NCBI GenBank assembly: GCA_029262005.1
Contig: JAJDAG010000127.1
Span: 1 to 51,637 of the forward strand
Direction of reading: 5' to 3'
Origin: Candidatus Zhuqueibacterota bacterium
GTDB taxonomy: Bacteria > Zhuqueibacterota > Zhuqueibacteria > Oceanimicrobiales > Oceanimicrobiaceae
Length of the DNA: 51,637 bases
Shown: positions 1 through 51,637 of the stretch, one piece after another
How the letters are laid out: each line of letters starts with the position of its first letter
Position numbering within the stretch: position 1 is the stretch's first letter
Translations under genes and position numbers: made by a program
Notes under the pieces: model-generated
What the model was told of the DNA's origin: nothing
What the model saw: only the letters and a program-made list of their open reading frames with translations
Database searches by the model: none

Positions 1-1
1 A

Positions 2-85
2 AATATTGCTCGGCTCACAACGGTGTTGAAGGAATTTGATCTTGGTATTCGTGGGCAAAATAATAGAACAGAGAGTGAGGCATAA
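2..85 (+). CDS. rpmC: 50S ribosomal protein L29 (C-terminal fragment)
   Basis: Frame 2 is open from the window edge to the TAA at 83-85 and encodes 27 residues starting [16 protein letters not shown]. The pattern of Ile-Ala-Arg, three or four residues, then Val-Leu is the conserved C-terminal helix of L29, where other bacteria have IARIKTVL. L29 sits at the exit of the ribosomal peptide tunnel. Its position just before rpsQ is the standard S10-operon order. The tail after the helix ([13 protein letters not shown]) is a little longer than usual. The N-terminus lies outside the window. Confidence 0.8.
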
Positions 86-89
86 GACC

Positions 90-350
90 GTGGAATTGAG
101 TAGAGGCAGCAGAAAAACCAAGAGCGGGCTGGTCGTATCCAATAAGATGGATAAGGGTATTGTCATATCTGTCGAGCGGATGGTAAAACACGATCTGTAC
201 GGCAAGTTTTTCAAAAAAACGTCGAAATTTATGGCTCATGATGAAAAAAATGAATGCCAGATTGGTGATCGTGTTAAAATCATGGAAGTCAGACCGTTGA
301 GTAAACGTAAGAGATGGCGTCTCGTTGAGATAGTTGAAAAGGCTAAGTAA
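90..350 (+). CDS. rpsQ: 30S ribosomal protein S17
   Basis: This encodes S17 (86 residues), a primary 16S rRNA-binding OB-fold protein of the small subunit. The core [17 protein letters not shown] and the later [22 protein letters not shown] block are diagnostic. I start it at GTG 90: a GTGAGG Shine-Dalgarno lies at 75-80, and the resulting length matches the family. The frame is open to an ATG at 36, but that would overlap the end of rpmC and add 18 residues absent from S17. The gene starts 5 bases after the rpmC stop and is followed by rplN after 23 bases. Confidence 0.95.
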
Positions 351-373
351 CAAATAGACCGAGTGAGGAAATA

Positions 374-742
374 ATGATTCAGCAATATACACGAATGACG
401 GTCGCAGACAACACAGGTGCCAAGAAGGTAATGTGCATTATGGTGCCTGGTGGAACCAAGAGAAGGTATGCATACATTGGTGACAAGGTTGTGGTGTCTG
501 TAAAGTCCGCCATTCCTGGCAGTGCAGTGAAGAAGGGAGATGTCAGTAGAGCTGTGATCGTTCGCACGAAAAAGGCAATCCGTCGAAAAGACGGATCATA
601 TATTCGCTTTGATGAAAATGCTGCGGTGCTGATAAATGACCAGGATGAGCCAAAGGGCACTCGTATTTTTGGACCAGTGGCGCGTGAGTTGAGAGAAAAA
701 CAGTACATGAAGATCGTTTCTTTGGCCCCAGAGGTTCTCTAA
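374..742 (+). CDS. rplN: 50S ribosomal protein L14
   Basis: L14 (122 residues, the exact family length) is a beta-barrel protein that binds 23S rRNA at the subunit interface. It opens with [19 protein letters not shown], the near-invariant L14 start, and contains [14 protein letters not shown] and the closing [14 protein letters not shown] motif. The GAGTGAGGAAATA just before the ATG gives a good ribosome binding site. It is the first gene of the classical spc operon order (L14-L24-L5-S14-S8). Confidence 0.98.
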
Positions 743-766
743 AACGATAAGACAAGGAATCGGAAG

Positions 767-1102
767 ATGCGAATAAAAAAAAACGATCAGGTTGTAGTTT
801 TGTCTGGGGAGTATAAAGGCAAGCGCGGAAAAGTCTTGAAGCTTTTCCCTGACCGTGATCGAGTAATTGTTGAGGGCGTGAGTTTTATAAGTAAACATAC
901 AAGGCCTTCACAGACAATGCCTCAAGGAGGGATTGTAAAAAAGGAAGCACCGATTCACCTTTCGAAAGTTATGCTGATTGATCCAAAAACCAATGAGCCG
1001 ACTCGTGTGAAATTGGGTTATCTTGAGGCTGATGGAAAGCGGTCACGGCAAAAGGTGCGATTTTCGAAGAAAACAGGTGAGATTATTCCTAACCAAACAT
1101 AA
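767..1102 (+). CDS. rplX: 50S ribosomal protein L24
   Basis: L24 (111 residues) is an early-assembly 23S rRNA-binding protein. The KOW motif is visible at the N-terminus ([20 protein letters not shown]), followed by the conserved [13 protein letters not shown] and [18 protein letters not shown] segments. The start ATG is followed by Lys/Asn-rich codons (MRIKKNDQ) and preceded by AAGGAATCGG. It lies 24 bases after rplN and 26 before rplE in the spc order. Confidence 0.97.
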
Positions 1103-1128
1103 ATTTGTCTTGAGGTTAAGAAGGAAGA

Positions 1129-1695
1129 ATGGCTGATTACGTTCCAAGGCTAATAGCCGAGTACCGGGAGAAGATTGTGCCCGGCTTGATGAAAAAAAAT
1201 GGGTATGCAAATATAATGCAAGTACCCAAGGTTGAGAAAGTTGTTTTAAACATGGGTGTTGGTGAGGCAACGCAAGACTCTAAGCTAATCGATAAATCTA
1301 TCGAGGATATTGAGAGTATTGCCGGGCAAAAGGCGATTGTAACCATTGCCAAAAAAGCAATCTCCAACTTTAAGCTTCGTGACGGCAACAAGGTCGGGTG
1401 CAAGGTTACTTTGAGGCGCCATCACATGTATGAATTTTTAGATCGGCTTATTAATATTGATATTCCCAGAATTCGGGATTTTCGCGGCCTGTCTGATCGC
1501 TCTTTTGATGGTAGAGGAAACTATAACCTTGGAATTAAGGAGCAGATTATCTTTCCTGAAATCGATTATGATAGAATCGATAAGATTCGGGGAATGGATA
1601 TTTGTATTGTAACAACGGCGAAGACAGATGCAGAGGCTTATGAACTGCTTGCTGCTTTTGGAATGCCATTTAAAAAGAAAAACGAAACTAACTAA
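1129..1695 (+). CDS. rplE: 50S ribosomal protein L5
   Basis: L5 (188 residues) binds 5S rRNA and contacts the P-site tRNA and S13 in the central protuberance. Family signatures include [15 protein letters not shown] near residue 34, [21 protein letters not shown] near residue 65, and [21 protein letters not shown] near residue 117. A short AAGGAAGA Shine-Dalgarno precedes ATG 1129. The stop is 16 bases before the TTG start of rpsN. The length is slightly above the typical 179-180 because of N- and C-terminal extensions. Confidence 0.98.
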
Positions 1696-1711
1696 GATTA
1701 CGAGGGTCGTT

Positions 1712-1897
1712 TTGGCTAAGAAATCTTTAATAGCAAAGCAAAAAAGAGAGCCAAAGTTTAAGGTTCGCGCTTATAATCGGTGTTCCCGCTGTGGCCGCCC
1801 AAGAGCTTATTTGCGTAAATTTGGTCTGTGTAGAATTTGCTTTAGAGAGTTGTCTCTTGAAGGCAAGATTCCTGGCATCACAAAGTCTAGCTGGTAG
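1712..1897 (+). CDS. rpsN: 30S ribosomal protein S14, zinc-binding (type Z)
   Basis: S14 of the short zinc form (61 residues) assembles late into the 30S head. Four cysteines at about residues 24, 27, 40 and 43 (CSRC and CRIC) form the zinc ribbon. The flanking [26 protein letters not shown] is the type-Z signature. I start at TTG 1712, giving [10 protein letters not shown], the usual N-terminus. A longer open frame to ATG 1628 lies inside rplE and makes no sense for S14. GAGGGTCG at 1702-1709 is the likely ribosome binding site, rather close to the start. Confidence 0.96.
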
Positions 1898-1912
1898 GAG
1901 AGGGTTTTAGAT

Positions 1913-2311
1913 ATGAGCATGACAGATACAATTGCTGATTACTTGACAAGAATTCGGAACGCAAATCAAGCTAAGCACAGCAAGGTTGATATTCCAGCAT
2001 CCAATTTTAAGAAAAGCCTAACGCGCATACTTAAAGAATATGGTTATATTAAGGACTATCTTTTTATAGATGATAAGAAAAGTGGTCTGATAAGAATCTA
2101 CTTGAAATATGCGACGGATGGCACCAGTGTCATTAACGGTTTAAAACGTGTCAGTACACCTGGCTTACGCAAATATGTTGGCAGCAAGGAGGTCCCGCGC
2201 GTCTACAACAATCTCGGAATGGCGATTCTTTCAACACCTAGAGGCGTAATTTCAGATCGTGATGCCAGAAAGCTGAACGTAGGCGGCGAAATTGTTTGCT
2301 ATATTTGGTAA
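1913..2311 (+). CDS. rpsH: 30S ribosomal protein S8
   Basis: S8 (132 residues) binds helix 21 of 16S rRNA and in many bacteria also represses the spc operon translationally. It starts [20 protein letters not shown], the canonical S8 N-terminus, and ends in the conserved block from [10 protein letters not shown] to GGEIVCYIW, the C-terminal RNA-binding half. TAGGAGAGGG, overlapping the rpsN stop, supplies the ribosome binding site. ATG 1919 is an in-frame alternative start. The gap to rpsN is only 15 bases. The sequence does not let me say whether S8 autoregulation is kept here. Confidence 0.98.
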
Positions 2312-2339
2312 AGCATTGATAATAAGGAGAATTAACTAA

Positions 2340-2876
2340 GTGTCTCGTGTAGGAAAAAATCCTATTAGCCTGCCTGATGGTGTTGAGGTCGAAATAAAAG
2401 ACTCGGTGGTTAGTGTAAAAGGACCTAAGGGCAGTTTGTCTAAAGAAGTACATTCTGAAATTTCGGTTGAGATAAAAGATGGGCAGGTAGTTGTAAGCCG
2501 TCCAAATGATAGTAAAACTTTTCGTTCACTGCATGGCCTCTATCGTAGTTTGATTGCGAATATGGTTGAGGGCGTTCACAATTCGTTTGAGAAGAAACTT
2601 GAAATTGTCGGTGTTGGCTACAAAGGCGAGGTAAGTAACAAGCGACTGACATTGCAACTCGGGTACTCACATCCCATCGTCTTCGTTCCGCCGGAAGGGA
2701 TCGAAATTACAGCAGAGTCGCCAACAAAATTGGTTATTTCGGGAATTAATAAAGAGATAGTTGGTCAGGTAGCTGCCAAAATACGTTCGTTCAGACCGCC
2801 GGAGCCGTATAAAGGCAAGGGGGTTAAGTATGAAGATGAACAAATCCGAAGAAAAGCCGGAAAAACAGCTGCTTAA
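2340..2876 (+). CDS. rplF: 50S ribosomal protein L6
   Basis: L6 (178 residues) is a two-domain protein near the factor-binding site of the 50S subunit. It begins MSRVGKNPISLPDGVEV and closes with the signature FRPPEPYKGKGVKYEDEQIRRKAGK. The start is GTG 2340, supported by AAGGAGAA at 2324-2331 with 8 bases of spacing and by the family N-terminus. It lies 28 bases after rpsH and 17 before rplR. Confidence 0.98.
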   Translation: MSRVGKNPISLPDGVEVEIKDSVVSVKGPKGSLSKEVHSEISVEIKDGQVVVSRPNDSKTFRSLHGLYRSLIANMVEGVHNSFEKKLEIVGVGYKGEVSNKRLTLQLGYSHPIVFVPPEGIEITAESPTKLVISGINKEIVGQVAAKIRSFRPPEPYKGKGVKYEDEQIRRKAGKTAA

Positions 2877-2893
2877 ACGGTCAAAGGTTTACC

Positions 2894-3268
2894 ATGTCAA
2901 CTAAGATTTATGCTAGGGCCTTGAAAAGGTCAAAAAAAAGAGTACGTATCAGAAAAAAAATTTCAGGTGCTACCGAAAGGCCACGCCTGGCTGTGTTTCG
3001 CAGCGCAAAAAATATTTATGTGCAAATTATTGATGACGTACAAAGACGTTCTCTGTGTGGCGTGTCTACGGTTACACCGAGCTTGCAAAAGGACGTTGCC
3101 AAGGCCAAGAGTAAGTTGGAAGCTGCAAAACTTGTAGGTGCGGCCATTGCACAAGCTGCAAAAGAATTGAAAATAGAATCAGTGGTATTTGATCGAGGAG
3201 GCTACCTGTATCACGGTCGTGTGAAAGCCGTTGCTGATGGCGCACGTGAGGGTGGTTTGAAGTTCTAA
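2894..3268 (+). CDS. rplR: 50S ribosomal protein L18
   Basis: L18 (124 residues) binds 5S rRNA with L5 and L25. Seen motifs are RVRIRKKISGATERPRLAVFRSAKNIYVQIIDD, VGAAIAQAAKELKIESVVFDRGGYLYHGRVKAVADGAREGGLKF. The C-terminal FDRGG-Y-YHGRV-A-AD-AREGGL block is diagnostic. The gene is in the expected place between rplF and rpsE. Confidence 0.97.
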   Translation: MSTKIYARALKRSKKRVRIRKKISGATERPRLAVFRSAKNIYVQIIDDVQRRSLCGVSTVTPSLQKDVAKAKSKLEAAKLVGAAIAQAAKELKIESVVFDRGGYLYHGRVKAVADGAREGGLKF

Positions 3269-3302
3269 GATCTATATGTAGGAATAGTTTACGGAGACTT
3301 CG

Positions 3303-3827
3303 TTGAAGAATATTGTAAAAATTAACCCGGCTGAGCTCGACTTGAAGGAACGCGTTATTCAAATTAACCGCGTTGCCAAGGTTGTTAAAGGTGGCCGCCG
3401 CTTCAGTTTTAATGCCATTGTGGTAGTCGGTGATGGAAATGGACATGTGGGTACAGGTCTAGGGAAAGCCAATGAGGTTGTAAGTGCGATTGCCAAGGGT
3501 TCTGAAAACGCCAAGAAAAACTTAGTACGGGTTCCTATTGTCAAAGGGACGATCCCACACACAATAAAGGGCAAGTTTGGTGCAGGAAAGGTTTTCTTAA
3601 AACCTGCGTCGCCGGGAACAGGTGTAATTGCAGGCGGGGCCATTCGTGCAATTGTTGAAGCCGCAGGGATTCAGGATATTTTAACCAAGTGTATGGGTTC
3701 AGCCAATCCGCATAATGTGGTTAAGGCAACGATGGTTGCTTTAACGGAATTGATGGACGTTTCAGAAGTTGCTCGTAAACGCGGGTTGACAATCTCTGAA
3801 GTATTTAATAAAACTATGACAGTATAG
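3303..3827 (+). CDS. rpsE: 30S ribosomal protein S5
   Basis: S5 (174 residues) lines the mRNA entry channel and influences decoding accuracy. The N-terminal dsRBD-like domain ([38 protein letters not shown]) and the C-terminal half ([34 protein letters not shown]) are textbook. The start is TTG 3303 ([12 protein letters not shown]), with ACGGAGA at 3291-3297. There is no in-frame ATG upstream that would suit the family length. A TTG start on such a highly expressed gene is notable. It is followed after 5 bases by rpmD. Confidence 0.97.
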
Positions 3828-3832
3828 ATATT

Positions 3833-4021
3833 ATGGCCGCGAAAAAGACCGTTCGGATAACTCAGGTTCGCAGTATAATTGGTCGCCATTTCAATCAAAA
3901 ACGTACGATTGACGCATTGGGCTTGAGGCGAATCAACCATACAGTAGAACACACGGATTGCCCGCAAATCAGAGGCATGATAAATAAAGTCAGTCATCTT
4001 GTTAAAGTAGAATCTGCTTAG
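3833..4021 (+). CDS. rpmD: 50S ribosomal protein L30
   Basis: L30 (62 residues) is a small alpha/beta 50S protein present in only part of the bacteria. The sequence [36 protein letters not shown] matches the family core (ITQ-RS-IG, GLRR-NHTVEH), and the region after it is the usual [12 protein letters not shown] helix. It lies 5 bases after rpsE and 18 before rplO, in the canonical order. Confidence 0.96.
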
Positions 4022-4039
4022 ACAGAGGAATTTTTGAAT

Positions 4040-4480
4040 ATGGATTTAGGCAGCCTAAAAAGTGCGCCAGGTGCCGTTCGCAAGCGCAAAAGAATAGGTC
4101 GTGGACCTGGTTCAGGCCACGGTAAGACATCTGGAAAAGGACACAAAGGTCAAAGATCGCGCTCCGGATCTTCGATTAGACCATGGTTTGAGGGTGGACA
4201 AATGCCATTACAGCGGCGTCTACCCAAGCGTGGCTTTACGAATATTTTCAGGAAGGAATATCAGGTCATTAATGTGAAAGATCTTGGGCGTTTGTCAGAG
4301 AACGAGGGAATTACGCCGGAGGTTTTGTTTAAGCAGGGACTTGTTAGCAAAAGTAGCATGCGTGTAAAAGTTCTTGGGGATGGCGAGATTTCTCAAGCAA
4401 TTGAGATTTCAGCGCATGCCTTTAGTGCTTCAGCAAAAGAAAAAATTGAAAAAGCCGGCGGGAAGGTGACAGTATTATGA
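4040..4480 (+). CDS. rplO: 50S ribosomal protein L15
   Basis: L15 (146 residues) is a late-assembly 23S rRNA-binding protein. The Gly/Arg/Lys-rich N-terminus (RKRKRIGRGPGSGHGKTSGKGHKGQ) and the RPWFEGGQMPLQRRLPKRGF block are diagnostic. I prefer ATG 4040 because the AGAGGAA Shine-Dalgarno at 4024-4030 then has 9 bases of spacing; TTG 4034, two codons upstream, is the alternative. The stop TGA overlaps the secY start in an ATGA arrangement, which implies translational coupling. Confidence 0.96.
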   Translation: MDLGSLKSAPGAVRKRKRIGRGPGSGHGKTSGKGHKGQRSRSGSSIRPWFEGGQMPLQRRLPKRGFTNIFRKEYQVINVKDLGRLSENEGITPEVLFKQGLVSKSSMRVKVLGDGEISQAIEISAHAFSASAKEKIEKAGGKVTVL

Positions 4481-5811
4481 TGCAAGGCGTCCAAAGTATG
4501 TTCAAAATACCAGAGTTGAAACAGCGTATTATTTTCACGCTGCTCATTCTGATAGTTTACCGTATCGGTGGACACATGCCAATCCCGGGTATCAACAGTG
4601 CCGCGCTGCTCGATTTTTTTAGCGAAGCACAAGGTGGAGGACTCTTGGGGTTGTATGATCTTTTTGCGGGCGGCGCGTTTCGTCGCGCAACGGTTTTTGC
4701 CTTGGGTATTATGCCATACATTTCCGCCTCAATTATTATTCAATTGCTTGGCGCCGTAGTTCCTTACTTCCAGAAATTGCAAAAAGAGGGTGAAGAAGGA
4801 AGAAAAAAGATTACTCAGTATACCCGTTACGGCACTGTGTTTATTTCAGCAATGCAAGCCTACGGTGTGAGCATATTCTTGGAGAGCATTCGAACAAATG
4901 CTGGTTTGTCTGTCGTGCCTGACGCAGGCTGGGGATTTCGATTGTTAACCATGATTACGCTTGGAGCCGGCACTATTTTGATAATGTGGCTTGGTGAGCA
5001 GATTACAGAAAGAGGTATTGGGAACGGTATCTCACTGATAATTTTTATTGGTATCATCGCAACTTTCCCCAATGCGGTGCTTGATGAATACCAACAGATA
5101 AGTGGCGGAAACCGTGCCATTCTTACTGAAGTGTTTTTACTCGGGGTAATGGTCGTGACAATTGCAGGCGTGGTTGCCTTAACGCAAGGGACGCGCAAGA
5201 TACCAGTGCAGTATGCAAAGCGTGTGGTCGGCAGGAAAGTCTATGGTGGGCAAAGTACGCATATACCGTTGCGAGTTAATACTGCCGGTGTTATGCCAAT
5301 CATCTTTGCTCAGTCAATTATGTTTGTGCCTCAAACAGTTGTGACTTTCTTCCCAAATAGCGAATTTATGAATTCACTCACACGCTATTTTGATGTGCAA
5401 TCTGCAGTTTATTGGTTTATCTTTGGTATGTTAATTATATTTTTCACCTATTTTTATACTGCCATAGCTTTCAATCCTGTTGATGTTGCTGATAATATGA
5501 AGAAGCACGGTGGTTTTATCCCAGGTGTTCGCCCAGGGAAACGAACGGCGGAATTTATAGACAATATTTTAACACGCATTACACTGCCTGGGTCTATTTG
5601 TTTGGCATTTGTTGCTATTTTACCATTCATAATTTCGCGGTTTGTAAACGTATCGTATAATTTCGCTTCTTTTTATGGCGGGACTTCATTGCTCATTATT
5701 GTCGGTGTAGGACTGGATACGTTGCAGCAATTGGAGTCTCATTTATTGATGCGACATTATGATGGTTTCATGCAGGGTAGTGGTAGAGTTAAAGGCAGGC
5801 GCAGATTTTAA
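4477..5811 (+). CDS. secY: Protein translocase subunit SecY
   Basis: SecY (444 residues) is the channel-forming subunit of the SecYEG translocon in the inner membrane. Ten hydrophobic segments can be followed. Recognisable motifs are RIGGHMPIPGIN after TM1, the plug-region GGGLLGLYDLFAGGAFRRATVFALGIMPYISASII, GNGISLIIFIGI, and the cytosolic loop NPVDVADNMKKHGGFIPGVRPG with the C-terminal LLMRHYDGFM-GRVKGRR. It overlaps rplO by 4 bases and abuts map with no gap. adk, which often follows secY, is absent. Confidence 0.98.
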   Translation: MMQGVQSMFKIPELKQRIIFTLLILIVYRIGGHMPIPGINSAALLDFFSEAQGGGLLGLYDLFAGGAFRRATVFALGIMPYISASIIIQLLGAVVPYFQKLQKEGEEGRKKITQYTRYGTVFISAMQAYGVSIFLESIRTNAGLSVVPDAGWGFRLLTMITLGAGTILIMWLGEQITERGIGNGISLIIFIGIIATFPNAVLDEYQQISGGNRAILTEVFLLGVMVVTIAGVVALTQGTRKIPVQYAKRVVGRKVYGGQSTHIPLRVNTAGVMPIIFAQSIMFVPQTVVTFFPNSEFMNSLTRYFDVQSAVYWFIFGMLIIFFTYFYTAIAFNPVDVADNMKKHGGFIPGVRPGKRTAEFIDNILTRITLPGSICLAFVAILPFIISRFVNVSYNFASFYGGTSLLIIVGVGLDTLQQLESHLLMRHYDGFMQGSGRVKGRRRF

Positions 5812-6561
5812 GTGATTCATATTCGTAGTAAAAGAGAGATAGATGCCATCCGTAAAAGTTGCCGTATTGTTGTTGCAGCTTTGCAATTGGCTGAAAAACT
5901 TATCGCGCCCGGCGTTGAAACGTTGAAAATTGACAAACAAATAGAGAAGTTGATTTTGCAACGAGGTGGATATCCCGCATTTAAGGGATATAACGGATTT
6001 CCTGCGAGTTCATGTATCTCCGTTGATGACGAAGTTGTACATGGTATTCCAGGAAAGAGAGTATTGGCCGCTGGGGAAATTGTGAGTGTGGATATTGGTG
6101 TTGAGTGTGAGGGTTTCTTTGGTGATAGTGCCAGAACATTTGCAGTCGGGGAGATTAGCGAAGACAAGAAACAATTGATGCGGGTTACGCAAGATTCTTT
6201 GAACCAGGGCATTCTTAAGATTGCCGATGGTGCTCGATTATCTAATGTTTCCCACGCTATTCAGAATGAAGTTGAAAAGGCGGATTATTCTGTCGTTAGA
6301 GATTTGGTTGGGCATGGAATTGGCCGTAAGTTGCACGAGGATCCGCAGATTCCTAATTATGGCGCGCCAAACTCAGGGCCGCGTTTGCGCAGGGGCATGG
6401 TGTTAGCGGTTGAGCCAATGGTGAATATGGGTACATTTGAAGTAAAAACACTTGAAGATAATTGGACTGTTGTAACTCAAGACGGGTTACCTTCAGCTCA
6501 TTTTGAGCACACTGTGGTCGTTTCAGATAATGGCCCGGAAATACTTACAGACGATAATTAA
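5812..6561 (+). CDS. map: Type I methionine aminopeptidase
   Basis: This cytosolic metallo-aminopeptidase (249 residues) removes the initiator methionine from nascent proteins. The pita-bread metal ligands are visible in [18 protein letters not shown] (two Asp), the [18 protein letters not shown] block (His), [11 protein letters not shown] (Glu) and [17 protein letters not shown] (Glu). The start is GTG 5812, directly abutting the secY stop, which suggests translational coupling. The secY-map-infA order without adk is common in Bacteroidota and relatives. Confidence 0.97.
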
Positions 6562-6563
6562 AA

Positions 6564-6782
6564 ATGGCAAAAGAAGCACCAATCAAGATAGACGGGACCA
6601 TCACTGAGACGTTGCCCAATGCTACGTTCAGGGTTGAATTGGAGAACGGTCATAAGGTGCTGGCGCATATTTCAGGAAAAATGAGAATGCATTTTATTAA
6701 GATTCTGCCAGGTGATAAAGTGACATTGGAACTGTCTCCCTACGATTTGAGTCGGGGACGGATAACGTATCGGTATAAGTGA
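6564..6782 (+). CDS. infA: Translation initiation factor IF-1
   Basis: IF-1 (72 residues, the exact family length) is an S1/OB-fold protein that occupies the ribosomal A site during initiation. The sequence from [20 protein letters not shown] through [28 protein letters not shown] to RGRITYRYK matches IF-1 throughout. The start ATG is two bases after the map stop. The start context is AT-rich with no clear separate Shine-Dalgarno, consistent with coupled translation. Confidence 0.98.
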
Positions 6783-6791
6783 GGGTGACAA

Positions 6792-6905
6792 ATGAAGGTT
6801 CGGTCTTCCTTGAAGAAGATTTGTGATAATTGTAAAATTATCCGTAGAAAAGGGCGAGTGATCGTCATTTGCAAAAATCCACGGCATAAACAGCGCCAAG
6901 GGTAA
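6792..6905 (+). CDS. rpmJ: 50S ribosomal protein L36
   Basis: This 37-residue gene begins [20 protein letters not shown] and ends NPRHKQRQG. The zinc ligands are Cys11, Cys14, Cys27 and His32 (C-x2-C-x12-C-x4-H), so this is the zinc-binding form. L36 is the smallest 50S protein and helps order 23S rRNA near the L7/L12 stalk base. GAGGGTG at 6781-6787 overlaps the region just after the infA stop and is a good ribosome binding site. Confidence 0.96.
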
Positions 6906-6932
6906 TTCTAATCGAAGTTTTGGAGGAATGTT

Positions 6933-7280
6933 TTGGCTCGTATAGCAGGAGTTGATTTACCTAAAGACAAACGCGTGGTCATTGGCTTGACCTATATTTT
7001 TGGCATCGGCCCTACCAGTTCCAAGAAAATTCTTGGTGAGGCTGGTGTTGATTATTCAACACGGGTGAAGGATCTGACCAATGATGATGTCGCTAAGATT
7101 CGGAGCATCATAACGAATGCCTATCGAGTTGAGGGTGCTCTTCGTACTGAAGTTACAATGAGCATTAAGCGGCTTATGGATATTGGTTGCTATCGTGGCC
7201 TGCGTCATAGACGGGGATTGCCGGTGCGCGGCCAGCGAACGCATACTAACGCTAAAACTAGAAGAAGCCGTAAGCGGTAA
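6933..7280 (+). CDS. rpsM: 30S ribosomal protein S13
   Basis: S13 (115 residues) sits in the 30S head and bridges to L5. The start [26 protein letters not shown] and the C-terminal [26 protein letters not shown] are unmistakable. The initiation codon is TTG 6933 with TGGAGGAA at 6921-6928. An ATG at 6928 is in a different frame and is part of the ribosome-binding region. It begins the alpha-operon set S13-S11-S4-RpoA-L17. Confidence 0.97.
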
Positions 7281-7311
7281 TTGAAAATTCAAAGTCGAGA
7301 GGCTACAGTAA

Positions 7312-7701
7312 ATGGCTCCAACAAAAAAACCAAGGGGTAAGAAAAAGGATAAGGTAGAGGCAAACGGTATTGCCCACATAAAAGCTACCTTTAACAACAC
7401 TATCATTACCCTGACGGATCAGTATGGCAATGTAATATCTTGGGCTTCCGCAGGGAAGCTTGGGTTCAAGGGTTCGCGTAAAAGTACTCCTTTTGCTGCT
7501 CAATTATCCGCCGAGTCTGCTGCCAAAGAGGCAAAGGAGTTGGGTTTGCAAAGAGTTGAAGTACATATTAAAGGCCCGGGGTCCGGACGTGAATCGGCAG
7601 TTCGCTCATTGCAGGCATCCGGACTGGAAATTTCTGCTATTAAGGACGTTACACCCATCCCTCATAATGGTTGTCGTCCGCCAAAACGCAGACGAGTATA
7701 A
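7312..7701 (+). CDS. rpsK: 30S ribosomal protein S11
   Basis: S11 (129 residues) forms part of the platform near the E-site mRNA. Motifs include [45 protein letters not shown], and the C-terminal [17 protein letters not shown] followed by [18 protein letters not shown]. The Lys-rich N-terminus ([10 protein letters not shown]) is typical. The gap from rpsM is 31 bases. Confidence 0.98.
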
Positions 7702-7732
7702 TGTTTGCACTACTTGGAGGTATTAGAATTTA

Positions 7733-8362
7733 ATGGCAAGATATATTGGCCCAGCTTGTAAGCTTTGTAGACGGGAAGAGCAAAAGCTTTTTCTGAAAGG
7801 TTCCAAGTGCACAACACCGAAGTGTCCGCTTGATAAGAAATCTTATCCACCAGGACAGCATGGTACCAGGCGCCGCTTCAAGCAGTCGGAATATGGTATT
7901 CAGTTGAGAGAAAAGCAGAAAGTGCGCAGAATGTACGGCCTGCTTGAGACACAATTTCGCAACTACTTCGAAAAAGCTGAGCGGCAAAAGGGGATTACGA
8001 GTGAAAACCTTTTGCAATTGTTAGAGCGACGACTGGACAATTCGGTTTACAGATTTGGTTTCGCCTCGTCTAGAAAAACAGCACGACAACTTGTGCGGCA
8101 CGGACATTTTATGGTTAATGGACGGGCGGTCGATATACCGTCTTATATCCTTAAGCCGGGAGATGTTGTGCAGGTTAAAGATAAGAGTAAACGATTGGAT
8201 GTGATCCATAGCTCCATGAAAAAGATGCGGGAAGGCAAGTTGCTTCCATGGCTTGACTTGGACAAGGCTGGAATGAAGGGAACGCTTCTAAATAACCCAT
8301 CCCGAGATGATATTCCATTGGAGATAAACGAGTCTCTAATCGTTGAGCTCTATTCTAAGTAA
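7733..8362 (+). CDS. rpsD: 30S ribosomal protein S4 (zinc-binding form)
   Basis: S4 (209 residues) is a primary 16S rRNA assembly protein. A zinc site is visible at the N-terminus: Cys9, Cys12, Cys26 and Cys31 (C-x2-C...C-x4-C). The S4 RNA-binding domain follows at about residues 98-160, containing RLDNSVYRFGFASSRKTARQ and HGHFMVNGRAVDIPSY. The start is ATG 7733 after GGAGG at 7716-7720. In some bacteria S4 is the autoregulator of the alpha operon. Together with S14 and L36 this is the third zinc-containing ribosomal protein in the operon. Confidence 0.98.
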   Translation: MARYIGPACKLCRREEQKLFLKGSKCTTPKCPLDKKSYPPGQHGTRRRFKQSEYGIQLREKQKVRRMYGLLETQFRNYFEKAERQKGITSENLLQLLERRLDNSVYRFGFASSRKTARQLVRHGHFMVNGRAVDIPSYILKPGDVVQVKDKSKRLDVIHSSMKKMREGKLLPWLDLDKAGMKGTLLNNPSRDDIPLEINESLIVELYSK

Positions 8363-8390
8363 TCAACATTTGTTACGGAGATTTTAGAAT

Positions 8391-9377
8391 ATGAATTGGC
8401 CCAATCTTCAAATGCCGGAAGGCATTGAAATTGATGATACGAGTTACTCGAACACCTTTGGCAAGTTTGTTTTTCAGCCACTCGAGAGAGGCTTTGGTGT
8501 TACTATTGGTAATTCGTTAAGAAGGATCTTGCTGGCGTCATTGCCGGGAGCGGCTATTTCAATGATACGTGTCAATGGTGTGTTGCATGAATTTGCCACC
8601 ATTTCTGGTGTTGTTGAAGATGTTGCAGATATTGTGTTAAATTTGAAGGAAGTTCGGTTCAAACTTATAAATCGCCTCTCTGATAAAGTTGTTGTATCTT
8701 TGTCCGGACCAGGTGAATTTACAGCCAGGGACATTCAAAACGGCAGTACTGATTTTGAAATATTGAATCCTGAGCGGCATATTGCAACACTTAACGAAGA
8801 TGCAAATTTCGACATTGAGCTTCGGATTTCTCGTGGGCATGGTTATGTCCCTGCAGATGAGAACAGAATCCCTGATCAGCCTATTGACGCACTACCGATT
8901 GATGCGATTTATACACCCATCCGACGTGTCAGTTATCACGTAGAAAACACACGTGTTGGACACCGGACTGACTATGAGAAATTGACGCTTGAAGTTGTGA
9001 CTGACGGCAGTGTTACACCAGATGATGCATTGACCTATGCGGCTAAAATTCTCAAGGATCATATTCAGTTGTTTATCAATTTTGATATCGAGCCTGAAGA
9101 AGAAGAGCCAGTTGAGGTTGACGAAGAAATCCTCAAAGTCCGCAAGCTTCTCAAGATGCCTGTTGATGAGCTTGAACTTTCCGTGCGGTCTTACAACTGT
9201 CTAATGGCGGCGAATATTAAAACAATTTGTGACTTGGTCAGGCGTGACGAGCAAGAAATGTTAAAGTTCAGAAATTTTGGACGGAAATCCTTGCAGGAGT
9301 TGACCAAAATTCTTGATGAGAAAGGCCTTCAATTCGGTATCGATACCGAGAAGTATCTTAAAGGCGATACAGAGTAA
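8391..9377 (+). CDS. rpoA: DNA-directed RNA polymerase subunit alpha
   Basis: RpoA (328 residues) dimerises to nucleate RNA polymerase assembly. The N-terminal domain (about 1-235) carries FGKFVFQPLERGFGVTIGNSLRRILLASLPG and the NTRVGHRTDYEKLTLEVVTDG block. A short acidic linker (EPEEEEPVEVDEE) leads to the C-terminal domain (about 255-328) with the helix-hairpin-helix LELSVRSYNCLMAANI and the LLKF/RNFGRKSL segment. That domain binds UP elements and activators. The gap to rplQ is 11 bases. Confidence 0.98.
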   Translation: MNWPNLQMPEGIEIDDTSYSNTFGKFVFQPLERGFGVTIGNSLRRILLASLPGAAISMIRVNGVLHEFATISGVVEDVADIVLNLKEVRFKLINRLSDKVVVSLSGPGEFTARDIQNGSTDFEILNPERHIATLNEDANFDIELRISRGHGYVPADENRIPDQPIDALPIDAIYTPIRRVSYHVENTRVGHRTDYEKLTLEVVTDGSVTPDDALTYAAKILKDHIQLFINFDIEPEEEEPVEVDEEILKVRKLLKMPVDELELSVRSYNCLMAANIKTICDLVRRDEQEMLKFRNFGRKSLQELTKILDEKGLQFGIDTEKYLKGDTE

Positions 9378-9388
9378 AGGGAAAAAAT

Positions 9389-9841
9389 ATGCGGCATCGA
9401 AAAGCACATAGAAAACTTGGAAGAACAGCAAGCCATAGGAAAGCTATGCTTGCAAATGTGGCAGCGGCTCTGTTTGAGCATAAACACATTCGGACGACAA
9501 CGGTCAAGGCGAAGGAAGTTCGTAGTACCGTTGAAAGATTAATTACTTTCGCCAAGAAAGGTAGTCTTGCAGATCGGCGTCAGGTGTTAAGAACGATTCG
9601 GGATAAAAAAATAGTCCGCAGTCTGTTTGATGAAATTGCACCTACGTACAAAGATCGCAATGGCGGGTACACGCGTGTTATTAAATTGGGTAGACGGCGC
9701 GGTGATGCTGCTGAAATGGCTGTGCTTGAATTGGTTGGGTATGAAGGTGTAGCCATTGAAAAGCAGATAGATCGTGCTGAGAAAAAGGCAACTAAAGCGG
9801 CCGACGACAAGGAGTCTGCAAAAGGTGATCCTACGGAATAA
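9389..9841 (+). CDS. rplQ: 50S ribosomal protein L17
   Basis: L17 (150 residues) lies near the peptide exit tunnel. The start MRHRKAHRKLGRTASHRKAMLANVAAALFEHKHI and the segment GGYTRVIKLGRRRGDAAEMAVLEL are diagnostic. The C-terminal 30 residues (RAEKKATKAADDKESAKGDPTE) form a charged extension beyond the roughly 120-residue core. GGGAAAAA is the nearest ribosome-binding-like sequence. It is the last gene of the alpha operon and is followed by a strong terminator. Confidence 0.97.
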   Translation: MRHRKAHRKLGRTASHRKAMLANVAAALFEHKHIRTTTVKAKEVRSTVERLITFAKKGSLADRRQVLRTIRDKKIVRSLFDEIAPTYKDRNGGYTRVIKLGRRRGDAAEMAVLELVGYEGVAIEKQIDRAEKKATKAADDKESAKGDPTE

Positions 9842-9876
9842 GCGCGCTCGTCTGAATTCATGTGTTAGAATTCGAA

Positions 9877-9910
9877 GCCGATTGTTTTTCAGCACAATCG
9901 GCTTTTTTTT
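9877..9910 (+). terminator. Intrinsic terminator after the ribosomal operon
   Basis: A perfect 9-bp stem, GCCGATTGT (9877-9885) with ACAATCGGC (9894-9902), encloses an 8-base loop and is followed immediately by eight T residues (9903-9910). It lies 35 bases after the rplQ stop and separates the ribosomal genes from the lipoprotein gene. Confidence 0.93.
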
Positions 9911-10003
9911 GGTATTGCTTTCGCGGTGGAACTTATTTTAAACTGAATAAGTACGTAAGGAAGCCAATAATTTCCTTATTTCGCACGACAAAGGTTGAAG
10001 TTC

Positions 10004-11215
10004 ATGAAACAGATTGTTTTACATGGTGTTATGTTTTTTAATCTGCTAATTATCTCTTTATTCCTGGTTATAATGAGCAGTTGCAAAAGCGATCGTGCTG
10101 TTGATGGGTTTGATCTACTCCTGGATTCTGGTAGCCTGGGTCGGGTCGATAGTACACGCATGTTGACTGATAGTGAGATCGGGTTTTCAGATACGCTAGC
10201 TGCTACCGGTTCACAATCACTATTGTCACTCGGTTCACTGAACGGTATTGAGACGCGAATAGTCATGCGTTTCGGTAGCGTTTCAGATACCCTCGAAATT
10301 GCTAAAGCTACCTTGCTTTTGAATACGAATACCCTACTTTCTGTTGGCCGTACAAAATCGAAATTTGACGTGATTGTCAGAAAAGTAGGAACAAGCTGGG
10401 ATGAGGGACAAGTTAATTTTGACAACTTTTCTTTTGACACAACTCAGGTTTTGGCTCGGTCAGAAATTAAATCTACTGTGGGCAGTTCTAATGTTGCCGA
10501 TTCTACATTTTCTGAAACAGTCCGTTTCGAATTCAATGAGACTGGTCTGGAGCTCGTACGTAATTGGGCGGACCCGGCATCGGCAGATACGCACGGCATA
10601 CTCATCGATTTTGATACAAGTGATTTCGTTAAAGACTTTTTTTCCTCAGAAGGCTTACTGAACAGGCCCCGTTTGGAGCTGTATCTTTCTAAGAATGGCG
10701 CAGTGGTGGATACAGTTTTGTCGGAGCCAACTGCTGACGCATTTTTGTTTAATCGTACCTTTGAGCCTGCCCAAGATGGGCTCCTTCATGTGGATAATCT
10801 TTTCGGCCGGCAGGTAATGGTAAAATTTAATTTGGATAGTATCCCCAGGGAATCCACTATCAATCGGGCTAATCTCATTCTCCATGTGGATGAAGATAGG
10901 AGCGTTCTCACGAGCAGTGGATTTACTCTACAAATAGATCAGTTGTCTGAGTTTGATACTGCGACCAATACTGCGGTGAGGGATTCAGTCTTGTCGCCAA
11001 GATTTAGTCTTGTAAGAAGAGGTGGCTCGGTAGTAACAATGTCCGTTCGCAATGAAATTCAATTTTGGGTAACTGGAGAATTTGTAAATCAGGGATTGTT
11101 GCTGCGAGGTGCTGCTTTCGGACGTGACATATCCAGCGTCGCATTTCATTCCAAAAACACAAACCCGGAGCTGGCGCCTCGACTTGAGATTGAGTTTTCT
11201 TCGCTTGAGCAATGA
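10004..11215 (+). CDS. Putative surface lipoprotein with DNRLRE-like beta domains
   Basis: A 403-residue predicted lipoprotein. After a hydrophobic stretch (residues about 9-24), a lipobox-like IMSSC places the acylated cysteine at position 27; Met at -3 is atypical. The rest is beta-rich. Two similar regions read as 'strands supporting a mixed sheet with LLLN/LILHVD': about 80-230 (KATLLLNTNTLLSV..., SWDEGQVNFDNFSFDT) and about 255-400 (VMVKFNLDSIPRESTINRANLILHVD). This resembles the DNRLRE-type jelly-roll domains found in secreted proteins. I start at ATG 10004, 9 bases after AAGG, rather than TTG 9995. It probably forms a unit with the outer-membrane gene 25 bases downstream. The function is not known. 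Confidence 0.7.
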   Translation: MKQIVLHGVMFFNLLIISLFLVIMSSCKSDRAVDGFDLLLDSGSLGRVDSTRMLTDSEIGFSDTLAATGSQSLLSLGSLNGIETRIVMRFGSVSDTLEIAKATLLLNTNTLLSVGRTKSKFDVIVRKVGTSWDEGQVNFDNFSFDTTQVLARSEIKSTVGSSNVADSTFSETVRFEFNETGLELVRNWADPASADTHGILIDFDTSDFVKDFFSSEGLLNRPRLELYLSKNGAVVDTVLSEPTADAFLFNRTFEPAQDGLLHVDNLFGRQVMVKFNLDSIPRESTINRANLILHVDEDRSVLTSSGFTLQIDQLSEFDTATNTAVRDSVLSPRFSLVRRGGSVVTMSVRNEIQFWVTGEFVNQGLLLRGAAFGRDISSVAFHSKNTNPELAPRLEIEFSSLEQ

Positions 11216-11240
11216 CAGTGATTAAGGAAAAGGCACTTTT

Positions 11241-12458
11241 ATGTTTCAACGAAATATTCTAAAAACGCTCCTTTGTATTGGCATCTTCAGCTTTTCGGGT
11301 GTATCGAATACCTATTCGCAGTCTTATTATTCTCAAGCTGAAATAGGTGTGGTGCACCATTTTGTGAGCGGGCAAAGTATCGGCATGGGGGGAGTTGGTC
11401 TTGCCGTTGCCGACCCGGTTTCTGTCAATTTTCTCAATCCTGCGGCGCTGACTAACTTGTCTGTTACTTACCTGTCTGGAAATTTTTTGCACCAAAACAC
11501 GTCGTTGACCGGCTCGTCAGTTGATGCCGCAATTTCAAGTACAAATGTTGATGGCGTTCAATTTCATGTACCCCTAAAGCCTCGGCGCATTTCAACCGCG
11601 ATAGGTTTGATTCCATATAGTACAGTCGAATATACGTTTGAAGGCGAAGGTGCAATCAGTGGTACTACTTACCGGCAAGTTGTAAGTGGGGACGGCGGTA
11701 TCAATACTGCATTTTTGAGCATAGCCATACGTCCATTCGACCGTGTTTCGGTTGGTGTTAGCGGGCTCTACTACTTTGGTGCTTTGCGAAAATTGTGGCG
11801 CGTAGTCTTTGCCGACCAGGTAAATTTTCGCAATACCCGAAATGAGGTCTCTGAAATTGTCAGTGCTGGTAACATTCGACTTGGGGTTCAAGTCAGACTC
11901 TTGTCGAAGTGGAGAATTGCAGCGGTTATTACACCTGGTATTACGTTTGACGCAGATAAGACAGTGATCCTGGAAAACGTTCAAGAGTTTTCAGATTTCT
12001 CTGATCGAAGTGTTAAGCTGCCTTTAGCCTATGGTTTTGGTACGTCTTTTTTTATAGGTAGTAAGCTATTGGTTGCCGCTGATTATTACGCTGAACACTG
12101 GAGTGGCAGCTCTGGCACAGGGTACGTTAATGACAGCAAGCGGTTGGGTTTAGGGATTGAATTTTCAGCGCGTGGTACCGGGTTTAATAGTTCGTACTTC
12201 AGCAGAATGTCATTTCGTGCCGGGGTTACATATCGTGACCTTGGTTTGGAGAAGCCTGTTGGAGAACGTGTTACAGAATTATTTGGAACGGTTGGTCTTG
12301 GGGTGCCAATAAAGTGGAGTGCAGCTCGGCTCGATCTTGGGTTTGAGGCTGGGCAGCGTGGGGCTCTTCCTGAAAATCCAATCAGAGAGCGTTTCGTTCG
12401 TTTGGCCGTGAGTATAACCGCCGGTGAGCGCTGGTTCTATCGTGGCGGCCCGCGCTAA
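11241..12458 (+). CDS. Outer-membrane beta-barrel protein, FadL/PorV-like
   Basis: A 405-residue protein with a Sec signal peptide (about residues 1-26, ending TYSQ). The mature N-terminus carries the pattern GQSIGMGGVGLAVADPVSVNFLNPAAL. A Gly-Met-Gly-Gly motif followed by a Asn-Pro-Ala turn is typical of the FadL/PorV-like and UPF0164 outer-membrane families. The remainder alternates amphipathic strands with turns and ends in a beta-strand-like SITAGERWFYRGGPR tail. These families act as transport channels or secretion-system partners in the outer membrane. No substrate can be deduced. The gene follows the lipoprotein by 25 bases, so the two products are likely co-expressed. Confidence 0.72.
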   Translation: MFQRNILKTLLCIGIFSFSGVSNTYSQSYYSQAEIGVVHHFVSGQSIGMGGVGLAVADPVSVNFLNPAALTNLSVTYLSGNFLHQNTSLTGSSVDAAISSTNVDGVQFHVPLKPRRISTAIGLIPYSTVEYTFEGEGAISGTTYRQVVSGDGGINTAFLSIAIRPFDRVSVGVSGLYYFGALRKLWRVVFADQVNFRNTRNEVSEIVSAGNIRLGVQVRLLSKWRIAAVITPGITFDADKTVILENVQEFSDFSDRSVKLPLAYGFGTSFFIGSKLLVAADYYAEHWSGSSGTGYVNDSKRLGLGIEFSARGTGFNSSYFSRMSFRAGVTYRDLGLEKPVGERVTELFGTVGLGVPIKWSAARLDLGFEAGQRGALPENPIRERFVRLAVSITAGERWFYRGGPR

Positions 12459-12481
12459 TGAAAGCACTGTAACAAATTCTC

Positions 12482-12510
12482 TTGCTTTTTAGTCAAAAGT
12501 TCAGTAATAT
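12482..12510 (+). promoter_or_regulatory. Candidate sigma-70-type promoter for the TPR gene
   Basis: TTGCTT (12482-12487) and TAATAT (12505-12510) are spaced by 17 bases in the 134-base gap ahead of the TPR gene. Matches to consensus are only partial (3 of 6 and 4 of 6). The TTTTTAG between them and an AT-rich leader are compatible. Treat it as a candidate. Confidence 0.35.
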
Positions 12511-12592
12511 TTTTGGTGACTTCAGATACTCACTTACCACTTTACGACCCTGAATTTAGTAATTTTACCTAATAACCTCTGGAGGTATAACG

Positions 12593-13867
12593 GTGAATAA
12601 TGCAAAAACTGTGCATACAATAAAGAGCAATATTCTTACTCTGGGGGTGTTTGTTCTCGTTTTCGTTATTGGCGTGTCAGGCACCTCGACCGACGCTTAT
12701 GCAAAGAAAAAGAAGAACAAGAAGGGGCAGGACGAGGAAATAGACCCTCAAGCGGCTCGGAAAAAGTATATTTTTGAGTTGAATAAAAGTTGGAGCTTTG
12801 GTTACGAAAATTACAAAAATAAACAATATACCAATGCGGCCAAACATTTTTGGAGAGTCGCCAGCATAGATACAATAGATAAATTCCCGAAAGTCTATCG
12901 CTATTTGGGTGACTGCTACTTCAAGATGGAAAATGCCGACAGTGCGCAGGTTGTCTTTGAACTTGGCCTTCGAAAGTACGAAAAGGATGTGCATTTACAC
13001 CGTATGGTCGGTTTCCTTAAATCGCAGCGTGAGCAAGTAGATGAGGCTATTTTAGAGTACGAAAAAGTTATCGAGCTTGAACCTGAGTCCAAAGACGATA
13101 TGAAGCAACTTGCCAAACTGTATGTTAAGGCCGATCGCAGCGATGATGCTATTTCTGCCTACGGCAGAATTCTTGAGCTTGACCCGAATGATATTGAGGC
13201 TCAAGAAAACCAGGCCGCACTCTATTTATCCAATGAAGATATAGAGGGTGCTATCGCCAATAAAGAGAAAATAAGAACGCAGCAATCAGACAACAGTCGA
13301 GTGCGATTCGATTTAGGGAGGATGTATTTTGAACAGGAGCAATTTGATAAATCTGTCGAACTGTTTGATGAGTTCCTGGTGTTAGTGCCTGGCGACATCT
13401 CTGCCATGGAATATGTCGGCAATGCTTACAGAAATGTTGACAGACTTAGCGAGGCTATTTCTCAGTATAAAAAAATTCTGGCAATTGAGCCTGGCAATAA
13501 GAAAGTTGTTACTGAAATAAGCAGAAGCTATAAACAGCTTGGAAAGTACCGCAGCGCTAAGACTTACGCTAATAAAGCGCTTGCGATCGACAACTCTTAC
13601 GGCTTGGGCTGGATTGTTCTGGGTGAGGCTTATGAGGCTTCAGCAGAGGCCTGTGTTTCCCAGAAGGATGGCAAGGTCGATTTTAACGACAAACTGGTCT
13701 ATGAAATTGCTGCTGGGTTTTACAAAAAGGCAAAGAAAGATCTCGCCTTTCGACAGGATGCAGATAGACATCTCAGCTACTTACAAGGTGTCCTGCCCAC
13801 CAAGGAGGACAAGTTCATGCACAAAAGTCAAACAAAGCCTACCGGTGCCTGCTACAACTGGTTTTAA
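12593..13867 (+). CDS. Secreted TPR-repeat protein
   Basis: A 424-residue protein with an N-terminal export signal (hydrophobic residues about 15-30, then DAYAKKKK). The bulk is tandem tetratricopeptide repeats from about residue 65 to 350: [98 protein letters not shown]. It is expected to act as a periplasmic or envelope scaffold; no partner is evident. The start is GTG 12593, 7 bases after GGAGG (12581-12585). The tail contains a lone cysteine (GACYNWF). It sits between the outer-membrane gene and glyA. Confidence 0.8.
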
Positions 13868-13895
13868 GCGAAGTACAAGTATAGGTGTTTATGCG

Positions 13896-15194
13896 ATGAG
13901 CGTGAAGTTACAGCATTTGCAGCATTATGATCCGGAAATATACGAGACGATCATTCAAGAGACAAAACGTCAGACTGAGACGCTAGAGTTGATTGCTTCT
14001 GAGAATTTTGTGAGTCCTGCCGTATTGGAGGCCTGTGGTCAGGAAATGACCAATAAGTACGCCGAAGGCTATCCGGGTAAAAGATATTATGGCGGGTGTG
14101 AGTATGTTGATGCTGCCGAAGAAATGGCAAAGAGTCGGGCCAGGGAGTTGTTTGGTGCTGAGCATGTAAACGTGCAACCACACGCGGGTTCGCAGGCAAA
14201 TATTGCGGCGTTTTTTTCGGTTCTGTCTCCCGGTGATAGGGTTCTGGGTATGAACTTATCACATGGGGGGCATCTTACCCACGGCAGCCCGGTTAATTTC
14301 TCTGGCCGAATCTTTGATTTTAGTTTTTATGGTGTTGGTAAGGAAACGGGTTGCATTGACCTTAATGAGGTTGAAGATGTGGCTACAAGAACGCGCCCAA
14401 AATTGATAGTGACCGGGGCGAGCGCTTATTCGCGCGAGATAGATTATGTTGGTTTTCGCACGGTGGCTGATAAAGTGGGCGCTTATCTGATTTCGGATAT
14501 TGCTCACCCTGCCGGCTTGATTGCTGCAGGTTTGATTCCCAGCCCGGTACCACATTGCCATATTGTTACTGCCACAACTCATAAAACACTACGAGGACCT
14601 CGTGGCGGAATAATCATTGTTGGTAAAGATGCGGAAAATGATCTCGGGCTCAAGACGTTAAAGGGTCGTTCTAAGCTCTGGTCAGAAGTGGTTGACTCAA
14701 ACGTATTTCCCGGCTTTCAGGGCGGTCCTTTGATGCATATTATCGCAGCCAAGGCTGTTGCATTTAAGGAAGCGCTTTCGCCGAGGTTTAAAGAATATTC
14801 AAAGCAGGTGATTGTTAACGCCAAATGTTTGGCTGAAAACCTGCTTGAGTTTGGATTTGAGGTTGTTTCAGGTGGCACTGACACGCATGTGATGCTCGTC
14901 GACTTGCGAAACAAAGGCCTTACAGGAAAAGAGGCAGAAGCTCGCCTCGAGAGTGCCGGCATAACAGTGAACAAAAATATGGTACCTTTTGACACACAAA
15001 GTCCATTTGTCACCAGTGGAATTAGAATTGGCTCTCCTGCATTGACAACCAGAGGGATGAAGGAGCCTGACATGCGTTGCATTGCTGAGTTGATTCACCG
15101 CCTTCTGAGTAGTGCCCCAAGCGAATCCATTTTAAACTCTGTGCGGGCTGATGTTGCGCAGTTATGCGCCGGCTTCCCACTTTTCGTACTCTAA
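13896..15194 (+). CDS. glyA: Serine hydroxymethyltransferase
   Basis: GlyA (432 residues) interconverts serine and glycine with tetrahydrofolate, using PLP, in the cytosol. It opens with the family block [44 protein letters not shown]. The PLP-binding lysine is Lys230 in [31 protein letters not shown] and [17 protein letters not shown] follow. I start at ATG 13896, which matches the family; the frame is open further upstream through the 3' end of the TPR gene, but those residues are unrelated. The C-terminus ([10 protein letters not shown]) ends as expected. Confidence 0.97.
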
Positions 15195-15205
15195 TACCGA
15201 GTAAT

Positions 15206-15655
15206 ATGCGCTGCCCTTTTTGTAAAGAAGATGATAGTAAAGTAATTGACTCCAGGTCAATAAGTGAGGGGCGTGTTGTCAGAAGAAGACGGGAGTGTCT
15301 TAGGTGTGAGCGCAGGTTCACCACCAAAGAACATGTTGAGGAATCACCCTTGATGGTTGTGAAAGCCGATGGCCGTCGACAGGCATATGAGCATCAGAAG
15401 CTCAAACTTAGTTTGCAAATCGCTTGCAAGAAGAGGCCTATCCCTACTGCGGACCTCGAAGATGTAGTAAATGATATCGAGGGTTCACTGCGGGACAATG
15501 CACAGGCAGAGGTTGAGTCCAGGAAAATCGGTGAGTTGGTTATTCAGAGACTGCGTGAAATAGATGAAATTGCTTATGTCAGGTTCGCCTCCGTTTATCG
15601 AAATTTTAAGGATAAGGAGGAATTTATCACTGAACTAAAGGAATTGAAAAGATAG
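15206..15655 (+). CDS. nrdR: Transcriptional repressor NrdR
   Basis: NrdR (149 residues) is the nucleotide-sensing repressor of ribonucleotide reductase genes. An N-terminal zinc ribbon has Cys3, Cys6, Cys31 and Cys34 (CPFC and CLRC). The ATP-cone follows at about residues 48-138 (VVKADGRRQAYEHQKLKLSL to AYVRFASVYRNFKD). The start at ATG 15206 gives the canonical MRCPFCKEDDSKVIDSR. No NrdR-box pair was found in the window, and no nrd genes are present here. The gene lies 11 bases after glyA and 121 before tatC. Confidence 0.96.
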   Translation: MRCPFCKEDDSKVIDSRSISEGRVVRRRRECLRCERRFTTKEHVEESPLMVVKADGRRQAYEHQKLKLSLQIACKKRPIPTADLEDVVNDIEGSLRDNAQAEVESRKIGELVIQRLREIDEIAYVRFASVYRNFKDKEEFITELKELKR

Positions 15656-15656
15656 A

Positions 15657-15755
15657 GTGCTTCAACAATATTTAGATGAGTTTGGTCTGGAGCGGATAGT
15701 TTCGATGGCATACGGGCTGTCACTATCTGCTTTTTTAGTGTTTGTTGGAGTTTGA
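15657..15755 (+). CDS. Possible 32-residue small protein between nrdR and tatC
   Basis: GTG 15657 opens a 32-codon frame ending TGA 15753-15755. It encodes MLQQYLDEFGLERIVSMAYG followed by a short hydrophobic tail, residues about 21-32 (LSLSAFLVFVGV). AAGGAATTGAAAAG upstream, inside the nrdR end, could serve as the ribosome binding site. The gene-length gap it fills is otherwise unexplained. Such a short frame can be chance; nothing identifies it. A link to the Tat system is only suggested by position. Confidence 0.25.
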   Translation: MLQQYLDEFGLERIVSMAYGLSLSAFLVFVGV

Positions 15756-15776
15756 TGTTCTTGCTATAAAGGAAAA

Positions 15777-16535
15777 ATGTCTACCCACATGGAAATGCCT
15801 TTTCTTGAGCACCTTGAGGAATTGAGGTGGCGACTCATAAAGTCCGTGGTGACGGTGGTTGCGCTCAGCCTGATTGTGTATTTTTTTTCAGAGGGAGTTT
15901 TGGCGTTATTGGTGGCACCTTATAACGATGCGCTTGCTTACTTAAATCGCCCTGAACAGCAAAGACTCATATTTTTGTCTCCTACCGGTGGCTTCATGGT
16001 ACGCATTAAGTTGTCGGTGTTTTCCGGATTTGTCCTGGGGTTGCCGGTTGTCTTTTATCAGTTTTGGCAGTTTATTGTTCCCGGGCTTTTGTCCACTGAG
16101 CGAAAGTACTTGCCGTTAGTTGTATTTTTTTCGACATTTTGTTTTATGGCCGGGGCTGCTTTTTGTTATCATATTGTTTTGCAATATGGTCTTCGATTTC
16201 TACTTAGTTTCGAAACGGCAGATCTGGCAGCCACTATTTCTGTGGATGAATACTTACAGTTTATCACAATGCTGATCATTGTATTCGGATTGGTGTTTGA
16301 GCTACCTGTTTTGTCGTTTTTCCTGACCAAGATTGGCCTTGTCACCCCAGCATTTCTTCGGCATTATCGCAAGCACGGAATAGTCGGTATGGTTATTATT
16401 GCTGCTGTTATAACCCCACCGGATATTTTTACACAACTTTTACTTGCCGGTCCTTTGGTTCTACTTTATGAAATTAGCATTTTGGTTTCACAGGCTGCGT
16501 TGCGGAAGCCTGAGACGATTCCTGAAGAGGAGTAA
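15777..16535 (+). CDS. tatC: Sec-independent protein translocase TatC
   Basis: TatC (252 residues) is the receptor of the twin-arginine pathway in the inner membrane. The N-terminal MPFLEHLEELRWRLIKSV is the TatC hallmark, and LSPTGGFMVRIKLSVFSGFVLGLPVVFYQFWQFIVPGL is a conserved loop and helix. Six membrane segments can be traced, with the FELPVLSFFLTKIGLVTP motif in the last third and VITPPDIFTQL near the end. No tatA/tatB is in the window. AAAGGAA precedes ATG 15777. Confidence 0.96.
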   Translation: MSTHMEMPFLEHLEELRWRLIKSVVTVVALSLIVYFFSEGVLALLVAPYNDALAYLNRPEQQRLIFLSPTGGFMVRIKLSVFSGFVLGLPVVFYQFWQFIVPGLLSTERKYLPLVVFFSTFCFMAGAAFCYHIVLQYGLRFLLSFETADLAATISVDEYLQFITMLIIVFGLVFELPVLSFFLTKIGLVTPAFLRHYRKHGIVGMVIIAAVITPPDIFTQLLLAGPLVLLYEISILVSQAALRKPETIPEEE

Positions 16536-16658
16536 GGTTTTAACCCGGTTTCATTTCAATTTTTATACTTCAAGAATAACCATTCACTGTTTCTCATTTG
16601 CAAGGTTTCTTCTGCGGAAACTGACTTTTGAGCGACCTGAATTAGTGGAGCAAACAAT

Positions 16659-17213
16659 ATGGCTATCAAATCCGACAATTGGATTAAGGGAAAAGCTCAA
16701 AATGATGCAATGATTGAGCCGTTTGTTGAGTCACAGGTTCGAAATGATGTTATATCCTATGGTTTGTCATCCTATGGTTATGATGTGCGCATTGCTGATG
16801 AGTACAAGATTTTTACTAATTTAAATTCCACAATTGTGGATCCAAAGCATTTTGACGAACGATCCTTCGTCGATTATCAAGGGGATGTGTGCATCATCCC
16901 TCCCAATTCTTTTGCTTTGGGCAGAACCCTGGAGTACTTTAGGATTCCACGGCAAGTGATGACAATTTGCGTTGGTAAATCAACCTATGCACGGTGTGGG
17001 ATAATCACCAATGTAACACCCCTTGAACCTGGCTGGGAAGGATTTGTTACATTAGAGATCTCAAACACAACACCGTTGCCTGCAAAAATTTATTCGGGCG
17101 AGGGAATTGCTCAGATTTTGTTTTTTGAGAGCGATGAAGAGTGCAACCAGTCATACAGTGATAAGCGTGGTAAGTATCAAGGCCAGGTTGGCGTAACTTT
17201 GCCCAAACTTTAA
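16659..17213 (+). CDS. dcd: dCTP deaminase
   Basis: This 184-residue dUTPase-fold enzyme converts dCTP to dUTP in pyrimidine deoxynucleotide synthesis. The core motifs are [86 protein letters not shown]. The catalytic Glu is in the [15 protein letters not shown] segment; the C-terminal [13 protein letters not shown] closes the trimer. ATG 16659 follows TAGTGGAG. It is the first gene of a tight run with PHP, MBL and HD genes. Confidence 0.96.
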
Positions 17214-17227
17214 TATTGAAGTGAATT

Positions 17228-18076
17228 ATGAAACCTATTTCTGGTGGTGCAGATCTACATCTTCATACCACTTATTCCGATGGATACTGCTCACCTCATG
17301 AATTGCTGGAGCGTGTCGCTAAGATTGGTTTAACTGCCATTGCAGTTACAGATCACGATGAGATTTCAGCAATACCTGAGGCCACAGATTTGGGCAGAGT
17401 TAAGGGGATTGAGGTTATACCCGGCGTTGAGTTGAGCGTAAATTATCAGGGCCAGGACACTCATTTACTTGCTTATTGTTTTGATTGTGAGAATGCTGAA
17501 TTCCTTAAACACCTTTCCCTTTTTAAAAACCAGCGTATTTCTCGTGCAAAGGAAATCGTTGACAAGTTAGAAATGCTTGGAATGCCAATCTCTTTTGCTT
17601 GTGTCCTGAAGAAAGCAGGAGAAGGCACAGTTGGGCGGCCTCATATCGCCAATGTTTTATTAGAGGATGGATTTGTCTATTCATTCCAGGAGGCTTTTGA
17701 TAAGTATCTTGGCAACGGCAAGCCGGCGCATGTTGACAAGTATAAAATCGATTTAACTTCTGCGATTAAAATGGTCAGGGCGGCTGGAGGCGTTTGTGTT
17801 GTCGCGCATCCCGCAATCCAATTGAACCACGAAGAATTGTTGCAACTCATAGAGTGCGGTGTAGACGGTATTGAAGTTGTCCACCCCAGACATACTCCAG
17901 AGGAAACAGAATGTTATAAAAACCTTACCAGGCAACACAATCTGTTAGCTACCGGTGGTTCCGATTTTCATGGTATCCCAAGAGGCGGGGAAGTTCTGGG
18001 TAAGTTCAAAGTCCCTTACCATGTTGTCGAAGACATAAAAGCCCGGGCCGGGTTCTGGAAAACTAAAACTCTCTGA
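17228..18076 (+). CDS. PHP-domain phosphoesterase (RnaAM/TrpH-like)
   Basis: A 282-residue PHP-family protein. All PHP metal motifs are present: GADLHLHTTYSDG (residues about 7-19), AVTDHDEIS, EVIPGVELSV, VCVVAHPA and ATGGSDFHGIPRGGE near the C-terminus. This matches the YciV/TrpH group, of which E. coli RnaAM acts on 3',5'-nucleoside bisphosphates and short RNA. The substrate here is inferred from the family only. It sits 14 bases after dcd and 6 before an MBL gene. Confidence 0.87.
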   Translation: MKPISGGADLHLHTTYSDGYCSPHELLERVAKIGLTAIAVTDHDEISAIPEATDLGRVKGIEVIPGVELSVNYQGQDTHLLAYCFDCENAEFLKHLSLFKNQRISRAKEIVDKLEMLGMPISFACVLKKAGEGTVGRPHIANVLLEDGFVYSFQEAFDKYLGNGKPAHVDKYKIDLTSAIKMVRAAGGVCVVAHPAIQLNHEELLQLIECGVDGIEVVHPRHTPEETECYKNLTRQHNLLATGGSDFHGIPRGGEVLGKFKVPYHVVEDIKARAGFWKTKTL

Positions 18077-18082
18077 TATTAT

Positions 18083-18718
18083 ATGATAATTGAATCGCTT
18101 GAAGTTGGACTTTTTGCTGAAAACTGCTATATCGTTGGTTGTAGTGAAACCCATGAGGGCGTCGTCATCGATCCTGGCGATGAGATCCCTCGTGTTCTGC
18201 AGCGCATTGAAGCGCTACGCCTAAATATTCGCATGATTTTGTTGACTCATGGCCATCTGGACCATGTGAAAGAAGTCGCTGCCCTTAAGAAGGAAATCGA
18301 CGTTCCTGTATTAATGCACAAAGATGACCAATTTTTGCTAGATAATTTACCGGCCCAGGCAGCCGCTTTCGGGTTGACTACCTCTGGTATTCCGCAAATC
18401 GATCGGTACATCGAGGGTGGCGAGCGCGTTGAGTTTGGGAACGTGAAGCTTGATGTTTTGTACACGCCCGGGCATTCGCCTGGCAGCGTTACGTTTGCAG
18501 GTGAGAATTTGGCGTTTTCCGGAGACGTCTTATTTTCCGGCTCAATTGGGCGCACGGATCTTCCCGGAGGAGATTTTGCGACGTTGATTGGTAGTATTCG
18601 TGACAAACTGTTTTCATTGGCTGACGATTCGACTATTTACCCCGGCCATGGACCAGCTACAACCATTGGCCATGAACGGTTACATAACCCTTTTCTTGTT
18701 CAGGATAATCGGCAGTAA
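18083..18718 (+). CDS. Metallo-beta-lactamase-fold hydrolase (glyoxalase II-like)
   Basis: A 211-residue MBL-fold protein. The metal-binding signature THGHLDH is at about residues 54-60. Further ligands are in YTPGHSPGSVTF (about 128-139), FSGDVLFSGSIGRTDLPGGD and the late YPGHGPATTIGHER. This is the pattern of small glyoxalase II-like hydrolases (YcbL type), which cleave thioesters. Such enzymes are often assigned as hydroxyacylglutathione hydrolase, but the true substrate is unknown. It starts 6 bases after the PHP stop and ends 7 before the HD gene. Confidence 0.88.
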   Translation: MIIESLEVGLFAENCYIVGCSETHEGVVIDPGDEIPRVLQRIEALRLNIRMILLTHGHLDHVKEVAALKKEIDVPVLMHKDDQFLLDNLPAQAAAFGLTTSGIPQIDRYIEGGERVEFGNVKLDVLYTPGHSPGSVTFAGENLAFSGDVLFSGSIGRTDLPGGDFATLIGSIRDKLFSLADDSTIYPGHGPATTIGHERLHNPFLVQDNRQ

Positions 18719-18725
18719 GGTTGAA

Positions 18726-19394
18726 ATGAAGAAGTTAATTACTTTGGACGATGTGAAGAAGGATGCTCAAGTGAGGGCATACATTAAACGGGCAGACGAG
18801 AATCTTGATGTCGTAGGCTTCACAGAACATGGTTTCAGGCATTGCGGAATCGTTGCAAAGCTTGCTAAACGGACGTTGCTACAAGTAGGGCTGCCTGAAC
18901 GTGAAGCTGAATTGTCTGCAATTGCCGGCTATTTGCACGACATTGGCAATGTCTTTAATCGAATTGATCATGCCTATACTGGTGCTGTTTTGGCTCACAC
19001 ATTGCTGAGAGATCTTGGGATGGATATCGATGAGATAACAGCTGTCGTTTCTGCCGTTGGCAACCATGATGAAGACGGTTCAGAGCCAGTAAGTAGCATT
19101 GCAGCCGGCTTGATTCTCGCAGACAAATCGGATGTTCATCGTTCTCGCGTGCGCAATCCGGATATGATAAAATTTGATATTCATGATCGTGTGAACTATG
19201 CGGTTAATCATTCTGAGCTTAACGTTGATGACGATAAGGCATCAATCACACTTTCGTTGTCTATAGATCTGAATATTTCATCGGTGATGGAGTACTTTGA
19301 AATATTTTTGAATCGAATGCTTTATTGCAAACGTGCTGCAAACTTCCTGAAAACTCAATTTAGATTGCTTGTGAACGAAAACAGGTTGTTATAA
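18726..19394 (+). CDS. HD-domain metal-dependent phosphohydrolase
   Basis: A 222-residue protein with an HD domain at about residues 35-130. The pattern HGFRHCGIVAKLA...YLHDIGNVFNRIDH...NHDEDG contains the H, HD and D metal ligands in order. HD enzymes of this kind act on phosphate esters of nucleotides or related compounds. The C-terminal third (NYAVNHSELNVDDDKASITLSLSID) may form a separate small domain; I do not recognise it. The start ATG 18726 follows TAAGGTTGAA. A terminator follows 80 bases after the stop. Confidence 0.82.
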   Translation: MKKLITLDDVKKDAQVRAYIKRADENLDVVGFTEHGFRHCGIVAKLAKRTLLQVGLPEREAELSAIAGYLHDIGNVFNRIDHAYTGAVLAHTLLRDLGMDIDEITAVVSAVGNHDEDGSEPVSSIAAGLILADKSDVHRSRVRNPDMIKFDIHDRVNYAVNHSELNVDDDKASITLSLSIDLNISSVMEYFEIFLNRMLYCKRAANFLKTQFRLLVNENRLL

Positions 19395-19474
19395 AGTGCG
19401 GACTTGGCTATGGGTAAAAAGTTCTTGCAAATAACCAATATTTTATTTATACTAATAATTCTTTGTGCCAATTC

Positions 19475-19499
19475 AAAGGGATGTCAACGTCCCTTTTTC
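19475..19499 (+). terminator. Intrinsic terminator after the dcd-PHP-MBL-HD run
   Basis: A 7-bp stem, AAAGGGA (19475-19481) with TCCCTTT (19490-19496), has an 8-base loop and a T-rich 3' end (TTTTTCTTTG). It lies between the HD gene and RNase G. Confidence 0.75.
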
Positions 19500-19590
19500 T
19501 TTGTTCTTTGACAGTCTCAACGCTCACCCGCTTGCCTTACTTCGCATAGTAAGTCATGATTTATCCAAAGGAGCATAAATATTAGCAAGT

Positions 19591-21111
19591 ATGAAAAAGG
19601 AAATTGTAATTAATTCGTCTATTGGAGAGACGAGAACAGCCATAGTGGAAAACAGAAAGCTGGTTGAGTTGTTTGTCGAGCAACCCGAAAACGAACGAAT
19701 GGTTGGTGATATTTACGTGGGAAGAGTGGTTAATGTCGTTAAGGGTATGCAAGCCGCATTTGTCGATATTGGACATAAGCAAGATGCTTTTTTACATTTT
19801 TCTGATATAGGGGACGTGCTGCTTGATTATAAGTCATTCATTAAACTGAGTGCTCCAGTATCAAGCGCAAAGCGTTCTAACAGACGCCCTATACCAAGAG
19901 AAGGCCAAGAAATATTGGTTCAAATCATAAAGGAACCGATAAGCCGAAAAGGAGCACGAGTCACAACAGAGCTTTCTTTTCCTGGTCGATTTCTCGTATT
20001 GGTCCCCAATTCTGATGTCGTAGGCATCTCCAAAAAAATATTTAAGATAAAAGAAAAGAGAAATTTAAAGAAAATTGTTCGCGGCTTAAGACCTGATGGT
20101 TTCGGTGTAATTGTGAGGACCGTTGCAGAAAATACAAGTGAAAACGTTATAACGAATGACTTGAACGGTCTGTTGAAAGAATGGAAAAACTTAGAGCGTA
20201 AACTGGAGAAAACACCGCCACCTGCTCTGGTCTATAAAGATGCTAGCATGGCATCAAGTGTGATTCGAGATCTGTTTACACCAGATGTTGATCGCGTGGT
20301 CATGGATTCAAAAAAGCTCTATCGGGAAACAACAACCTACTTAAAGGATGTTCGTTCAAAACTTGCCGACCGTGTTGAATTATATAAAGGTAAGGTCCCT
20401 GTTTTCGACCATTTTGGCATTGAATCTGAGTTCGAAAAATGTCTTTCCAGAAAAGTTTGGATACCCAGCGGTGGTCATGTTTTATTTGATCATACAGAGG
20501 CATTGGTTGCCGTTGATGTAAATAGTGGTAAGTTTATCGGGCGAAAAGAGCCCGAGGAAAATATTCTAAAAGTAAACTTGGAGGCAGCAAGAGAAATTGC
20601 CCGGCAGTTACGTCTGAGAGATATTGGGGGGATAATAGTTGTAGATTTCATCGATATGGTGGAGCCAAAAAATAAGAAAAGGCTCTCTGATGAATTTATG
20701 CGAGAACTGCGAAGAGGTAGGGCTCAGGTTAACGTGGGCCCAATTAGTGAGTTTGGTCTGATTGAGTTGACGCGAGAGCGTGTGAGGCCGAGCCTGTTAT
20801 ATGCATTTAGTGAGCCGTGTCCAACCTGTGATGGACTGGGTCGGGTCATTTCTGAAAGTACGGTTTTGACCAAAATAGAAAGATGGCTCCGGCGTTTTCG
20901 GGCCGAGAGAAAGGAGTGGTCGATAAGCTTGGTTGTACACCCATCGATGGCTGAGTATCTGCGCAGTGGATTTGTAAGTAATACCAGAAAGCTGATGTGG
21001 AAATATCGACTGAAAATAGATGTGGTTCGGGATGATAGTCTGCGAATCGAAAAATTTAGAGTTCTTCTCAAGAAAGATGGTACCGACATGACTGATCAGT
21101 TCGTAATATAG
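19591..21111 (+). CDS. rng: Ribonuclease G/E family endoribonuclease
   Basis: A 506-residue Rne/Rng-family enzyme that processes rRNA precursors and mRNA. The S1 domain is at about residues 38-125 (VGDIYVGRVVNVVKGMQAAFVDIG), with an insertion (SAKRSNRRPIPREGQ) in it. The catalytic aspartates are Asp309 (VAVDVNSGK) and Asp352 (IVVDFIDM). The zinc-link CPTCDGLG (Cys410, Cys413) is present. The length is that of RNase G; there is no long RNase E-like C-terminal scaffold. rplU and rpmA follow, an arrangement also seen in other phyla. Confidence 0.96.
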   Translation: MKKEIVINSSIGETRTAIVENRKLVELFVEQPENERMVGDIYVGRVVNVVKGMQAAFVDIGHKQDAFLHFSDIGDVLLDYKSFIKLSAPVSSAKRSNRRPIPREGQEILVQIIKEPISRKGARVTTELSFPGRFLVLVPNSDVVGISKKIFKIKEKRNLKKIVRGLRPDGFGVIVRTVAENTSENVITNDLNGLLKEWKNLERKLEKTPPPALVYKDASMASSVIRDLFTPDVDRVVMDSKKLYRETTTYLKDVRSKLADRVELYKGKVPVFDHFGIESEFEKCLSRKVWIPSGGHVLFDHTEALVAVDVNSGKFIGRKEPEENILKVNLEAAREIARQLRLRDIGGIIVVDFIDMVEPKNKKRLSDEFMRELRRGRAQVNVGPISEFGLIELTRERVRPSLLYAFSEPCPTCDGLGRVISESTVLTKIERWLRRFRAERKEWSISLVVHPSMAEYLRSGFVSNTRKLMWKYRLKIDVVRDDSLRIEKFRVLLKKDGTDMTDQFVI

Positions 21112-21166
21112 AATTGAGCAGTGGGTTTGAGTGCCTTGAATTTTATATCGCCTGGAGGTTTTAGTA

Positions 21167-21517
21167 ATGTACGCAATCGTTAATATTGCTGGCAAACAAT
21201 TCAAAGTTAGCAAGGGAGATAGCATCCGTGTGCCAAAGATTGACGGTGAAGTGGGCAAGGATGTTGTATTTGATAATGTTTTGCTCGTGTCTGATAAGGG
21301 CAAAATTACAGTTGGGCAGCCTGTTGTGTCAGGTGCAAAGATTAAAGCGCAAATAGACGCTTTTGGACGCGACAAAAAGGTTATCGTGTTTAAGAAAAAA
21401 CGCCGTAAAGGGTATCGAGTAACGCGTGGTCATAGGCAAGATTTTACAGAATTGACGATTAAGTCCATTTCTCAAGCCAGAAAGAAAAAAGCAGGAGACG
21501 AAGAAAATGGCGCATAA
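21167..21517 (+). CDS. rplU: 50S ribosomal protein L21
   Basis: L21 (116 residues) binds 23S rRNA domain I. The start [18 protein letters not shown], the block [15 protein letters not shown], and [29 protein letters not shown] are diagnostic. The C-terminal residues [13 protein letters not shown] extend about 12 residues past the usual end, and the stop falls 11 bases inside rpmA. TGGAGG at 21151-21156 is the ribosome binding site. Confidence 0.97.
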
Positions 21518-21764
21518 AAAAGGTGTTGGAAGTTCAAGAAATGGTCGCGATAGTAATCCACAATTCCTCGGTGTAAAAAGGTACGATGGGCAATTGGTTA
21601 CAGCTGGAAGTATCCTTGTTCGCCAAAGAGGAACGAGGATTCATCCAGGCGAGAATGTTGCAAAAGGCAAAGATGATACGTTGTTTGCCTTGGCGGATGG
21701 CTTTGTAAAGTTTGAGAAAAAGGGCCGTTATAAGAAAGTCGTTAACATTTTTTCTGAGGCCTAA
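21507..21764 (+). CDS. rpmA: 50S ribosomal protein L27
   Basis: L27 (85 residues) reaches the peptidyl-transferase centre with its N-terminus. [62 protein letters not shown] are the family signature. The N-terminus begins directly with the mature-type MAHKKG, without the cleaved extension seen in Firmicutes. It overlaps rplU by 11 bases, and AGGAGACGAAGAAA within rplU gives the ribosome binding site. Confidence 0.98.
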
Positions 21765-21881
21765 AACCAGGTTGTTTAAGGTTGTCTTCGCATTTCCCTC
21801 TGTAACTACACGGGTGGTTGATTAACAACATCTGTATTGTTTTTCTTTGCCTTCTAAAGGGCATTCCCCACTAAATTTATG

Positions 21882-21909
21882 AAAAAAGCGGCAATCGCCG
21901 CTTTTTTTT
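21882..21909 (+). terminator. Intrinsic terminator after rpmA
   Basis: An 11-bp perfect stem, AAAAAAGCGGC (21882-21892) with GCCGCTTTTTT (21897-21907), encloses a 4-base AATC loop and ends in a T run. The A-tract/T-tract symmetry means it could work for both strands. Confidence 0.93.
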
Positions 21910-21972
21910 ATACCCCTGCAGCCTGTGAAAAAACAAGCACCTACAAAAATTATGCCATCTTTTAAATTCACC

Positions 21973-22001
21973 TTGACAATCAATTTCAATTATTCTATAT
22001 T
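21973..22001 (+). promoter_or_regulatory. Consensus sigma-70 promoter for gatC-pyrG
   Basis: TTGACA (21973-21978) is a perfect -35 hexamer and TATATT (21996-22001) a strong -10, separated by exactly 17 bases. gatC starts 42 bases downstream of the -10. It follows the rpmA terminator, so gatC-pyrG should be an independent transcription unit. The strict E. coli-like spacing argues against a Bacteroidota-type -33/-7 promoter system. Confidence 0.8.
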
Positions 22002-22042
22002 ACGTGTGTTTTATACTGACCTAACTACATGTCGGGGGTGCA

Positions 22043-22330
22043 ATGCGCATCAAGGTTGAAGATATTGAGAAAATGGCTCGTCTGGCACGGTTAAGCTTCA
22101 CTGATGAAGAAAAGCAGAATCTTGCCAGTCACCTGGACACCATCGTCTCCTATGTTGAGAAATTAGATGAACTTGATACGACCGATGTTCAGCCCACCTA
22201 CCATGTTTTGGACATGCAGAATGTGCTGCGTGATGACGTTGTTGAGCCGTCATTGCATCCGGACGAGGTGCTTCGTAATGCCCCGAACAAAAAAAATGGA
22301 TATTTTAGTGTGCCCAAAGTTATTGGTTGA
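22043..22330 (+). CDS. gatC: Aspartyl/glutamyl-tRNA amidotransferase subunit C
   Basis: GatC (95 residues) stabilises the GatCAB complex that amidates Glu-tRNA(Gln) or Asp-tRNA(Asn). The motifs MRIKVEDIEKMARLARLSFTDEE, ILSYVEKLDELDT-like segment and VLRDDVVEPSL are characteristic. It follows CGGGGGTG, and the next gene pyrG starts 21 bases after the stop. gatA and gatB are not nearby, so the complex is encoded at more than one locus. Confidence 0.95.
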   Translation: MRIKVEDIEKMARLARLSFTDEEKQNLASHLDTIVSYVEKLDELDTTDVQPTYHVLDMQNVLRDDVVEPSLHPDEVLRNAPNKKNGYFSVPKVIG

Positions 22331-22348
22331 TAGAAAGGACTAAGGTGA

Positions 22349-23983
<1,635 letters not shown>

Positions 23984-24027
23984 TTTCATGTTTGTATGCG
24001 TAATTTGTTTTCTTTATTCTGTAGGGT

Positions 24028-24052
24028 GCGGCTTCGTGTGAGAGGGAGCCGC
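24028..24052 (+). other. Small hairpin in the pyrG-lptC gap
   Basis: GCGGCT (24028-24033) pairs with AGCCGC (24047-24052) around a 13-base loop. No T run follows, so it is not an intrinsic terminator. Its 3' arm overlaps the end of a GGGAG sequence (24044-24048) that lies 7 bases before ATG 24056, which opens a 16-codon frame. The structure is seen; any regulatory role is conjecture. Confidence 0.35.
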
Positions 24053-24169
24053 GAAATGGGTTACTGGTTTGGCTGTTGCGATGAATTTTTCTTGGTTTCT
24101 TTATGAATGCTGTAATCTTTACTGTGAGGAATAACAAGCCCTGGGTCTCGTTTTTTAAGTCGTAAGTCA

Positions 24170-24775
24170 TTGGAGCGTACGGTCAGTCTTGTGCAAATAT
24201 TGCAGAAAATAGCTTGTCAATTCATCGTGTTTATGTTTGCGACTTTTTTTATTCAAGGCTGTGAAAGGGCAGAAGAGTTTGCGGCCAACACCGTTGAAGT
24301 TGATGAAGTCGCTGAGCAGGATGGTTTTGACGCCACATTAACCACGACACACAAGGGAAAACTATTTTCGGTAATAAAATATGGCAGAATGTCGCGTTAT
24401 GCCGGCAAGAAACATGTGCGGTTTTTTGATGGAATCGAATTAGAGCTATATGACGACGGTGTTTTCGGCTCGGAAATTTTTGCTGAGAGTGCATTCCTGG
24501 ATGAAAAAAAGGATACCATTGAGTTGGACGGTAATGTGCGAGTTTATTCGCATAACGGAATTAATTTGCGAACCGAACGGCTCCTTTGGAACACGGCACA
24601 GGATACGGTGACTTCCGATACTTTCGTTACTGTGATTACCATTGAGCGAGACACGCTGTATGGCATGGGATTTGGCTCTGGAAAATCATTTCAGAATTGG
24701 GTCATTCAGCAGCCTTATGGCGTAACTCAAAAACGATTGAACATCAACGTTCTCGATGCGGATAAGAACAAATAG
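24170..24775 (+). CDS. lptC: LPS-export periplasmic protein LptC (lipoprotein form)
   Basis: A 201-residue protein with the LptC topology: an N-terminal hydrophobic segment (about 14-30) followed by a beta-jelly-roll. It ends the segment in FIQGC, a plausible lipobox with Cys31. In E. coli LptC is a transmembrane protein; a lipoprotein form is common in other phyla. The body (MSRYAGKKHVRFFDGIELELYDDG, IELDGNVRVYSHNGINLRTERLLWN) matches LptC-type sheet repeats. TTG 24170 is the best available start; GTG 24191 is an alternative. It precedes an OstA-like gene and lptB in standard order. Confidence 0.82.
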   Translation: MERTVSLVQILQKIACQFIVFMFATFFIQGCERAEEFAANTVEVDEVAEQDGFDATLTTTHKGKLFSVIKYGRMSRYAGKKHVRFFDGIELELYDDGVFGSEIFAESAFLDEKKDTIELDGNVRVYSHNGINLRTERLLWNTAQDTVTSDTFVTVITIERDTLYGMGFGSGKSFQNWVIQQPYGVTQKRLNINVLDADKNK

Positions 24776-25847
24776 ACTCGGCTACGTTATTGGTCTTTTC
24801 AGTCTGATAGGCGGGTTTGCCGATTTGTGGTCAGCTCAGGAAACTTTGCGGCTAATACACGCCGACTCTTTTAGGCAGGAGAAAAACGGGCAAGAAACTT
24901 TACAAAAGCTTGTTGGTCATGTCAAATTTGTGCAGGGGGAAACAACAATCCTCTGTGATCAGGCTGTGCGGCGACTTGATAGTGGTCTGTTTGAACTTGC
25001 TGGCAACGTCAGAGTTGCAGACAGCACCAAAACCCTGTTGGCCGACACGGTATTGGTTTTTGAAAAAGCAAGGAAGCAAGTTGCATTGGGACGTGTAGTG
25101 AGTGTTACTGAAAATGACACGACCACAGCCGATGCAATTACGTATTTCGAAGAAACAGACAAGGTTTTGAGCGAGGGGAATGTTCGAATTGTAAACCCCG
25201 GCGAATTTACGACTTTGGAGGGAGAAACGGTTACGTATTTTCGTGACTCTGATTTCGCTAAAATTGTTGATGGCGCTCGGATGTTACATTATGACAGCTT
25301 GTGGGTCGAACAAACAAGAATAGTGGCAGACACCATGGAAATCTATAACGGTGGTGAAGAAACGGTTGCGTTGAACAATGTATCCATCGTGAAAAAGAAC
25401 ACCACTGCAAAGTGTGGCTATGCAAAATACTACCGTAAACTCGAGAAGATTGTTCTGAAAAATTCGCCGGTTATTCAGCAGCAACATCAGCAGATTGAGG
25501 GCGATACGGTGAGTTTCTTTCTGAACGATTCAGAACTGACTGACGCTTTGGTGAATGGAAATGCCAGGGTTGTTTCCGAAGCCGACACGGTGGAAAAAGG
25601 TCGTTGGCAGAATAAGTTGACTGGTCAATCTATGAAATTTCATTTTCAAAATGAAGAGATCCAGACAGTTATTATTGAAGACCAGGCCACCAGCATCTAT
25701 CATATAATAGAAGGAATACAGTACGAAGGCGTTAATAAACTGTCGGGTGACATAATCACCGTTGACTTTCAGGCTGGGAAAGTAAAACGTGTGCTTGTGA
25801 CAAGTAAGCCGGGCGCTGCAGCCGGCGCATTTTCTCCGGCAAAATAA
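24756..25847 (+). CDS. OstA/LptA-like LPS transport protein, double length
   Basis: A 363-residue, periplasmic-type protein with a hydrophobic N-terminal segment (about 8-26) ending at SAQ. It carries OstA-like repeats: VGHVKFVQGETTILCDQAVRRLDSGLFELAGNVRVAD, VALGRVVSVTENDTTTADAITYFEETDKVLSEGNVRI, ETVTYFRDSDFAKIVD. LptA bridges LPS between membranes and is usually about 185 residues; this is about twice that, as if extended with extra jelly-roll turns. It overlaps lptC by 20 bases and lptB by 1, so the three genes are surely co-expressed. OstA/LptD-like naming is possible; LptA-type role is inferred. Confidence 0.82.
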   Translation: MRIRTNRLGYVIGLFSLIGGFADLWSAQETLRLIHADSFRQEKNGQETLQKLVGHVKFVQGETTILCDQAVRRLDSGLFELAGNVRVADSTKTLLADTVLVFEKARKQVALGRVVSVTENDTTTADAITYFEETDKVLSEGNVRIVNPGEFTTLEGETVTYFRDSDFAKIVDGARMLHYDSLWVEQTRIVADTMEIYNGGEETVALNNVSIVKKNTTAKCGYAKYYRKLEKIVLKNSPVIQQQHQQIEGDTVSFFLNDSELTDALVNGNARVVSEADTVEKGRWQNKLTGQSMKFHFQNEEIQTVIIEDQATSIYHIIEGIQYEGVNKLSGDIITVDFQAGKVKRVLVTSKPGAAAGAFSPAK

Positions 25848-26575
25848 TGTTTACATTACGAACTCGAGACCTGGTAAAGGTTTATAAAAAACGGTGCGTT
25901 GTCAATGAAGTTAGTGTTGAGGTTAAGCGAGGAGAAATAGTCGGTTTACTTGGCCCCAACGGTGCCGGCAAGACAACAACTTTTTACATGATTGTCGGTA
26001 TGATTAAGCCGAATGCGGGTCAGATTTTTATTGATGATGAGGATATTACCAGACTGCCAATGTACAAACGGGCTCGTCGTGGAATCGGTTATCTTTCACA
26101 GGAAGATTCCATTTTTCGACGGCTCACCGTTAGGGAAAATATTCTCGCAATTCTGGAAACTCTGCCCATTTCAAAAAGCGAAAGGGAGCAGAGGCTTGAT
26201 GAACTTCTCAATGAATTGAATGTTGAGCATTTGGCTGATAGCAAGGCCTACACACTTTCAGGAGGAGAAAAAAGACGGGTTGAAATCACTCGGGCGCTTG
26301 TCACGGACCCCAAAATCATTTTGCTTGATGAACCATTTGCGGGCGTGGATCCCATCGCGGTTGAGGAAATCCAGAACATTGTATTGAAATTAAAGCTAAG
26401 GGGTATTGGGGTTCTGATTACGGATCACAATGTTCATGAAACTTTGGCAATAACCGACCGGGCCTATTTGTTGTACGAGGGGCGCGTGCTTAAATCAGGA
26501 ACATCACAGGTGCTGTCTGAAGACGATGAAGCTATTAAACTCTACCTTGGTGAAAAATTCAGGTTGACCCGTTAA
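25847..26575 (+). CDS. lptB: LPS export ABC transporter ATP-binding protein LptB
   Basis: LptB (242 residues) powers LPS extraction with LptF/LptG. Walker A GPNGAGKT is at residues 36-43, the signature LSGGE at 137-141, Walker B IILLDE at 157-162, followed by DPIAVEEIQ and the H-loop ITDHNVHETL. The sequence LPMYKRARRGIGYLSQEDSIFRRLTVREN is typical of LptB. It shares one base with the preceding gene. lptF and lptG are not in the window. rpoN follows after 24 bases. Confidence 0.96.
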   Translation: MFTLRTRDLVKVYKKRCVVNEVSVEVKRGEIVGLLGPNGAGKTTTFYMIVGMIKPNAGQIFIDDEDITRLPMYKRARRGIGYLSQEDSIFRRLTVRENILAILETLPISKSEREQRLDELLNELNVEHLADSKAYTLSGGEKRRVEITRALVTDPKIILLDEPFAGVDPIAVEEIQNIVLKLKLRGIGVLITDHNVHETLAITDRAYLLYEGRVLKSGTSQVLSEDDEAIKLYLGEKFRLTR

Positions 26576-26599
26576 GGGATATAAGGAAACAGGACAACG

Positions 26600-28030
26600 A
26601 TGCCGAATTTAGTTCAAAGACTTAGCTTACAAATGAAACAGTCACCGCAGCAGGTACTGCTTTCATCTCTTTTGCAATTGCCTATTCTCAGTCTGGAGCA
26701 GAAACTCAAAGTAGAGTTGGAGATGAACCCTCTGCTTGAGATTGATGAAGAAATGGAGGTGATCGAAGAGATCGATCTGGAAGCTGAAGAGTCAGAATTA
26801 GAAAAGAATGAAGAGACTGAAAATTCTGAAGATGCAATAGATGAATTTGAGAAGGAAGAGATCGACTGGGATTCAATTCTCAATGATGAGGACACTTATG
26901 AATTTCGCATGGCTAAGGATGACAGCGCTGAAGTTTTTGATCGACCAGAGGTTGCGCAAACGACCTTGCCTGAGCACCTTCTTAGTCAGTTGGGCATGGC
27001 GAACTTGTCCCCGGATGAGGAGGTTATCGGCGAGTATATTGTTTGGAACATAAACGAGGATGGATACCTCACCTATTCTGCTGATGCTATTGCTGAGAAT
27101 CTGGATGTTGATGTTGAGCAAGTAGAAACGGTCTTAAAAGTCATTCAAAATTTTGATCCATTGGGAATTGGTGCCAGGTCTTTGCAGGAATGTTTGTTGG
27201 TTCAAATGTTGGATATTGAGTATCCTAATCCAGATGCAATCGAGATTCTCAGAGACCACTTTGATGATTTTACCAACAAGCGTTACGAAAAAATTGCTAA
27301 GAAGATGGAAATTTCTCTTGAAGAAATTAAGATGGCTATCGAGGAAATTACCCGGCTCAATCCAAAACCTGGTGAAGGGTATGTGCTTTTCCACCAAAAT
27401 GTTATTGTGCCCGACCTTGAAGTCGAGAAAAATGAAGAGGGCGAATACACCATCTCCATGAATGACTGGAATGTGCCGCATCTGCGCATAAACAATTCCT
27501 ACAAAAAATTATTGCTGGATAGGAAGAAATCGTCGAAGGAAACGCGCGATTATATACGACAGAGCCTTGAGTCAGCGCGCTGGCTGATTAATTCCATCCA
27601 CCAACGTCGCGCCACAATTCTGCGTGTGCTTGAGGCGATTATTGATAAACAACGTAAATTTTTTGATCACGGCAAAGAACACATCAAACCCATGATTCTC
27701 AAAGATATTGCTGAAGAAATTGGTATGGATATTTCCACCATCAGCCGCGTGACAAATGGTAAATACGTACAGACTGAACATGGTGTGTTTGAGCTGAAGT
27801 ACTTTTTTAGCGAAAAAATCAGGAGCGACAGCGGCGATGATGTTTCGAACAAGACCATCAAGAATATCATAAAAGAAATTATTGAAAAAGAAGATCCGGA
27901 TAAGCCATTCAATGATCAACGCATTGCTGAAATGCTGAAAGACAAGAGTTTCCATGTTGCAAGACGCACCGTGGCAAAATATCGCGAGCAAATGATGATT
28001 CCGGTATCGCGTTTGCGAAGAAAGCTGTAA
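26600..28030 (+). CDS. rpoN: RNA polymerase sigma-54 factor
   Basis: RpoN (476 residues) directs RNA polymerase to -24/-12 promoters and needs an AAA+ activator. Region I (about 1-45) has the glutamine/leucine pattern (LSLQMKQSPQQVLLSSLLQLPILSLEQKLKVELEMNPLLE). A strongly acidic region II follows (about 48-105). The core-binding region and DNA-binding domain end in the RpoN box ARRTVAKYRE (454-463). No bacterial enhancer-binding protein is present in the window. The lptB-rpoN neighbourhood is also known from Proteobacteria. Confidence 0.97.
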   Translation: MPNLVQRLSLQMKQSPQQVLLSSLLQLPILSLEQKLKVELEMNPLLEIDEEMEVIEEIDLEAEESELEKNEETENSEDAIDEFEKEEIDWDSILNDEDTYEFRMAKDDSAEVFDRPEVAQTTLPEHLLSQLGMANLSPDEEVIGEYIVWNINEDGYLTYSADAIAENLDVDVEQVETVLKVIQNFDPLGIGARSLQECLLVQMLDIEYPNPDAIEILRDHFDDFTNKRYEKIAKKMEISLEEIKMAIEEITRLNPKPGEGYVLFHQNVIVPDLEVEKNEEGEYTISMNDWNVPHLRINNSYKKLLLDRKKSSKETRDYIRQSLESARWLINSIHQRRATILRVLEAIIDKQRKFFDHGKEHIKPMILKDIAEEIGMDISTISRVTNGKYVQTEHGVFELKYFFSEKIRSDSGDDVSNKTIKNIIKEIIEKEDPDKPFNDQRIAEMLKDKSFHVARRTVAKYREQMMIPVSRLRRKL

Positions 28031-28057
28031 ACAGAAAAACAAGCAGGTTAGAATCTT

Positions 28058-28597
28058 ATGAGTATGAATGATTTTCGCAGTACGACAATTTTGGGGATCC
28101 GTCACAATAATAAGACTGCAATGGGTGGCGATGGCCAGGTTAGTTTTGGGAATGCAGTGCTAAAGAACAAGGCTCGTAAAATAAGGAAAATATATGATGG
28201 TTCCGTACTCGCGGGGTTTGCCGGTGCCTCTGCCGATGCCTTTACGCTTTTTGAAAGGTTTGAGCAACGCCTAGAACAGTATAATGGAAATCTTAGCCGT
28301 GCCGCTGTGGAGCTAGCAAAGGAATGGCGCACCGATCGCTTTTTACGTCGATTAGAAGCACAACTCGTTGTCATGAGCCAGGACAACATGTTTTTAATTT
28401 CCGGCACTGGCGATGTTATTGAGCCTGATGATGATATTGTTGCTATCGGTTCCGGTGGCACGTTTGCCATGGCGGCTGCCACGGCGCTGGTCGAGCATTC
28501 CAAACTGAACGCCCGACAGATAGTTGAAGAGTCTCTCCAAATTGCGGCCAGAATCTGTATTTATACAAACTCACACCTCACAATCGAAGAAATTTAA
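28058..28597 (+). CDS. hslV: ATP-dependent protease peptidase subunit HslV
   Basis: HslV (179 residues) is the proteasome-like N-terminal-threonine peptidase of the HslUV complex. After a short leader (MSMNDFRS) the active Thr begins [56 protein letters not shown] and the C-terminal block with [18 protein letters not shown] are diagnostic. The leader of 8 residues is longer than the single Met of E. coli HslV and must be removed for activity. hslU begins 13 bases downstream. Confidence 0.97.
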
Positions 28598-28610
28598 AGA
28601 GAATTATAAA

Positions 28611-29987
28611 ATGTCAGATATAATAGAATTTACACCGAAGCAAATTGTCGAGGAATTGGACAAATATGTCATTGGGCAGGACAAAGCAAAAAGGTCCGTC
28701 GCAATTGCTTTAAGGAATCGGTGGCGGCGCAAGCAAGTGCCGGATGCACTTCGTGAAGAAATCTACCCTAACAATATTATCCTCATTGGGCCGACCGGCG
28801 TCGGAAAAACTGAAATCGCCCGCAGGCTTTCACGGTTGGCGAATGCTCCTTTTGTCAAAATCGAGGCGACTAAATTCACTGAAGTCGGGTATGTTGGCCG
28901 GGATGTTGAGTCGATGATCCGTGATCTCTGTGATCTCTCTGTTTCCATGGTTCGTTCTGAAAAAACAAAGGAAGTTGAGGCGCTGGCAACAAAACATGCA
29001 GAAGAACGCTTGTTGGAACTGCTCCTGCCACCGTCACCAAACAAGCGACGCAAGGTAATGCTCGAGGAAGATGATGATTCTGGCGCAGATGATGCGGAGG
29101 ACCGATATAAACGAACGCGTGACAAGCTAAAAAAACAGCTTGAGAATGGTGAACTTGAAGAACGTCAGGTCGAACTGGATGTTCAAGCCGAGCAATCATC
29201 TCTGATGCAAATTATCTCGCCAATGGGTGTGGAGGAAATGGGGGTCAATGTTCAGGATTTGCTGGGTGGCATGATGCCCAAGAAAACCAAGCTGCGCAAA
29301 ATGACGGTTAGCGAAGCCAGAAACTATCTGATCCAGGAAGAAGCGCAGAAATTGATCGATATGGAACAGGTGGTTCAAGAGGCCATTGAACGTGTTGAGA
29401 ATTCTGGAATCATTTTTCTCGATGAAATCGACAAAATCGCGGGTGAAGGTGAAAAGTCAGGCCCGGATGTCTCACGGCAAGGCGTTCAAAGAGATCTGCT
29501 GCCCGTGGTCGAGGGTACAAGTGTATTTACCAAGTACGGAATGGTTAAGACCGACCATGTTTTGTTTATTGCATCGGGTGCTTTTCATGTCGCGAAACCT
29601 TCGGACTTAATACCTGAATTGCAGGGACGTTTTCCGATTCGGGTTGAATTACACAGCCTGACCGCTGAAGATTTTTTCAGAATTTTGACAGAACCCAAAA
29701 ACGCCTTGACGAAACAGTATATTGCCCTGTTTGAAACGGAGAACGTGAAGCTGGACTTCACCGAAGAAGCTGTTCAGGAAGTCGCGAATATCGCAAATAG
29801 CGTAAACGAACGCACCGAGAATATCGGGGCGCGGCGCTTGCACACAGTGCTTACCGCGCTTCTGGAAGATTACTTATTTGAAGTGCCGGATACCAAGTTG
29901 AAAAAAATCTCAATTACACGCAAGATTGTCCAGGAGCGACTTTCCAATATTGTGAAGGACGAAGATCTTAGTAGATATATTTTATAA
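28611..29987 (+). CDS. hslU: ATP-dependent protease ATPase subunit HslU
   Basis: HslU (458 residues) unfolds substrates for HslV. It opens with [33 protein letters not shown]. Walker A GPTGVGKT is at residues 60-67; Walker [14 protein letters not shown] follows after the I-domain (about 110-240, acidic [15 protein letters not shown] and [15 protein letters not shown]). The sensor region [15 protein letters not shown] and the closing [10 protein letters not shown] are typical. The start ATG 28611 gives the family N-terminus; the frame is open further upstream inside hslV but is not coding for HslU. Confidence 0.98.
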
Positions 29988-30011
29988 TGTGGTTTTTTAC
30001 CGGTCTGACTC

Positions 30012-30041
30012 TTGACCTGCGCACAGGCCCTGACAAATATT
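30012..30041 (+). promoter_or_regulatory. Weak promoter candidate ahead of argF
   Basis: TTGACC (30012-30017) lies 18 bases before AATATT (30036-30041). The hexamers match consensus at 5 of 6 and 4 of 6 positions. The site falls between hslU and the argF start at 30111. Confidence is low because spacing and sequence are only partly consensus. No arginine-repressor palindrome was recognised nearby. Confidence 0.3.
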
Positions 30042-30110
30042 CTCATTGCTACTGAAGATGCTGATGTTGCAACAGATCAGCATCTGTACGATATTCGGAG
30101 GAGAAGTAAG

Positions 30111-31022
30111 TTGAAGAAAGATTTTCTTGATATTGCGGACTTTTCAGCAAGCGAAATTCATGAAATATTTGAATTAGCCGGTGAACTAAAAGCGAAGCAA
30201 AAGCGAGGCGAGGCACACAGACATCTGGCGGGTAAAACACTTGCCATGATTTTTCAGAAACCTTCAACCCGTACCCGGGTTTCATTTGAAGTCGGTATGT
30301 TCCAATTAGGCGGTCACGCGCTTTATCTGGGCCCCAATGATATTCAGATTGGTAAGCGTGAAACTACTGCTGACGTTGCCAGAACCATCTCACGGTATGT
30401 TGATGTTATCATGGCGCGTCTTTTTGGGCATAATGACATAGTGGAGTTGGCAGATGCTGCGACCGTACCGGTGATTAATGGTCTGACTGATTTGCTGCAC
30501 CCTTGTCAAATTATGGCTGACATGCTGACCATTAAAGAAAAACGGGGTAGTTTCGAAAATTTGAAAGTGACTTATGTTGGAGACGGCAATAATGTAGCCC
30601 ATTCCTGGATTAATATTGCCGGAAAAATTCCTATGAATCTTAGTCTTGCCGTTCCGGAAGGATACGAACCGGATGCCGAGATACTCACAAGAGCACAGTC
30701 AGCCGGCCTTGGCAAAATAGAAGTTGTGCATGATTCGTTTGCAGCGGCAAAAGAGGCTGATGTTCTGTACACCGATGTTTGGGCAAGCATGGGGCAGGAG
30801 GATGAGGCTCAACTGCGGAAGCGGGCATTTAGTAACTTCCAGATTAATGCGGAACTTTTGCAGGCGGCGCACAAGGATTGCCTGGTTATGCACTGTCTGC
30901 CTGCGCACCGCGGCGAAGAGATCACCCATGACGTGATTGAAGGACCACAGTCTATAGTCTTTGATGAGGCTGAAAACCGGCTTCATGTGCAGAAGGCCAT
31001 AATGGCAAAGCTTGCCGCATGA
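30111..31022 (+). CDS. argF: Ornithine carbamoyltransferase
   Basis: ArgF (303 residues) makes citrulline from ornithine and carbamoyl phosphate. The carbamoyl-phosphate site STRTR is at residues 52-56, HPCQ at 130-133, and the ornithine-side VMHCLPAHRGEEI near residue 260. The start is TTG 30111, 7 bases after GGAGGAG (30097-30103), giving MKKDFLDIADFSASEI, the family N-terminus. An upstream-open frame starting at 30012 adds 33 unrelated residues. The stop overlaps the next gene as ATGA, which suggests translational coupling. Confidence 0.96.
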   Translation: MKKDFLDIADFSASEIHEIFELAGELKAKQKRGEAHRHLAGKTLAMIFQKPSTRTRVSFEVGMFQLGGHALYLGPNDIQIGKRETTADVARTISRYVDVIMARLFGHNDIVELADAATVPVINGLTDLLHPCQIMADMLTIKEKRGSFENLKVTYVGDGNNVAHSWINIAGKIPMNLSLAVPEGYEPDAEILTRAQSAGLGKIEVVHDSFAAAKEADVLYTDVWASMGQEDEAQLRKRAFSNFQINAELLQAAHKDCLVMHCLPAHRGEEITHDVIEGPQSIVFDEAENRLHVQKAIMAKLAA

Positions 31023-32029
31023 AACTTCGCGAGATTCCCTTTCGGGAACTCAATGAAAAGAACATCGTTTCCGTTTCCCGGTATCAAGTAAGTCAGCAAC
31101 AGGCTTGGGATGAGTTTGTTCGGCACGCCAATAATGGCACGGTGTTCCACACACGCAAATTCCTTAGCTACCACCCTGACGACCGTTTTGAAGACTGCTC
31201 ACTAATCTTCACGAAAAGAAAAAAGATCCTCAGTGTTCTGCCGGCCGTTGTTCGCGAAGAAGAAGACGGCATAAGTTTGATATCCCATGCCGGGAGTTCT
31301 TTTGGCGGACCTGTTTTCCAGACCGGAACTTCCTTGAAGGATACATTTTTTCTGGTTGATTGCCTCCTTGATTTTGCCGCCGCAAATAAAATTGACAAAG
31401 TGCAGTTGACTTTGCCACCGCTTATCTACTCAGCCCATCCGGGCAACTACTTCGATTTTGCTCTTTTAGAAGCTGGTTTTACTTATTGCAAACGTGAAGT
31501 CTCCAGTGTCATCCCTCTTGATTTTGCTGATGAAGATATCTTGCTAACTTTCAGCGATGAGGCGCGACGCGCAGCGCGAAAGGCAATGAAGTCGGGTGTC
31601 GTTGTTCGTGAGTCTGAAGATTATAACACGTTCTACGCTTTGCTGGAGAATAACCTGAAACTGCGCCACGGCGTTCGTCCAACGCACACTTTACCTGAGC
31701 TTCTTAGCTTGAGGGATCTTTTTCCGGATGACATTCGTCTTTTTTCAGCCGAAGTGGAGGGCGAGATGATCGCGGGAATCGTGCTCTTTGTTTGTAATGC
31801 CCGTTCCGGGCTTGCTTTTTACATTAGCCACCGGGAAGACCGACAGGAGTTCCGGGGCGTGAATTTACTTTTTGTCGAAGTTATTCGTTGGTGCATTCAA
31901 CATCGATTAAACTATTTAGATTTTGGTATTTTCACCGTTAACATGCGGCCGAATTGGGGACTGGCCCGCTTCAAAGAGAGTTTTGGAGCTTTAGGCATTT
32001 TCCGTGACACTTTTGTAAAAATAGTTTGA
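31019..32029 (+). CDS. FemAB/GNAT-like acyltransferase
   Basis: A 336-residue protein with two linked GNAT-like domains. FSDEARRAARKAMKSGVVV near residue 178 and ADNN-like HTRKFLSYHP near residue 44 resemble the FemAB-type peptidoglycan aminoacyltransferase and GNAT 'acetyltransferase 6' superfamily. GVNLLFVEVIRWCIQHRLNYLDFGIFT near residue 282 is the conserved C-terminal acyl-acceptor-side helix. Such proteins attach amino acids or acyl groups to cell-envelope polymers; the substrate is unknown. It overlaps argF by 4 bases. Two glycosyltransferases follow, pointing to an envelope role rather than arginine metabolism. Confidence 0.72.
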   Translation: MKLREIPFRELNEKNIVSVSRYQVSQQQAWDEFVRHANNGTVFHTRKFLSYHPDDRFEDCSLIFTKRKKILSVLPAVVREEEDGISLISHAGSSFGGPVFQTGTSLKDTFFLVDCLLDFAAANKIDKVQLTLPPLIYSAHPGNYFDFALLEAGFTYCKREVSSVIPLDFADEDILLTFSDEARRAARKAMKSGVVVRESEDYNTFYALLENNLKLRHGVRPTHTLPELLSLRDLFPDDIRLFSAEVEGEMIAGIVLFVCNARSGLAFYISHREDRQEFRGVNLLFVEVIRWCIQHRLNYLDFGIFTVNMRPNWGLARFKESFGALGIFRDTFVKIV

Positions 32030-32086
32030 CAATGTGGCTTTCATCACTTATTTTATGTAAGTTGCTCCGACAACTTGAAGTTATAC

Positions 32087-33202
32087 ATGAGTCAGAAAAT
32101 CCTACATATTGCTCCATTCAACACATCAGGGGTTCCTATTACATTTGTGCGGGCTGAGCGGAAGCTCGGGCATACGAGTCGGTTGGTTACTCTGGGCTGG
32201 GATCGACGCGAGTATCAAGAAGACATTTGTTTGGATTTGCCCCTGCTTGATTTCTGGGGTACACGACTGGTTAAGCGACTGGTTTCTCACCCGAGCAAAA
32301 TGGCAGTAAACAATCAGGCGGCAACGCCCGAGAAGTTGCCAATCGAGTGGCGGCCAAACGGGTGGCGGGAGCGGACTTTGGTTGATTTGCGTGAACGGCT
32401 TTGGACGCGTCACGTGAACGCCTTTATGGATGAAATCAATTTTTGGGATTTTGATGTTTATCAGCTTGATGGTGGGCTTGAGTTCTTCCGGGATGGACGC
32501 GTTGTCTCTCAGCTCAAGGATCGGGGAAAATCCGTTATCTGCTGTTACACCGGCAGTGACCTGCGAACGCGTGGCGTGATTCCTGCTATTAATGCATTGT
32601 CTGACTTGAATGTTACCTTGGAACTGGATCACCTGGCTTTACATCCGGACATCCATCATGTTTTCTTCCCATTTGAGGTTTCTAATTTTAAGCCCCGGCC
32701 CGAAATAATTTCTGACAAAATACGAATTGGTCACGCTCCAACAAATCGTCTGGCAAAGGGTTCCGACAAAATTATTGCTGCGGTCGAACATCTAAAGTCG
32801 CAGTTTCCGGTGGAGCTCGATTTAATTGAGAATATTTCGTATAAGGAGAGTTTAGGCCGCAAGGCCAAATGTCACATATTCATCGACCAGATTGGGGATT
32901 TGGGATATGGATTAAATTCTTTGGAATCCATGGCGATGGGCATTCCAACTTGCTCATGCCTTGTTACAGGTTTTGCTGAAACGTATCCCGAACATCCTTT
33001 TATAGTAATCAATGAAAATAATATCAGAGACCGCCTTACCGAACTTATTACTGACTCAGAACTGAGAACCTGGCACGCGCAGCAAGGCAGGAGCTGGGTG
33101 GAACGTTTCCACGCCGGTACCTCTGTTGTAAATCGGATACATGAACTTGCCGGGCTTCGTAACGTTGATCGCGAAGCCTCTGAAAGTACGCTTCCTGAAT
33201 AA
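32087..33202 (+). CDS. Glycosyltransferase, GT-B fold (GT4-like)
   Basis: A 371-residue protein with GT-B layout. The N-terminal half (KILHIAPFNTSGVPITFVRAERKLGH) binds acceptor; the C-terminal half contains DKIRIGHAPTNRLAKGSDKIIAAVEHL, then the region GYGLNSLESMAMGIPTCS, which is the nucleotide-sugar-binding E-x7-E-like helix of GT4. It probably transfers a sugar in envelope polysaccharide assembly; donor and acceptor are unknown. ATG 32087 is chosen over TTG 32075 for a better start codon. The 3' end overlaps an unused frame of the next gene. Confidence 0.72.
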   Translation: MSQKILHIAPFNTSGVPITFVRAERKLGHTSRLVTLGWDRREYQEDICLDLPLLDFWGTRLVKRLVSHPSKMAVNNQAATPEKLPIEWRPNGWRERTLVDLRERLWTRHVNAFMDEINFWDFDVYQLDGGLEFFRDGRVVSQLKDRGKSVICCYTGSDLRTRGVIPAINALSDLNVTLELDHLALHPDIHHVFFPFEVSNFKPRPEIISDKIRIGHAPTNRLAKGSDKIIAAVEHLKSQFPVELDLIENISYKESLGRKAKCHIFIDQIGDLGYGLNSLESMAMGIPTCSCLVTGFAETYPEHPFIVINENNIRDRLTELITDSELRTWHAQQGRSWVERFHAGTSVVNRIHELAGLRNVDREASESTLPE

Positions 33203-33281
33203 TGCTCTAAGGTTGAGCGGATTGTTGGGCCTTGAGTTTGTAGCATTATCCGGTAACAAATCTACGGAAGGAACTGGCAGT

Positions 33282-34481
33282 ATGAGCGCGCACCGATTTG
33301 TGAGAAGTACACTCCGCGTTGTACTTTTTTGGATCTTGGAGAAAGTTCTCCGAGGAGCACCTCAGTCATCCTCTGAAATTGATGGCACAAGCATTCGCCG
33401 AATTCTTGTTGTACCGCAGTTCAAAAGTCTCGCCAGTGTCCTGGCATCTGAACCGGTATATAGAGCGCTCGCTCACCACTTCCAGAACGCGAGTGTGACT
33501 GTTGTCATCGCTAGCAACTTCGCCACCTTGTTCGAAGCTGTTCCAAATCGTCAGAAACTCTTGACAATTGACTACCCGCTGATGTGGTCGCGGACGGGTT
33601 TGAAGCGCCTGTTTACCGTACTGCGGCACTTGCTTGCCGGGAGTGATATGTTGGTCTCGCTAAATCCGGCAAAGCACATACTAAAGCAAGCTTGTATCAT
33701 CGGTCTATGCCGGCCGCGTTATGTTATCGGGCCGGGCGGTGCAACAAATTCAAGCAAGCTTGAGTCGTTGTTTAATATTACGACACCGCCGCCGAATACT
33801 GACACTTCAATTGTAGAGCAGTACTGCGAAATCGTTAAGCACATCGGTATCCGCATTCCTGATACCGAGCTTAGGCAGATAATCACCGCAGGCCAATTTG
33901 CCGCTGCCATCGATTTGCTGGCAAAAAACGGGGTTGAGCCACAGGACTTCATTATTGGTATTCAGTTGGGTGTTGGGTACAATAAAAATATGTGGCCGCC
34001 AGACCATTATGTACAGGTGGCTAATCATCTGAGTGCCAATAGTGGAGCAAGGGTTGTCGTCTTTAGACAGCAGAGGAATGATCATTCAGAGCAATTTATT
34101 GCCGGGCTGCCATTTAAACCTGTGGACATTTTGAACGTGCCGGTTGAGCTTGAGGCGGCTTTGTTGCGTCTCTGTGATGTTGCTATTTGCAGCCATATTG
34201 ATTTTATGTGCCTTGCAGCCAGCCTGCAAACCCCGTTCCTCTGGCTTGTTTGCGACCAGAAATTGGTGCATGTCAAGCCGGTGGGCGACCGATTTATTGT
34301 GCATGAAGATTTGACCGGTGATTATGACTCAATGCAAGCTGAAGCGGTGATTCGTCGTATCGAACAATTGTTGCTCCGTTTTCCTAAATCACGCCGTTCT
34401 TCAGTTAGTTTTGATATCTCTGATCAGGCAGTGAATGACTTTTTGGGCTTTGGAGATATTAAAGAAAATTATGAGTTGTAA
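33282..34481 (+). CDS. Glycosyltransferase family 9 (heptosyltransferase-like)
   Basis: A 399-residue GT9-type protein. IRRILVVPQFKSLASVLASEPVYRALAHHFQNASVTVV near residue 36 is the family N-terminus (L-V-R-x-x-x-L-G-D-like position, though the usual G-D is replaced by KSLASV). GIQLGVGYNKNMWPPDHYVQVANHL near residue 226 and the segment CDVAICSHIDFMCLAASLQTPFLWL match the donor-binding half. Heptosyltransferases build the LPS inner core. The start ATG 33282 has GGAAGGAA at 33266-33273. The N-terminal motif change lowers certainty on the exact acceptor. Confidence 0.7.
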   Translation: MSAHRFVRSTLRVVLFWILEKVLRGAPQSSSEIDGTSIRRILVVPQFKSLASVLASEPVYRALAHHFQNASVTVVIASNFATLFEAVPNRQKLLTIDYPLMWSRTGLKRLFTVLRHLLAGSDMLVSLNPAKHILKQACIIGLCRPRYVIGPGGATNSSKLESLFNITTPPPNTDTSIVEQYCEIVKHIGIRIPDTELRQIITAGQFAAAIDLLAKNGVEPQDFIIGIQLGVGYNKNMWPPDHYVQVANHLSANSGARVVVFRQQRNDHSEQFIAGLPFKPVDILNVPVELEAALLRLCDVAICSHIDFMCLAASLQTPFLWLVCDQKLVHVKPVGDRFIVHEDLTGDYDSMQAEAVIRRIEQLLLRFPKSRRSSVSFDISDQAVNDFLGFGDIKENYEL

Positions 34482-34553
34482 TTTCGTGAAACATTACGAC
34501 ACAGTTTGTTTTATAGCCGATTTACTTTCAAAAGTATATCCATATCAACCAGA

Positions 34554-34586
34554 CAGGCGTGTGCCTTCAAGTGGATGACACGCCTG
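34554..34586 (+). other. Stem-loop in the leader of the CBS gene
   Basis: CAGGCGTGT (34554-34562) pairs perfectly with ACACGCCTG (34578-34586) across a 15-base loop. No T run follows; the Shine-Dalgarno GGGAGAGGAGG starts 12 bases later. It may be part of an RNA leader, an mRNA-stabilising hairpin of the upstream transcript, or an operator dyad. Confidence 0.5.
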
Positions 34587-34614
34587 AAATAACCTGGGAG
34601 AGGAGGCACGAAAT

Positions 34615-35049
34615 ATGAAACTTAAAGAGATCTTAGAGAATAAAAATGCCGAGGTCATGACCATTAATCAGGACAGGACGGTTCATGGTGCAATCAAGGT
34701 GCTCTTCAAGAATAAAATAGGCGCGCTGCCGGTGGTAGACAGTGCGGAGAAGCTTGTGGGCATCATCTCGGAACGCGATGTTTTATGGGAATGTGTCGAT
34801 CGGGATACGCTTTTGCGAAAAACATTGGTTCGGCAGATCATGACCAGAGAATTAATTCTCGGAATTTCTGAAGATGATGTTAGTCACGCCATGACTGTCA
34901 TGACCAGTAATCGAATTCGACACCTGCCCATCATGGAGGCTGATAGAATCGTCGGCATTATTTCGATCGGTGATTTGGTCAAGGCGCAATTAGTTGACCA
35001 GAAAGATGAGAATCGTTCGCTTAAACAATATATGTTCGGCACATCATAG
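34615..35049 (+). CDS. CBS-domain pair protein
   Basis: A 144-residue protein made of two CBS domains and nothing else: residues about 10-63 (VMTINQDRTVHGAIKVLFKNKIGALPVVD) and about 75-130 (IMTRELILGISEDDVSHAMTVMTSNRIRHLPIMEAD). Both end in GIIS motifs (VGIISERDVLWE and VGIISIGDLVKAQL). CBS pairs sense adenosine nucleotides. No effector domain is attached, so it must act on a partner that cannot be named. GGGAGAGGAGGCACG is a very strong ribosome binding site. Confidence 0.9.
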   Translation: MKLKEILENKNAEVMTINQDRTVHGAIKVLFKNKIGALPVVDSAEKLVGIISERDVLWECVDRDTLLRKTLVRQIMTRELILGISEDDVSHAMTVMTSNRIRHLPIMEADRIVGIISIGDLVKAQLVDQKDENRSLKQYMFGTS

Positions 35050-35143
35050 TCTGAGCACGGCGAAAGCTGTAAACATAAAATTTGCTACGAGAAACAAGAA
35101 GCGTGTCCCGGGTGGTTAGAAATACGCCTGGCTGAGAATTCTC

Positions 35144-35172
35144 TTGACAATCACTTTGGAATTATATAAACT
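35144..35172 (+). promoter_or_regulatory. Sigma-70-like promoter ahead of the FAH hydrolase gene
   Basis: A perfect TTGACA (35144-35149) is followed by AATCACTTTGGAATTA and TATAAACT. With 17-base spacing the -10 is TAAACT (35167-35172); with 15 bases it is TATAAA (35165-35170). TTGACAATCA-N-TTT-N-AATTAT-like sequence is shared with the gatC promoter at 21973. It gives a leader of about 60 bases. Confidence 0.55.
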
Positions 35173-35231
35173 CAGGCCGTAGTTTCAGCATATCAATTAC
35201 GTGCCACGAACAACGGAAAAGGACTCCGAAT

Positions 35232-36125
35232 TTGAAGGCATTCTCCTTTCTGACCGAAGATGGTCTTATCCAAATTGGCGTAGAGTATCAAGAAAAGCTC
35301 TACAACTTTTCGCAAGGCTGGGAAATTTACAAGCAACTTAAAGGCAATGGCCAGGGGCCTGAACTTGGCTTTCTTCAAGTCATGGTGGAGGCTGATTTTT
35401 TTCAAGTAGAGACTTTGCAAGAGGTGGTTTTTGCACTTCGGGAAGCCCAGCCTCTGGATGATTTTCTACTCAAAACACCGGTCAGGTTTCTACCCCCGGT
35501 AGGGCGACCGCAAAAGATTCTTTGTATTGGCCGGAATTATCAAGAACATGCGAAGGAACTGGGCAATCCTGTTCCCAGTGAGCCGGTATTTTTTTCAAAA
35601 GCGCCATCTTCACTAAATGCGCATGAACAAGAAATCAAACTTCCACCAAATGTTGGCCGTGTGGACTTTGAAGGGGAGTTGGCGATGGTGGTTGGTCGGC
35701 GCGCACAAAATGTTCCTGAATCTCAAGCGATGGCATGTATTGCCGGTTATAGTTTGCTCAATGATGTCACCGCCCGGGATATGCAGCGAGCTGATCAAAA
35801 AGCCGGTCGACCGTGGTTTCGCTCGAAAAGTTTTGACACTTTCTGTCCCATCGGACCATTTCTGGTGCCGCGGGATATGTTAAGCAACACCGACGCGCTA
35901 CAATTGAATGTAAGAGTTAATGGCGAAGTTCGACAAAGCGCAACTGTGTCCCAGATGATTTTTGGCCTGGCTGAGATCGTATCCTATCTATCAAAGCATT
36001 GTACCCTCGAGCCGGGCGATATTATTGCCACCGGCACACCAGCAGGGGTTGGGAAGTTGCATTCCGGCGATACAGTAGAAATCGAAATCATCGAAATTGG
36101 CTCGTTGAAAAACATAGTCAAATAA
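35232..36125 (+). CDS. Fumarylacetoacetate hydrolase family protein
   Basis: A 297-residue FAH-family enzyme. Its C-terminal catalytic domain begins ILCIGRNYQEHAKELGNPVPSEPVFF near residue 96. The metal ligands lie in VDFEGELAMVVG (Glu, Glu) and LLNDVTARDMQ (Asp). RPWFRSKSFDTFCPIGPFLVP and PGDIIATGTPAGVG are family signatures. Members cleave or decarboxylate beta-diketo acids (fumarylpyruvate, oxaloacetate and others); the substrate is not deducible. The N-terminal 90 residues form the usual small domain. The start is TTG 35232, with AAAGGACT at 35217-35224. Confidence 0.92.
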   Translation: MKAFSFLTEDGLIQIGVEYQEKLYNFSQGWEIYKQLKGNGQGPELGFLQVMVEADFFQVETLQEVVFALREAQPLDDFLLKTPVRFLPPVGRPQKILCIGRNYQEHAKELGNPVPSEPVFFSKAPSSLNAHEQEIKLPPNVGRVDFEGELAMVVGRRAQNVPESQAMACIAGYSLLNDVTARDMQRADQKAGRPWFRSKSFDTFCPIGPFLVPRDMLSNTDALQLNVRVNGEVRQSATVSQMIFGLAEIVSYLSKHCTLEPGDIIATGTPAGVGKLHSGDTVEIEIIEIGSLKNIVK

Positions 36126-36175
36126 TCCCAATAACGGGTTGTTTAACCCACTTAATCAAGGAAGGAGGCATAAAA

Positions 36176-38155
36176 ATGAAGGTCAAACGTGTGCTTGGCG
36201 TTTTGTTTATTTTGACCTGTATAATAACCGTACGGGTAACCGGTGTGGTGCCAGACAAAGAAGTGTTAATCAAATTTCGACCTACAGCTACAGCAGAGCT
36301 TCAGGAGGAATTTATCAATGAAATCGGACTCACTGAGATGAAGCGTATCGATGAGATCAGTGTCCGAAAATACAAAATCACTTCTGACTATTCGGTTAGC
36401 GAAGTGCTGAAGCTTTGCAGCAACACTGCTTTTGTTGAGTACGCTGAACCAACACAAGCAGTGCGAGCATCTGCGGTGACGGAGTCTTTTAATGAACCCG
36501 GAAACGAAGAACCTGTTGCTGTTCAAGCTGAACCGGCTGAGTTTAAACCCGGTGAGGTTCTCATCAAATTCAAAAAGGAGGCAGACCAGGCGCGGGCGTT
36601 GCAAGCGCTGGGAACAGCTTCAATCGAAGTCACCAGCAGGCTCGAAGGTATTTCTGTTCTGCAGTGTACTGTGCTTGGCAACAAATCCGTATTAAGGGCG
36701 ATTGAGGAGTGCAATGCCAATCCGGATATTGAATATGCTGAGCCCAATTACATCTACCGTGCATCAGTTGAACCGAATGATCCGCGTTTCTCCAGCCTTT
36801 ACGGTATGCGGCAGATCGATGCACCCGAGGCTTGGGATGTACAGACCGGGAGTAAGGCGATCATTGTCGGGGTCATTGATACCGGTGTTGACATGGGACA
36901 TTCCGACTTGAAGGCAAATATGTGGCGGAATCCGGGCGAAACAGGTGATGGTAAGGAAAACAATGGTGTAGATGACGATGGTAACGGTTTCGTGGATGAT
37001 TATCGTGGCTGGGATTTTGTGGGTAACGATAACAACCCGCATGACGACAACAGACACGGCACGCATGTTTCCGGAACAATTGGCGCTGTCGGTAATAACT
37101 CAAAAGGCGTTGTCGGGGTCAATTGGAATACGGCCATCATGCCTTTGAGATTTCTTGACGCGCAGGGAAGTGGAACAACGGATGATGCGGTAGAAGCGAT
37201 TATTTATGGCGCAAATATGGGAGCCAAAGTGCTCAGCAATAGTTGGGGTGGCGGTGGCAGGTCCCAGGCGCTCGAAGATGCGATCAAATACGCAAACTCA
37301 AGAGGCGTTGTTTTTGTAGCGGCTGCAGGAAATGAGTCGGGGAATAACGATCGGGCACCAAGTTATCCGGCAAACTATAATGTCGAAAATGTGATTTCAG
37401 TCGCATCCAATACCAGCAGTGAGAATCTGTCGGGTTTTTCAAATTTCGGTAAAACTACCGTTGACTTGTCGGCGCCGGGCAGCGGCATTTTAAGTACTGT
37501 CCCACGTGGCGGTTACGAATCCCTTGACGGAACCTCCATGGCAACGCCGCATGTAAGTGGTGCGGCAGCGCTGGTTTGGGCACAATATCCTAATGCCAGT
37601 ATGAATGATGTGATGATCCGCTTGCTTGGATCAGTTGATAGAAGGGCAAGCTACGCAAACAAGGTTGCAACCGGCGGCAGGCTAAACGTAAATCGGGCAC
37701 TTTCCACCAACCCGATTATTGCCAGCACAACCCGCCTCGGCAATACGCTTGACGAAACAGGGCCCTACGTGGTTGAGTCAGACATCCTTGATGATTCGGG
37801 AATTCAAGGTGCAACTCTGACTTATCAGGTGACTGGTCAACCGGCGGCTACCGTCAACATGGTAGCTCAGGCAGCACATCGTTTCCGTGGAGAAATTCCT
37901 GGTCAGACGCTCGGTAGTACTGTAGTTTACTTTGTGAGCGCGACCGATGATGCGGGCAACCGTACTCAGGACAACAACTTCACTTTTTCAATCGCTGAAC
38001 CAAGTAATGATGATGGTTGTTGTGGCCAACCGGCTATCGATTTCGAGATTGCCAGTCAACCGTTGCGGACCTCCGTAAACGCTGCGGCAAATGCTTCATT
38101 TTTTATGATTCCTCTACTTGCTCTGGGATTGATGTCCAGGCGCAGGAAAAAATAG
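36176..38155 (+). CDS. Secreted subtilisin-like (S8) protease with two prodomains and C-terminal anchor
   Basis: A 659-residue exported subtilase. Residues 1-24 form the signal peptide. Two tandem fervidolysin-type prodomains follow: about 26-97 (KEVLIKFRPTATAELQEEF...FVEYAEPTQAVRA) and about 123-197 (PGEVLIKFKKEADQARAL...IEYAEPNYIYRAS). The catalytic domain has Asp235 (GVIDTGVDMGHSDL), His294 (NRHGTHVSG), Asn386 (AAAGNESG) and Ser454 (GTSMATPHVSG). The insert DDDGNGFVDDYRGWDFVGNDN is a calcium-type loop. After a beta-rich domain the C-terminus has a CC pair, a hydrophobic stretch and RRRKK, a sorting-signal layout. ATG 36176 follows GGAAGGAGG. Confidence 0.93.
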   Translation: MKVKRVLGVLFILTCIITVRVTGVVPDKEVLIKFRPTATAELQEEFINEIGLTEMKRIDEISVRKYKITSDYSVSEVLKLCSNTAFVEYAEPTQAVRASAVTESFNEPGNEEPVAVQAEPAEFKPGEVLIKFKKEADQARALQALGTASIEVTSRLEGISVLQCTVLGNKSVLRAIEECNANPDIEYAEPNYIYRASVEPNDPRFSSLYGMRQIDAPEAWDVQTGSKAIIVGVIDTGVDMGHSDLKANMWRNPGETGDGKENNGVDDDGNGFVDDYRGWDFVGNDNNPHDDNRHGTHVSGTIGAVGNNSKGVVGVNWNTAIMPLRFLDAQGSGTTDDAVEAIIYGANMGAKVLSNSWGGGGRSQALEDAIKYANSRGVVFVAAAGNESGNNDRAPSYPANYNVENVISVASNTSSENLSGFSNFGKTTVDLSAPGSGILSTVPRGGYESLDGTSMATPHVSGAAALVWAQYPNASMNDVMIRLLGSVDRRASYANKVATGGRLNVNRALSTNPIIASTTRLGNTLDETGPYVVESDILDDSGIQGATLTYQVTGQPAATVNMVAQAAHRFRGEIPGQTLGSTVVYFVSATDDAGNRTQDNNFTFSIAEPSNDDGCCGQPAIDFEIASQPLRTSVNAAANASFFMIPLLALGLMSRRRKK

Positions 38156-38173
38156 TCTTATGTATGAATGCAT

Positions 38174-38207
38174 CTGTCCCCAGCCTGGTAGCCCGGACTG
38201 GGGGCAG
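38174..38207 (+). other. Strong hairpin after the subtilase gene
   Basis: CTGTCCCCAG (38174-38183) pairs with CTGGGGGCAG (38198-38207) with one G-U pair. Inside, CC..GG and CC..GG continue the stem around a TAG loop with one bulge and one mismatch. No T run follows, so it may stabilise the 3' end of the subtilase mRNA or attenuate the downstream gene. Confidence 0.55.
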
Positions 38208-38238
38208 GCATGTATTACATATTGTTCGGAAAGGCAAT

Positions 38239-38970
38239 ATGATCGACGCTGATGTAAAGCCATACTTGGTACGCATAAAAGATTGGAAAATCCGCAACAT
38301 GGTAATGCTGTATCTTGACGCTCGGGACAAGTTCAAGAATTACCATAAGTTGCTTCGTGTCGACAAAAATCTTTCGTTCGAGCGAATGCGTGAAATTTGT
38401 GACGTTCTTTTTGAGGTGAAGGAAGATCACCATTTGTTATACAAGCGGCTGCTGGATCCAAAAAAGAACAAGTTCGAGGCTGAGCGGAAGTTTATGCCTG
38501 ATGAAGTTGAGTTAAGGTTCATGAACAATGTCGGTTTGTTATTTCATAAAATGCTGGTCGCCCGGGAGTTGAAATACTTGCTCGAACATTATGTTGAACA
38601 AAACCAAACATACACCAAAAACAAAGAAAGTTTACACAAGCAGCTCGGAATCATCAACGCTCTGTTTGATGATGGTATTGTCATCCTGAAAGATTTAATC
38701 AGTCAAAATAGCGCCAACATGTTGCTGCTTACATTGCTTCTGGATGACCCGGAAATGACCAAGAGGAATTTTGGCAAACGCGCGATTCCACTTATTGAAC
38801 AATTTGGCAATGGCTTGGCAGATATCTACTATACCGTTGGACGATATTACCTGGAACGCGGTTGGCGGGACCAAGCAAAACGCATGCTTAAGAATGCTGT
38901 GAGAAAAGATGGAAAGCATCGCCGGGCGCGGGTTTTGCTGAGGAAGATTAGCGCTGCAGAAAAGACTTGA
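38239..38970 (+). CDS. Conserved-looking helical protein of unknown function
   Basis: A 243-residue protein I do not recognise. It is rich in charged helices and has no signal peptide or membrane segment. Residues about 195-240 (LADIYYTVGRYYLERGWRDQAKRMLKNAVRKDGKHRRARVLL) look like a tetratricopeptide-type helix pair. The central part carries long amphipathic helices (ELRFMNNVGLLFHKMLVARELKYLLEHYVEQ). It may be a cytosolic scaffold. I start at ATG 38239 after GGAAAGG; the frame is open further upstream into the subtilase gene. A terminator follows at 39019. Confidence 0.6.
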   Translation: MIDADVKPYLVRIKDWKIRNMVMLYLDARDKFKNYHKLLRVDKNLSFERMREICDVLFEVKEDHHLLYKRLLDPKKNKFEAERKFMPDEVELRFMNNVGLLFHKMLVARELKYLLEHYVEQNQTYTKNKESLHKQLGIINALFDDGIVILKDLISQNSANMLLLTLLLDDPEMTKRNFGKRAIPLIEQFGNGLADIYYTVGRYYLERGWRDQAKRMLKNAVRKDGKHRRARVLLRKISAAEKT

Positions 38971-39018
38971 TTTTACTCCTTATTACCTCTAAGTTGTGTT
39001 CGAATTTGGAGAGAGACG

Positions 39019-39055
39019 CAGGCATGGCTGAATTTGGCTATGCCTGTTTTGTTTT
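39019..39055 (+). terminator. Intrinsic terminator before thiI
   Basis: CAGGCATGGC (39019-39028) pairs with GCTATGCCTG (39037-39046) with one G-U pair and an 8-base loop. TTTTGTTTT follows. It closes the transcript of the unknown gene at 38239. Confidence 0.85.
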
Positions 39056-39097
39056 GACCCGTGCATGGCCGTCTATTTAATGAAGCGAATTTGATCC

Positions 39098-40264
39098 ATG
39101 AAAAAAATTGTGGTAATTCATTATGGGGAAATCGCCATCAAGGGAGAGAATCGCATCTACTTTGAACGGCAACTCATAAAAAATATAAAACGTGTTTTAT
39201 CCAAAACAGAATACATAGAAATACAAAGGCTGAGAGGCCGCATTATAATTTTTTTGACTGAAGCTGCGTCTGAAGAGTCGCTTGCCATTCGCCTGGGAAA
39301 TATTTTTGGAATTGCCAATTTCAGTTTTGGCGTTGGTGTTGAGACTGATCTGCAAGTTATGAAAGAAACTGCCTGGGAATTGATCCAGCCCATGGCGTTC
39401 GAATCTTTTAGTGTAAACACACGCAGAGCGCAAAAGGAGTTTGAATTAAATTCAATGCAACTCAACCGGGAGGTCGGTGGCTACATTCAGGATCGTTGCA
39501 AGAAGCGCGTTGATTTGACCAACCCCGAGGCAACGGTACACATTGAGCTCACAGAGCGAGGGGCATTCCTTTTCACTCGAAAACTACCCGGTCTGCGGGG
39601 CATGCCGGTTGGGGTTAGCGAGCGAGCTGTCAGCCTGCTTTCTTCGGGAATCGATTCCCCGGTGGCTTCTCACATGATGATGAAAAGAGGCGTTCATCTT
39701 GTTTATGCTCATTTCCATAGTCAACCTTACACCAGCAAGGCATCACAAGATAACACAGAAAAGCTCGTTGAACTACTCACGAAGCTGCAGTATTATTCGA
39801 AAGTCTATTTTGTCCCATTTATCGATATTCAGAAAGAGATTATGACCAAGGCCCCTGCCCCGTTCCGTGTGTTGCTATATCGTCGTTACATGATCCGGCT
39901 CTCAGAACGTATTGCAGGAATCGAGCGCTGCCGCGCGCTGGTGACTGGCGAGAATGTTGCTCAAGTAGCCTCTCAGACCCTGAGCAATATACGCGTTGTG
40001 GGTGAGGTAACCTCGTTGCCAATTCTCCGGCCGCTGGCAGGTTTTGACAAAGATGAAATCGTGCAGCGTGCGAGAACAATCGGCACTTATGACATCTCCA
40101 TCGCGCCTTATGAAGATTGCTGTACTCTTTTCATTCCGGACAAACCAGCTACCAAAGCCCATTCAGACCGGCTTGAAGCAGCAGAAAAACTTCTGGAAAT
40201 GGATGACTTGCTTGATGAGGCAATGCAAAGAGCTGAGATGAAGATTTTTCGAAGTGGAGAATAA
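39098..40264 (+). CDS. thiI: tRNA 4-thiouridine synthase ThiI (no rhodanese domain)
   Basis: ThiI (388 residues) makes 4-thiouridine at tRNA position 8 and supplies sulfur for thiamine in some bacteria. A ferredoxin-like N-terminal domain (HYGEIAIKGENRIYFERQL) leads to a THUMP domain (about 60-165), then the PP-loop SSGIDSP at residues 182-188 and the block ALVTGENVAQVASQTLSNI. It stops at about 388 residues, so it lacks the rhodanese domain of the E. coli enzyme. The tail has a C-C pair (EDCCTLFIPDKPATK). It is followed by a convergent minus-strand gene. Confidence 0.95.
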   Translation: MKKIVVIHYGEIAIKGENRIYFERQLIKNIKRVLSKTEYIEIQRLRGRIIIFLTEAASEESLAIRLGNIFGIANFSFGVGVETDLQVMKETAWELIQPMAFESFSVNTRRAQKEFELNSMQLNREVGGYIQDRCKKRVDLTNPEATVHIELTERGAFLFTRKLPGLRGMPVGVSERAVSLLSSGIDSPVASHMMMKRGVHLVYAHFHSQPYTSKASQDNTEKLVELLTKLQYYSKVYFVPFIDIQKEIMTKAPAPFRVLLYRRYMIRLSERIAGIERCRALVTGENVAQVASQTLSNIRVVGEVTSLPILRPLAGFDKDEIVQRARTIGTYDISIAPYEDCCTLFIPDKPATKAHSDRLEAAEKLLEMDDLLDEAMQRAEMKIFRSGE

Positions 40265-40344
40265 AGTCGATTTTAGAATGCACCCCTGAAAGCTTTCGCA
40301 GCAATTTCCCTCCCCAGAGGCAGCGAGGTTAGAGGCTGTCTAAA

Positions 40345-41133
40345 TTATGCCCGGGCTGACCCGGTTTCAGTGGTCAGAAAATCACGAACCAAATGCAGAA
40401 ATACTTCCGGCGAATCAAAATGCACCCAGTGATCTGCTTCCGCTATCATCTGCAGTCGCGAGTTTGGAAAGTGTCGTATGATTTCGTCGGCCTGAAGCTG
40501 GAGTTTTAGGTCAGAGCGACCACCTCCAATAAAAAGAGACGGTCCGTTGAATTGTTCGTCGCGGCCCAGAGAGAAAGTTGGTTCGTTTAAGACAAAGCGG
40601 TGGAGTTCGTCGAGATTGCACTGCCAAGCATATGTGCCGCCTTGTTGGCGTTTGAGATTTGTTAACAAAAATTGGCGAATGACTGGTGCGTGAATTGAAT
40701 CTGCCAGCAGGGCGTCGGCGTCCTTTTTGCGCGTAATATTCTTGAGATCAACGTCTTGTAACCGTTGTAAAATCCAAACGATTTTCTTAAGGTTAATCTT
40801 GGGCGCCGTATCAACCACGATAAGCGATCGGATTCGTTCAGGATAAGTGATAGCGAAGCGCATGGCAACCATTCCGCCAAGAGAATGTCCCAGAAGGTTT
40901 GTACACTCGATTTCCAGCAGATCCAGCAGCCTGGCGAGATCATCGCACATTAACTGCATCGAATGGAGACCGTGTGGTGAAGCGCCGTGATTACGCAAAG
41001 TAGGAACAAGGATACCGCCGTCTGCAGCAAGTTTTTGCGCGATTTGTTGCCAGTTCCGACCAGAGCCGAGCAAGCCGTGCAGGATGATGAGTTCGGTTTG
41101 GCCTACTCCATATTTTTGAAAATCAAGCTGCAT
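40345..41133 (-). CDS. Alpha/beta hydrolase (YbfF-like esterase)
   Basis: A 262-residue alpha/beta hydrolase on the minus strand. The oxyanion-region motif ELIILHGLLGSGRNWQQIAQKLA is followed by the RNHGASPH loop and the nucleophile elbow GHSLGG with Ser84. The catalytic His is His235 (EADHWVHFDSPEVF); the acid is probably in FIGGGRSD. RNHGxSPH is the pattern of the YbfF esterases. The substrate is unknown. The gene is convergent with thiI and divergent from the cold-shock gene. Confidence 0.9.
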   Translation of the reverse strand: MQLDFQKYGVGQTELIILHGLLGSGRNWQQIAQKLAADGGILVPTLRNHGASPHGLHSMQLMCDDLARLLDLLEIECTNLLGHSLGGMVAMRFAITYPERIRSLIVVDTAPKINLKKIVWILQRLQDVDLKNITRKKDADALLADSIHAPVIRQFLLTNLKRQQGGTYAWQCNLDELHRFVLNEPTFSLGRDEQFNGPSLFIGGGRSDLKLQLQADEIIRHFPNSRLQMIAEADHWVHFDSPEVFLHLVRDFLTTETGSARA

Positions 41134-41200
41134 AGCCTGAATATATGCCTGGAATCCTGTTCAATGCAAGGTAAAACAAGAGGGTGCACCGAGAAATTTC

Positions 41201-41228
41201 TTGCATTTTTTGTCATTTCGGCTATATT
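41201..41228 (+). promoter_or_regulatory. Candidate cold-shock gene promoter with long leader
   Basis: TTGCAT (41201-41206) and TATATT (41223-41228) lie 16 bases apart. The -10 is good, the -35 weak. From here the 5' leader of the csp gene would be about 185 bases. Long structured leaders are typical of cold-induced csp mRNAs, but the actual start site is not shown by the sequence. Confidence 0.4.
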
Positions 41229-41419
41229 TGATTTTGCATAAGTTAGTGTACGCCTCTTCTTGCGCCGTTCAAGTGTTGATTAGACAATTTCCAAATTAAC
41301 TTGGTTCGAACTGCATATTTGACGACTGAGCAAAGTTATTCTCTGGATTGTTACTTCGATGTATTCTGTCGATCGGAAGTGCGTAGTACAAAACCATCAT
41401 CATACGTGAGGGATTTTCT

Positions 41420-41620
41420 ATGGAAAATGGTAAAGTTAAGTGGTTCAACAACGCGAAAGGCTATGGGTTCATTGTTAGTGATGAAGGCACAGATGTGTTT
41501 GTTCATTACAATGTCATTGAAGGTGAGGGGTTCAAGACGTTGGAGGAAGGCGAGCAGGTTCAATTTTCAGTAGAAGAGGGTCCGAAAGGCTGTCATGCCA
41601 CGTCAGTGATTAGACTGTAA
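41420..41620 (+). CDS. Cold-shock domain protein
   Basis: A 66-residue CspA-family protein. It starts [16 protein letters not shown] (RNP1 is KGYGFI) and has VFVHYN (RNP2) and the closing [13 protein letters not shown] single-stranded RNA/DNA chaperone is expected. The start is ATG 41420 after GTGAGGGATTTTCT; the SD is weak, as often for cold-induced genes. It has its own terminator. Confidence 0.96.
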
Positions 41621-41651
41621 CCACAAGATAAAAACAAATATTTATTTATGC

Positions 41652-41677
41652 CCCGGTCAATTTGGCCGGGTTTTTTT
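41652..41677 (+). terminator. Intrinsic terminator after the cold-shock gene
   Basis: CCCGGTC (41652-41658) pairs with GGCCGGG (41664-41670) with one G-U pair and a 5-base loop, followed by seven T residues (41671-41677). It lies 31 bases after the csp stop. Confidence 0.93.
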
Positions 41678-41835
41678 GTTACCACTACCGGATGATTCTG
41701 CATAAGATCATTTCTGAGCGTAGTTTAGATTGATTTGGTAATTAAAGAAGTATTGATAAAGGCCGTAATATTTTAGTAGGCTTAGCATAAAAAACGGACG
41801 GGGGCTTCGCGCATAATAGGGGAAAACAGGACGTT

Positions 41836-44316
41836 TTGTTCCTCATGGCTTCAAAAATAAATGGTAGAGTTCCACTGTTTTTGGGTGGTATTGCTAGTTT
41901 TCTGGCTGTGGCATTTTTGTTTTTTGGCTTCATTATTCCACAAACGCCTGGCCGGTTGACCCGCCCCAGCGCTGCCTTGTTCGAAGATTATGCGCTTTGG
42001 TCAGGCATTACCGCTGTTGGTATTCCGGTGCCACAAAATAGCGAAACAGTGGCCTTGCTGGTTGTTGCGTTTTCTCTGGTTTGCTTTTTGGCATATGGCG
42101 TTGCAGTTTATTTCTGCTGGAAACACCGTGAAGATGTGCGAATCAGGTCCATCGTTTTGGGCGCTTCGGTTGTCTTTTTTTTCATTTCGGTCTGGTTTCT
42201 GCCAAATTTCAATACAGACATTTTTAACTATATTTTGCGCGGGCGGGTAGTAGCTGTTTATGAAAGCAATCCGTACTATGATGCGGGTGATGCGTTTTCT
42301 GATGATCCAATTTATGAGTATGCGAGCCACCGCTATACAGCAGTTCCCGGAGGTAAGTTCCCGGCCTGGATGCATATCAATATTTTTCTTGCCAGCATTG
42401 CAGGTGACAGTCCGCTAGGAAATCTGCTTCTTTATCGCGCATTCTTTTTTATCGTCAACCTGCTGAACCTTGGGCTCATTTGGCGGATCTTGATGCGATT
42501 GAACCCAAGTTATGTTATGCCTGCGCTGCTGATGTATGCGTGGAATCCAATTGTTGTCCTGAATGGACAGAGCAAAACAGACACCGTCATGGTGTTCTAT
42601 TTGCTCCTCGCGGTTTGTCTTCTGGTATATGAACGGCACCGCCTTGCAACCGTGGCTCTGAGTTTATCTGTTTTTGTAAAATTACTGACAGGTCCTTTGC
42701 TGCTGGTCTATTTGCTTCGGGAGCTAGCTCTTAAACGATGGCGGTCGTTGTTGGTGAGTATTGGCTTGATCGTTGGCACCGTGATTGTCTTGTACATGCC
42801 TTTTTGGGATGGACCAAGTCTGCTGACACATCACATCCAGGCATTGGGAGAAAGCGGGACCTCAGTGCCGGGGGCAATAAAAACACTTATGGCGCTCATG
42901 TTTGTTGCGCTTGTGTTCTGGATAGGCTTGATTCAAAACGGCAGCACAGAAAGACTTCTGGATGGCTGGGCGTTCTTGATGTTGTACTTTGCTTTATTTA
43001 TGACCAAGCTCGGGCTGGCCTGGTATTTAATGACTTTGATAGCTTTGGTAAGTCTTAGTTTTAACCCAAGGCTGACAGTCATCATGATTGTACTTTCGTT
43101 TTCATCTTTCTTGTTCAACTCCTGGTACTCGACTTTTTCCAGCCAGTTTAAAGTCGAGGAATTGTTCGCTTTGCCCAAGTTGCTGGTCTATATTGCTTTA
43201 CCTGCTATTCCGTTGCTCTGGTTTTCAATTCGCGGTGGCTATCGGAAGAGCAGGATTCTAATGAATTCTAAAAGTAACCCTGAACGCCATGGACAAAGGG
43301 ATGACCATTTAGCCCCTGGCGTTGCAGTTAATTCGATTAATAGAAGTGGAGATTTCTATTCTATGCTTCGTGTGCTTACTTATCATCGTGTTGCAAATCC
43401 GGAAGATAGGCCGATGCTCGATCCCCGGATCATAAGTTCCACACCGGTTGTTTTCGCGCAACATATGAACTATTTAAAAAAATACTACAATGTTGTATCG
43501 ATGCAGGATGTGCTGGACGCGGTTGAGGGGAAAAAGAGACTTTCTCAAAGAGCTATTCTGATTACTTTTGATGATGCTTATTGTGATTTCAAAGAAAATG
43601 CCTGGCCGGTACTGAAACGGCTTAACCTGCCTGTAACTGTTTTTGTGCCCACTGCCTACCCGGATCAAAATGAGCGTTGTTTTTGGTGGGATAAACTATA
43701 TCGTTGTGTTATTCATACGGAAAAAAGTAAAATTCTTTGTTCACCCATTGGTACGCTAACGCTGCAATCTGTAGAAGAGCGGCAGCAAAGTCTGCGGCGT
43801 TTACAGCAATACATCAAGACTTTACCACATTCAGAGGCCATGGCGCTTGTGGAACAAATCGCCGAAGAGCTGGAGGTAGGTTCAGACACAACAGAAAAAA
43901 CAGTGCTGAGCTGGGATGAATTAAGGCAGTTAGCAAAAGAAGGTGTTACGCTGGGAGCACACACAAGAACGCATCCAATCATGACACAATTGAGTCTTGA
44001 GCAGGTGCGCGAAGAGGTTTCTGGTTCTTTCACCGATTTGCAGCGCCAGCTCGGTGAAGTGTTGCCGATCTTCTGTTATCCAAACGGTAGCCACGACGAT
44101 GACATTGTGCAAGTTCTCGAAGAGGATAACTTTAAGCTTGCATTTACTGTGATCGATGGGATTAACGATTTGGAGGTTGCCAATCCACTGCGTTTGCGTC
44201 GCACAAATATTACAAGAAAATCCACGCTTCCCGTGCTTAAGCTCCGACTACAAAAATGGTATACTTACATAGATATGTGGCGCCATCGTGAACGTCACCA
44301 GGTTAGCCATAGATAG
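41836..44316 (+). CDS. Membrane glycosyltransferase fused to polysaccharide deacetylase
   Basis: An 826-residue two-part protein. Residues about 1-475 are a polytopic membrane region with about ten helices. An early loop contains FNTDIFNYILRGRVVAVYESNPYY (Asp-rich, GT-C-like), and SKTDTVMVFYLLLAVC follows. This is the pattern of polyprenol-phosphate-sugar-dependent GT87-type mannosyltransferases. After a polar linker (about 476-509), MLRVLTYHRV starts a NodB polysaccharide deacetylase at 510, with metal ligands Asp579/Asp580 (ITFDDAYCD) and His709/His713 (HTRTHP). The frame is unbroken. TTG 41836 or ATG 41845 could be the start. The two activities could act on one exported polymer. Confidence 0.85.
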   Translation: MFLMASKINGRVPLFLGGIASFLAVAFLFFGFIIPQTPGRLTRPSAALFEDYALWSGITAVGIPVPQNSETVALLVVAFSLVCFLAYGVAVYFCWKHREDVRIRSIVLGASVVFFFISVWFLPNFNTDIFNYILRGRVVAVYESNPYYDAGDAFSDDPIYEYASHRYTAVPGGKFPAWMHINIFLASIAGDSPLGNLLLYRAFFFIVNLLNLGLIWRILMRLNPSYVMPALLMYAWNPIVVLNGQSKTDTVMVFYLLLAVCLLVYERHRLATVALSLSVFVKLLTGPLLLVYLLRELALKRWRSLLVSIGLIVGTVIVLYMPFWDGPSLLTHHIQALGESGTSVPGAIKTLMALMFVALVFWIGLIQNGSTERLLDGWAFLMLYFALFMTKLGLAWYLMTLIALVSLSFNPRLTVIMIVLSFSSFLFNSWYSTFSSQFKVEELFALPKLLVYIALPAIPLLWFSIRGGYRKSRILMNSKSNPERHGQRDDHLAPGVAVNSINRSGDFYSMLRVLTYHRVANPEDRPMLDPRIISSTPVVFAQHMNYLKKYYNVVSMQDVLDAVEGKKRLSQRAILITFDDAYCDFKENAWPVLKRLNLPVTVFVPTAYPDQNERCFWWDKLYRCVIHTEKSKILCSPIGTLTLQSVEERQQSLRRLQQYIKTLPHSEAMALVEQIAEELEVGSDTTEKTVLSWDELRQLAKEGVTLGAHTRTHPIMTQLSLEQVREEVSGSFTDLQRQLGEVLPIFCYPNGSHDDDIVQVLEEDNFKLAFTVIDGINDLEVANPLRLRRTNITRKSTLPVLKLRLQKWYTYIDMWRHRERHQVSHR

Positions 44317-44318
44317 TT

Positions 44319-44334
44319 AGACTGAAATCAGTCT
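44319..44334 (+). repeat. Perfect inverted repeat after the fusion gene
   Basis: AGACTGA (44319-44325) is followed by AA and TCAGTCT (44328-44334), a perfect 7-bp dyad with a 2-base centre. The centre is too short for a hairpin loop, so it looks like a protein-binding palindrome if functional. It begins 3 bases after the stop of the fusion gene. The rest of the 200-base gap to 44517 shows no gene. Confidence 0.4.
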
Positions 44335-44516
44335 CCACCGGAATATGCACCGGCCTTGTGTCATTGTCATCGCAAATCAACAACGTTATCTCGCTGCGGG
44401 ATGAGAGTGCTTTTGCGAAACAAATCGAAAGGGACGGCGTGCTTTTTAGTCTCCGGTCATGCCAGGGAGTTCGTCGAGACCGTACATTGGAAACATCTTA
44501 GTTAAGTTTTGAATTA

Positions 44517-46478
44517 ATGAATTTTATGATTTTTGCATTGCCTGTGTTTGGGAATCGCACTTTTACTTTTTGTATAATTATTTCTATTGGTTTGCAAGTC
44601 CTTTCGCTTCGGGCGGCCCGGCAACAGGCGGAAAATACGCCGGGGAGCCAGGGGCCAAAGCACCCCTCTGAATTTGAGGCCTTTTTGGATAATATTATTT
44701 CTGAGCAGATGCAAGAGCTGCACGTACCAGGTGTCGTTCTTGCCTTGGTCAAAGGTGATAAAGTGTTTTTCCTGAAGGGATATGGCTTGGCCAATATTGC
44801 CGAGAATAAGCCTGTCGACCCGCAGAAAACTTTGTTTCGTGTCGCGTCGGTATCAAAAGTGTTGACTGTAACTGCGATCATGCAGTTGGTCGAGCGCAGG
44901 CTCATTGATTTAAATACAGACATCAATCAATATATTGATAAATTTGAGATCTCGGGCCGGTTTTCTCAACCGATAACGGTGGAACATTTGATTACACACA
45001 CCGCCGGTTTTGATGACAGTCGCATCGGCCTTGCTTCATTGTCTGAAACGTCGCTCATGTCTCTCGATGATTTTTTGGCGCACCACTTGCCGGCCCGGGT
45101 GATGCCACCCGGAAGAGAATACAGCTACTCGCGTTACGGAATTGCGCTTGCCGGGCACATTGTTGAAACAGTCTCCGGTAGTAGTTTTTCACGCTATATT
45201 GAGGAGCAAATTCTTCAACCTTTGGCTATGCGCAGGAGCGGTTTTACTCGACGGAATGATATGTTGACTGACTTTGCCACCGGCTATCGGTTTGATGGTG
45301 GTAGATTGGATGCAGTCCCGTATTATCATTTTTTCACAGCCCCGGAAGCATCCTTTAACGCAACTGCTGCAGACATGGCCAGGTTTATGCTCGCGCACCT
45401 GAACGGCGGGGAACACGATGGCGCACGCATTTTACACTCCGCGACTGTAAAATTGATGCATCAGCAACATTTTTCTCACCACACCGGTTTGCCGGGGTTG
45501 GCTTACGGCTTCTACGAGCGGCTGGAAAATGGTCAGCGTGCGATTCAACACGGTGGGCATATTCCCGGCTTTGTCAGCCGGATGTTGCTTTTGCCGGAGC
45601 AGAAGTTGGGATTGTTTATTTCCTGCAACAGTGACGCTTTTAAACTTATCAGTGTGGTCACCAGTGAGTTTTTTAACCGATATTTTCCGGCTCAGAATAC
45701 GGCTGCTCAGACTGAGAAAGCTGACGCCCAACCCGAACTGCCACCTGACGGTGCCGGGGCATCAACAAATTTAAGCCGGTTTGCTGGAACCTACCGCATC
45801 AATGAATATGCCCGAAAAACCATTGAGAAGATATTTTCGCTTAAAAAGCAATTCAGAATAAAGGTGGATGGTGATGGCTTGAGCGTAAAAGGAAGCAAGC
45901 ACCTTGTTGCTGTTGATACGCTGGTTTTTCGTGAGGTGGAAACCGGAGAGTTAACAGCTTTCCGCACCGATACAGCCGGTGTCGTTACCCGGTGGTTTAG
46001 CAAGCGTTTTGCTTATGAGAAAATGCGCTGTTATGAGACGGTTCAATTTCATCTGACGGCTGTTTTGTTGATGAGTATTGTCTTCCTGGTTGGCTTTTTA
46101 TTTTGGGCAGGCGGTCATATCCCAAAGTTGAATTTTTTGCCGTTTATTCAATCTGTCGAGACCAATGGCGTTTTTCGTCTGGCTGGTGTGGTCAGTTTAC
46201 TCAATCTGGTATTTTTGGCAGGGCTGACTCTGCTGTTCCTGACTTTCGACCGGATCGATGAATTCACCTTCGGCATTCCACCCTTGATTGTCGGTTGGCT
46301 GTGTTTGCCCATGGCCGGTGCCACGCTGACCGTTGGCTTGCTGGTTGCAGAAATCAAGGTCTGTATCAGCAAAACCTATTCGTTCTCTTCGCGTGTTTAC
46401 TTTACGCTTGTTACACTGACTTCAGTTGGTTTCCTCTTATTTCTAAATCACTGGAATTTGCTCGGATTTCATTTCTAA
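44517..46478 (+). CDS. Serine hydrolase (beta-lactamase/PBP fold) with C-terminal membrane domain
   Basis: A 653-residue protein of the class C beta-lactamase/penicillin-binding fold. A signal-like segment covers residues 1-32. The nucleophile motif is S111-V-S-K114 (RVASVSKVLT); the second motif usually reads Y-S-N but here is Y204-S-R206 (EYSYSRYG); HGG at 345-347 (IQHGGHIPGF) is the third. After residue about 420 a beta domain (STNLSRFAGTYRINEYARK) is followed by four or five membrane helices (about 520-645). Such enzymes are esterases or peptidases of cell-wall substrates; the Arg in the second motif is unusual. Two genes downstream run convergently. Confidence 0.85.
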   Translation: MNFMIFALPVFGNRTFTFCIIISIGLQVLSLRAARQQAENTPGSQGPKHPSEFEAFLDNIISEQMQELHVPGVVLALVKGDKVFFLKGYGLANIAENKPVDPQKTLFRVASVSKVLTVTAIMQLVERRLIDLNTDINQYIDKFEISGRFSQPITVEHLITHTAGFDDSRIGLASLSETSLMSLDDFLAHHLPARVMPPGREYSYSRYGIALAGHIVETVSGSSFSRYIEEQILQPLAMRRSGFTRRNDMLTDFATGYRFDGGRLDAVPYYHFFTAPEASFNATAADMARFMLAHLNGGEHDGARILHSATVKLMHQQHFSHHTGLPGLAYGFYERLENGQRAIQHGGHIPGFVSRMLLLPEQKLGLFISCNSDAFKLISVVTSEFFNRYFPAQNTAAQTEKADAQPELPPDGAGASTNLSRFAGTYRINEYARKTIEKIFSLKKQFRIKVDGDGLSVKGSKHLVAVDTLVFREVETGELTAFRTDTAGVVTRWFSKRFAYEKMRCYETVQFHLTAVLLMSIVFLVGFLFWAGGHIPKLNFLPFIQSVETNGVFRLAGVVSLLNLVFLAGLTLLFLTFDRIDEFTFGIPPLIVGWLCLPMAGATLTVGLLVAEIKVCISKTYSFSSRVYFTLVTLTSVGFLLFLNHWNLLGFHF

Positions 46479-46622
46479 TTTCCCCACCCATCTTTGCCGC
46501 ATGATTGTAGAGGTAAGTTGCCTTAAAGTCACAAGCGTGCCGGGATTGTGCAAATAAAAGCAGCAAAACCTTACATTGTTTTGGGTGAAAATCCCTGAAA
46601 AATAGAAACTAAGAAATCAAAA

Positions 46623-48065
46623 TTATTGATTTGTGTCGAAAATAACCTCTCCCAAGTCGCGGTCGCTTGCGTGGTCGGCGCGTAGACGGGGCGCCTCTTC
46701 AAGTTCCAGGCGGATGCGCGGAAAGTGATATTGAATGTCCGCATCCTCTGAGACATCTGTTTCGCCATCCAGATCGAGTACCAGTTCTTTCAGCATGCCG
46801 GTGATGGTTTCCATGGGGAGTGTTTCTTCTTTGCCGCAACGGTTTACTTTTTTGCAAATACTATCCGCGGTTTGGGGTTGACTGTAACTGGCAAATATGG
46901 CCTTGTAGAGTCGTTTACGGATATTATTTTTTTGTCTGTGTTGACGGAGCCGAAGGATTCTCACCCAGCGAGTTAAGGGAATTATTATGAATAAAAGCGA
47001 AAAGACCAGTGGCACGCCGCCAAAAAGAAGCGGATGACTCGCCACTGCTTGCAGGAGTTCTCCACCCGGGCCGTTGATATTCAGTTGCACCAATTCCGTA
47101 AAGGCGCCCTGTGTCACCAGGTAGGATATGAGCAGGTTGAAAGCATTCATTGCAACAATCAAAAAGTTGCGGCCTGCGGAATTTCCTGTGACCTGATATT
47201 CAGGCTCGTACTCATCCCAATAATTGACTATTTTACCTTCTGCTGGCGCCACCCCTCTGAGTATTCGTTTAAACTTACCGTATACCGCGCCATTGTCAGA
47301 GACCAGAACCTCTCCATCATAGCGATTGAGGTAGTCGGTAAAGCTCTGCTCGGCCTGTTTTCTATCCAATCCTGCCAGTGCTTCCAGGTCGGCGGTAACC
47401 AGAATGCCGTTGTTTTGGCCGAGGAAAGCGGCCACTTCTTTGGCATTGGCAAGTTGCGAAATATCGACGCGTGGCGGGCCGAAGACAAAATCATAAACCG
47501 CGGCGATAAAGTTTTTCTTTTTCTTATTCAGGGTGCCTGGCTGTGGCTCGTATTCCCGGTATGGGTAGCCGCGATCATCGTGTCGATTGCGAGTCCCTCC
47601 TGTGATGGTCCGCCAGCGGAAAATAGACATCAAAATATGGAGGAGTTGCAGGCCGTTAAATGACAGGCCGCCACGTGTTCCACGATTCTGCCCACGTTTT
47701 CCGGAACTGGCGGCAACAACCAGCAGGATCATCAAGATCAGGAAAATAACGAAGTAGATTACCAGAGTCACGGTCAGCCAGGCCTTGAACAATAGAGTAA
47801 ACGCCTTCCATAGATATTCCGCCGCTTTTTGCAAAGTTTCGGTAAACGGTTTTTCGTCCCATTGCCGTGGGCTGGACCCGAAATCATAAATCAAGTCGCC
47901 GTTTTCAGTTACCTGAATACGGCAAACGTATTTTTTTATGAGCTGCTCTATTCCGTCTTTGACCTGATCAATTGCGAGACCGGTGACACTGGAAGCCTCA
48001 TAGTCCGTAAACCGGTGCTGGCGCTTGAGAAGGGTTTTCTCCAACAACTCTAAGGTTTTTTGCAT
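46623..48065 (-). CDS. Membrane protein with three winged-helix-like domains
   Basis: A 480-residue protein on the minus strand that I do not recognise as a known family. Three segments share the same layout of helices ending in a wing-like strand pair: residues about 1-62 (HRFTDYEASSVTGL...QVTENGDLIYDF), 205-266 (ILVTADLEALAGL...LVSDNGAVYGKF) and 382-450 (PQTADSICKKVN...DVSEDADIQYHF). Hydrophobic helices lie at about 90-118, 300-318 and 348-366, so domains 1 and 3 (or all three) may face the cytosol. A basic segment KKKKNFIAAVYDFVFGPPR precedes domain 2. ATG 48065 is chosen over TTG 48098. Confidence 0.65.
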   Translation of the reverse strand: MQKTLELLEKTLLKRQHRFTDYEASSVTGLAIDQVKDGIEQLIKKYVCRIQVTENGDLIYDFGSSPRQWDEKPFTETLQKAAEYLWKAFTLLFKAWLTVTLVIYFVIFLILMILLVVAASSGKRGQNRGTRGGLSFNGLQLLHILMSIFRWRTITGGTRNRHDDRGYPYREYEPQPGTLNKKKKNFIAAVYDFVFGPPRVDISQLANAKEVAAFLGQNNGILVTADLEALAGLDRKQAEQSFTDYLNRYDGEVLVSDNGAVYGKFKRILRGVAPAEGKIVNYWDEYEPEYQVTGNSAGRNFLIVAMNAFNLLISYLVTQGAFTELVQLNINGPGGELLQAVASHPLLFGGVPLVFSLLFIIIPLTRWVRILRLRQHRQKNNIRKRLYKAIFASYSQPQTADSICKKVNRCGKEETLPMETITGMLKELVLDLDGETDVSEDADIQYHFPRIRLELEEAPRLRADHASDRDLGEVIFDTNQ

Positions 48066-48104
48066 GGAGTACCTGCTATTAATTGTCAATTTATGCAAGA
48101 ATGA

Positions 48105-49346
48105 CTAAATTCCATATTTCTCCGCAAACGTAACCAGTGCCTCCTCAAATATTTGCATGGGCGGACGCACCAGGCCGGCGCCAACCTGGCCAATGCCGGC
48201 ATTTTTGTGTGCAATGCCGGTATTCACGCGAGGCGTCAAGCCGGTTTCAATGACTTTGCGCAAATCGATGCCGGTGGGCGTGCCGCGAAATTCAAATTGG
48301 GGAATTGTGAAATGTTTATGCTCGGCAAAAGTGATTTCGTACATTTCCATGGTCGCATTAACCGCATCTTTGGGTGAGCCGCTGACAAAAGTGACAATGG
48401 CCGGAGCAGCAGCCATGGCAAATCCACCGATGCCGGCGGTTTCCGTGATGGTGCTGTCGCCAATGTCCGGGTTGGCATCCTCGTCACCAAATCCTGGAAA
48501 ATAAAGACCTTTTGGTATTTGCGCGGGCGCCGTAAACCATTGTTCGCCAAGGCCACTGACACGGATACCGAAATCCGTGCCGTTGCGCGCCATGGTGGTG
48601 ACGATGGTGCTGCCTGCAATGCCGTGGGCAGTGTCGGCCATTACTTTGCAGGCCGCCATTACCGGGTTCAAAACACTCAGCGCGTTGTCACCAATGGCTT
48701 TTAGAACGGTTGCACTGGTTTCGTTGTCATCACTGACTTTTGCAATATGCGGGGCAAGGGCTTTCAGGAACAAAATAGAGCCTGCTTTGTTGCGATTGTG
48801 TCCCTCATCTCCCATGTGCAGTGCTTCGGAAAGCAGCGCCTTGATATCAATGCCGCCACTGGCTTTGACGGCGTCATTCAAAACAGGGGCCATGACGTCT
48901 TCCATCCATCGCAGTCGCTGTTGCACTTCATCGTCGTAAGCGCCGTATCGCAGTACTTTTCCGTATCCTTCATTTAGATTAGAGAATGCGCGATTGCCGT
49001 GGACTTCATTTTCGACAATGTAAACGGACATGGACGCTGAAGTAACCCCGGCCATGGGCCCCACTGCTTGATGGTGGTGACATGGCTCAAGTTCGATTTC
49101 ACCGCTTTCAACCAAAGTTTGTGCTTCGGCTTCGGTTCGCGCTTTACCCTCAAAGATAAGCGCGCCGGTGATGGCACCGCGCATGGGGCCGGAAGTGCGC
49201 TCCCATGTGATTGGCGGCCCGGCGTGCAGCAGAAGATTATCCTTCATTCCGGGTATGACGTCTTTGGCTTTGGCAATTTCGGTTAGCACAGCCCGAGCTT
49301 CTATCATTCTGGTAGTGGCTTGTTGATTGGCTTTTTCAATATCCAT
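48105..49346 (-). CDS. DUF1116 protein (AllG/YlbE-like)
   Basis: A 413-residue DUF1116 protein. Key blocks are GPMRGAITGALIFEG, the His-rich EPCHHHQAVGPMAGVTSASM, and FSNLNEGYGKVLRYGAYDD. GMDEGHNRNKAGSILFLKAL-like HMGDEGHNRNKAGS and the closing RPPMQIFEEALVTFAEKYG complete the family. In E. coli the DUF1116 protein AllG acts with FdrA (AllF) and a DUF2877 protein (AllH) as oxamate carbamoyltransferase in allantoin degradation. Here it follows fdrA by 88 bases on the same strand. The partner DUF2877 is not in the window. Confidence 0.88.
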   Translation of the reverse strand: MDIEKANQQATTRMIEARAVLTEIAKAKDVIPGMKDNLLLHAGPPITWERTSGPMRGAITGALIFEGKARTEAEAQTLVESGEIELEPCHHHQAVGPMAGVTSASMSVYIVENEVHGNRAFSNLNEGYGKVLRYGAYDDEVQQRLRWMEDVMAPVLNDAVKASGGIDIKALLSEALHMGDEGHNRNKAGSILFLKALAPHIAKVSDDNETSATVLKAIGDNALSVLNPVMAACKVMADTAHGIAGSTIVTTMARNGTDFGIRVSGLGEQWFTAPAQIPKGLYFPGFGDEDANPDIGDSTITETAGIGGFAMAAAPAIVTFVSGSPKDAVNATMEMYEITFAEHKHFTIPQFEFRGTPTGIDLRKVIETGLTPRVNTGIAHKNAGIGQVGAGLVRPPMQIFEEALVTFAEKYGI

Positions 49347-49434
49347 CTGTGGTTCCTTTTTGTTCGTGCGCTATGCGTGTCATGGGTCGTTAGGCTGCTA
49401 TGCTCTTGGGCATTTCGCAGCTTTAATCTCAAAA

Positions 49435-51159
49435 TTAATTGTTTTGCGCTTTCTTCATGCGCTCAAGAATTGACATCAGTTTTTCATTGCCGCCGGCAGG
49501 TGGCCGCCAGTCAACATGAACAACAGCCGCAGTTTGATTAGCTAAACTTGAAGCAAATGACTCTAAACCAACATTGATTGCCGCAACCGGTTCTTGCAGG
49601 ATGGCCAGATCGACTGGAGGAAGCTTCCCGGGTTGTAATTGCCTTTGCAGGCGCTGGCCAACATACGCACAAGCGACAGTATTGCTTTTTTCAACGCGTG
49701 CGCCCGCAGTTCGCAGGCGCTCCATCTGGGAAGCTATGTTCTGGGGGTCATCTTCTGTGCCAACCAGCACAACGACAATTTCCAGTTCACGTTTGGCCTT
49801 TTGGGCGCGGGTTCGTGCAGCAGAAATAGCGGGGGCCAGTTCACTTGCAGGATCAGGATGGGCGCCGTGACCCAGTACAATATCCATTAAAATGATGGCG
49901 ACCTCAGGATCGGCTGCTTCTTGCTGGAAACGCGCCAACCGCAAATTGTTGTCGAGCATCGGATGCGGACGTCCTACTGTAAAAGCGTCTTCACCCAGAT
50001 CGAGAAGCGTGTGTTCGCGACTGCGTTTTAAATCGTTCAACTGTTGTTCTTTTTCGTGCGCGATGTTTGAGTGGATGTTCGGCAGGTAATTCTGTAAAAT
50101 GAACAGGCTCTCCTGGGCCAGGGTGCCACCGGAAAACAGGCCGCGCAAATAGCGCTGGTCTTTTGCAAATCTAACCGGTTTATTTTTTGCAGGTGAAGGC
50201 GTGGCCGCTGCTGTTACCAGTTGAACGGCCAGTTCTGCGGTTTCATCAAGGGAACGGGCAAAATGTATGTTGTGACTATTTTCGTCAGTTGTCACTGCGG
50301 GGTATCCAATGAAATAGACCACCACGGGTTTGTCAACCGTTCTGGCTGATTGCAGCAGGGTGGTGGTTACCGTTTGGGCCGGCGGTTTTGAAATGAGCAC
50401 GATGACCTGGGTCTCAGGATCACGTTGTAGCAACCCGAGACATTGCAGTGCAGTAATGCCACCCACTTCTGCGGACAGATCGCGACCGCCCGTTCCCAGC
50501 GCGTGCGTGATGCCGCTGCCCAATTGATCGATGCGCGCGGTGACTTGCTGCAACCCGGTTCCTGAAGCACCAACCAGGCCGATGGGTCCACGCCGCACCT
50601 GATTGGCAAAGCCAAACCCTGTATTGTTTACTATGGAAGTGCCGCAATCCGGCCCCATCAACAACAGACCGCTATGGCCGGCCTCGTGTTTTAATGCGAT
50701 TTCATCTTCAATACTAACATTGTCGCTGTAAAGAAAAACATTTTTTTGTAAACGCAGTGCTTCGCGAGCCACACCGGCTGCATATTGGCCCGGCACAGAG
50801 ATAAGCGCCCATTTTGCATTTGGCAGCATTTGGGCTGCCGCCTCAACACTTTTAGGTAAGTAATCCTGCTCAGAAGTTGATTTGCGGGACGAGAGCAGGT
50901 TGTCTACTTCCGCCAGGGCAGCATCGGCAGTGGTCGTATCATCACACTCGACGCTGATAATGAGATCATCTGGAAAAGCAGCTTCGGCTTCTGCGGTGAG
51001 AAGTCCATTCTGCTTAAGTATTTCTTTGTTGGCGGCCACACCCATCATGACGCCGGCATTATTGACACCGGGTATTTGGCTCAGGGAAAGCTGGAGCTGC
51101 ATCAGGATAATTGAATCGTAATAGGTGCCGCGTCGGATTTCGACTTTGGTTGTCCGCAT
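49435..51159 (-). CDS. fdrA: FdrA (AllF-like acyl-CoA-synthetase-fold protein)
   Basis: A 574-residue protein of the succinyl-CoA-ligase-like FdrA family. The Rossmann segment IGLVGASGTGLQQVTARIDQLGSGITHALGTGG is near residue 192; the second half has LRGLFSGGTLAQESLFIL and the family hallmark LLDLGEDAFTVGRPHPMLD, then VLGHGAHPDPASEL. It ends ...VDWRPPAGGNEKLMSILERMK, also typical. E. coli FdrA (AllF) takes part in oxamate carbamoyltransferase. It is the first gene of the minus-strand run fdrA-DUF1116-winged-helix gene. G+C content is visibly higher than in the ribosomal region (see findings). Confidence 0.9.
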   Translation of the reverse strand: MRTTKVEIRRGTYYDSIILMQLQLSLSQIPGVNNAGVMMGVAANKEILKQNGLLTAEAEAAFPDDLIISVECDDTTTADAALAEVDNLLSSRKSTSEQDYLPKSVEAAAQMLPNAKWALISVPGQYAAGVAREALRLQKNVFLYSDNVSIEDEIALKHEAGHSGLLLMGPDCGTSIVNNTGFGFANQVRRGPIGLVGASGTGLQQVTARIDQLGSGITHALGTGGRDLSAEVGGITALQCLGLLQRDPETQVIVLISKPPAQTVTTTLLQSARTVDKPVVVYFIGYPAVTTDENSHNIHFARSLDETAELAVQLVTAAATPSPAKNKPVRFAKDQRYLRGLFSGGTLAQESLFILQNYLPNIHSNIAHEKEQQLNDLKRSREHTLLDLGEDAFTVGRPHPMLDNNLRLARFQQEAADPEVAIILMDIVLGHGAHPDPASELAPAISAARTRAQKAKRELEIVVVLVGTEDDPQNIASQMERLRTAGARVEKSNTVACAYVGQRLQRQLQPGKLPPVDLAILQEPVAAINVGLESFASSLANQTAAVVHVDWRPPAGGNEKLMSILERMKKAQNN

Positions 51160-51590
51160 TATTTTGTTTCTCTTTTCGGTTGTGTTAAAAATTCCTGAAT
51201 TTTACGTTTATTGTGGGCAACAAAAATAACCCTCTGCAATGCTGCAGATTGTTAACCGAGAAAAATAATGCAGGAGTTTAAGTAAAACAGTCTCCGACAC
51301 AGTTTAGGCGACTGGAAGCCTCTTTGCTGCGCCCCTCTGAATAAATCAGGAACAAGCAATTGTAGTCATTCTTTTAAGTCATGTCAAGCGCGGATTTTTA
51401 AACCAGCCAACTAAATGCACCGCTGTGTTCTGCTTCAACGAATCGGGCATTCCCTGGAACAGTTCTTTTCAAGTTTCTGTGTTTGTAACCTGAGCCTCGG
51501 ATACGTTTTTAATGGTTCTGTGTTGATCTGTATGGGTACAGTTGTTATCAATCAGGCGTCAAAATAAGTATTCCTCACGAATTCCCACAG
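51160..51590. other. Intergenic region upstream of fdrA
   Basis: About 430 bases without a recognisable gene on either strand. It is AT-richer than the flanking fdrA gene. It should contain the fdrA promoter (reading leftward), but I could not fix convincing -35/-10 hexamers. CTGCAATGCTGCAG-type short dyads occur near 51235-51248. No terminator-like stem with a T run was found. Confidence 0.5.
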
Positions 51591-51637
51591 ATGAAACACC
51601 GATTTTTGCTAACTTTAATTTTTCTTAAACGCGGAGA
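51591..51637 (+). CDS. Possible gene start running off the window
   Basis: ATG 51591 opens a frame to the window end encoding MKHRFLLTLIFLKRG. This resembles the first residues of a signal peptide (Lys, Arg then a hydrophobic run). No clear Shine-Dalgarno precedes it and the fragment is only 15 codons, so it may be chance. Confidence 0.25.
   Translation, partial: MKHRFLLTLIFLKRG

Follow-up and report, generated by a model that had tools for sequence, protein, structure and literature searches.

In the window (the whole stretch of DNA analysed, 51,637 nucleotides), from a bacterium of the KSB1 group, a single uninterrupted reading frame codes for a polytopic glycosyltransferase and, C-terminal to it, a CE4/NodB-type polysaccharide deacetylase. 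Our best model, to which we give a probability of roughly 0.42, is that the gene specifies one bifunctional inner-membrane protein, which would deacetylate a lipid-linked N-acetyl amino sugar at the cytoplasmic face of the membrane; the sugar would then be flipped, and a GT-C transfer would follow on the outside. A glycosyltransferase-CE4 fusion as such is already known from MatB; what our searches of the open-licence literature did not turn up is a CE4 domain joined to a GT-C enzyme, with the predicted arrangement reversed.

The frame runs free of stops from 41836 to 44316 on the forward strand (826 codons plus the stop), just as a first-pass annotation of this DNA had described it. Its first possible start is a TTG at 41836, giving 826 residues, and an ATG in the same frame at 41845, giving 823 residues, is at least as plausible and is the likely start. 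We count residues from ATG 41845 (gene at 41845..44316, forward strand), so that residue 510 of the first-pass annotation is Met507 here. Hydropathy marks the N-terminal part as strongly hydrophobic, a polysaccharide deacetylase makes up the C-terminal part, and, judged from the sequence, both active sites look intact.

A whole-protein search of 60 relatives and the genome itself found the full-length fusion in two further genomes, as an 867-residue frame with 62% identity (G006) and an 878-residue frame with 54% identity (G003); the homologous loci are L007/L036 and L008/L037. These fusions lie in Caldithrix sp. CR04bin15 (SMXE01000043.1) and candidate division KSB1 bacterium OFTM356 (JAJDAF010000017.1), which are independent MAGs, and the three carriers represent three genera of one family. 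When public genome contigs were scanned for the glycosyltransferase (GT) half by two short peptide patterns, which detect close relatives only, two loci with frames of these lengths came up. Between the two halves lies a linker of 41 codons (43240..43362, forward strand) that begins with a stretch rich in lysine and arginine. The linkers of the three fusions measure 41, 41, and 52 codons, and none contains a stop; with shuffled bases, the probability of a stop-free linker by chance is 0.050, 0.074, and 0.097, with a product of 3.6e-4 if the three are independent. The first-pass annotation had named two alternatives, a stop codon lost between two genes or an assembly error at the junction, and had proposed a search for the same fusion in related genomes. 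The unconserved sequence of the linker would fit an accident of this kind. However, neither alternative holds, because the frame is uninterrupted in two other genera of the family, in independent MAGs, and because stop-free linkers are improbable by chance; we see next to no probability that an assembly error, or a stop recently lost in this genome alone, accounts for the frame.

Across the phylum set, the GT profile finds matches at E up to 1e-8 in 17 of 82 genomes. Four of these matches are strong (>450 bits), namely the three fusions and an unfused paralogue in G003 (C62, L055:1486-3006, reverse strand), which has 44% identity to the GT half and no deacetylase domain in its 507-residue frame. 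The other 16 score weakly, at no more than 60 bits, in frames of at most 574 residues. The genes near the paralogue resemble, by eye, a GDP-mannose dehydratase, a GDP-fucose synthase, and several glycosyltransferases. Our alignment of the GT half (A4) has 17 rows: the three fusions, the paralogue, and 13 of the 16 weak matches, with L052 and L056 left out as frames that begin at a contig end and L053 as one that the profile scan did not list. A further alignment (A5) holds 12 of the 13 weak-match rows.

The GT half (41845..43239, forward strand) has about 14 predicted helices, including one short hairpin, with both ends predicted inside. The first-pass annotation called it GT87-like. From its own sequence this call is weak, since the GT87 (PF09594) score is 18 bits with the whole protein and 19.6 bits with the GT half, below the cut-off of 25 bits, and the half itself matches neither TIGR03459 (alpha-1,6-mannopyranosyltransferase A, MptA-type) nor NF038066 (MptB); profile comparison, on the other hand, supports it. 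The profile of the GT half aligns with that of 12 unfused MptA/MptB-like relatives at an hhalign probability of 99.3 (E 9.6e-21), and of the 17 rows in A4, seven match GT87, six TIGR03459, and four NF038066 with an E-value of at most 0.01. These relatives match the MptA, MptB, and GT87 models with the pattern around an invariant Asp; unlike the window protein, the MptA/MptB and GT87 families have no deacetylase domain belonging to them. By sequence, then, we place the GT half as a distant member of the GT-C enzymes, in the MptA/MptB/GT87 group, both for its profile similarity to recognised members and for its predicted build, with many helices and a large extracytoplasmic loop that carries a conserved Asp. 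Rv3779, discussed below, is also a GT-C enzyme. The conserved residue is Asp125 (codon 42217..42219, forward strand), which lies in the motif NTDIFNY within a predicted loop at about residues 120-195. It is invariant in 17 of 17 rows, as are Asp246 (codon 42580..42582) and Lys279 (codon 42679..42681), both on the forward strand; further invariant residues are Asn142, Pro143, Trp233, Pro235, and Trp393. GT-CA enzymes are described as having an essential Asp at a helix tip in the first periplasmic loop (PMC12041299), and by analogy Asp125 is the natural candidate for this catalytic residue, although its loop follows the predicted third helix rather than the first. A PDB sequence search with the GT profiles gave no match up to E 10.

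The deacetylase half comprises 317 residues when counted from an internal ATG (43363..44313, forward strand). That it is a NodB deacetylase, as had been claimed from the first look, is borne out by PF01522 at 77.5 bits against a curated cut-off of 23.1. The Asp-Asp codons of TFDD (CE4 motif 1) lie at 43570..43575 and HTRTH (CE4 motif 2, H(S/T)xxH) at 43960..43974, both on the forward strand; the aspartates and both histidines are invariant in 10 of 10 rows. We take these two motifs to be the metal-binding and catalytic motifs of CE4/NodB-type deacetylases. The nearest characterised families by sequence are PgaB and IcaB, at scores far below the equivalog cut-offs (86.7 versus 321.9 bits for TIGR03938, and 38.1 versus 248.35 bits for TIGR03933). 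No ArnD model is among the NCBIfam matches of this half, and no chain so named is among its PDB sequence matches.

The deacetylase falls in a well-supported group of ten sequences, which comprises the three GT-C fusions, two GT4 fusions (G030 and G017), and five stand-alone proteins. In the GT4 fusions, which occur in one genus (L011:199-2433 and L013:226-2439, both on the reverse strand), a deacetylase of this subfamily continues in frame into a GT4 domain downstream, and this is a second, separate glycosyltransferase-deacetylase fusion in the phylum. Our trees used 22 rows (one per locus, from a much longer match list) and, in the second tree, 13 of these 22. In both trees a stand-alone deacetylase from G002 groups with the G003 fusion (support 95/94 and 93/92), though the data do not reject a clade made up of only the three fusions (p-AU 0.051). 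One reading is a single origin of the fusion with later loss of the GT half in G002, whose deacetylase is then possibly a product of fission; the other is that G002 is a near outgroup. The G002 gene (L029:9265-10239, reverse strand, also L010) is flanked, by eye, by a very large protein and an enoyl-CoA hydratase-like gene. As this free-standing deacetylase falls within the fused clade, deacetylase and GT are not bound to function as a single chain.

The order in which the two halves act depends on where each is placed, which hydropathy and counts of lysine and arginine allow us to predict. Both the N terminus and the end of the last helix are predicted to face the cytoplasm, and the Asp125 loop to face outwards. 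Lysine and arginine are more numerous inside than outside in 16 of 17 rows (the exception is L046), in totals that exclude loops longer than 45 residues, and by their distribution the last helix ends on the inner side in the paralogue as well as in each of the three fusions. The helix parity depends on residues 269-292 forming a short helical hairpin, a prediction that the lysine- and arginine-rich loops on either side support. No convincing signal peptide is seen in any of the seven close deacetylase relatives outside the GT-C fusion; near the N-terminus of the domain, hydropathy is highest in the two GT4 fusions (1.53 and 1.35), in a stretch that crosses the likely start and lies partly outside the protein. 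Because the last helix of the fusion ends inside and because these relatives are without a convincing signal peptide, the deacetylase is predicted to be, most likely, cytoplasmic. AlphaFold2 models, built from only three sequences each, reached a mean pLDDT of only 39.5 for the fusion and 52.9 for the deacetylase alone, too low to draw on, so that the topology stands as a prediction from sequence.

With the deacetylase predicted inside and the active site of the GT outside, deacetylation should precede transfer. The first-pass annotation had proposed the reverse, a protein that first transfers and then deacetylates, and the predicted placement of the two sites does not support it. For the GT half to transfer an N-acetyl sugar that the deacetylase half then deacetylates, both halves would have to work outside. 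PgaB and IcaB do act outside, on an exported polymer, and the CE4 domain of MatB is predicted to be extracellular (PMC5972031). Against this stand the lysine and arginine counts at the last helix of the three fusions and the paralogue, the seven of seven close relatives without a convincing signal peptide, and the fusion of two of these to a soluble-type GT4; transfer before deacetylation is in our judgement improbable.

In the preferred model, the CE4 half, presumably metal-dependent, would be held at the cytoplasmic face of the inner membrane, where it would most likely act on an N-acetyl amino sugar already attached to a lipid carrier and remove the acetyl group; we infer both this substrate and its lipid linkage. 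The lipid-linked sugar would then be flipped across the membrane, and the GT-C half would take a sugar from a polyprenyl-phosphate carrier, its putative class of donor, and transfer it on the outer side. The suggested sequence of deacetylation, flipping, and transfer would be like that of ArnD, flippase, and ArnT, or of NaxD-dependent galactosamine (GalN) transfer, in one chain. Several points count against this model: the deacetylase is by sequence nearest to PgaB/IcaB, with no ArnD model among its matches; the helix parity rests on the 269-292 hairpin; no lipid-sugar genes adjoin the fusion; and the free-standing G002 deacetylase groups among the fused ones. That the lipid-linked free amino sugar made by the cytoplasmic-face deacetylase is the same one that the outer-face GT-C uses, within one polypeptide, we propose tentatively and with some doubt; this would in effect unite the chemistry of ArnD and ArnT in a single chain made from other subfamilies, a comparison that we offer in the same doubtful spirit.

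Next after the best model ranks a possible arrangement in which the two halves serve one surface-glycan pathway and act on two substrates. The deacetylase would work on a cytoplasmic lipid-linked oligosaccharide repeat unit (Wzx/Wzy type), the GT-C half would add an unrelated branch sugar outside, and the fusion would provide for joint expression and placement. GT-C enzymes of the MptA/MptB type extend or branch glycans outside, in line with this role. The gene block that contains the stand-alone deacetylase of G057 also has GT4-like, ATP-grasp, thymidylate-kinase-like, APH-like, and Wzy-like genes, and because of this block we suggest that the deacetylase may work on a lipid-linked unit before export, a point that speaks for the best model as well. 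In addition, the unfused paralogue in G003, without a deacetylase domain, sits in another glycan gene block. However, the conservation of the fusion over 54-62% identity hints at a coupling closer than co-expression.

Several known systems are comparable. MatB of Streptomyces is a GT2-CE4 fusion protein for a surface glycan (PMC5972031, PMC4391728), and like MatB the window protein has a glycosyltransferase and a CE4/NodB deacetylase in one chain. In the descriptions of MatB the glycosyltransferase is a cytoplasmic PgaC-like GT2 and the CE4 domain is N-terminal and predicted extracellular, whereas here a polytopic GT-C predicted to act outside comes first and the CE4 domain is C-terminal and predicted cytoplasmic; the fusion thus has neither the GT2 nor the N-terminal, outside CE4 domain of the MatB type. 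In the Arn pathway, Und-P-Ara4FN is first deformylated by ArnD, and ArnT transfers the sugar once it has been transported (PMC12650200); ArnT is classed in GT-CA (PMC12041299). The likeness that we propose is one of role only, a deacylase acting on a lipid-linked amino sugar ahead of a GT-C transfer outside, as ArnD and ArnT are separate proteins and neither half here matches an ArnD or ArnT model. NaxD is described as deacetylating undecaprenyl-phosphate-linked GalNAc before the addition of GalN to lipid A (PMC11279074), and unlike the fusion it is a separate protein, of the YdjC superfamily according to that account. In the modification of arabinogalactan, lipid-linked GalNAc is flipped and deacetylated, after which Rv3779 transfers GalN on the outside; deacetylation is named beside flipping, and the deacetylase and flippase of this PpgS/Rv3779 pathway are called unidentified (PMC9671496). 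This lipid-linked GalNAc route is like the one that we propose for the window gene, and the available text of that paper does not mention a fusion. A GT-C/deacetylase fusion in the opposite arrangement to MatB was not found in our searches of the open-licence literature, and none is described in the available text of PMC7112168 and PMC8449245.

The first-pass annotation had also pointed to a ribosome-binding-like AGTGGAG ahead of the ATG at 43363, and this is indeed present (43345..43351, forward strand), 11 bases before the ATG. The possibility raised from it, that a separate deacetylase could be translated internally, fares less clearly. A product of this kind, a free 317-residue deacetylase made from ATG 43363 in addition to the fusion protein, would be compatible with the other readings set out above. 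The ATG and a purine-rich stretch ahead of it are kept in three of three fusions (GGAGAGG and AAAGGA precede the same conserved ATG in the two homologues), though the fusion needs no methionine there, and in three of the seven relatives outside the fusion a different residue occupies this position. The grouping of the stand-alone G002 gene within the fused clade also speaks for a free deacetylase. On the other side, the Shine-Dalgarno-like pairing with an assumed 16S tail gives -6.4, -7.0, and -5.6 kcal/mol, values that place it no higher than the top 10, 6, and 18% of codon positions; moreover, the ATG may be a relic of an ancestral start, or a methionine may be wanted where the fold begins. 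The pairing data are compatible with a second product and no proof of one, and we consider such a product rather unlikely.

The surroundings of the fusion are partly conserved. The window and G003 share a gene order of thiI, an alpha/beta hydrolase on the reverse strand, a cold-shock gene, the fusion, and a beta-lactamase-fold gene; in G002, G004, G005, and G007, where thiI was found, the stretch examined contains the hydrolase and not the fusion. The beta-lactamase-fold gene (44517..46478, forward strand; PF00144 at 210.6 bits) encodes a serine beta-lactamase-fold protein with a C-terminal hydrophobic region, is the next gene downstream in three of three fusions, and also occurs apart from the fusion in G004. 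Just ahead of the fusion, at 41420-41680, is a gene for a 66-residue protein that resembles, by eye, a cold-shock protein, with a strong terminator-like stem at 41652-41670; in G003 a similar cold-shock-like gene and terminator are found in the same place (L008, about 866-1110). Rfam gave no match in 33000-51637, and promoter-like sites were no commoner than in shuffles (7 versus 8.4). Three consecutive envelope-glycan-like genes lie at 31019-34481: a FemAB-like and a glycosyltransferase-like gene, both by eye, and one of the GT9 heptosyltransferase type (PF01075). The neighbours of the fusion are the cold-shock gene, the alpha/beta hydrolase, and the beta-lactamase-fold protein, none of them a lipid-sugar gene. 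In the genome as a whole the GtrA family (PF04138) is absent, leaving no GtrA-type flippase to point to. A scan of GT2s covered six of 30 loci (31 matches), picked by a motif resembling polyprenyl-phosphate sugar synthases, and found proteins resembling ArnC/PgfS and PpgS, all below the curated cut-offs of those families. Because such GT2s are encoded, a lipid-linked donor is conceivable.

Amino-sugar pathways for surface glycans can deacylate a lipid-linked sugar before GT-C transfer, and in corynebacteria and mycobacteria the deacetylase is described as unidentified (PMC9671496). The natural fusion ties one particular deacetylase to one particular GT-C enzyme, with active sites predicted on opposite faces of the membrane. 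It offers a compact object for testing whether these steps are coupled, and a hint for the assignment of deacetylases and GT-C enzymes that pair without being fused. If both halves do act on the same sugar across the bilayer, the protein would provide a handle on the coupling of deacylation, flipping, and transfer of lipid-linked amino sugars.

Follow-up and report, generated by a model that had tools for sequence, protein, structure and literature searches.

A bacterial membrane protein family with three predicted winged-helix repeats interleaved with membrane helices

We describe a bacterial membrane protein, P0001, in which three winged-helix domains (R1, R2 and R3) are interleaved with three hydrophobic helices, as predicted by AlphaFold2 and hydropathy. 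It is encoded in a 51,637-nucleotide stretch of DNA from Candidatus Zhuqueibacterota bacterium, the whole of which we call the window. As far as the searched libraries show, the family is undescribed, and it builds an unusual architecture from a known fold. We give an even chance to the proposal that P0001 is a scaffold or sensor embedded in the membrane, with winged helices that bind protein and not DNA.

The gene runs from 48065 to 46623 on the minus strand of the window, begins with ATG and encodes 480 amino acids plus a stop codon. A TTG is also present upstream, at 48098, but homologues align with the ATG of P0001. The AlphaFold2 model, built on an alignment of 41 homologous sequences, has a pLDDT of 86.5 and a pTM of 0.79, and supersedes an earlier model from 6 sequences (pLDDT 52.6). 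Each winged helix is predicted as a helix-helix-helix-hairpin unit of about 60–70 residues with pLDDT mostly 84–97. The parts of the protein are as follows.

47877..48065, - strand: R1, first winged helix, residues 1-63; wing QVTENGDLIYDF at 51-62 (AlphaFold2; hhalign to R2 and R3)
47709..47783, - strand: TM1, residues 95-119, the middle of a long helix (74-121); hydropathy 3.35 (19-residue mean)
47466..47654, - strand: membrane-flanking module, residues 138-200; an amphipathic helix ending IFRWRT, a β-hairpin with D163, G166 and Y167, and the YDFVFGP helix (AlphaFold2; Jensen-Shannon divergence (JSD) conservation peak of 0.72 at 184-199)
47268..47465, - strand: R2, second winged helix, residues 201-266; wing LVSDNGAVYGKF at 254-265 (AlphaFold2; hhalign)
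47178..47228, - strand: YWDEYEP..GN motif, directly before TM2, residues 280-296 (JSD 0.68; N295 in 36/36 members)
47112..47177, - strand: TM2, residues 297-318, with conserved N307 and N310 (AlphaFold2, hydropathy, conservation); a variable loop separates it from TM3
46965..47033, - strand: TM3, residues 345-367, with P352, P363 and R366 in 36/36 members (AlphaFold2, hydropathy); a basic stalk connects it to R3
46719..46913, - strand: R3, third winged helix, residues 385-449; wing DVSEDADIQYHF at 437-448 (AlphaFold2; hhalign)
46626..46718, - strand: C-terminal helix and tail, residues 450-480, with a conserved LGxVIxDS end (AlphaFold2)

The original prediction, made by reading the sequence, was of three repeats that end in wing strings. 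These strings are present and coincide with predicted hairpin wings, whose strands lie at residues 49-53 and 58-61 in R1, 252-255 and 261-264 in R2, and 435-438 and 444-447 in R3. The strands had been called near-parallel, whereas the model gives antiparallel hairpins. The matching spacing of the preceding helices holds for R1 and R2, where the last two helices and the wing keep a constant offset of 203 residues (21-28/32-45 against 224-231/235-248), but not for R3, which has about 7 additional residues ahead of its last helix (helices 400-408/418-431). The winged-helix fold, previously inferred, is predicted with high confidence for R1, R2 and R3, and the Foldseek neighbours of the single domains are winged-helix proteins. 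Membrane helices do separate the repeats, with TM1 between R1 and R2, and TM2 and TM3 between R2 and R3.

Self-alignment of the repeats with hhalign gave profile-profile probabilities of 97.4% for R1-R2, 95.0% for R1-R3 and 92.2% for R2-R3. Column-shuffled controls reached a maximum of 8.3%, with 0/300 at the level of the repeat pairs, and non-repeat parts of P0001 gave probabilities of 0.15–19%. Because the repeat values are high against both kinds of control, the profile comparison shows that R1, R2 and R3 are homologous, beyond being mere look-alikes. The A6 profile also matches R2 (47268-47441), R2 itself being a member of that profile.

Across the family the mean number of Lys and Arg residues is 0.6 in the TM2/TM3 loop versus 7.2 in the 19 residues after TM3. 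By the positive-inside rule this pattern would place both R2 and R3 on the cytoplasmic side. The protein probably lies in the inner membrane. The orientation of TM1, and hence the side on which R1 lies, is ambiguous because positive charge flanks TM1 both ways (family means of +4.0 before TM1 and +4.3 in residues 148-200). Three spans would set R1 opposite to R2 and R3, which would be odd for three homologous domains. A fourth span at residues 130-155, which would put all three winged helices on one side, was considered and is not claimed; hydropathy there is intermediate (mean 1.16) and the model has a short helix.

Searches with P0001 and its family agree with a known fold in an undescribed protein. 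No Pfam, NCBIfam, PHROG, PADLOC or PDB sequence family reached the cut-off or was convincing for the P0001 family, and the A1 profile had no match among PDB chains up to E 10. Weak Pfam matches within the family, to EutK_C, SelB-wing_1, WH_MCM3_C, TFIIE_beta and HTH_IclR, are in agreement with the predicted fold. The EutK C-terminal domain (PF16365), SelB-wing_1, TFIIE_beta and WH_MCM3_C matched 1–5 of 41 members with best E values of 0.001–0.08; these are winged-helix families, but their overall architecture is unrelated to that of P0001 and the matches are unusable for assignment. When single domains were compared to the PDB with Foldseek, neighbours included FurB (probability 1.00), Zur (0.99), LOTUS (0.97) and MarR types, the E values of 0.4–0.8 for the first three limiting this to similarity at the level of the fold. 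Whole P0001 had no significant match in the PDB; its rank 1 match, the UFL1-DDRGK1 winged-helix chimera 8b9x, was insignificant (E 0.16, probability 0.30, TM-score 0.14/0.23). Nothing in the viral structure library matched P0001 significantly.

About 35 distinct co-linear full-length homologues, with 27–51% identity to P0001, were found in KSB1/Calditrichota, Thermodesulfobacteriota, Nitrospirota, Acidobacteriota, Bacteroidota and one record titled Deltaproteobacteria. A single-protein scan of species genomes found nothing; an alignment-based scan found 23 loci, whose record titles name Calditrichia, KSB1, Desulfobacterales, Deltaproteobacteria, Chloracidobacterium/Blastocatellia, Saprospira grandis and other Bacteroidota, and Candidatus Magnetocorallium (Nitrospirota). 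At least six bacterial groups contain scattered species in which the architecture, with the three winged helices of the original prediction, is retained. All 36 full-length members (36/36) keep it entire together with both signature motifs, and because they do so over 27–51% identity the parts of P0001 appear to work together. A small number of copies (L036, L047 and L056) are split or cut short.

The family is sparse within phyla. It occurs in 6 of 82 genomes of the phylum of P0001, where its nearest relatives have 48–50% identity, in 11 of 395 sampled genomes of the Saprospira phylum (one single-domain hit left out) and in 7 of 347 sampled genomes of the Chloracidobacterium phylum (two single-domain hits left out). 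One full copy per genome was present in 9/9 genomes checked, and no relative was found in the viral contigs and plasmids searched. In the tree the members from Acidobacteriota, from Thermodesulfobacteriota and most of those from Bacteroidota each cluster together. This grouping suggests an old gene that has frequently been lost, and by itself it is no proof of transfer.

Some smaller proteins from Acidobacteriota and Bacteroidota genomes look like single-domain relatives of the family. In L067 (1435-1905) and L068 (1489-1938) one or more N-terminal membrane spans precede one C-terminal winged-helix domain of the family type, and in L046 (1264-1656 and 1762-2082) and L057 (805-1692 and 1719-2201) genes of the single-domain type are paired and adjacent. 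These proteins share with P0001 the order of membrane span(s) then family-type domain and match the family profile at E 1e-4 to 5e-4. Unlike P0001 they are 107–296 amino acids long, carry one C-terminal domain, lack the YDFVFGP and YWDEYEP modules, and have no Pfam match over the cut-off.

Conservation differs modestly between segments, with JSD values of 0.72 for the YDFVFGP helix, 0.68 for YWDEYEP..GN, 0.56 for TM1 and TM3, and 0.44, 0.52 and 0.41 for the recognition helices of R1, R2 and R3, respectively. Residues N295, P352, P363, R366, G196, W86 and F62 are invariant in 36/36 members, and the conserved residues of the TM helices are N307, N310, G349, P352, S356, P363 and R366. The net charge of whole domains was dropped as a case against DNA binding, since the DNA-binding control, residues 1-83 of E. 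coli Fur, is also negative (net charge -3). As this measure does not discriminate, charge was counted on the wings and recognition helices instead. The wing tip has a net positive charge in 0/36 (R1), 5/36 (R2) and 0/36 (R3) members, and the first half of the recognition helix in 0/36, 0/36 and 8/36. Thus wing tips and the starts of recognition helices are acidic in almost all members.

The protein-binding scaffold or sensor is favoured because of these acidic wings and recognition helices, and because conservation is strongest in the membrane-flanking motifs and the Asn, Pro and Ser residues of the TM helices. From this we infer both the protein-binding role of the winged helices and sensing. 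The membrane core and its flanking motifs (IFxWxT, DxxGYxY, YDFVFGP, YWDEYEP..GN and the TM Asn, Pro and Ser residues) would carry out a conserved job, either sensing or the binding of a membrane partner. At the membrane surface the winged helices would serve for protein docking or self-association, like winged-helix repeat scaffolds. The presence of one copy per genome (9 genomes) and the lack of a conserved operon partner at 43 loci fit a stand-alone component.

A possible analogue is UFL1/UFBP1 (DDRGK1), the membrane-anchored scaffold of winged-helix repeats in the eukaryotic UFM1 E3 ligase (PMC9627666). Like P0001 it combines several winged-helix repeats with transmembrane anchoring, and its repeats hold proteins, not DNA (PMC9627666). 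It differs in being eukaryotic, with a single N-terminal span and contiguous, PCI-like repeats split over two proteins, and there is no sequence similarity between the two, as judged by the A1 profile against PDB chains up to E 10. UFL1/UFBP1 serves the scaffold reading as an analogy only. The more specific version of that reading, a bacterial winged-helix-repeat scaffold or sensor threaded through the membrane, with docking modules of which one is possibly on the outer face, and in functional parallel to UFL1/UFBP1, is a tentative one, to which we give rather less than an even chance.

Winged helices most often bind DNA, which speaks for the main rival, a membrane-bound one-component transcription regulator in which at least one tethered winged helix binds DNA, as in ToxR/CadC, and the membrane core senses a signal. 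We consider such a membrane-tethered DNA-binding regulator unlikely. ToxR and CadC have one N-terminal OmpR-type domain, one span and a periplasmic sensor domain. They resemble P0001 in holding a winged helix and a membrane span within one bacterial protein, and CadC is a precedent for tethered DNA binding, showing that membrane tethering is compatible with DNA binding by a winged helix (PMC5430869). Weak Pfam matches to regulator HTH families (HTH_IclR in 4/41 and AbiEi_4 in 5/41 members, best E 0.007–0.07) and a MarR_2 match, at E 2.9e-5 and below the cut-off, in the related single-domain TM protein of L068 also point this way. Against them stand the acidic wings and recognition-helix starts of nearly all members, recognition helices that are less conserved than the membrane-flanking motifs, and the lack of a conserved divergent gene or operon that could be a target. 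Moreover, P0001 does not have the ToxR/CadC layout of a single span and a separate sensor; its three domains are of another type and have three hydrophobic segments interspersed among them, with winged helices on either side of TM1 in the sequence, and Trans_reg_C is absent from its Pfam matches up to E 10 and from the family-wide matches listed. In the literature searched we found no description of a membrane-bound regulator with three winged helices.

The strong conservation of N307, N310, G349, P352, S356, P363 and R366, together with both membrane-flanking motifs, could be read as the mark of a transporter, a channel or an assembly factor whose working part is the membrane core, the winged helices providing oligomeric structure only. 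This seems less probable still, as there are three spans only, and neither fold nor sequence searches matched P0001 significantly to any transporter or channel.

That P0001 belongs to an oxamate carbamoyltransferase-like fdrA/allG unit, as originally suggested from gene order, is very improbable. The genes upstream are fdrA (allF; NF004760) and allG (PF06545, the DUF1116 gene of the original prediction), the 39-base gap (48066-48104) had been given correctly, the genes share a strand, and promoter- and terminator-like sites in the region are at chance level only. But fdrA or allG lies beside the gene at 0/42 other loci (searched flanks of at most about 8 kb, less at some loci). Within the 82 genomes of the phylum, 6 have AllG and 6 the P0001 family, the overlap being the window's genome only, and the fdrA-allG pair is found in G002, G003 and G007 without a P0001-type gene after it. 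In E. coli, allF and allG are partnered by allH and allK, the oxamate carbamoyltransferase being AllFGH (PMC11326118). For the three reasons of loci, co-occurrence and relatives, the neighbourhood that P0001 shares with fdrA-allG is a local one.

The fdrA (allF) and allG genes of the window (48105-51159, - strand) are adjacent, with no allH or allK visible in the sequence analysed, and the same two-gene arrangement is seen in G002, G003 and G007. As the E. coli enzyme also requires AllH (PMC11326118), the pair in the window may have a different role or a partner gene elsewhere.

Clustering of ORFs across 43 loci gave no general operon partner for the family. Recurrent clusters were the gene itself, apparent antisense shadow ORFs and lineage-local neighbours, namely queC/queD/queE- and miaB-like genes (two lineages), yidC (one) and hutH/rpsT-like genes (KSB1); gene calls here are home-made and names were assigned by eye. 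In two distant lineages (L018, L019, L023 and L022, L079, L080, L081) the queC-like genes adjoin the family gene or lie close by, possibly by coincidence, and queE/queD-like and miaB-like genes, also named by eye, are beside or near it in L018, L019 and L023. Elsewhere in the window, the ORF at 41836-44316 (+ strand) joins a multi-span, GT87-like N-terminal region (a weak match, E 0.0025) to a C-terminal polysaccharide deacetylase (PF01522, E 1e-21), and could be a genuine glycosyltransferase-deacetylase fusion. The ORF at 44517-46478 (+ strand) encodes a serine beta-lactamase-type hydrolase (PF00144, E 4.5e-62) with a hydrophobic C-terminal tail that looks multi-span.

P0001 thus represents a previously unnamed family, present in Saprospira grandis and several phyla, whose structure is predicted with confidence and whose conserved residues are sharply defined. 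If its winged helices bind DNA, the protein would be a membrane-bound regulator equipped with three domains of this kind. If they bind proteins, the idea of the winged-helix scaffold would extend to bacterial membranes.
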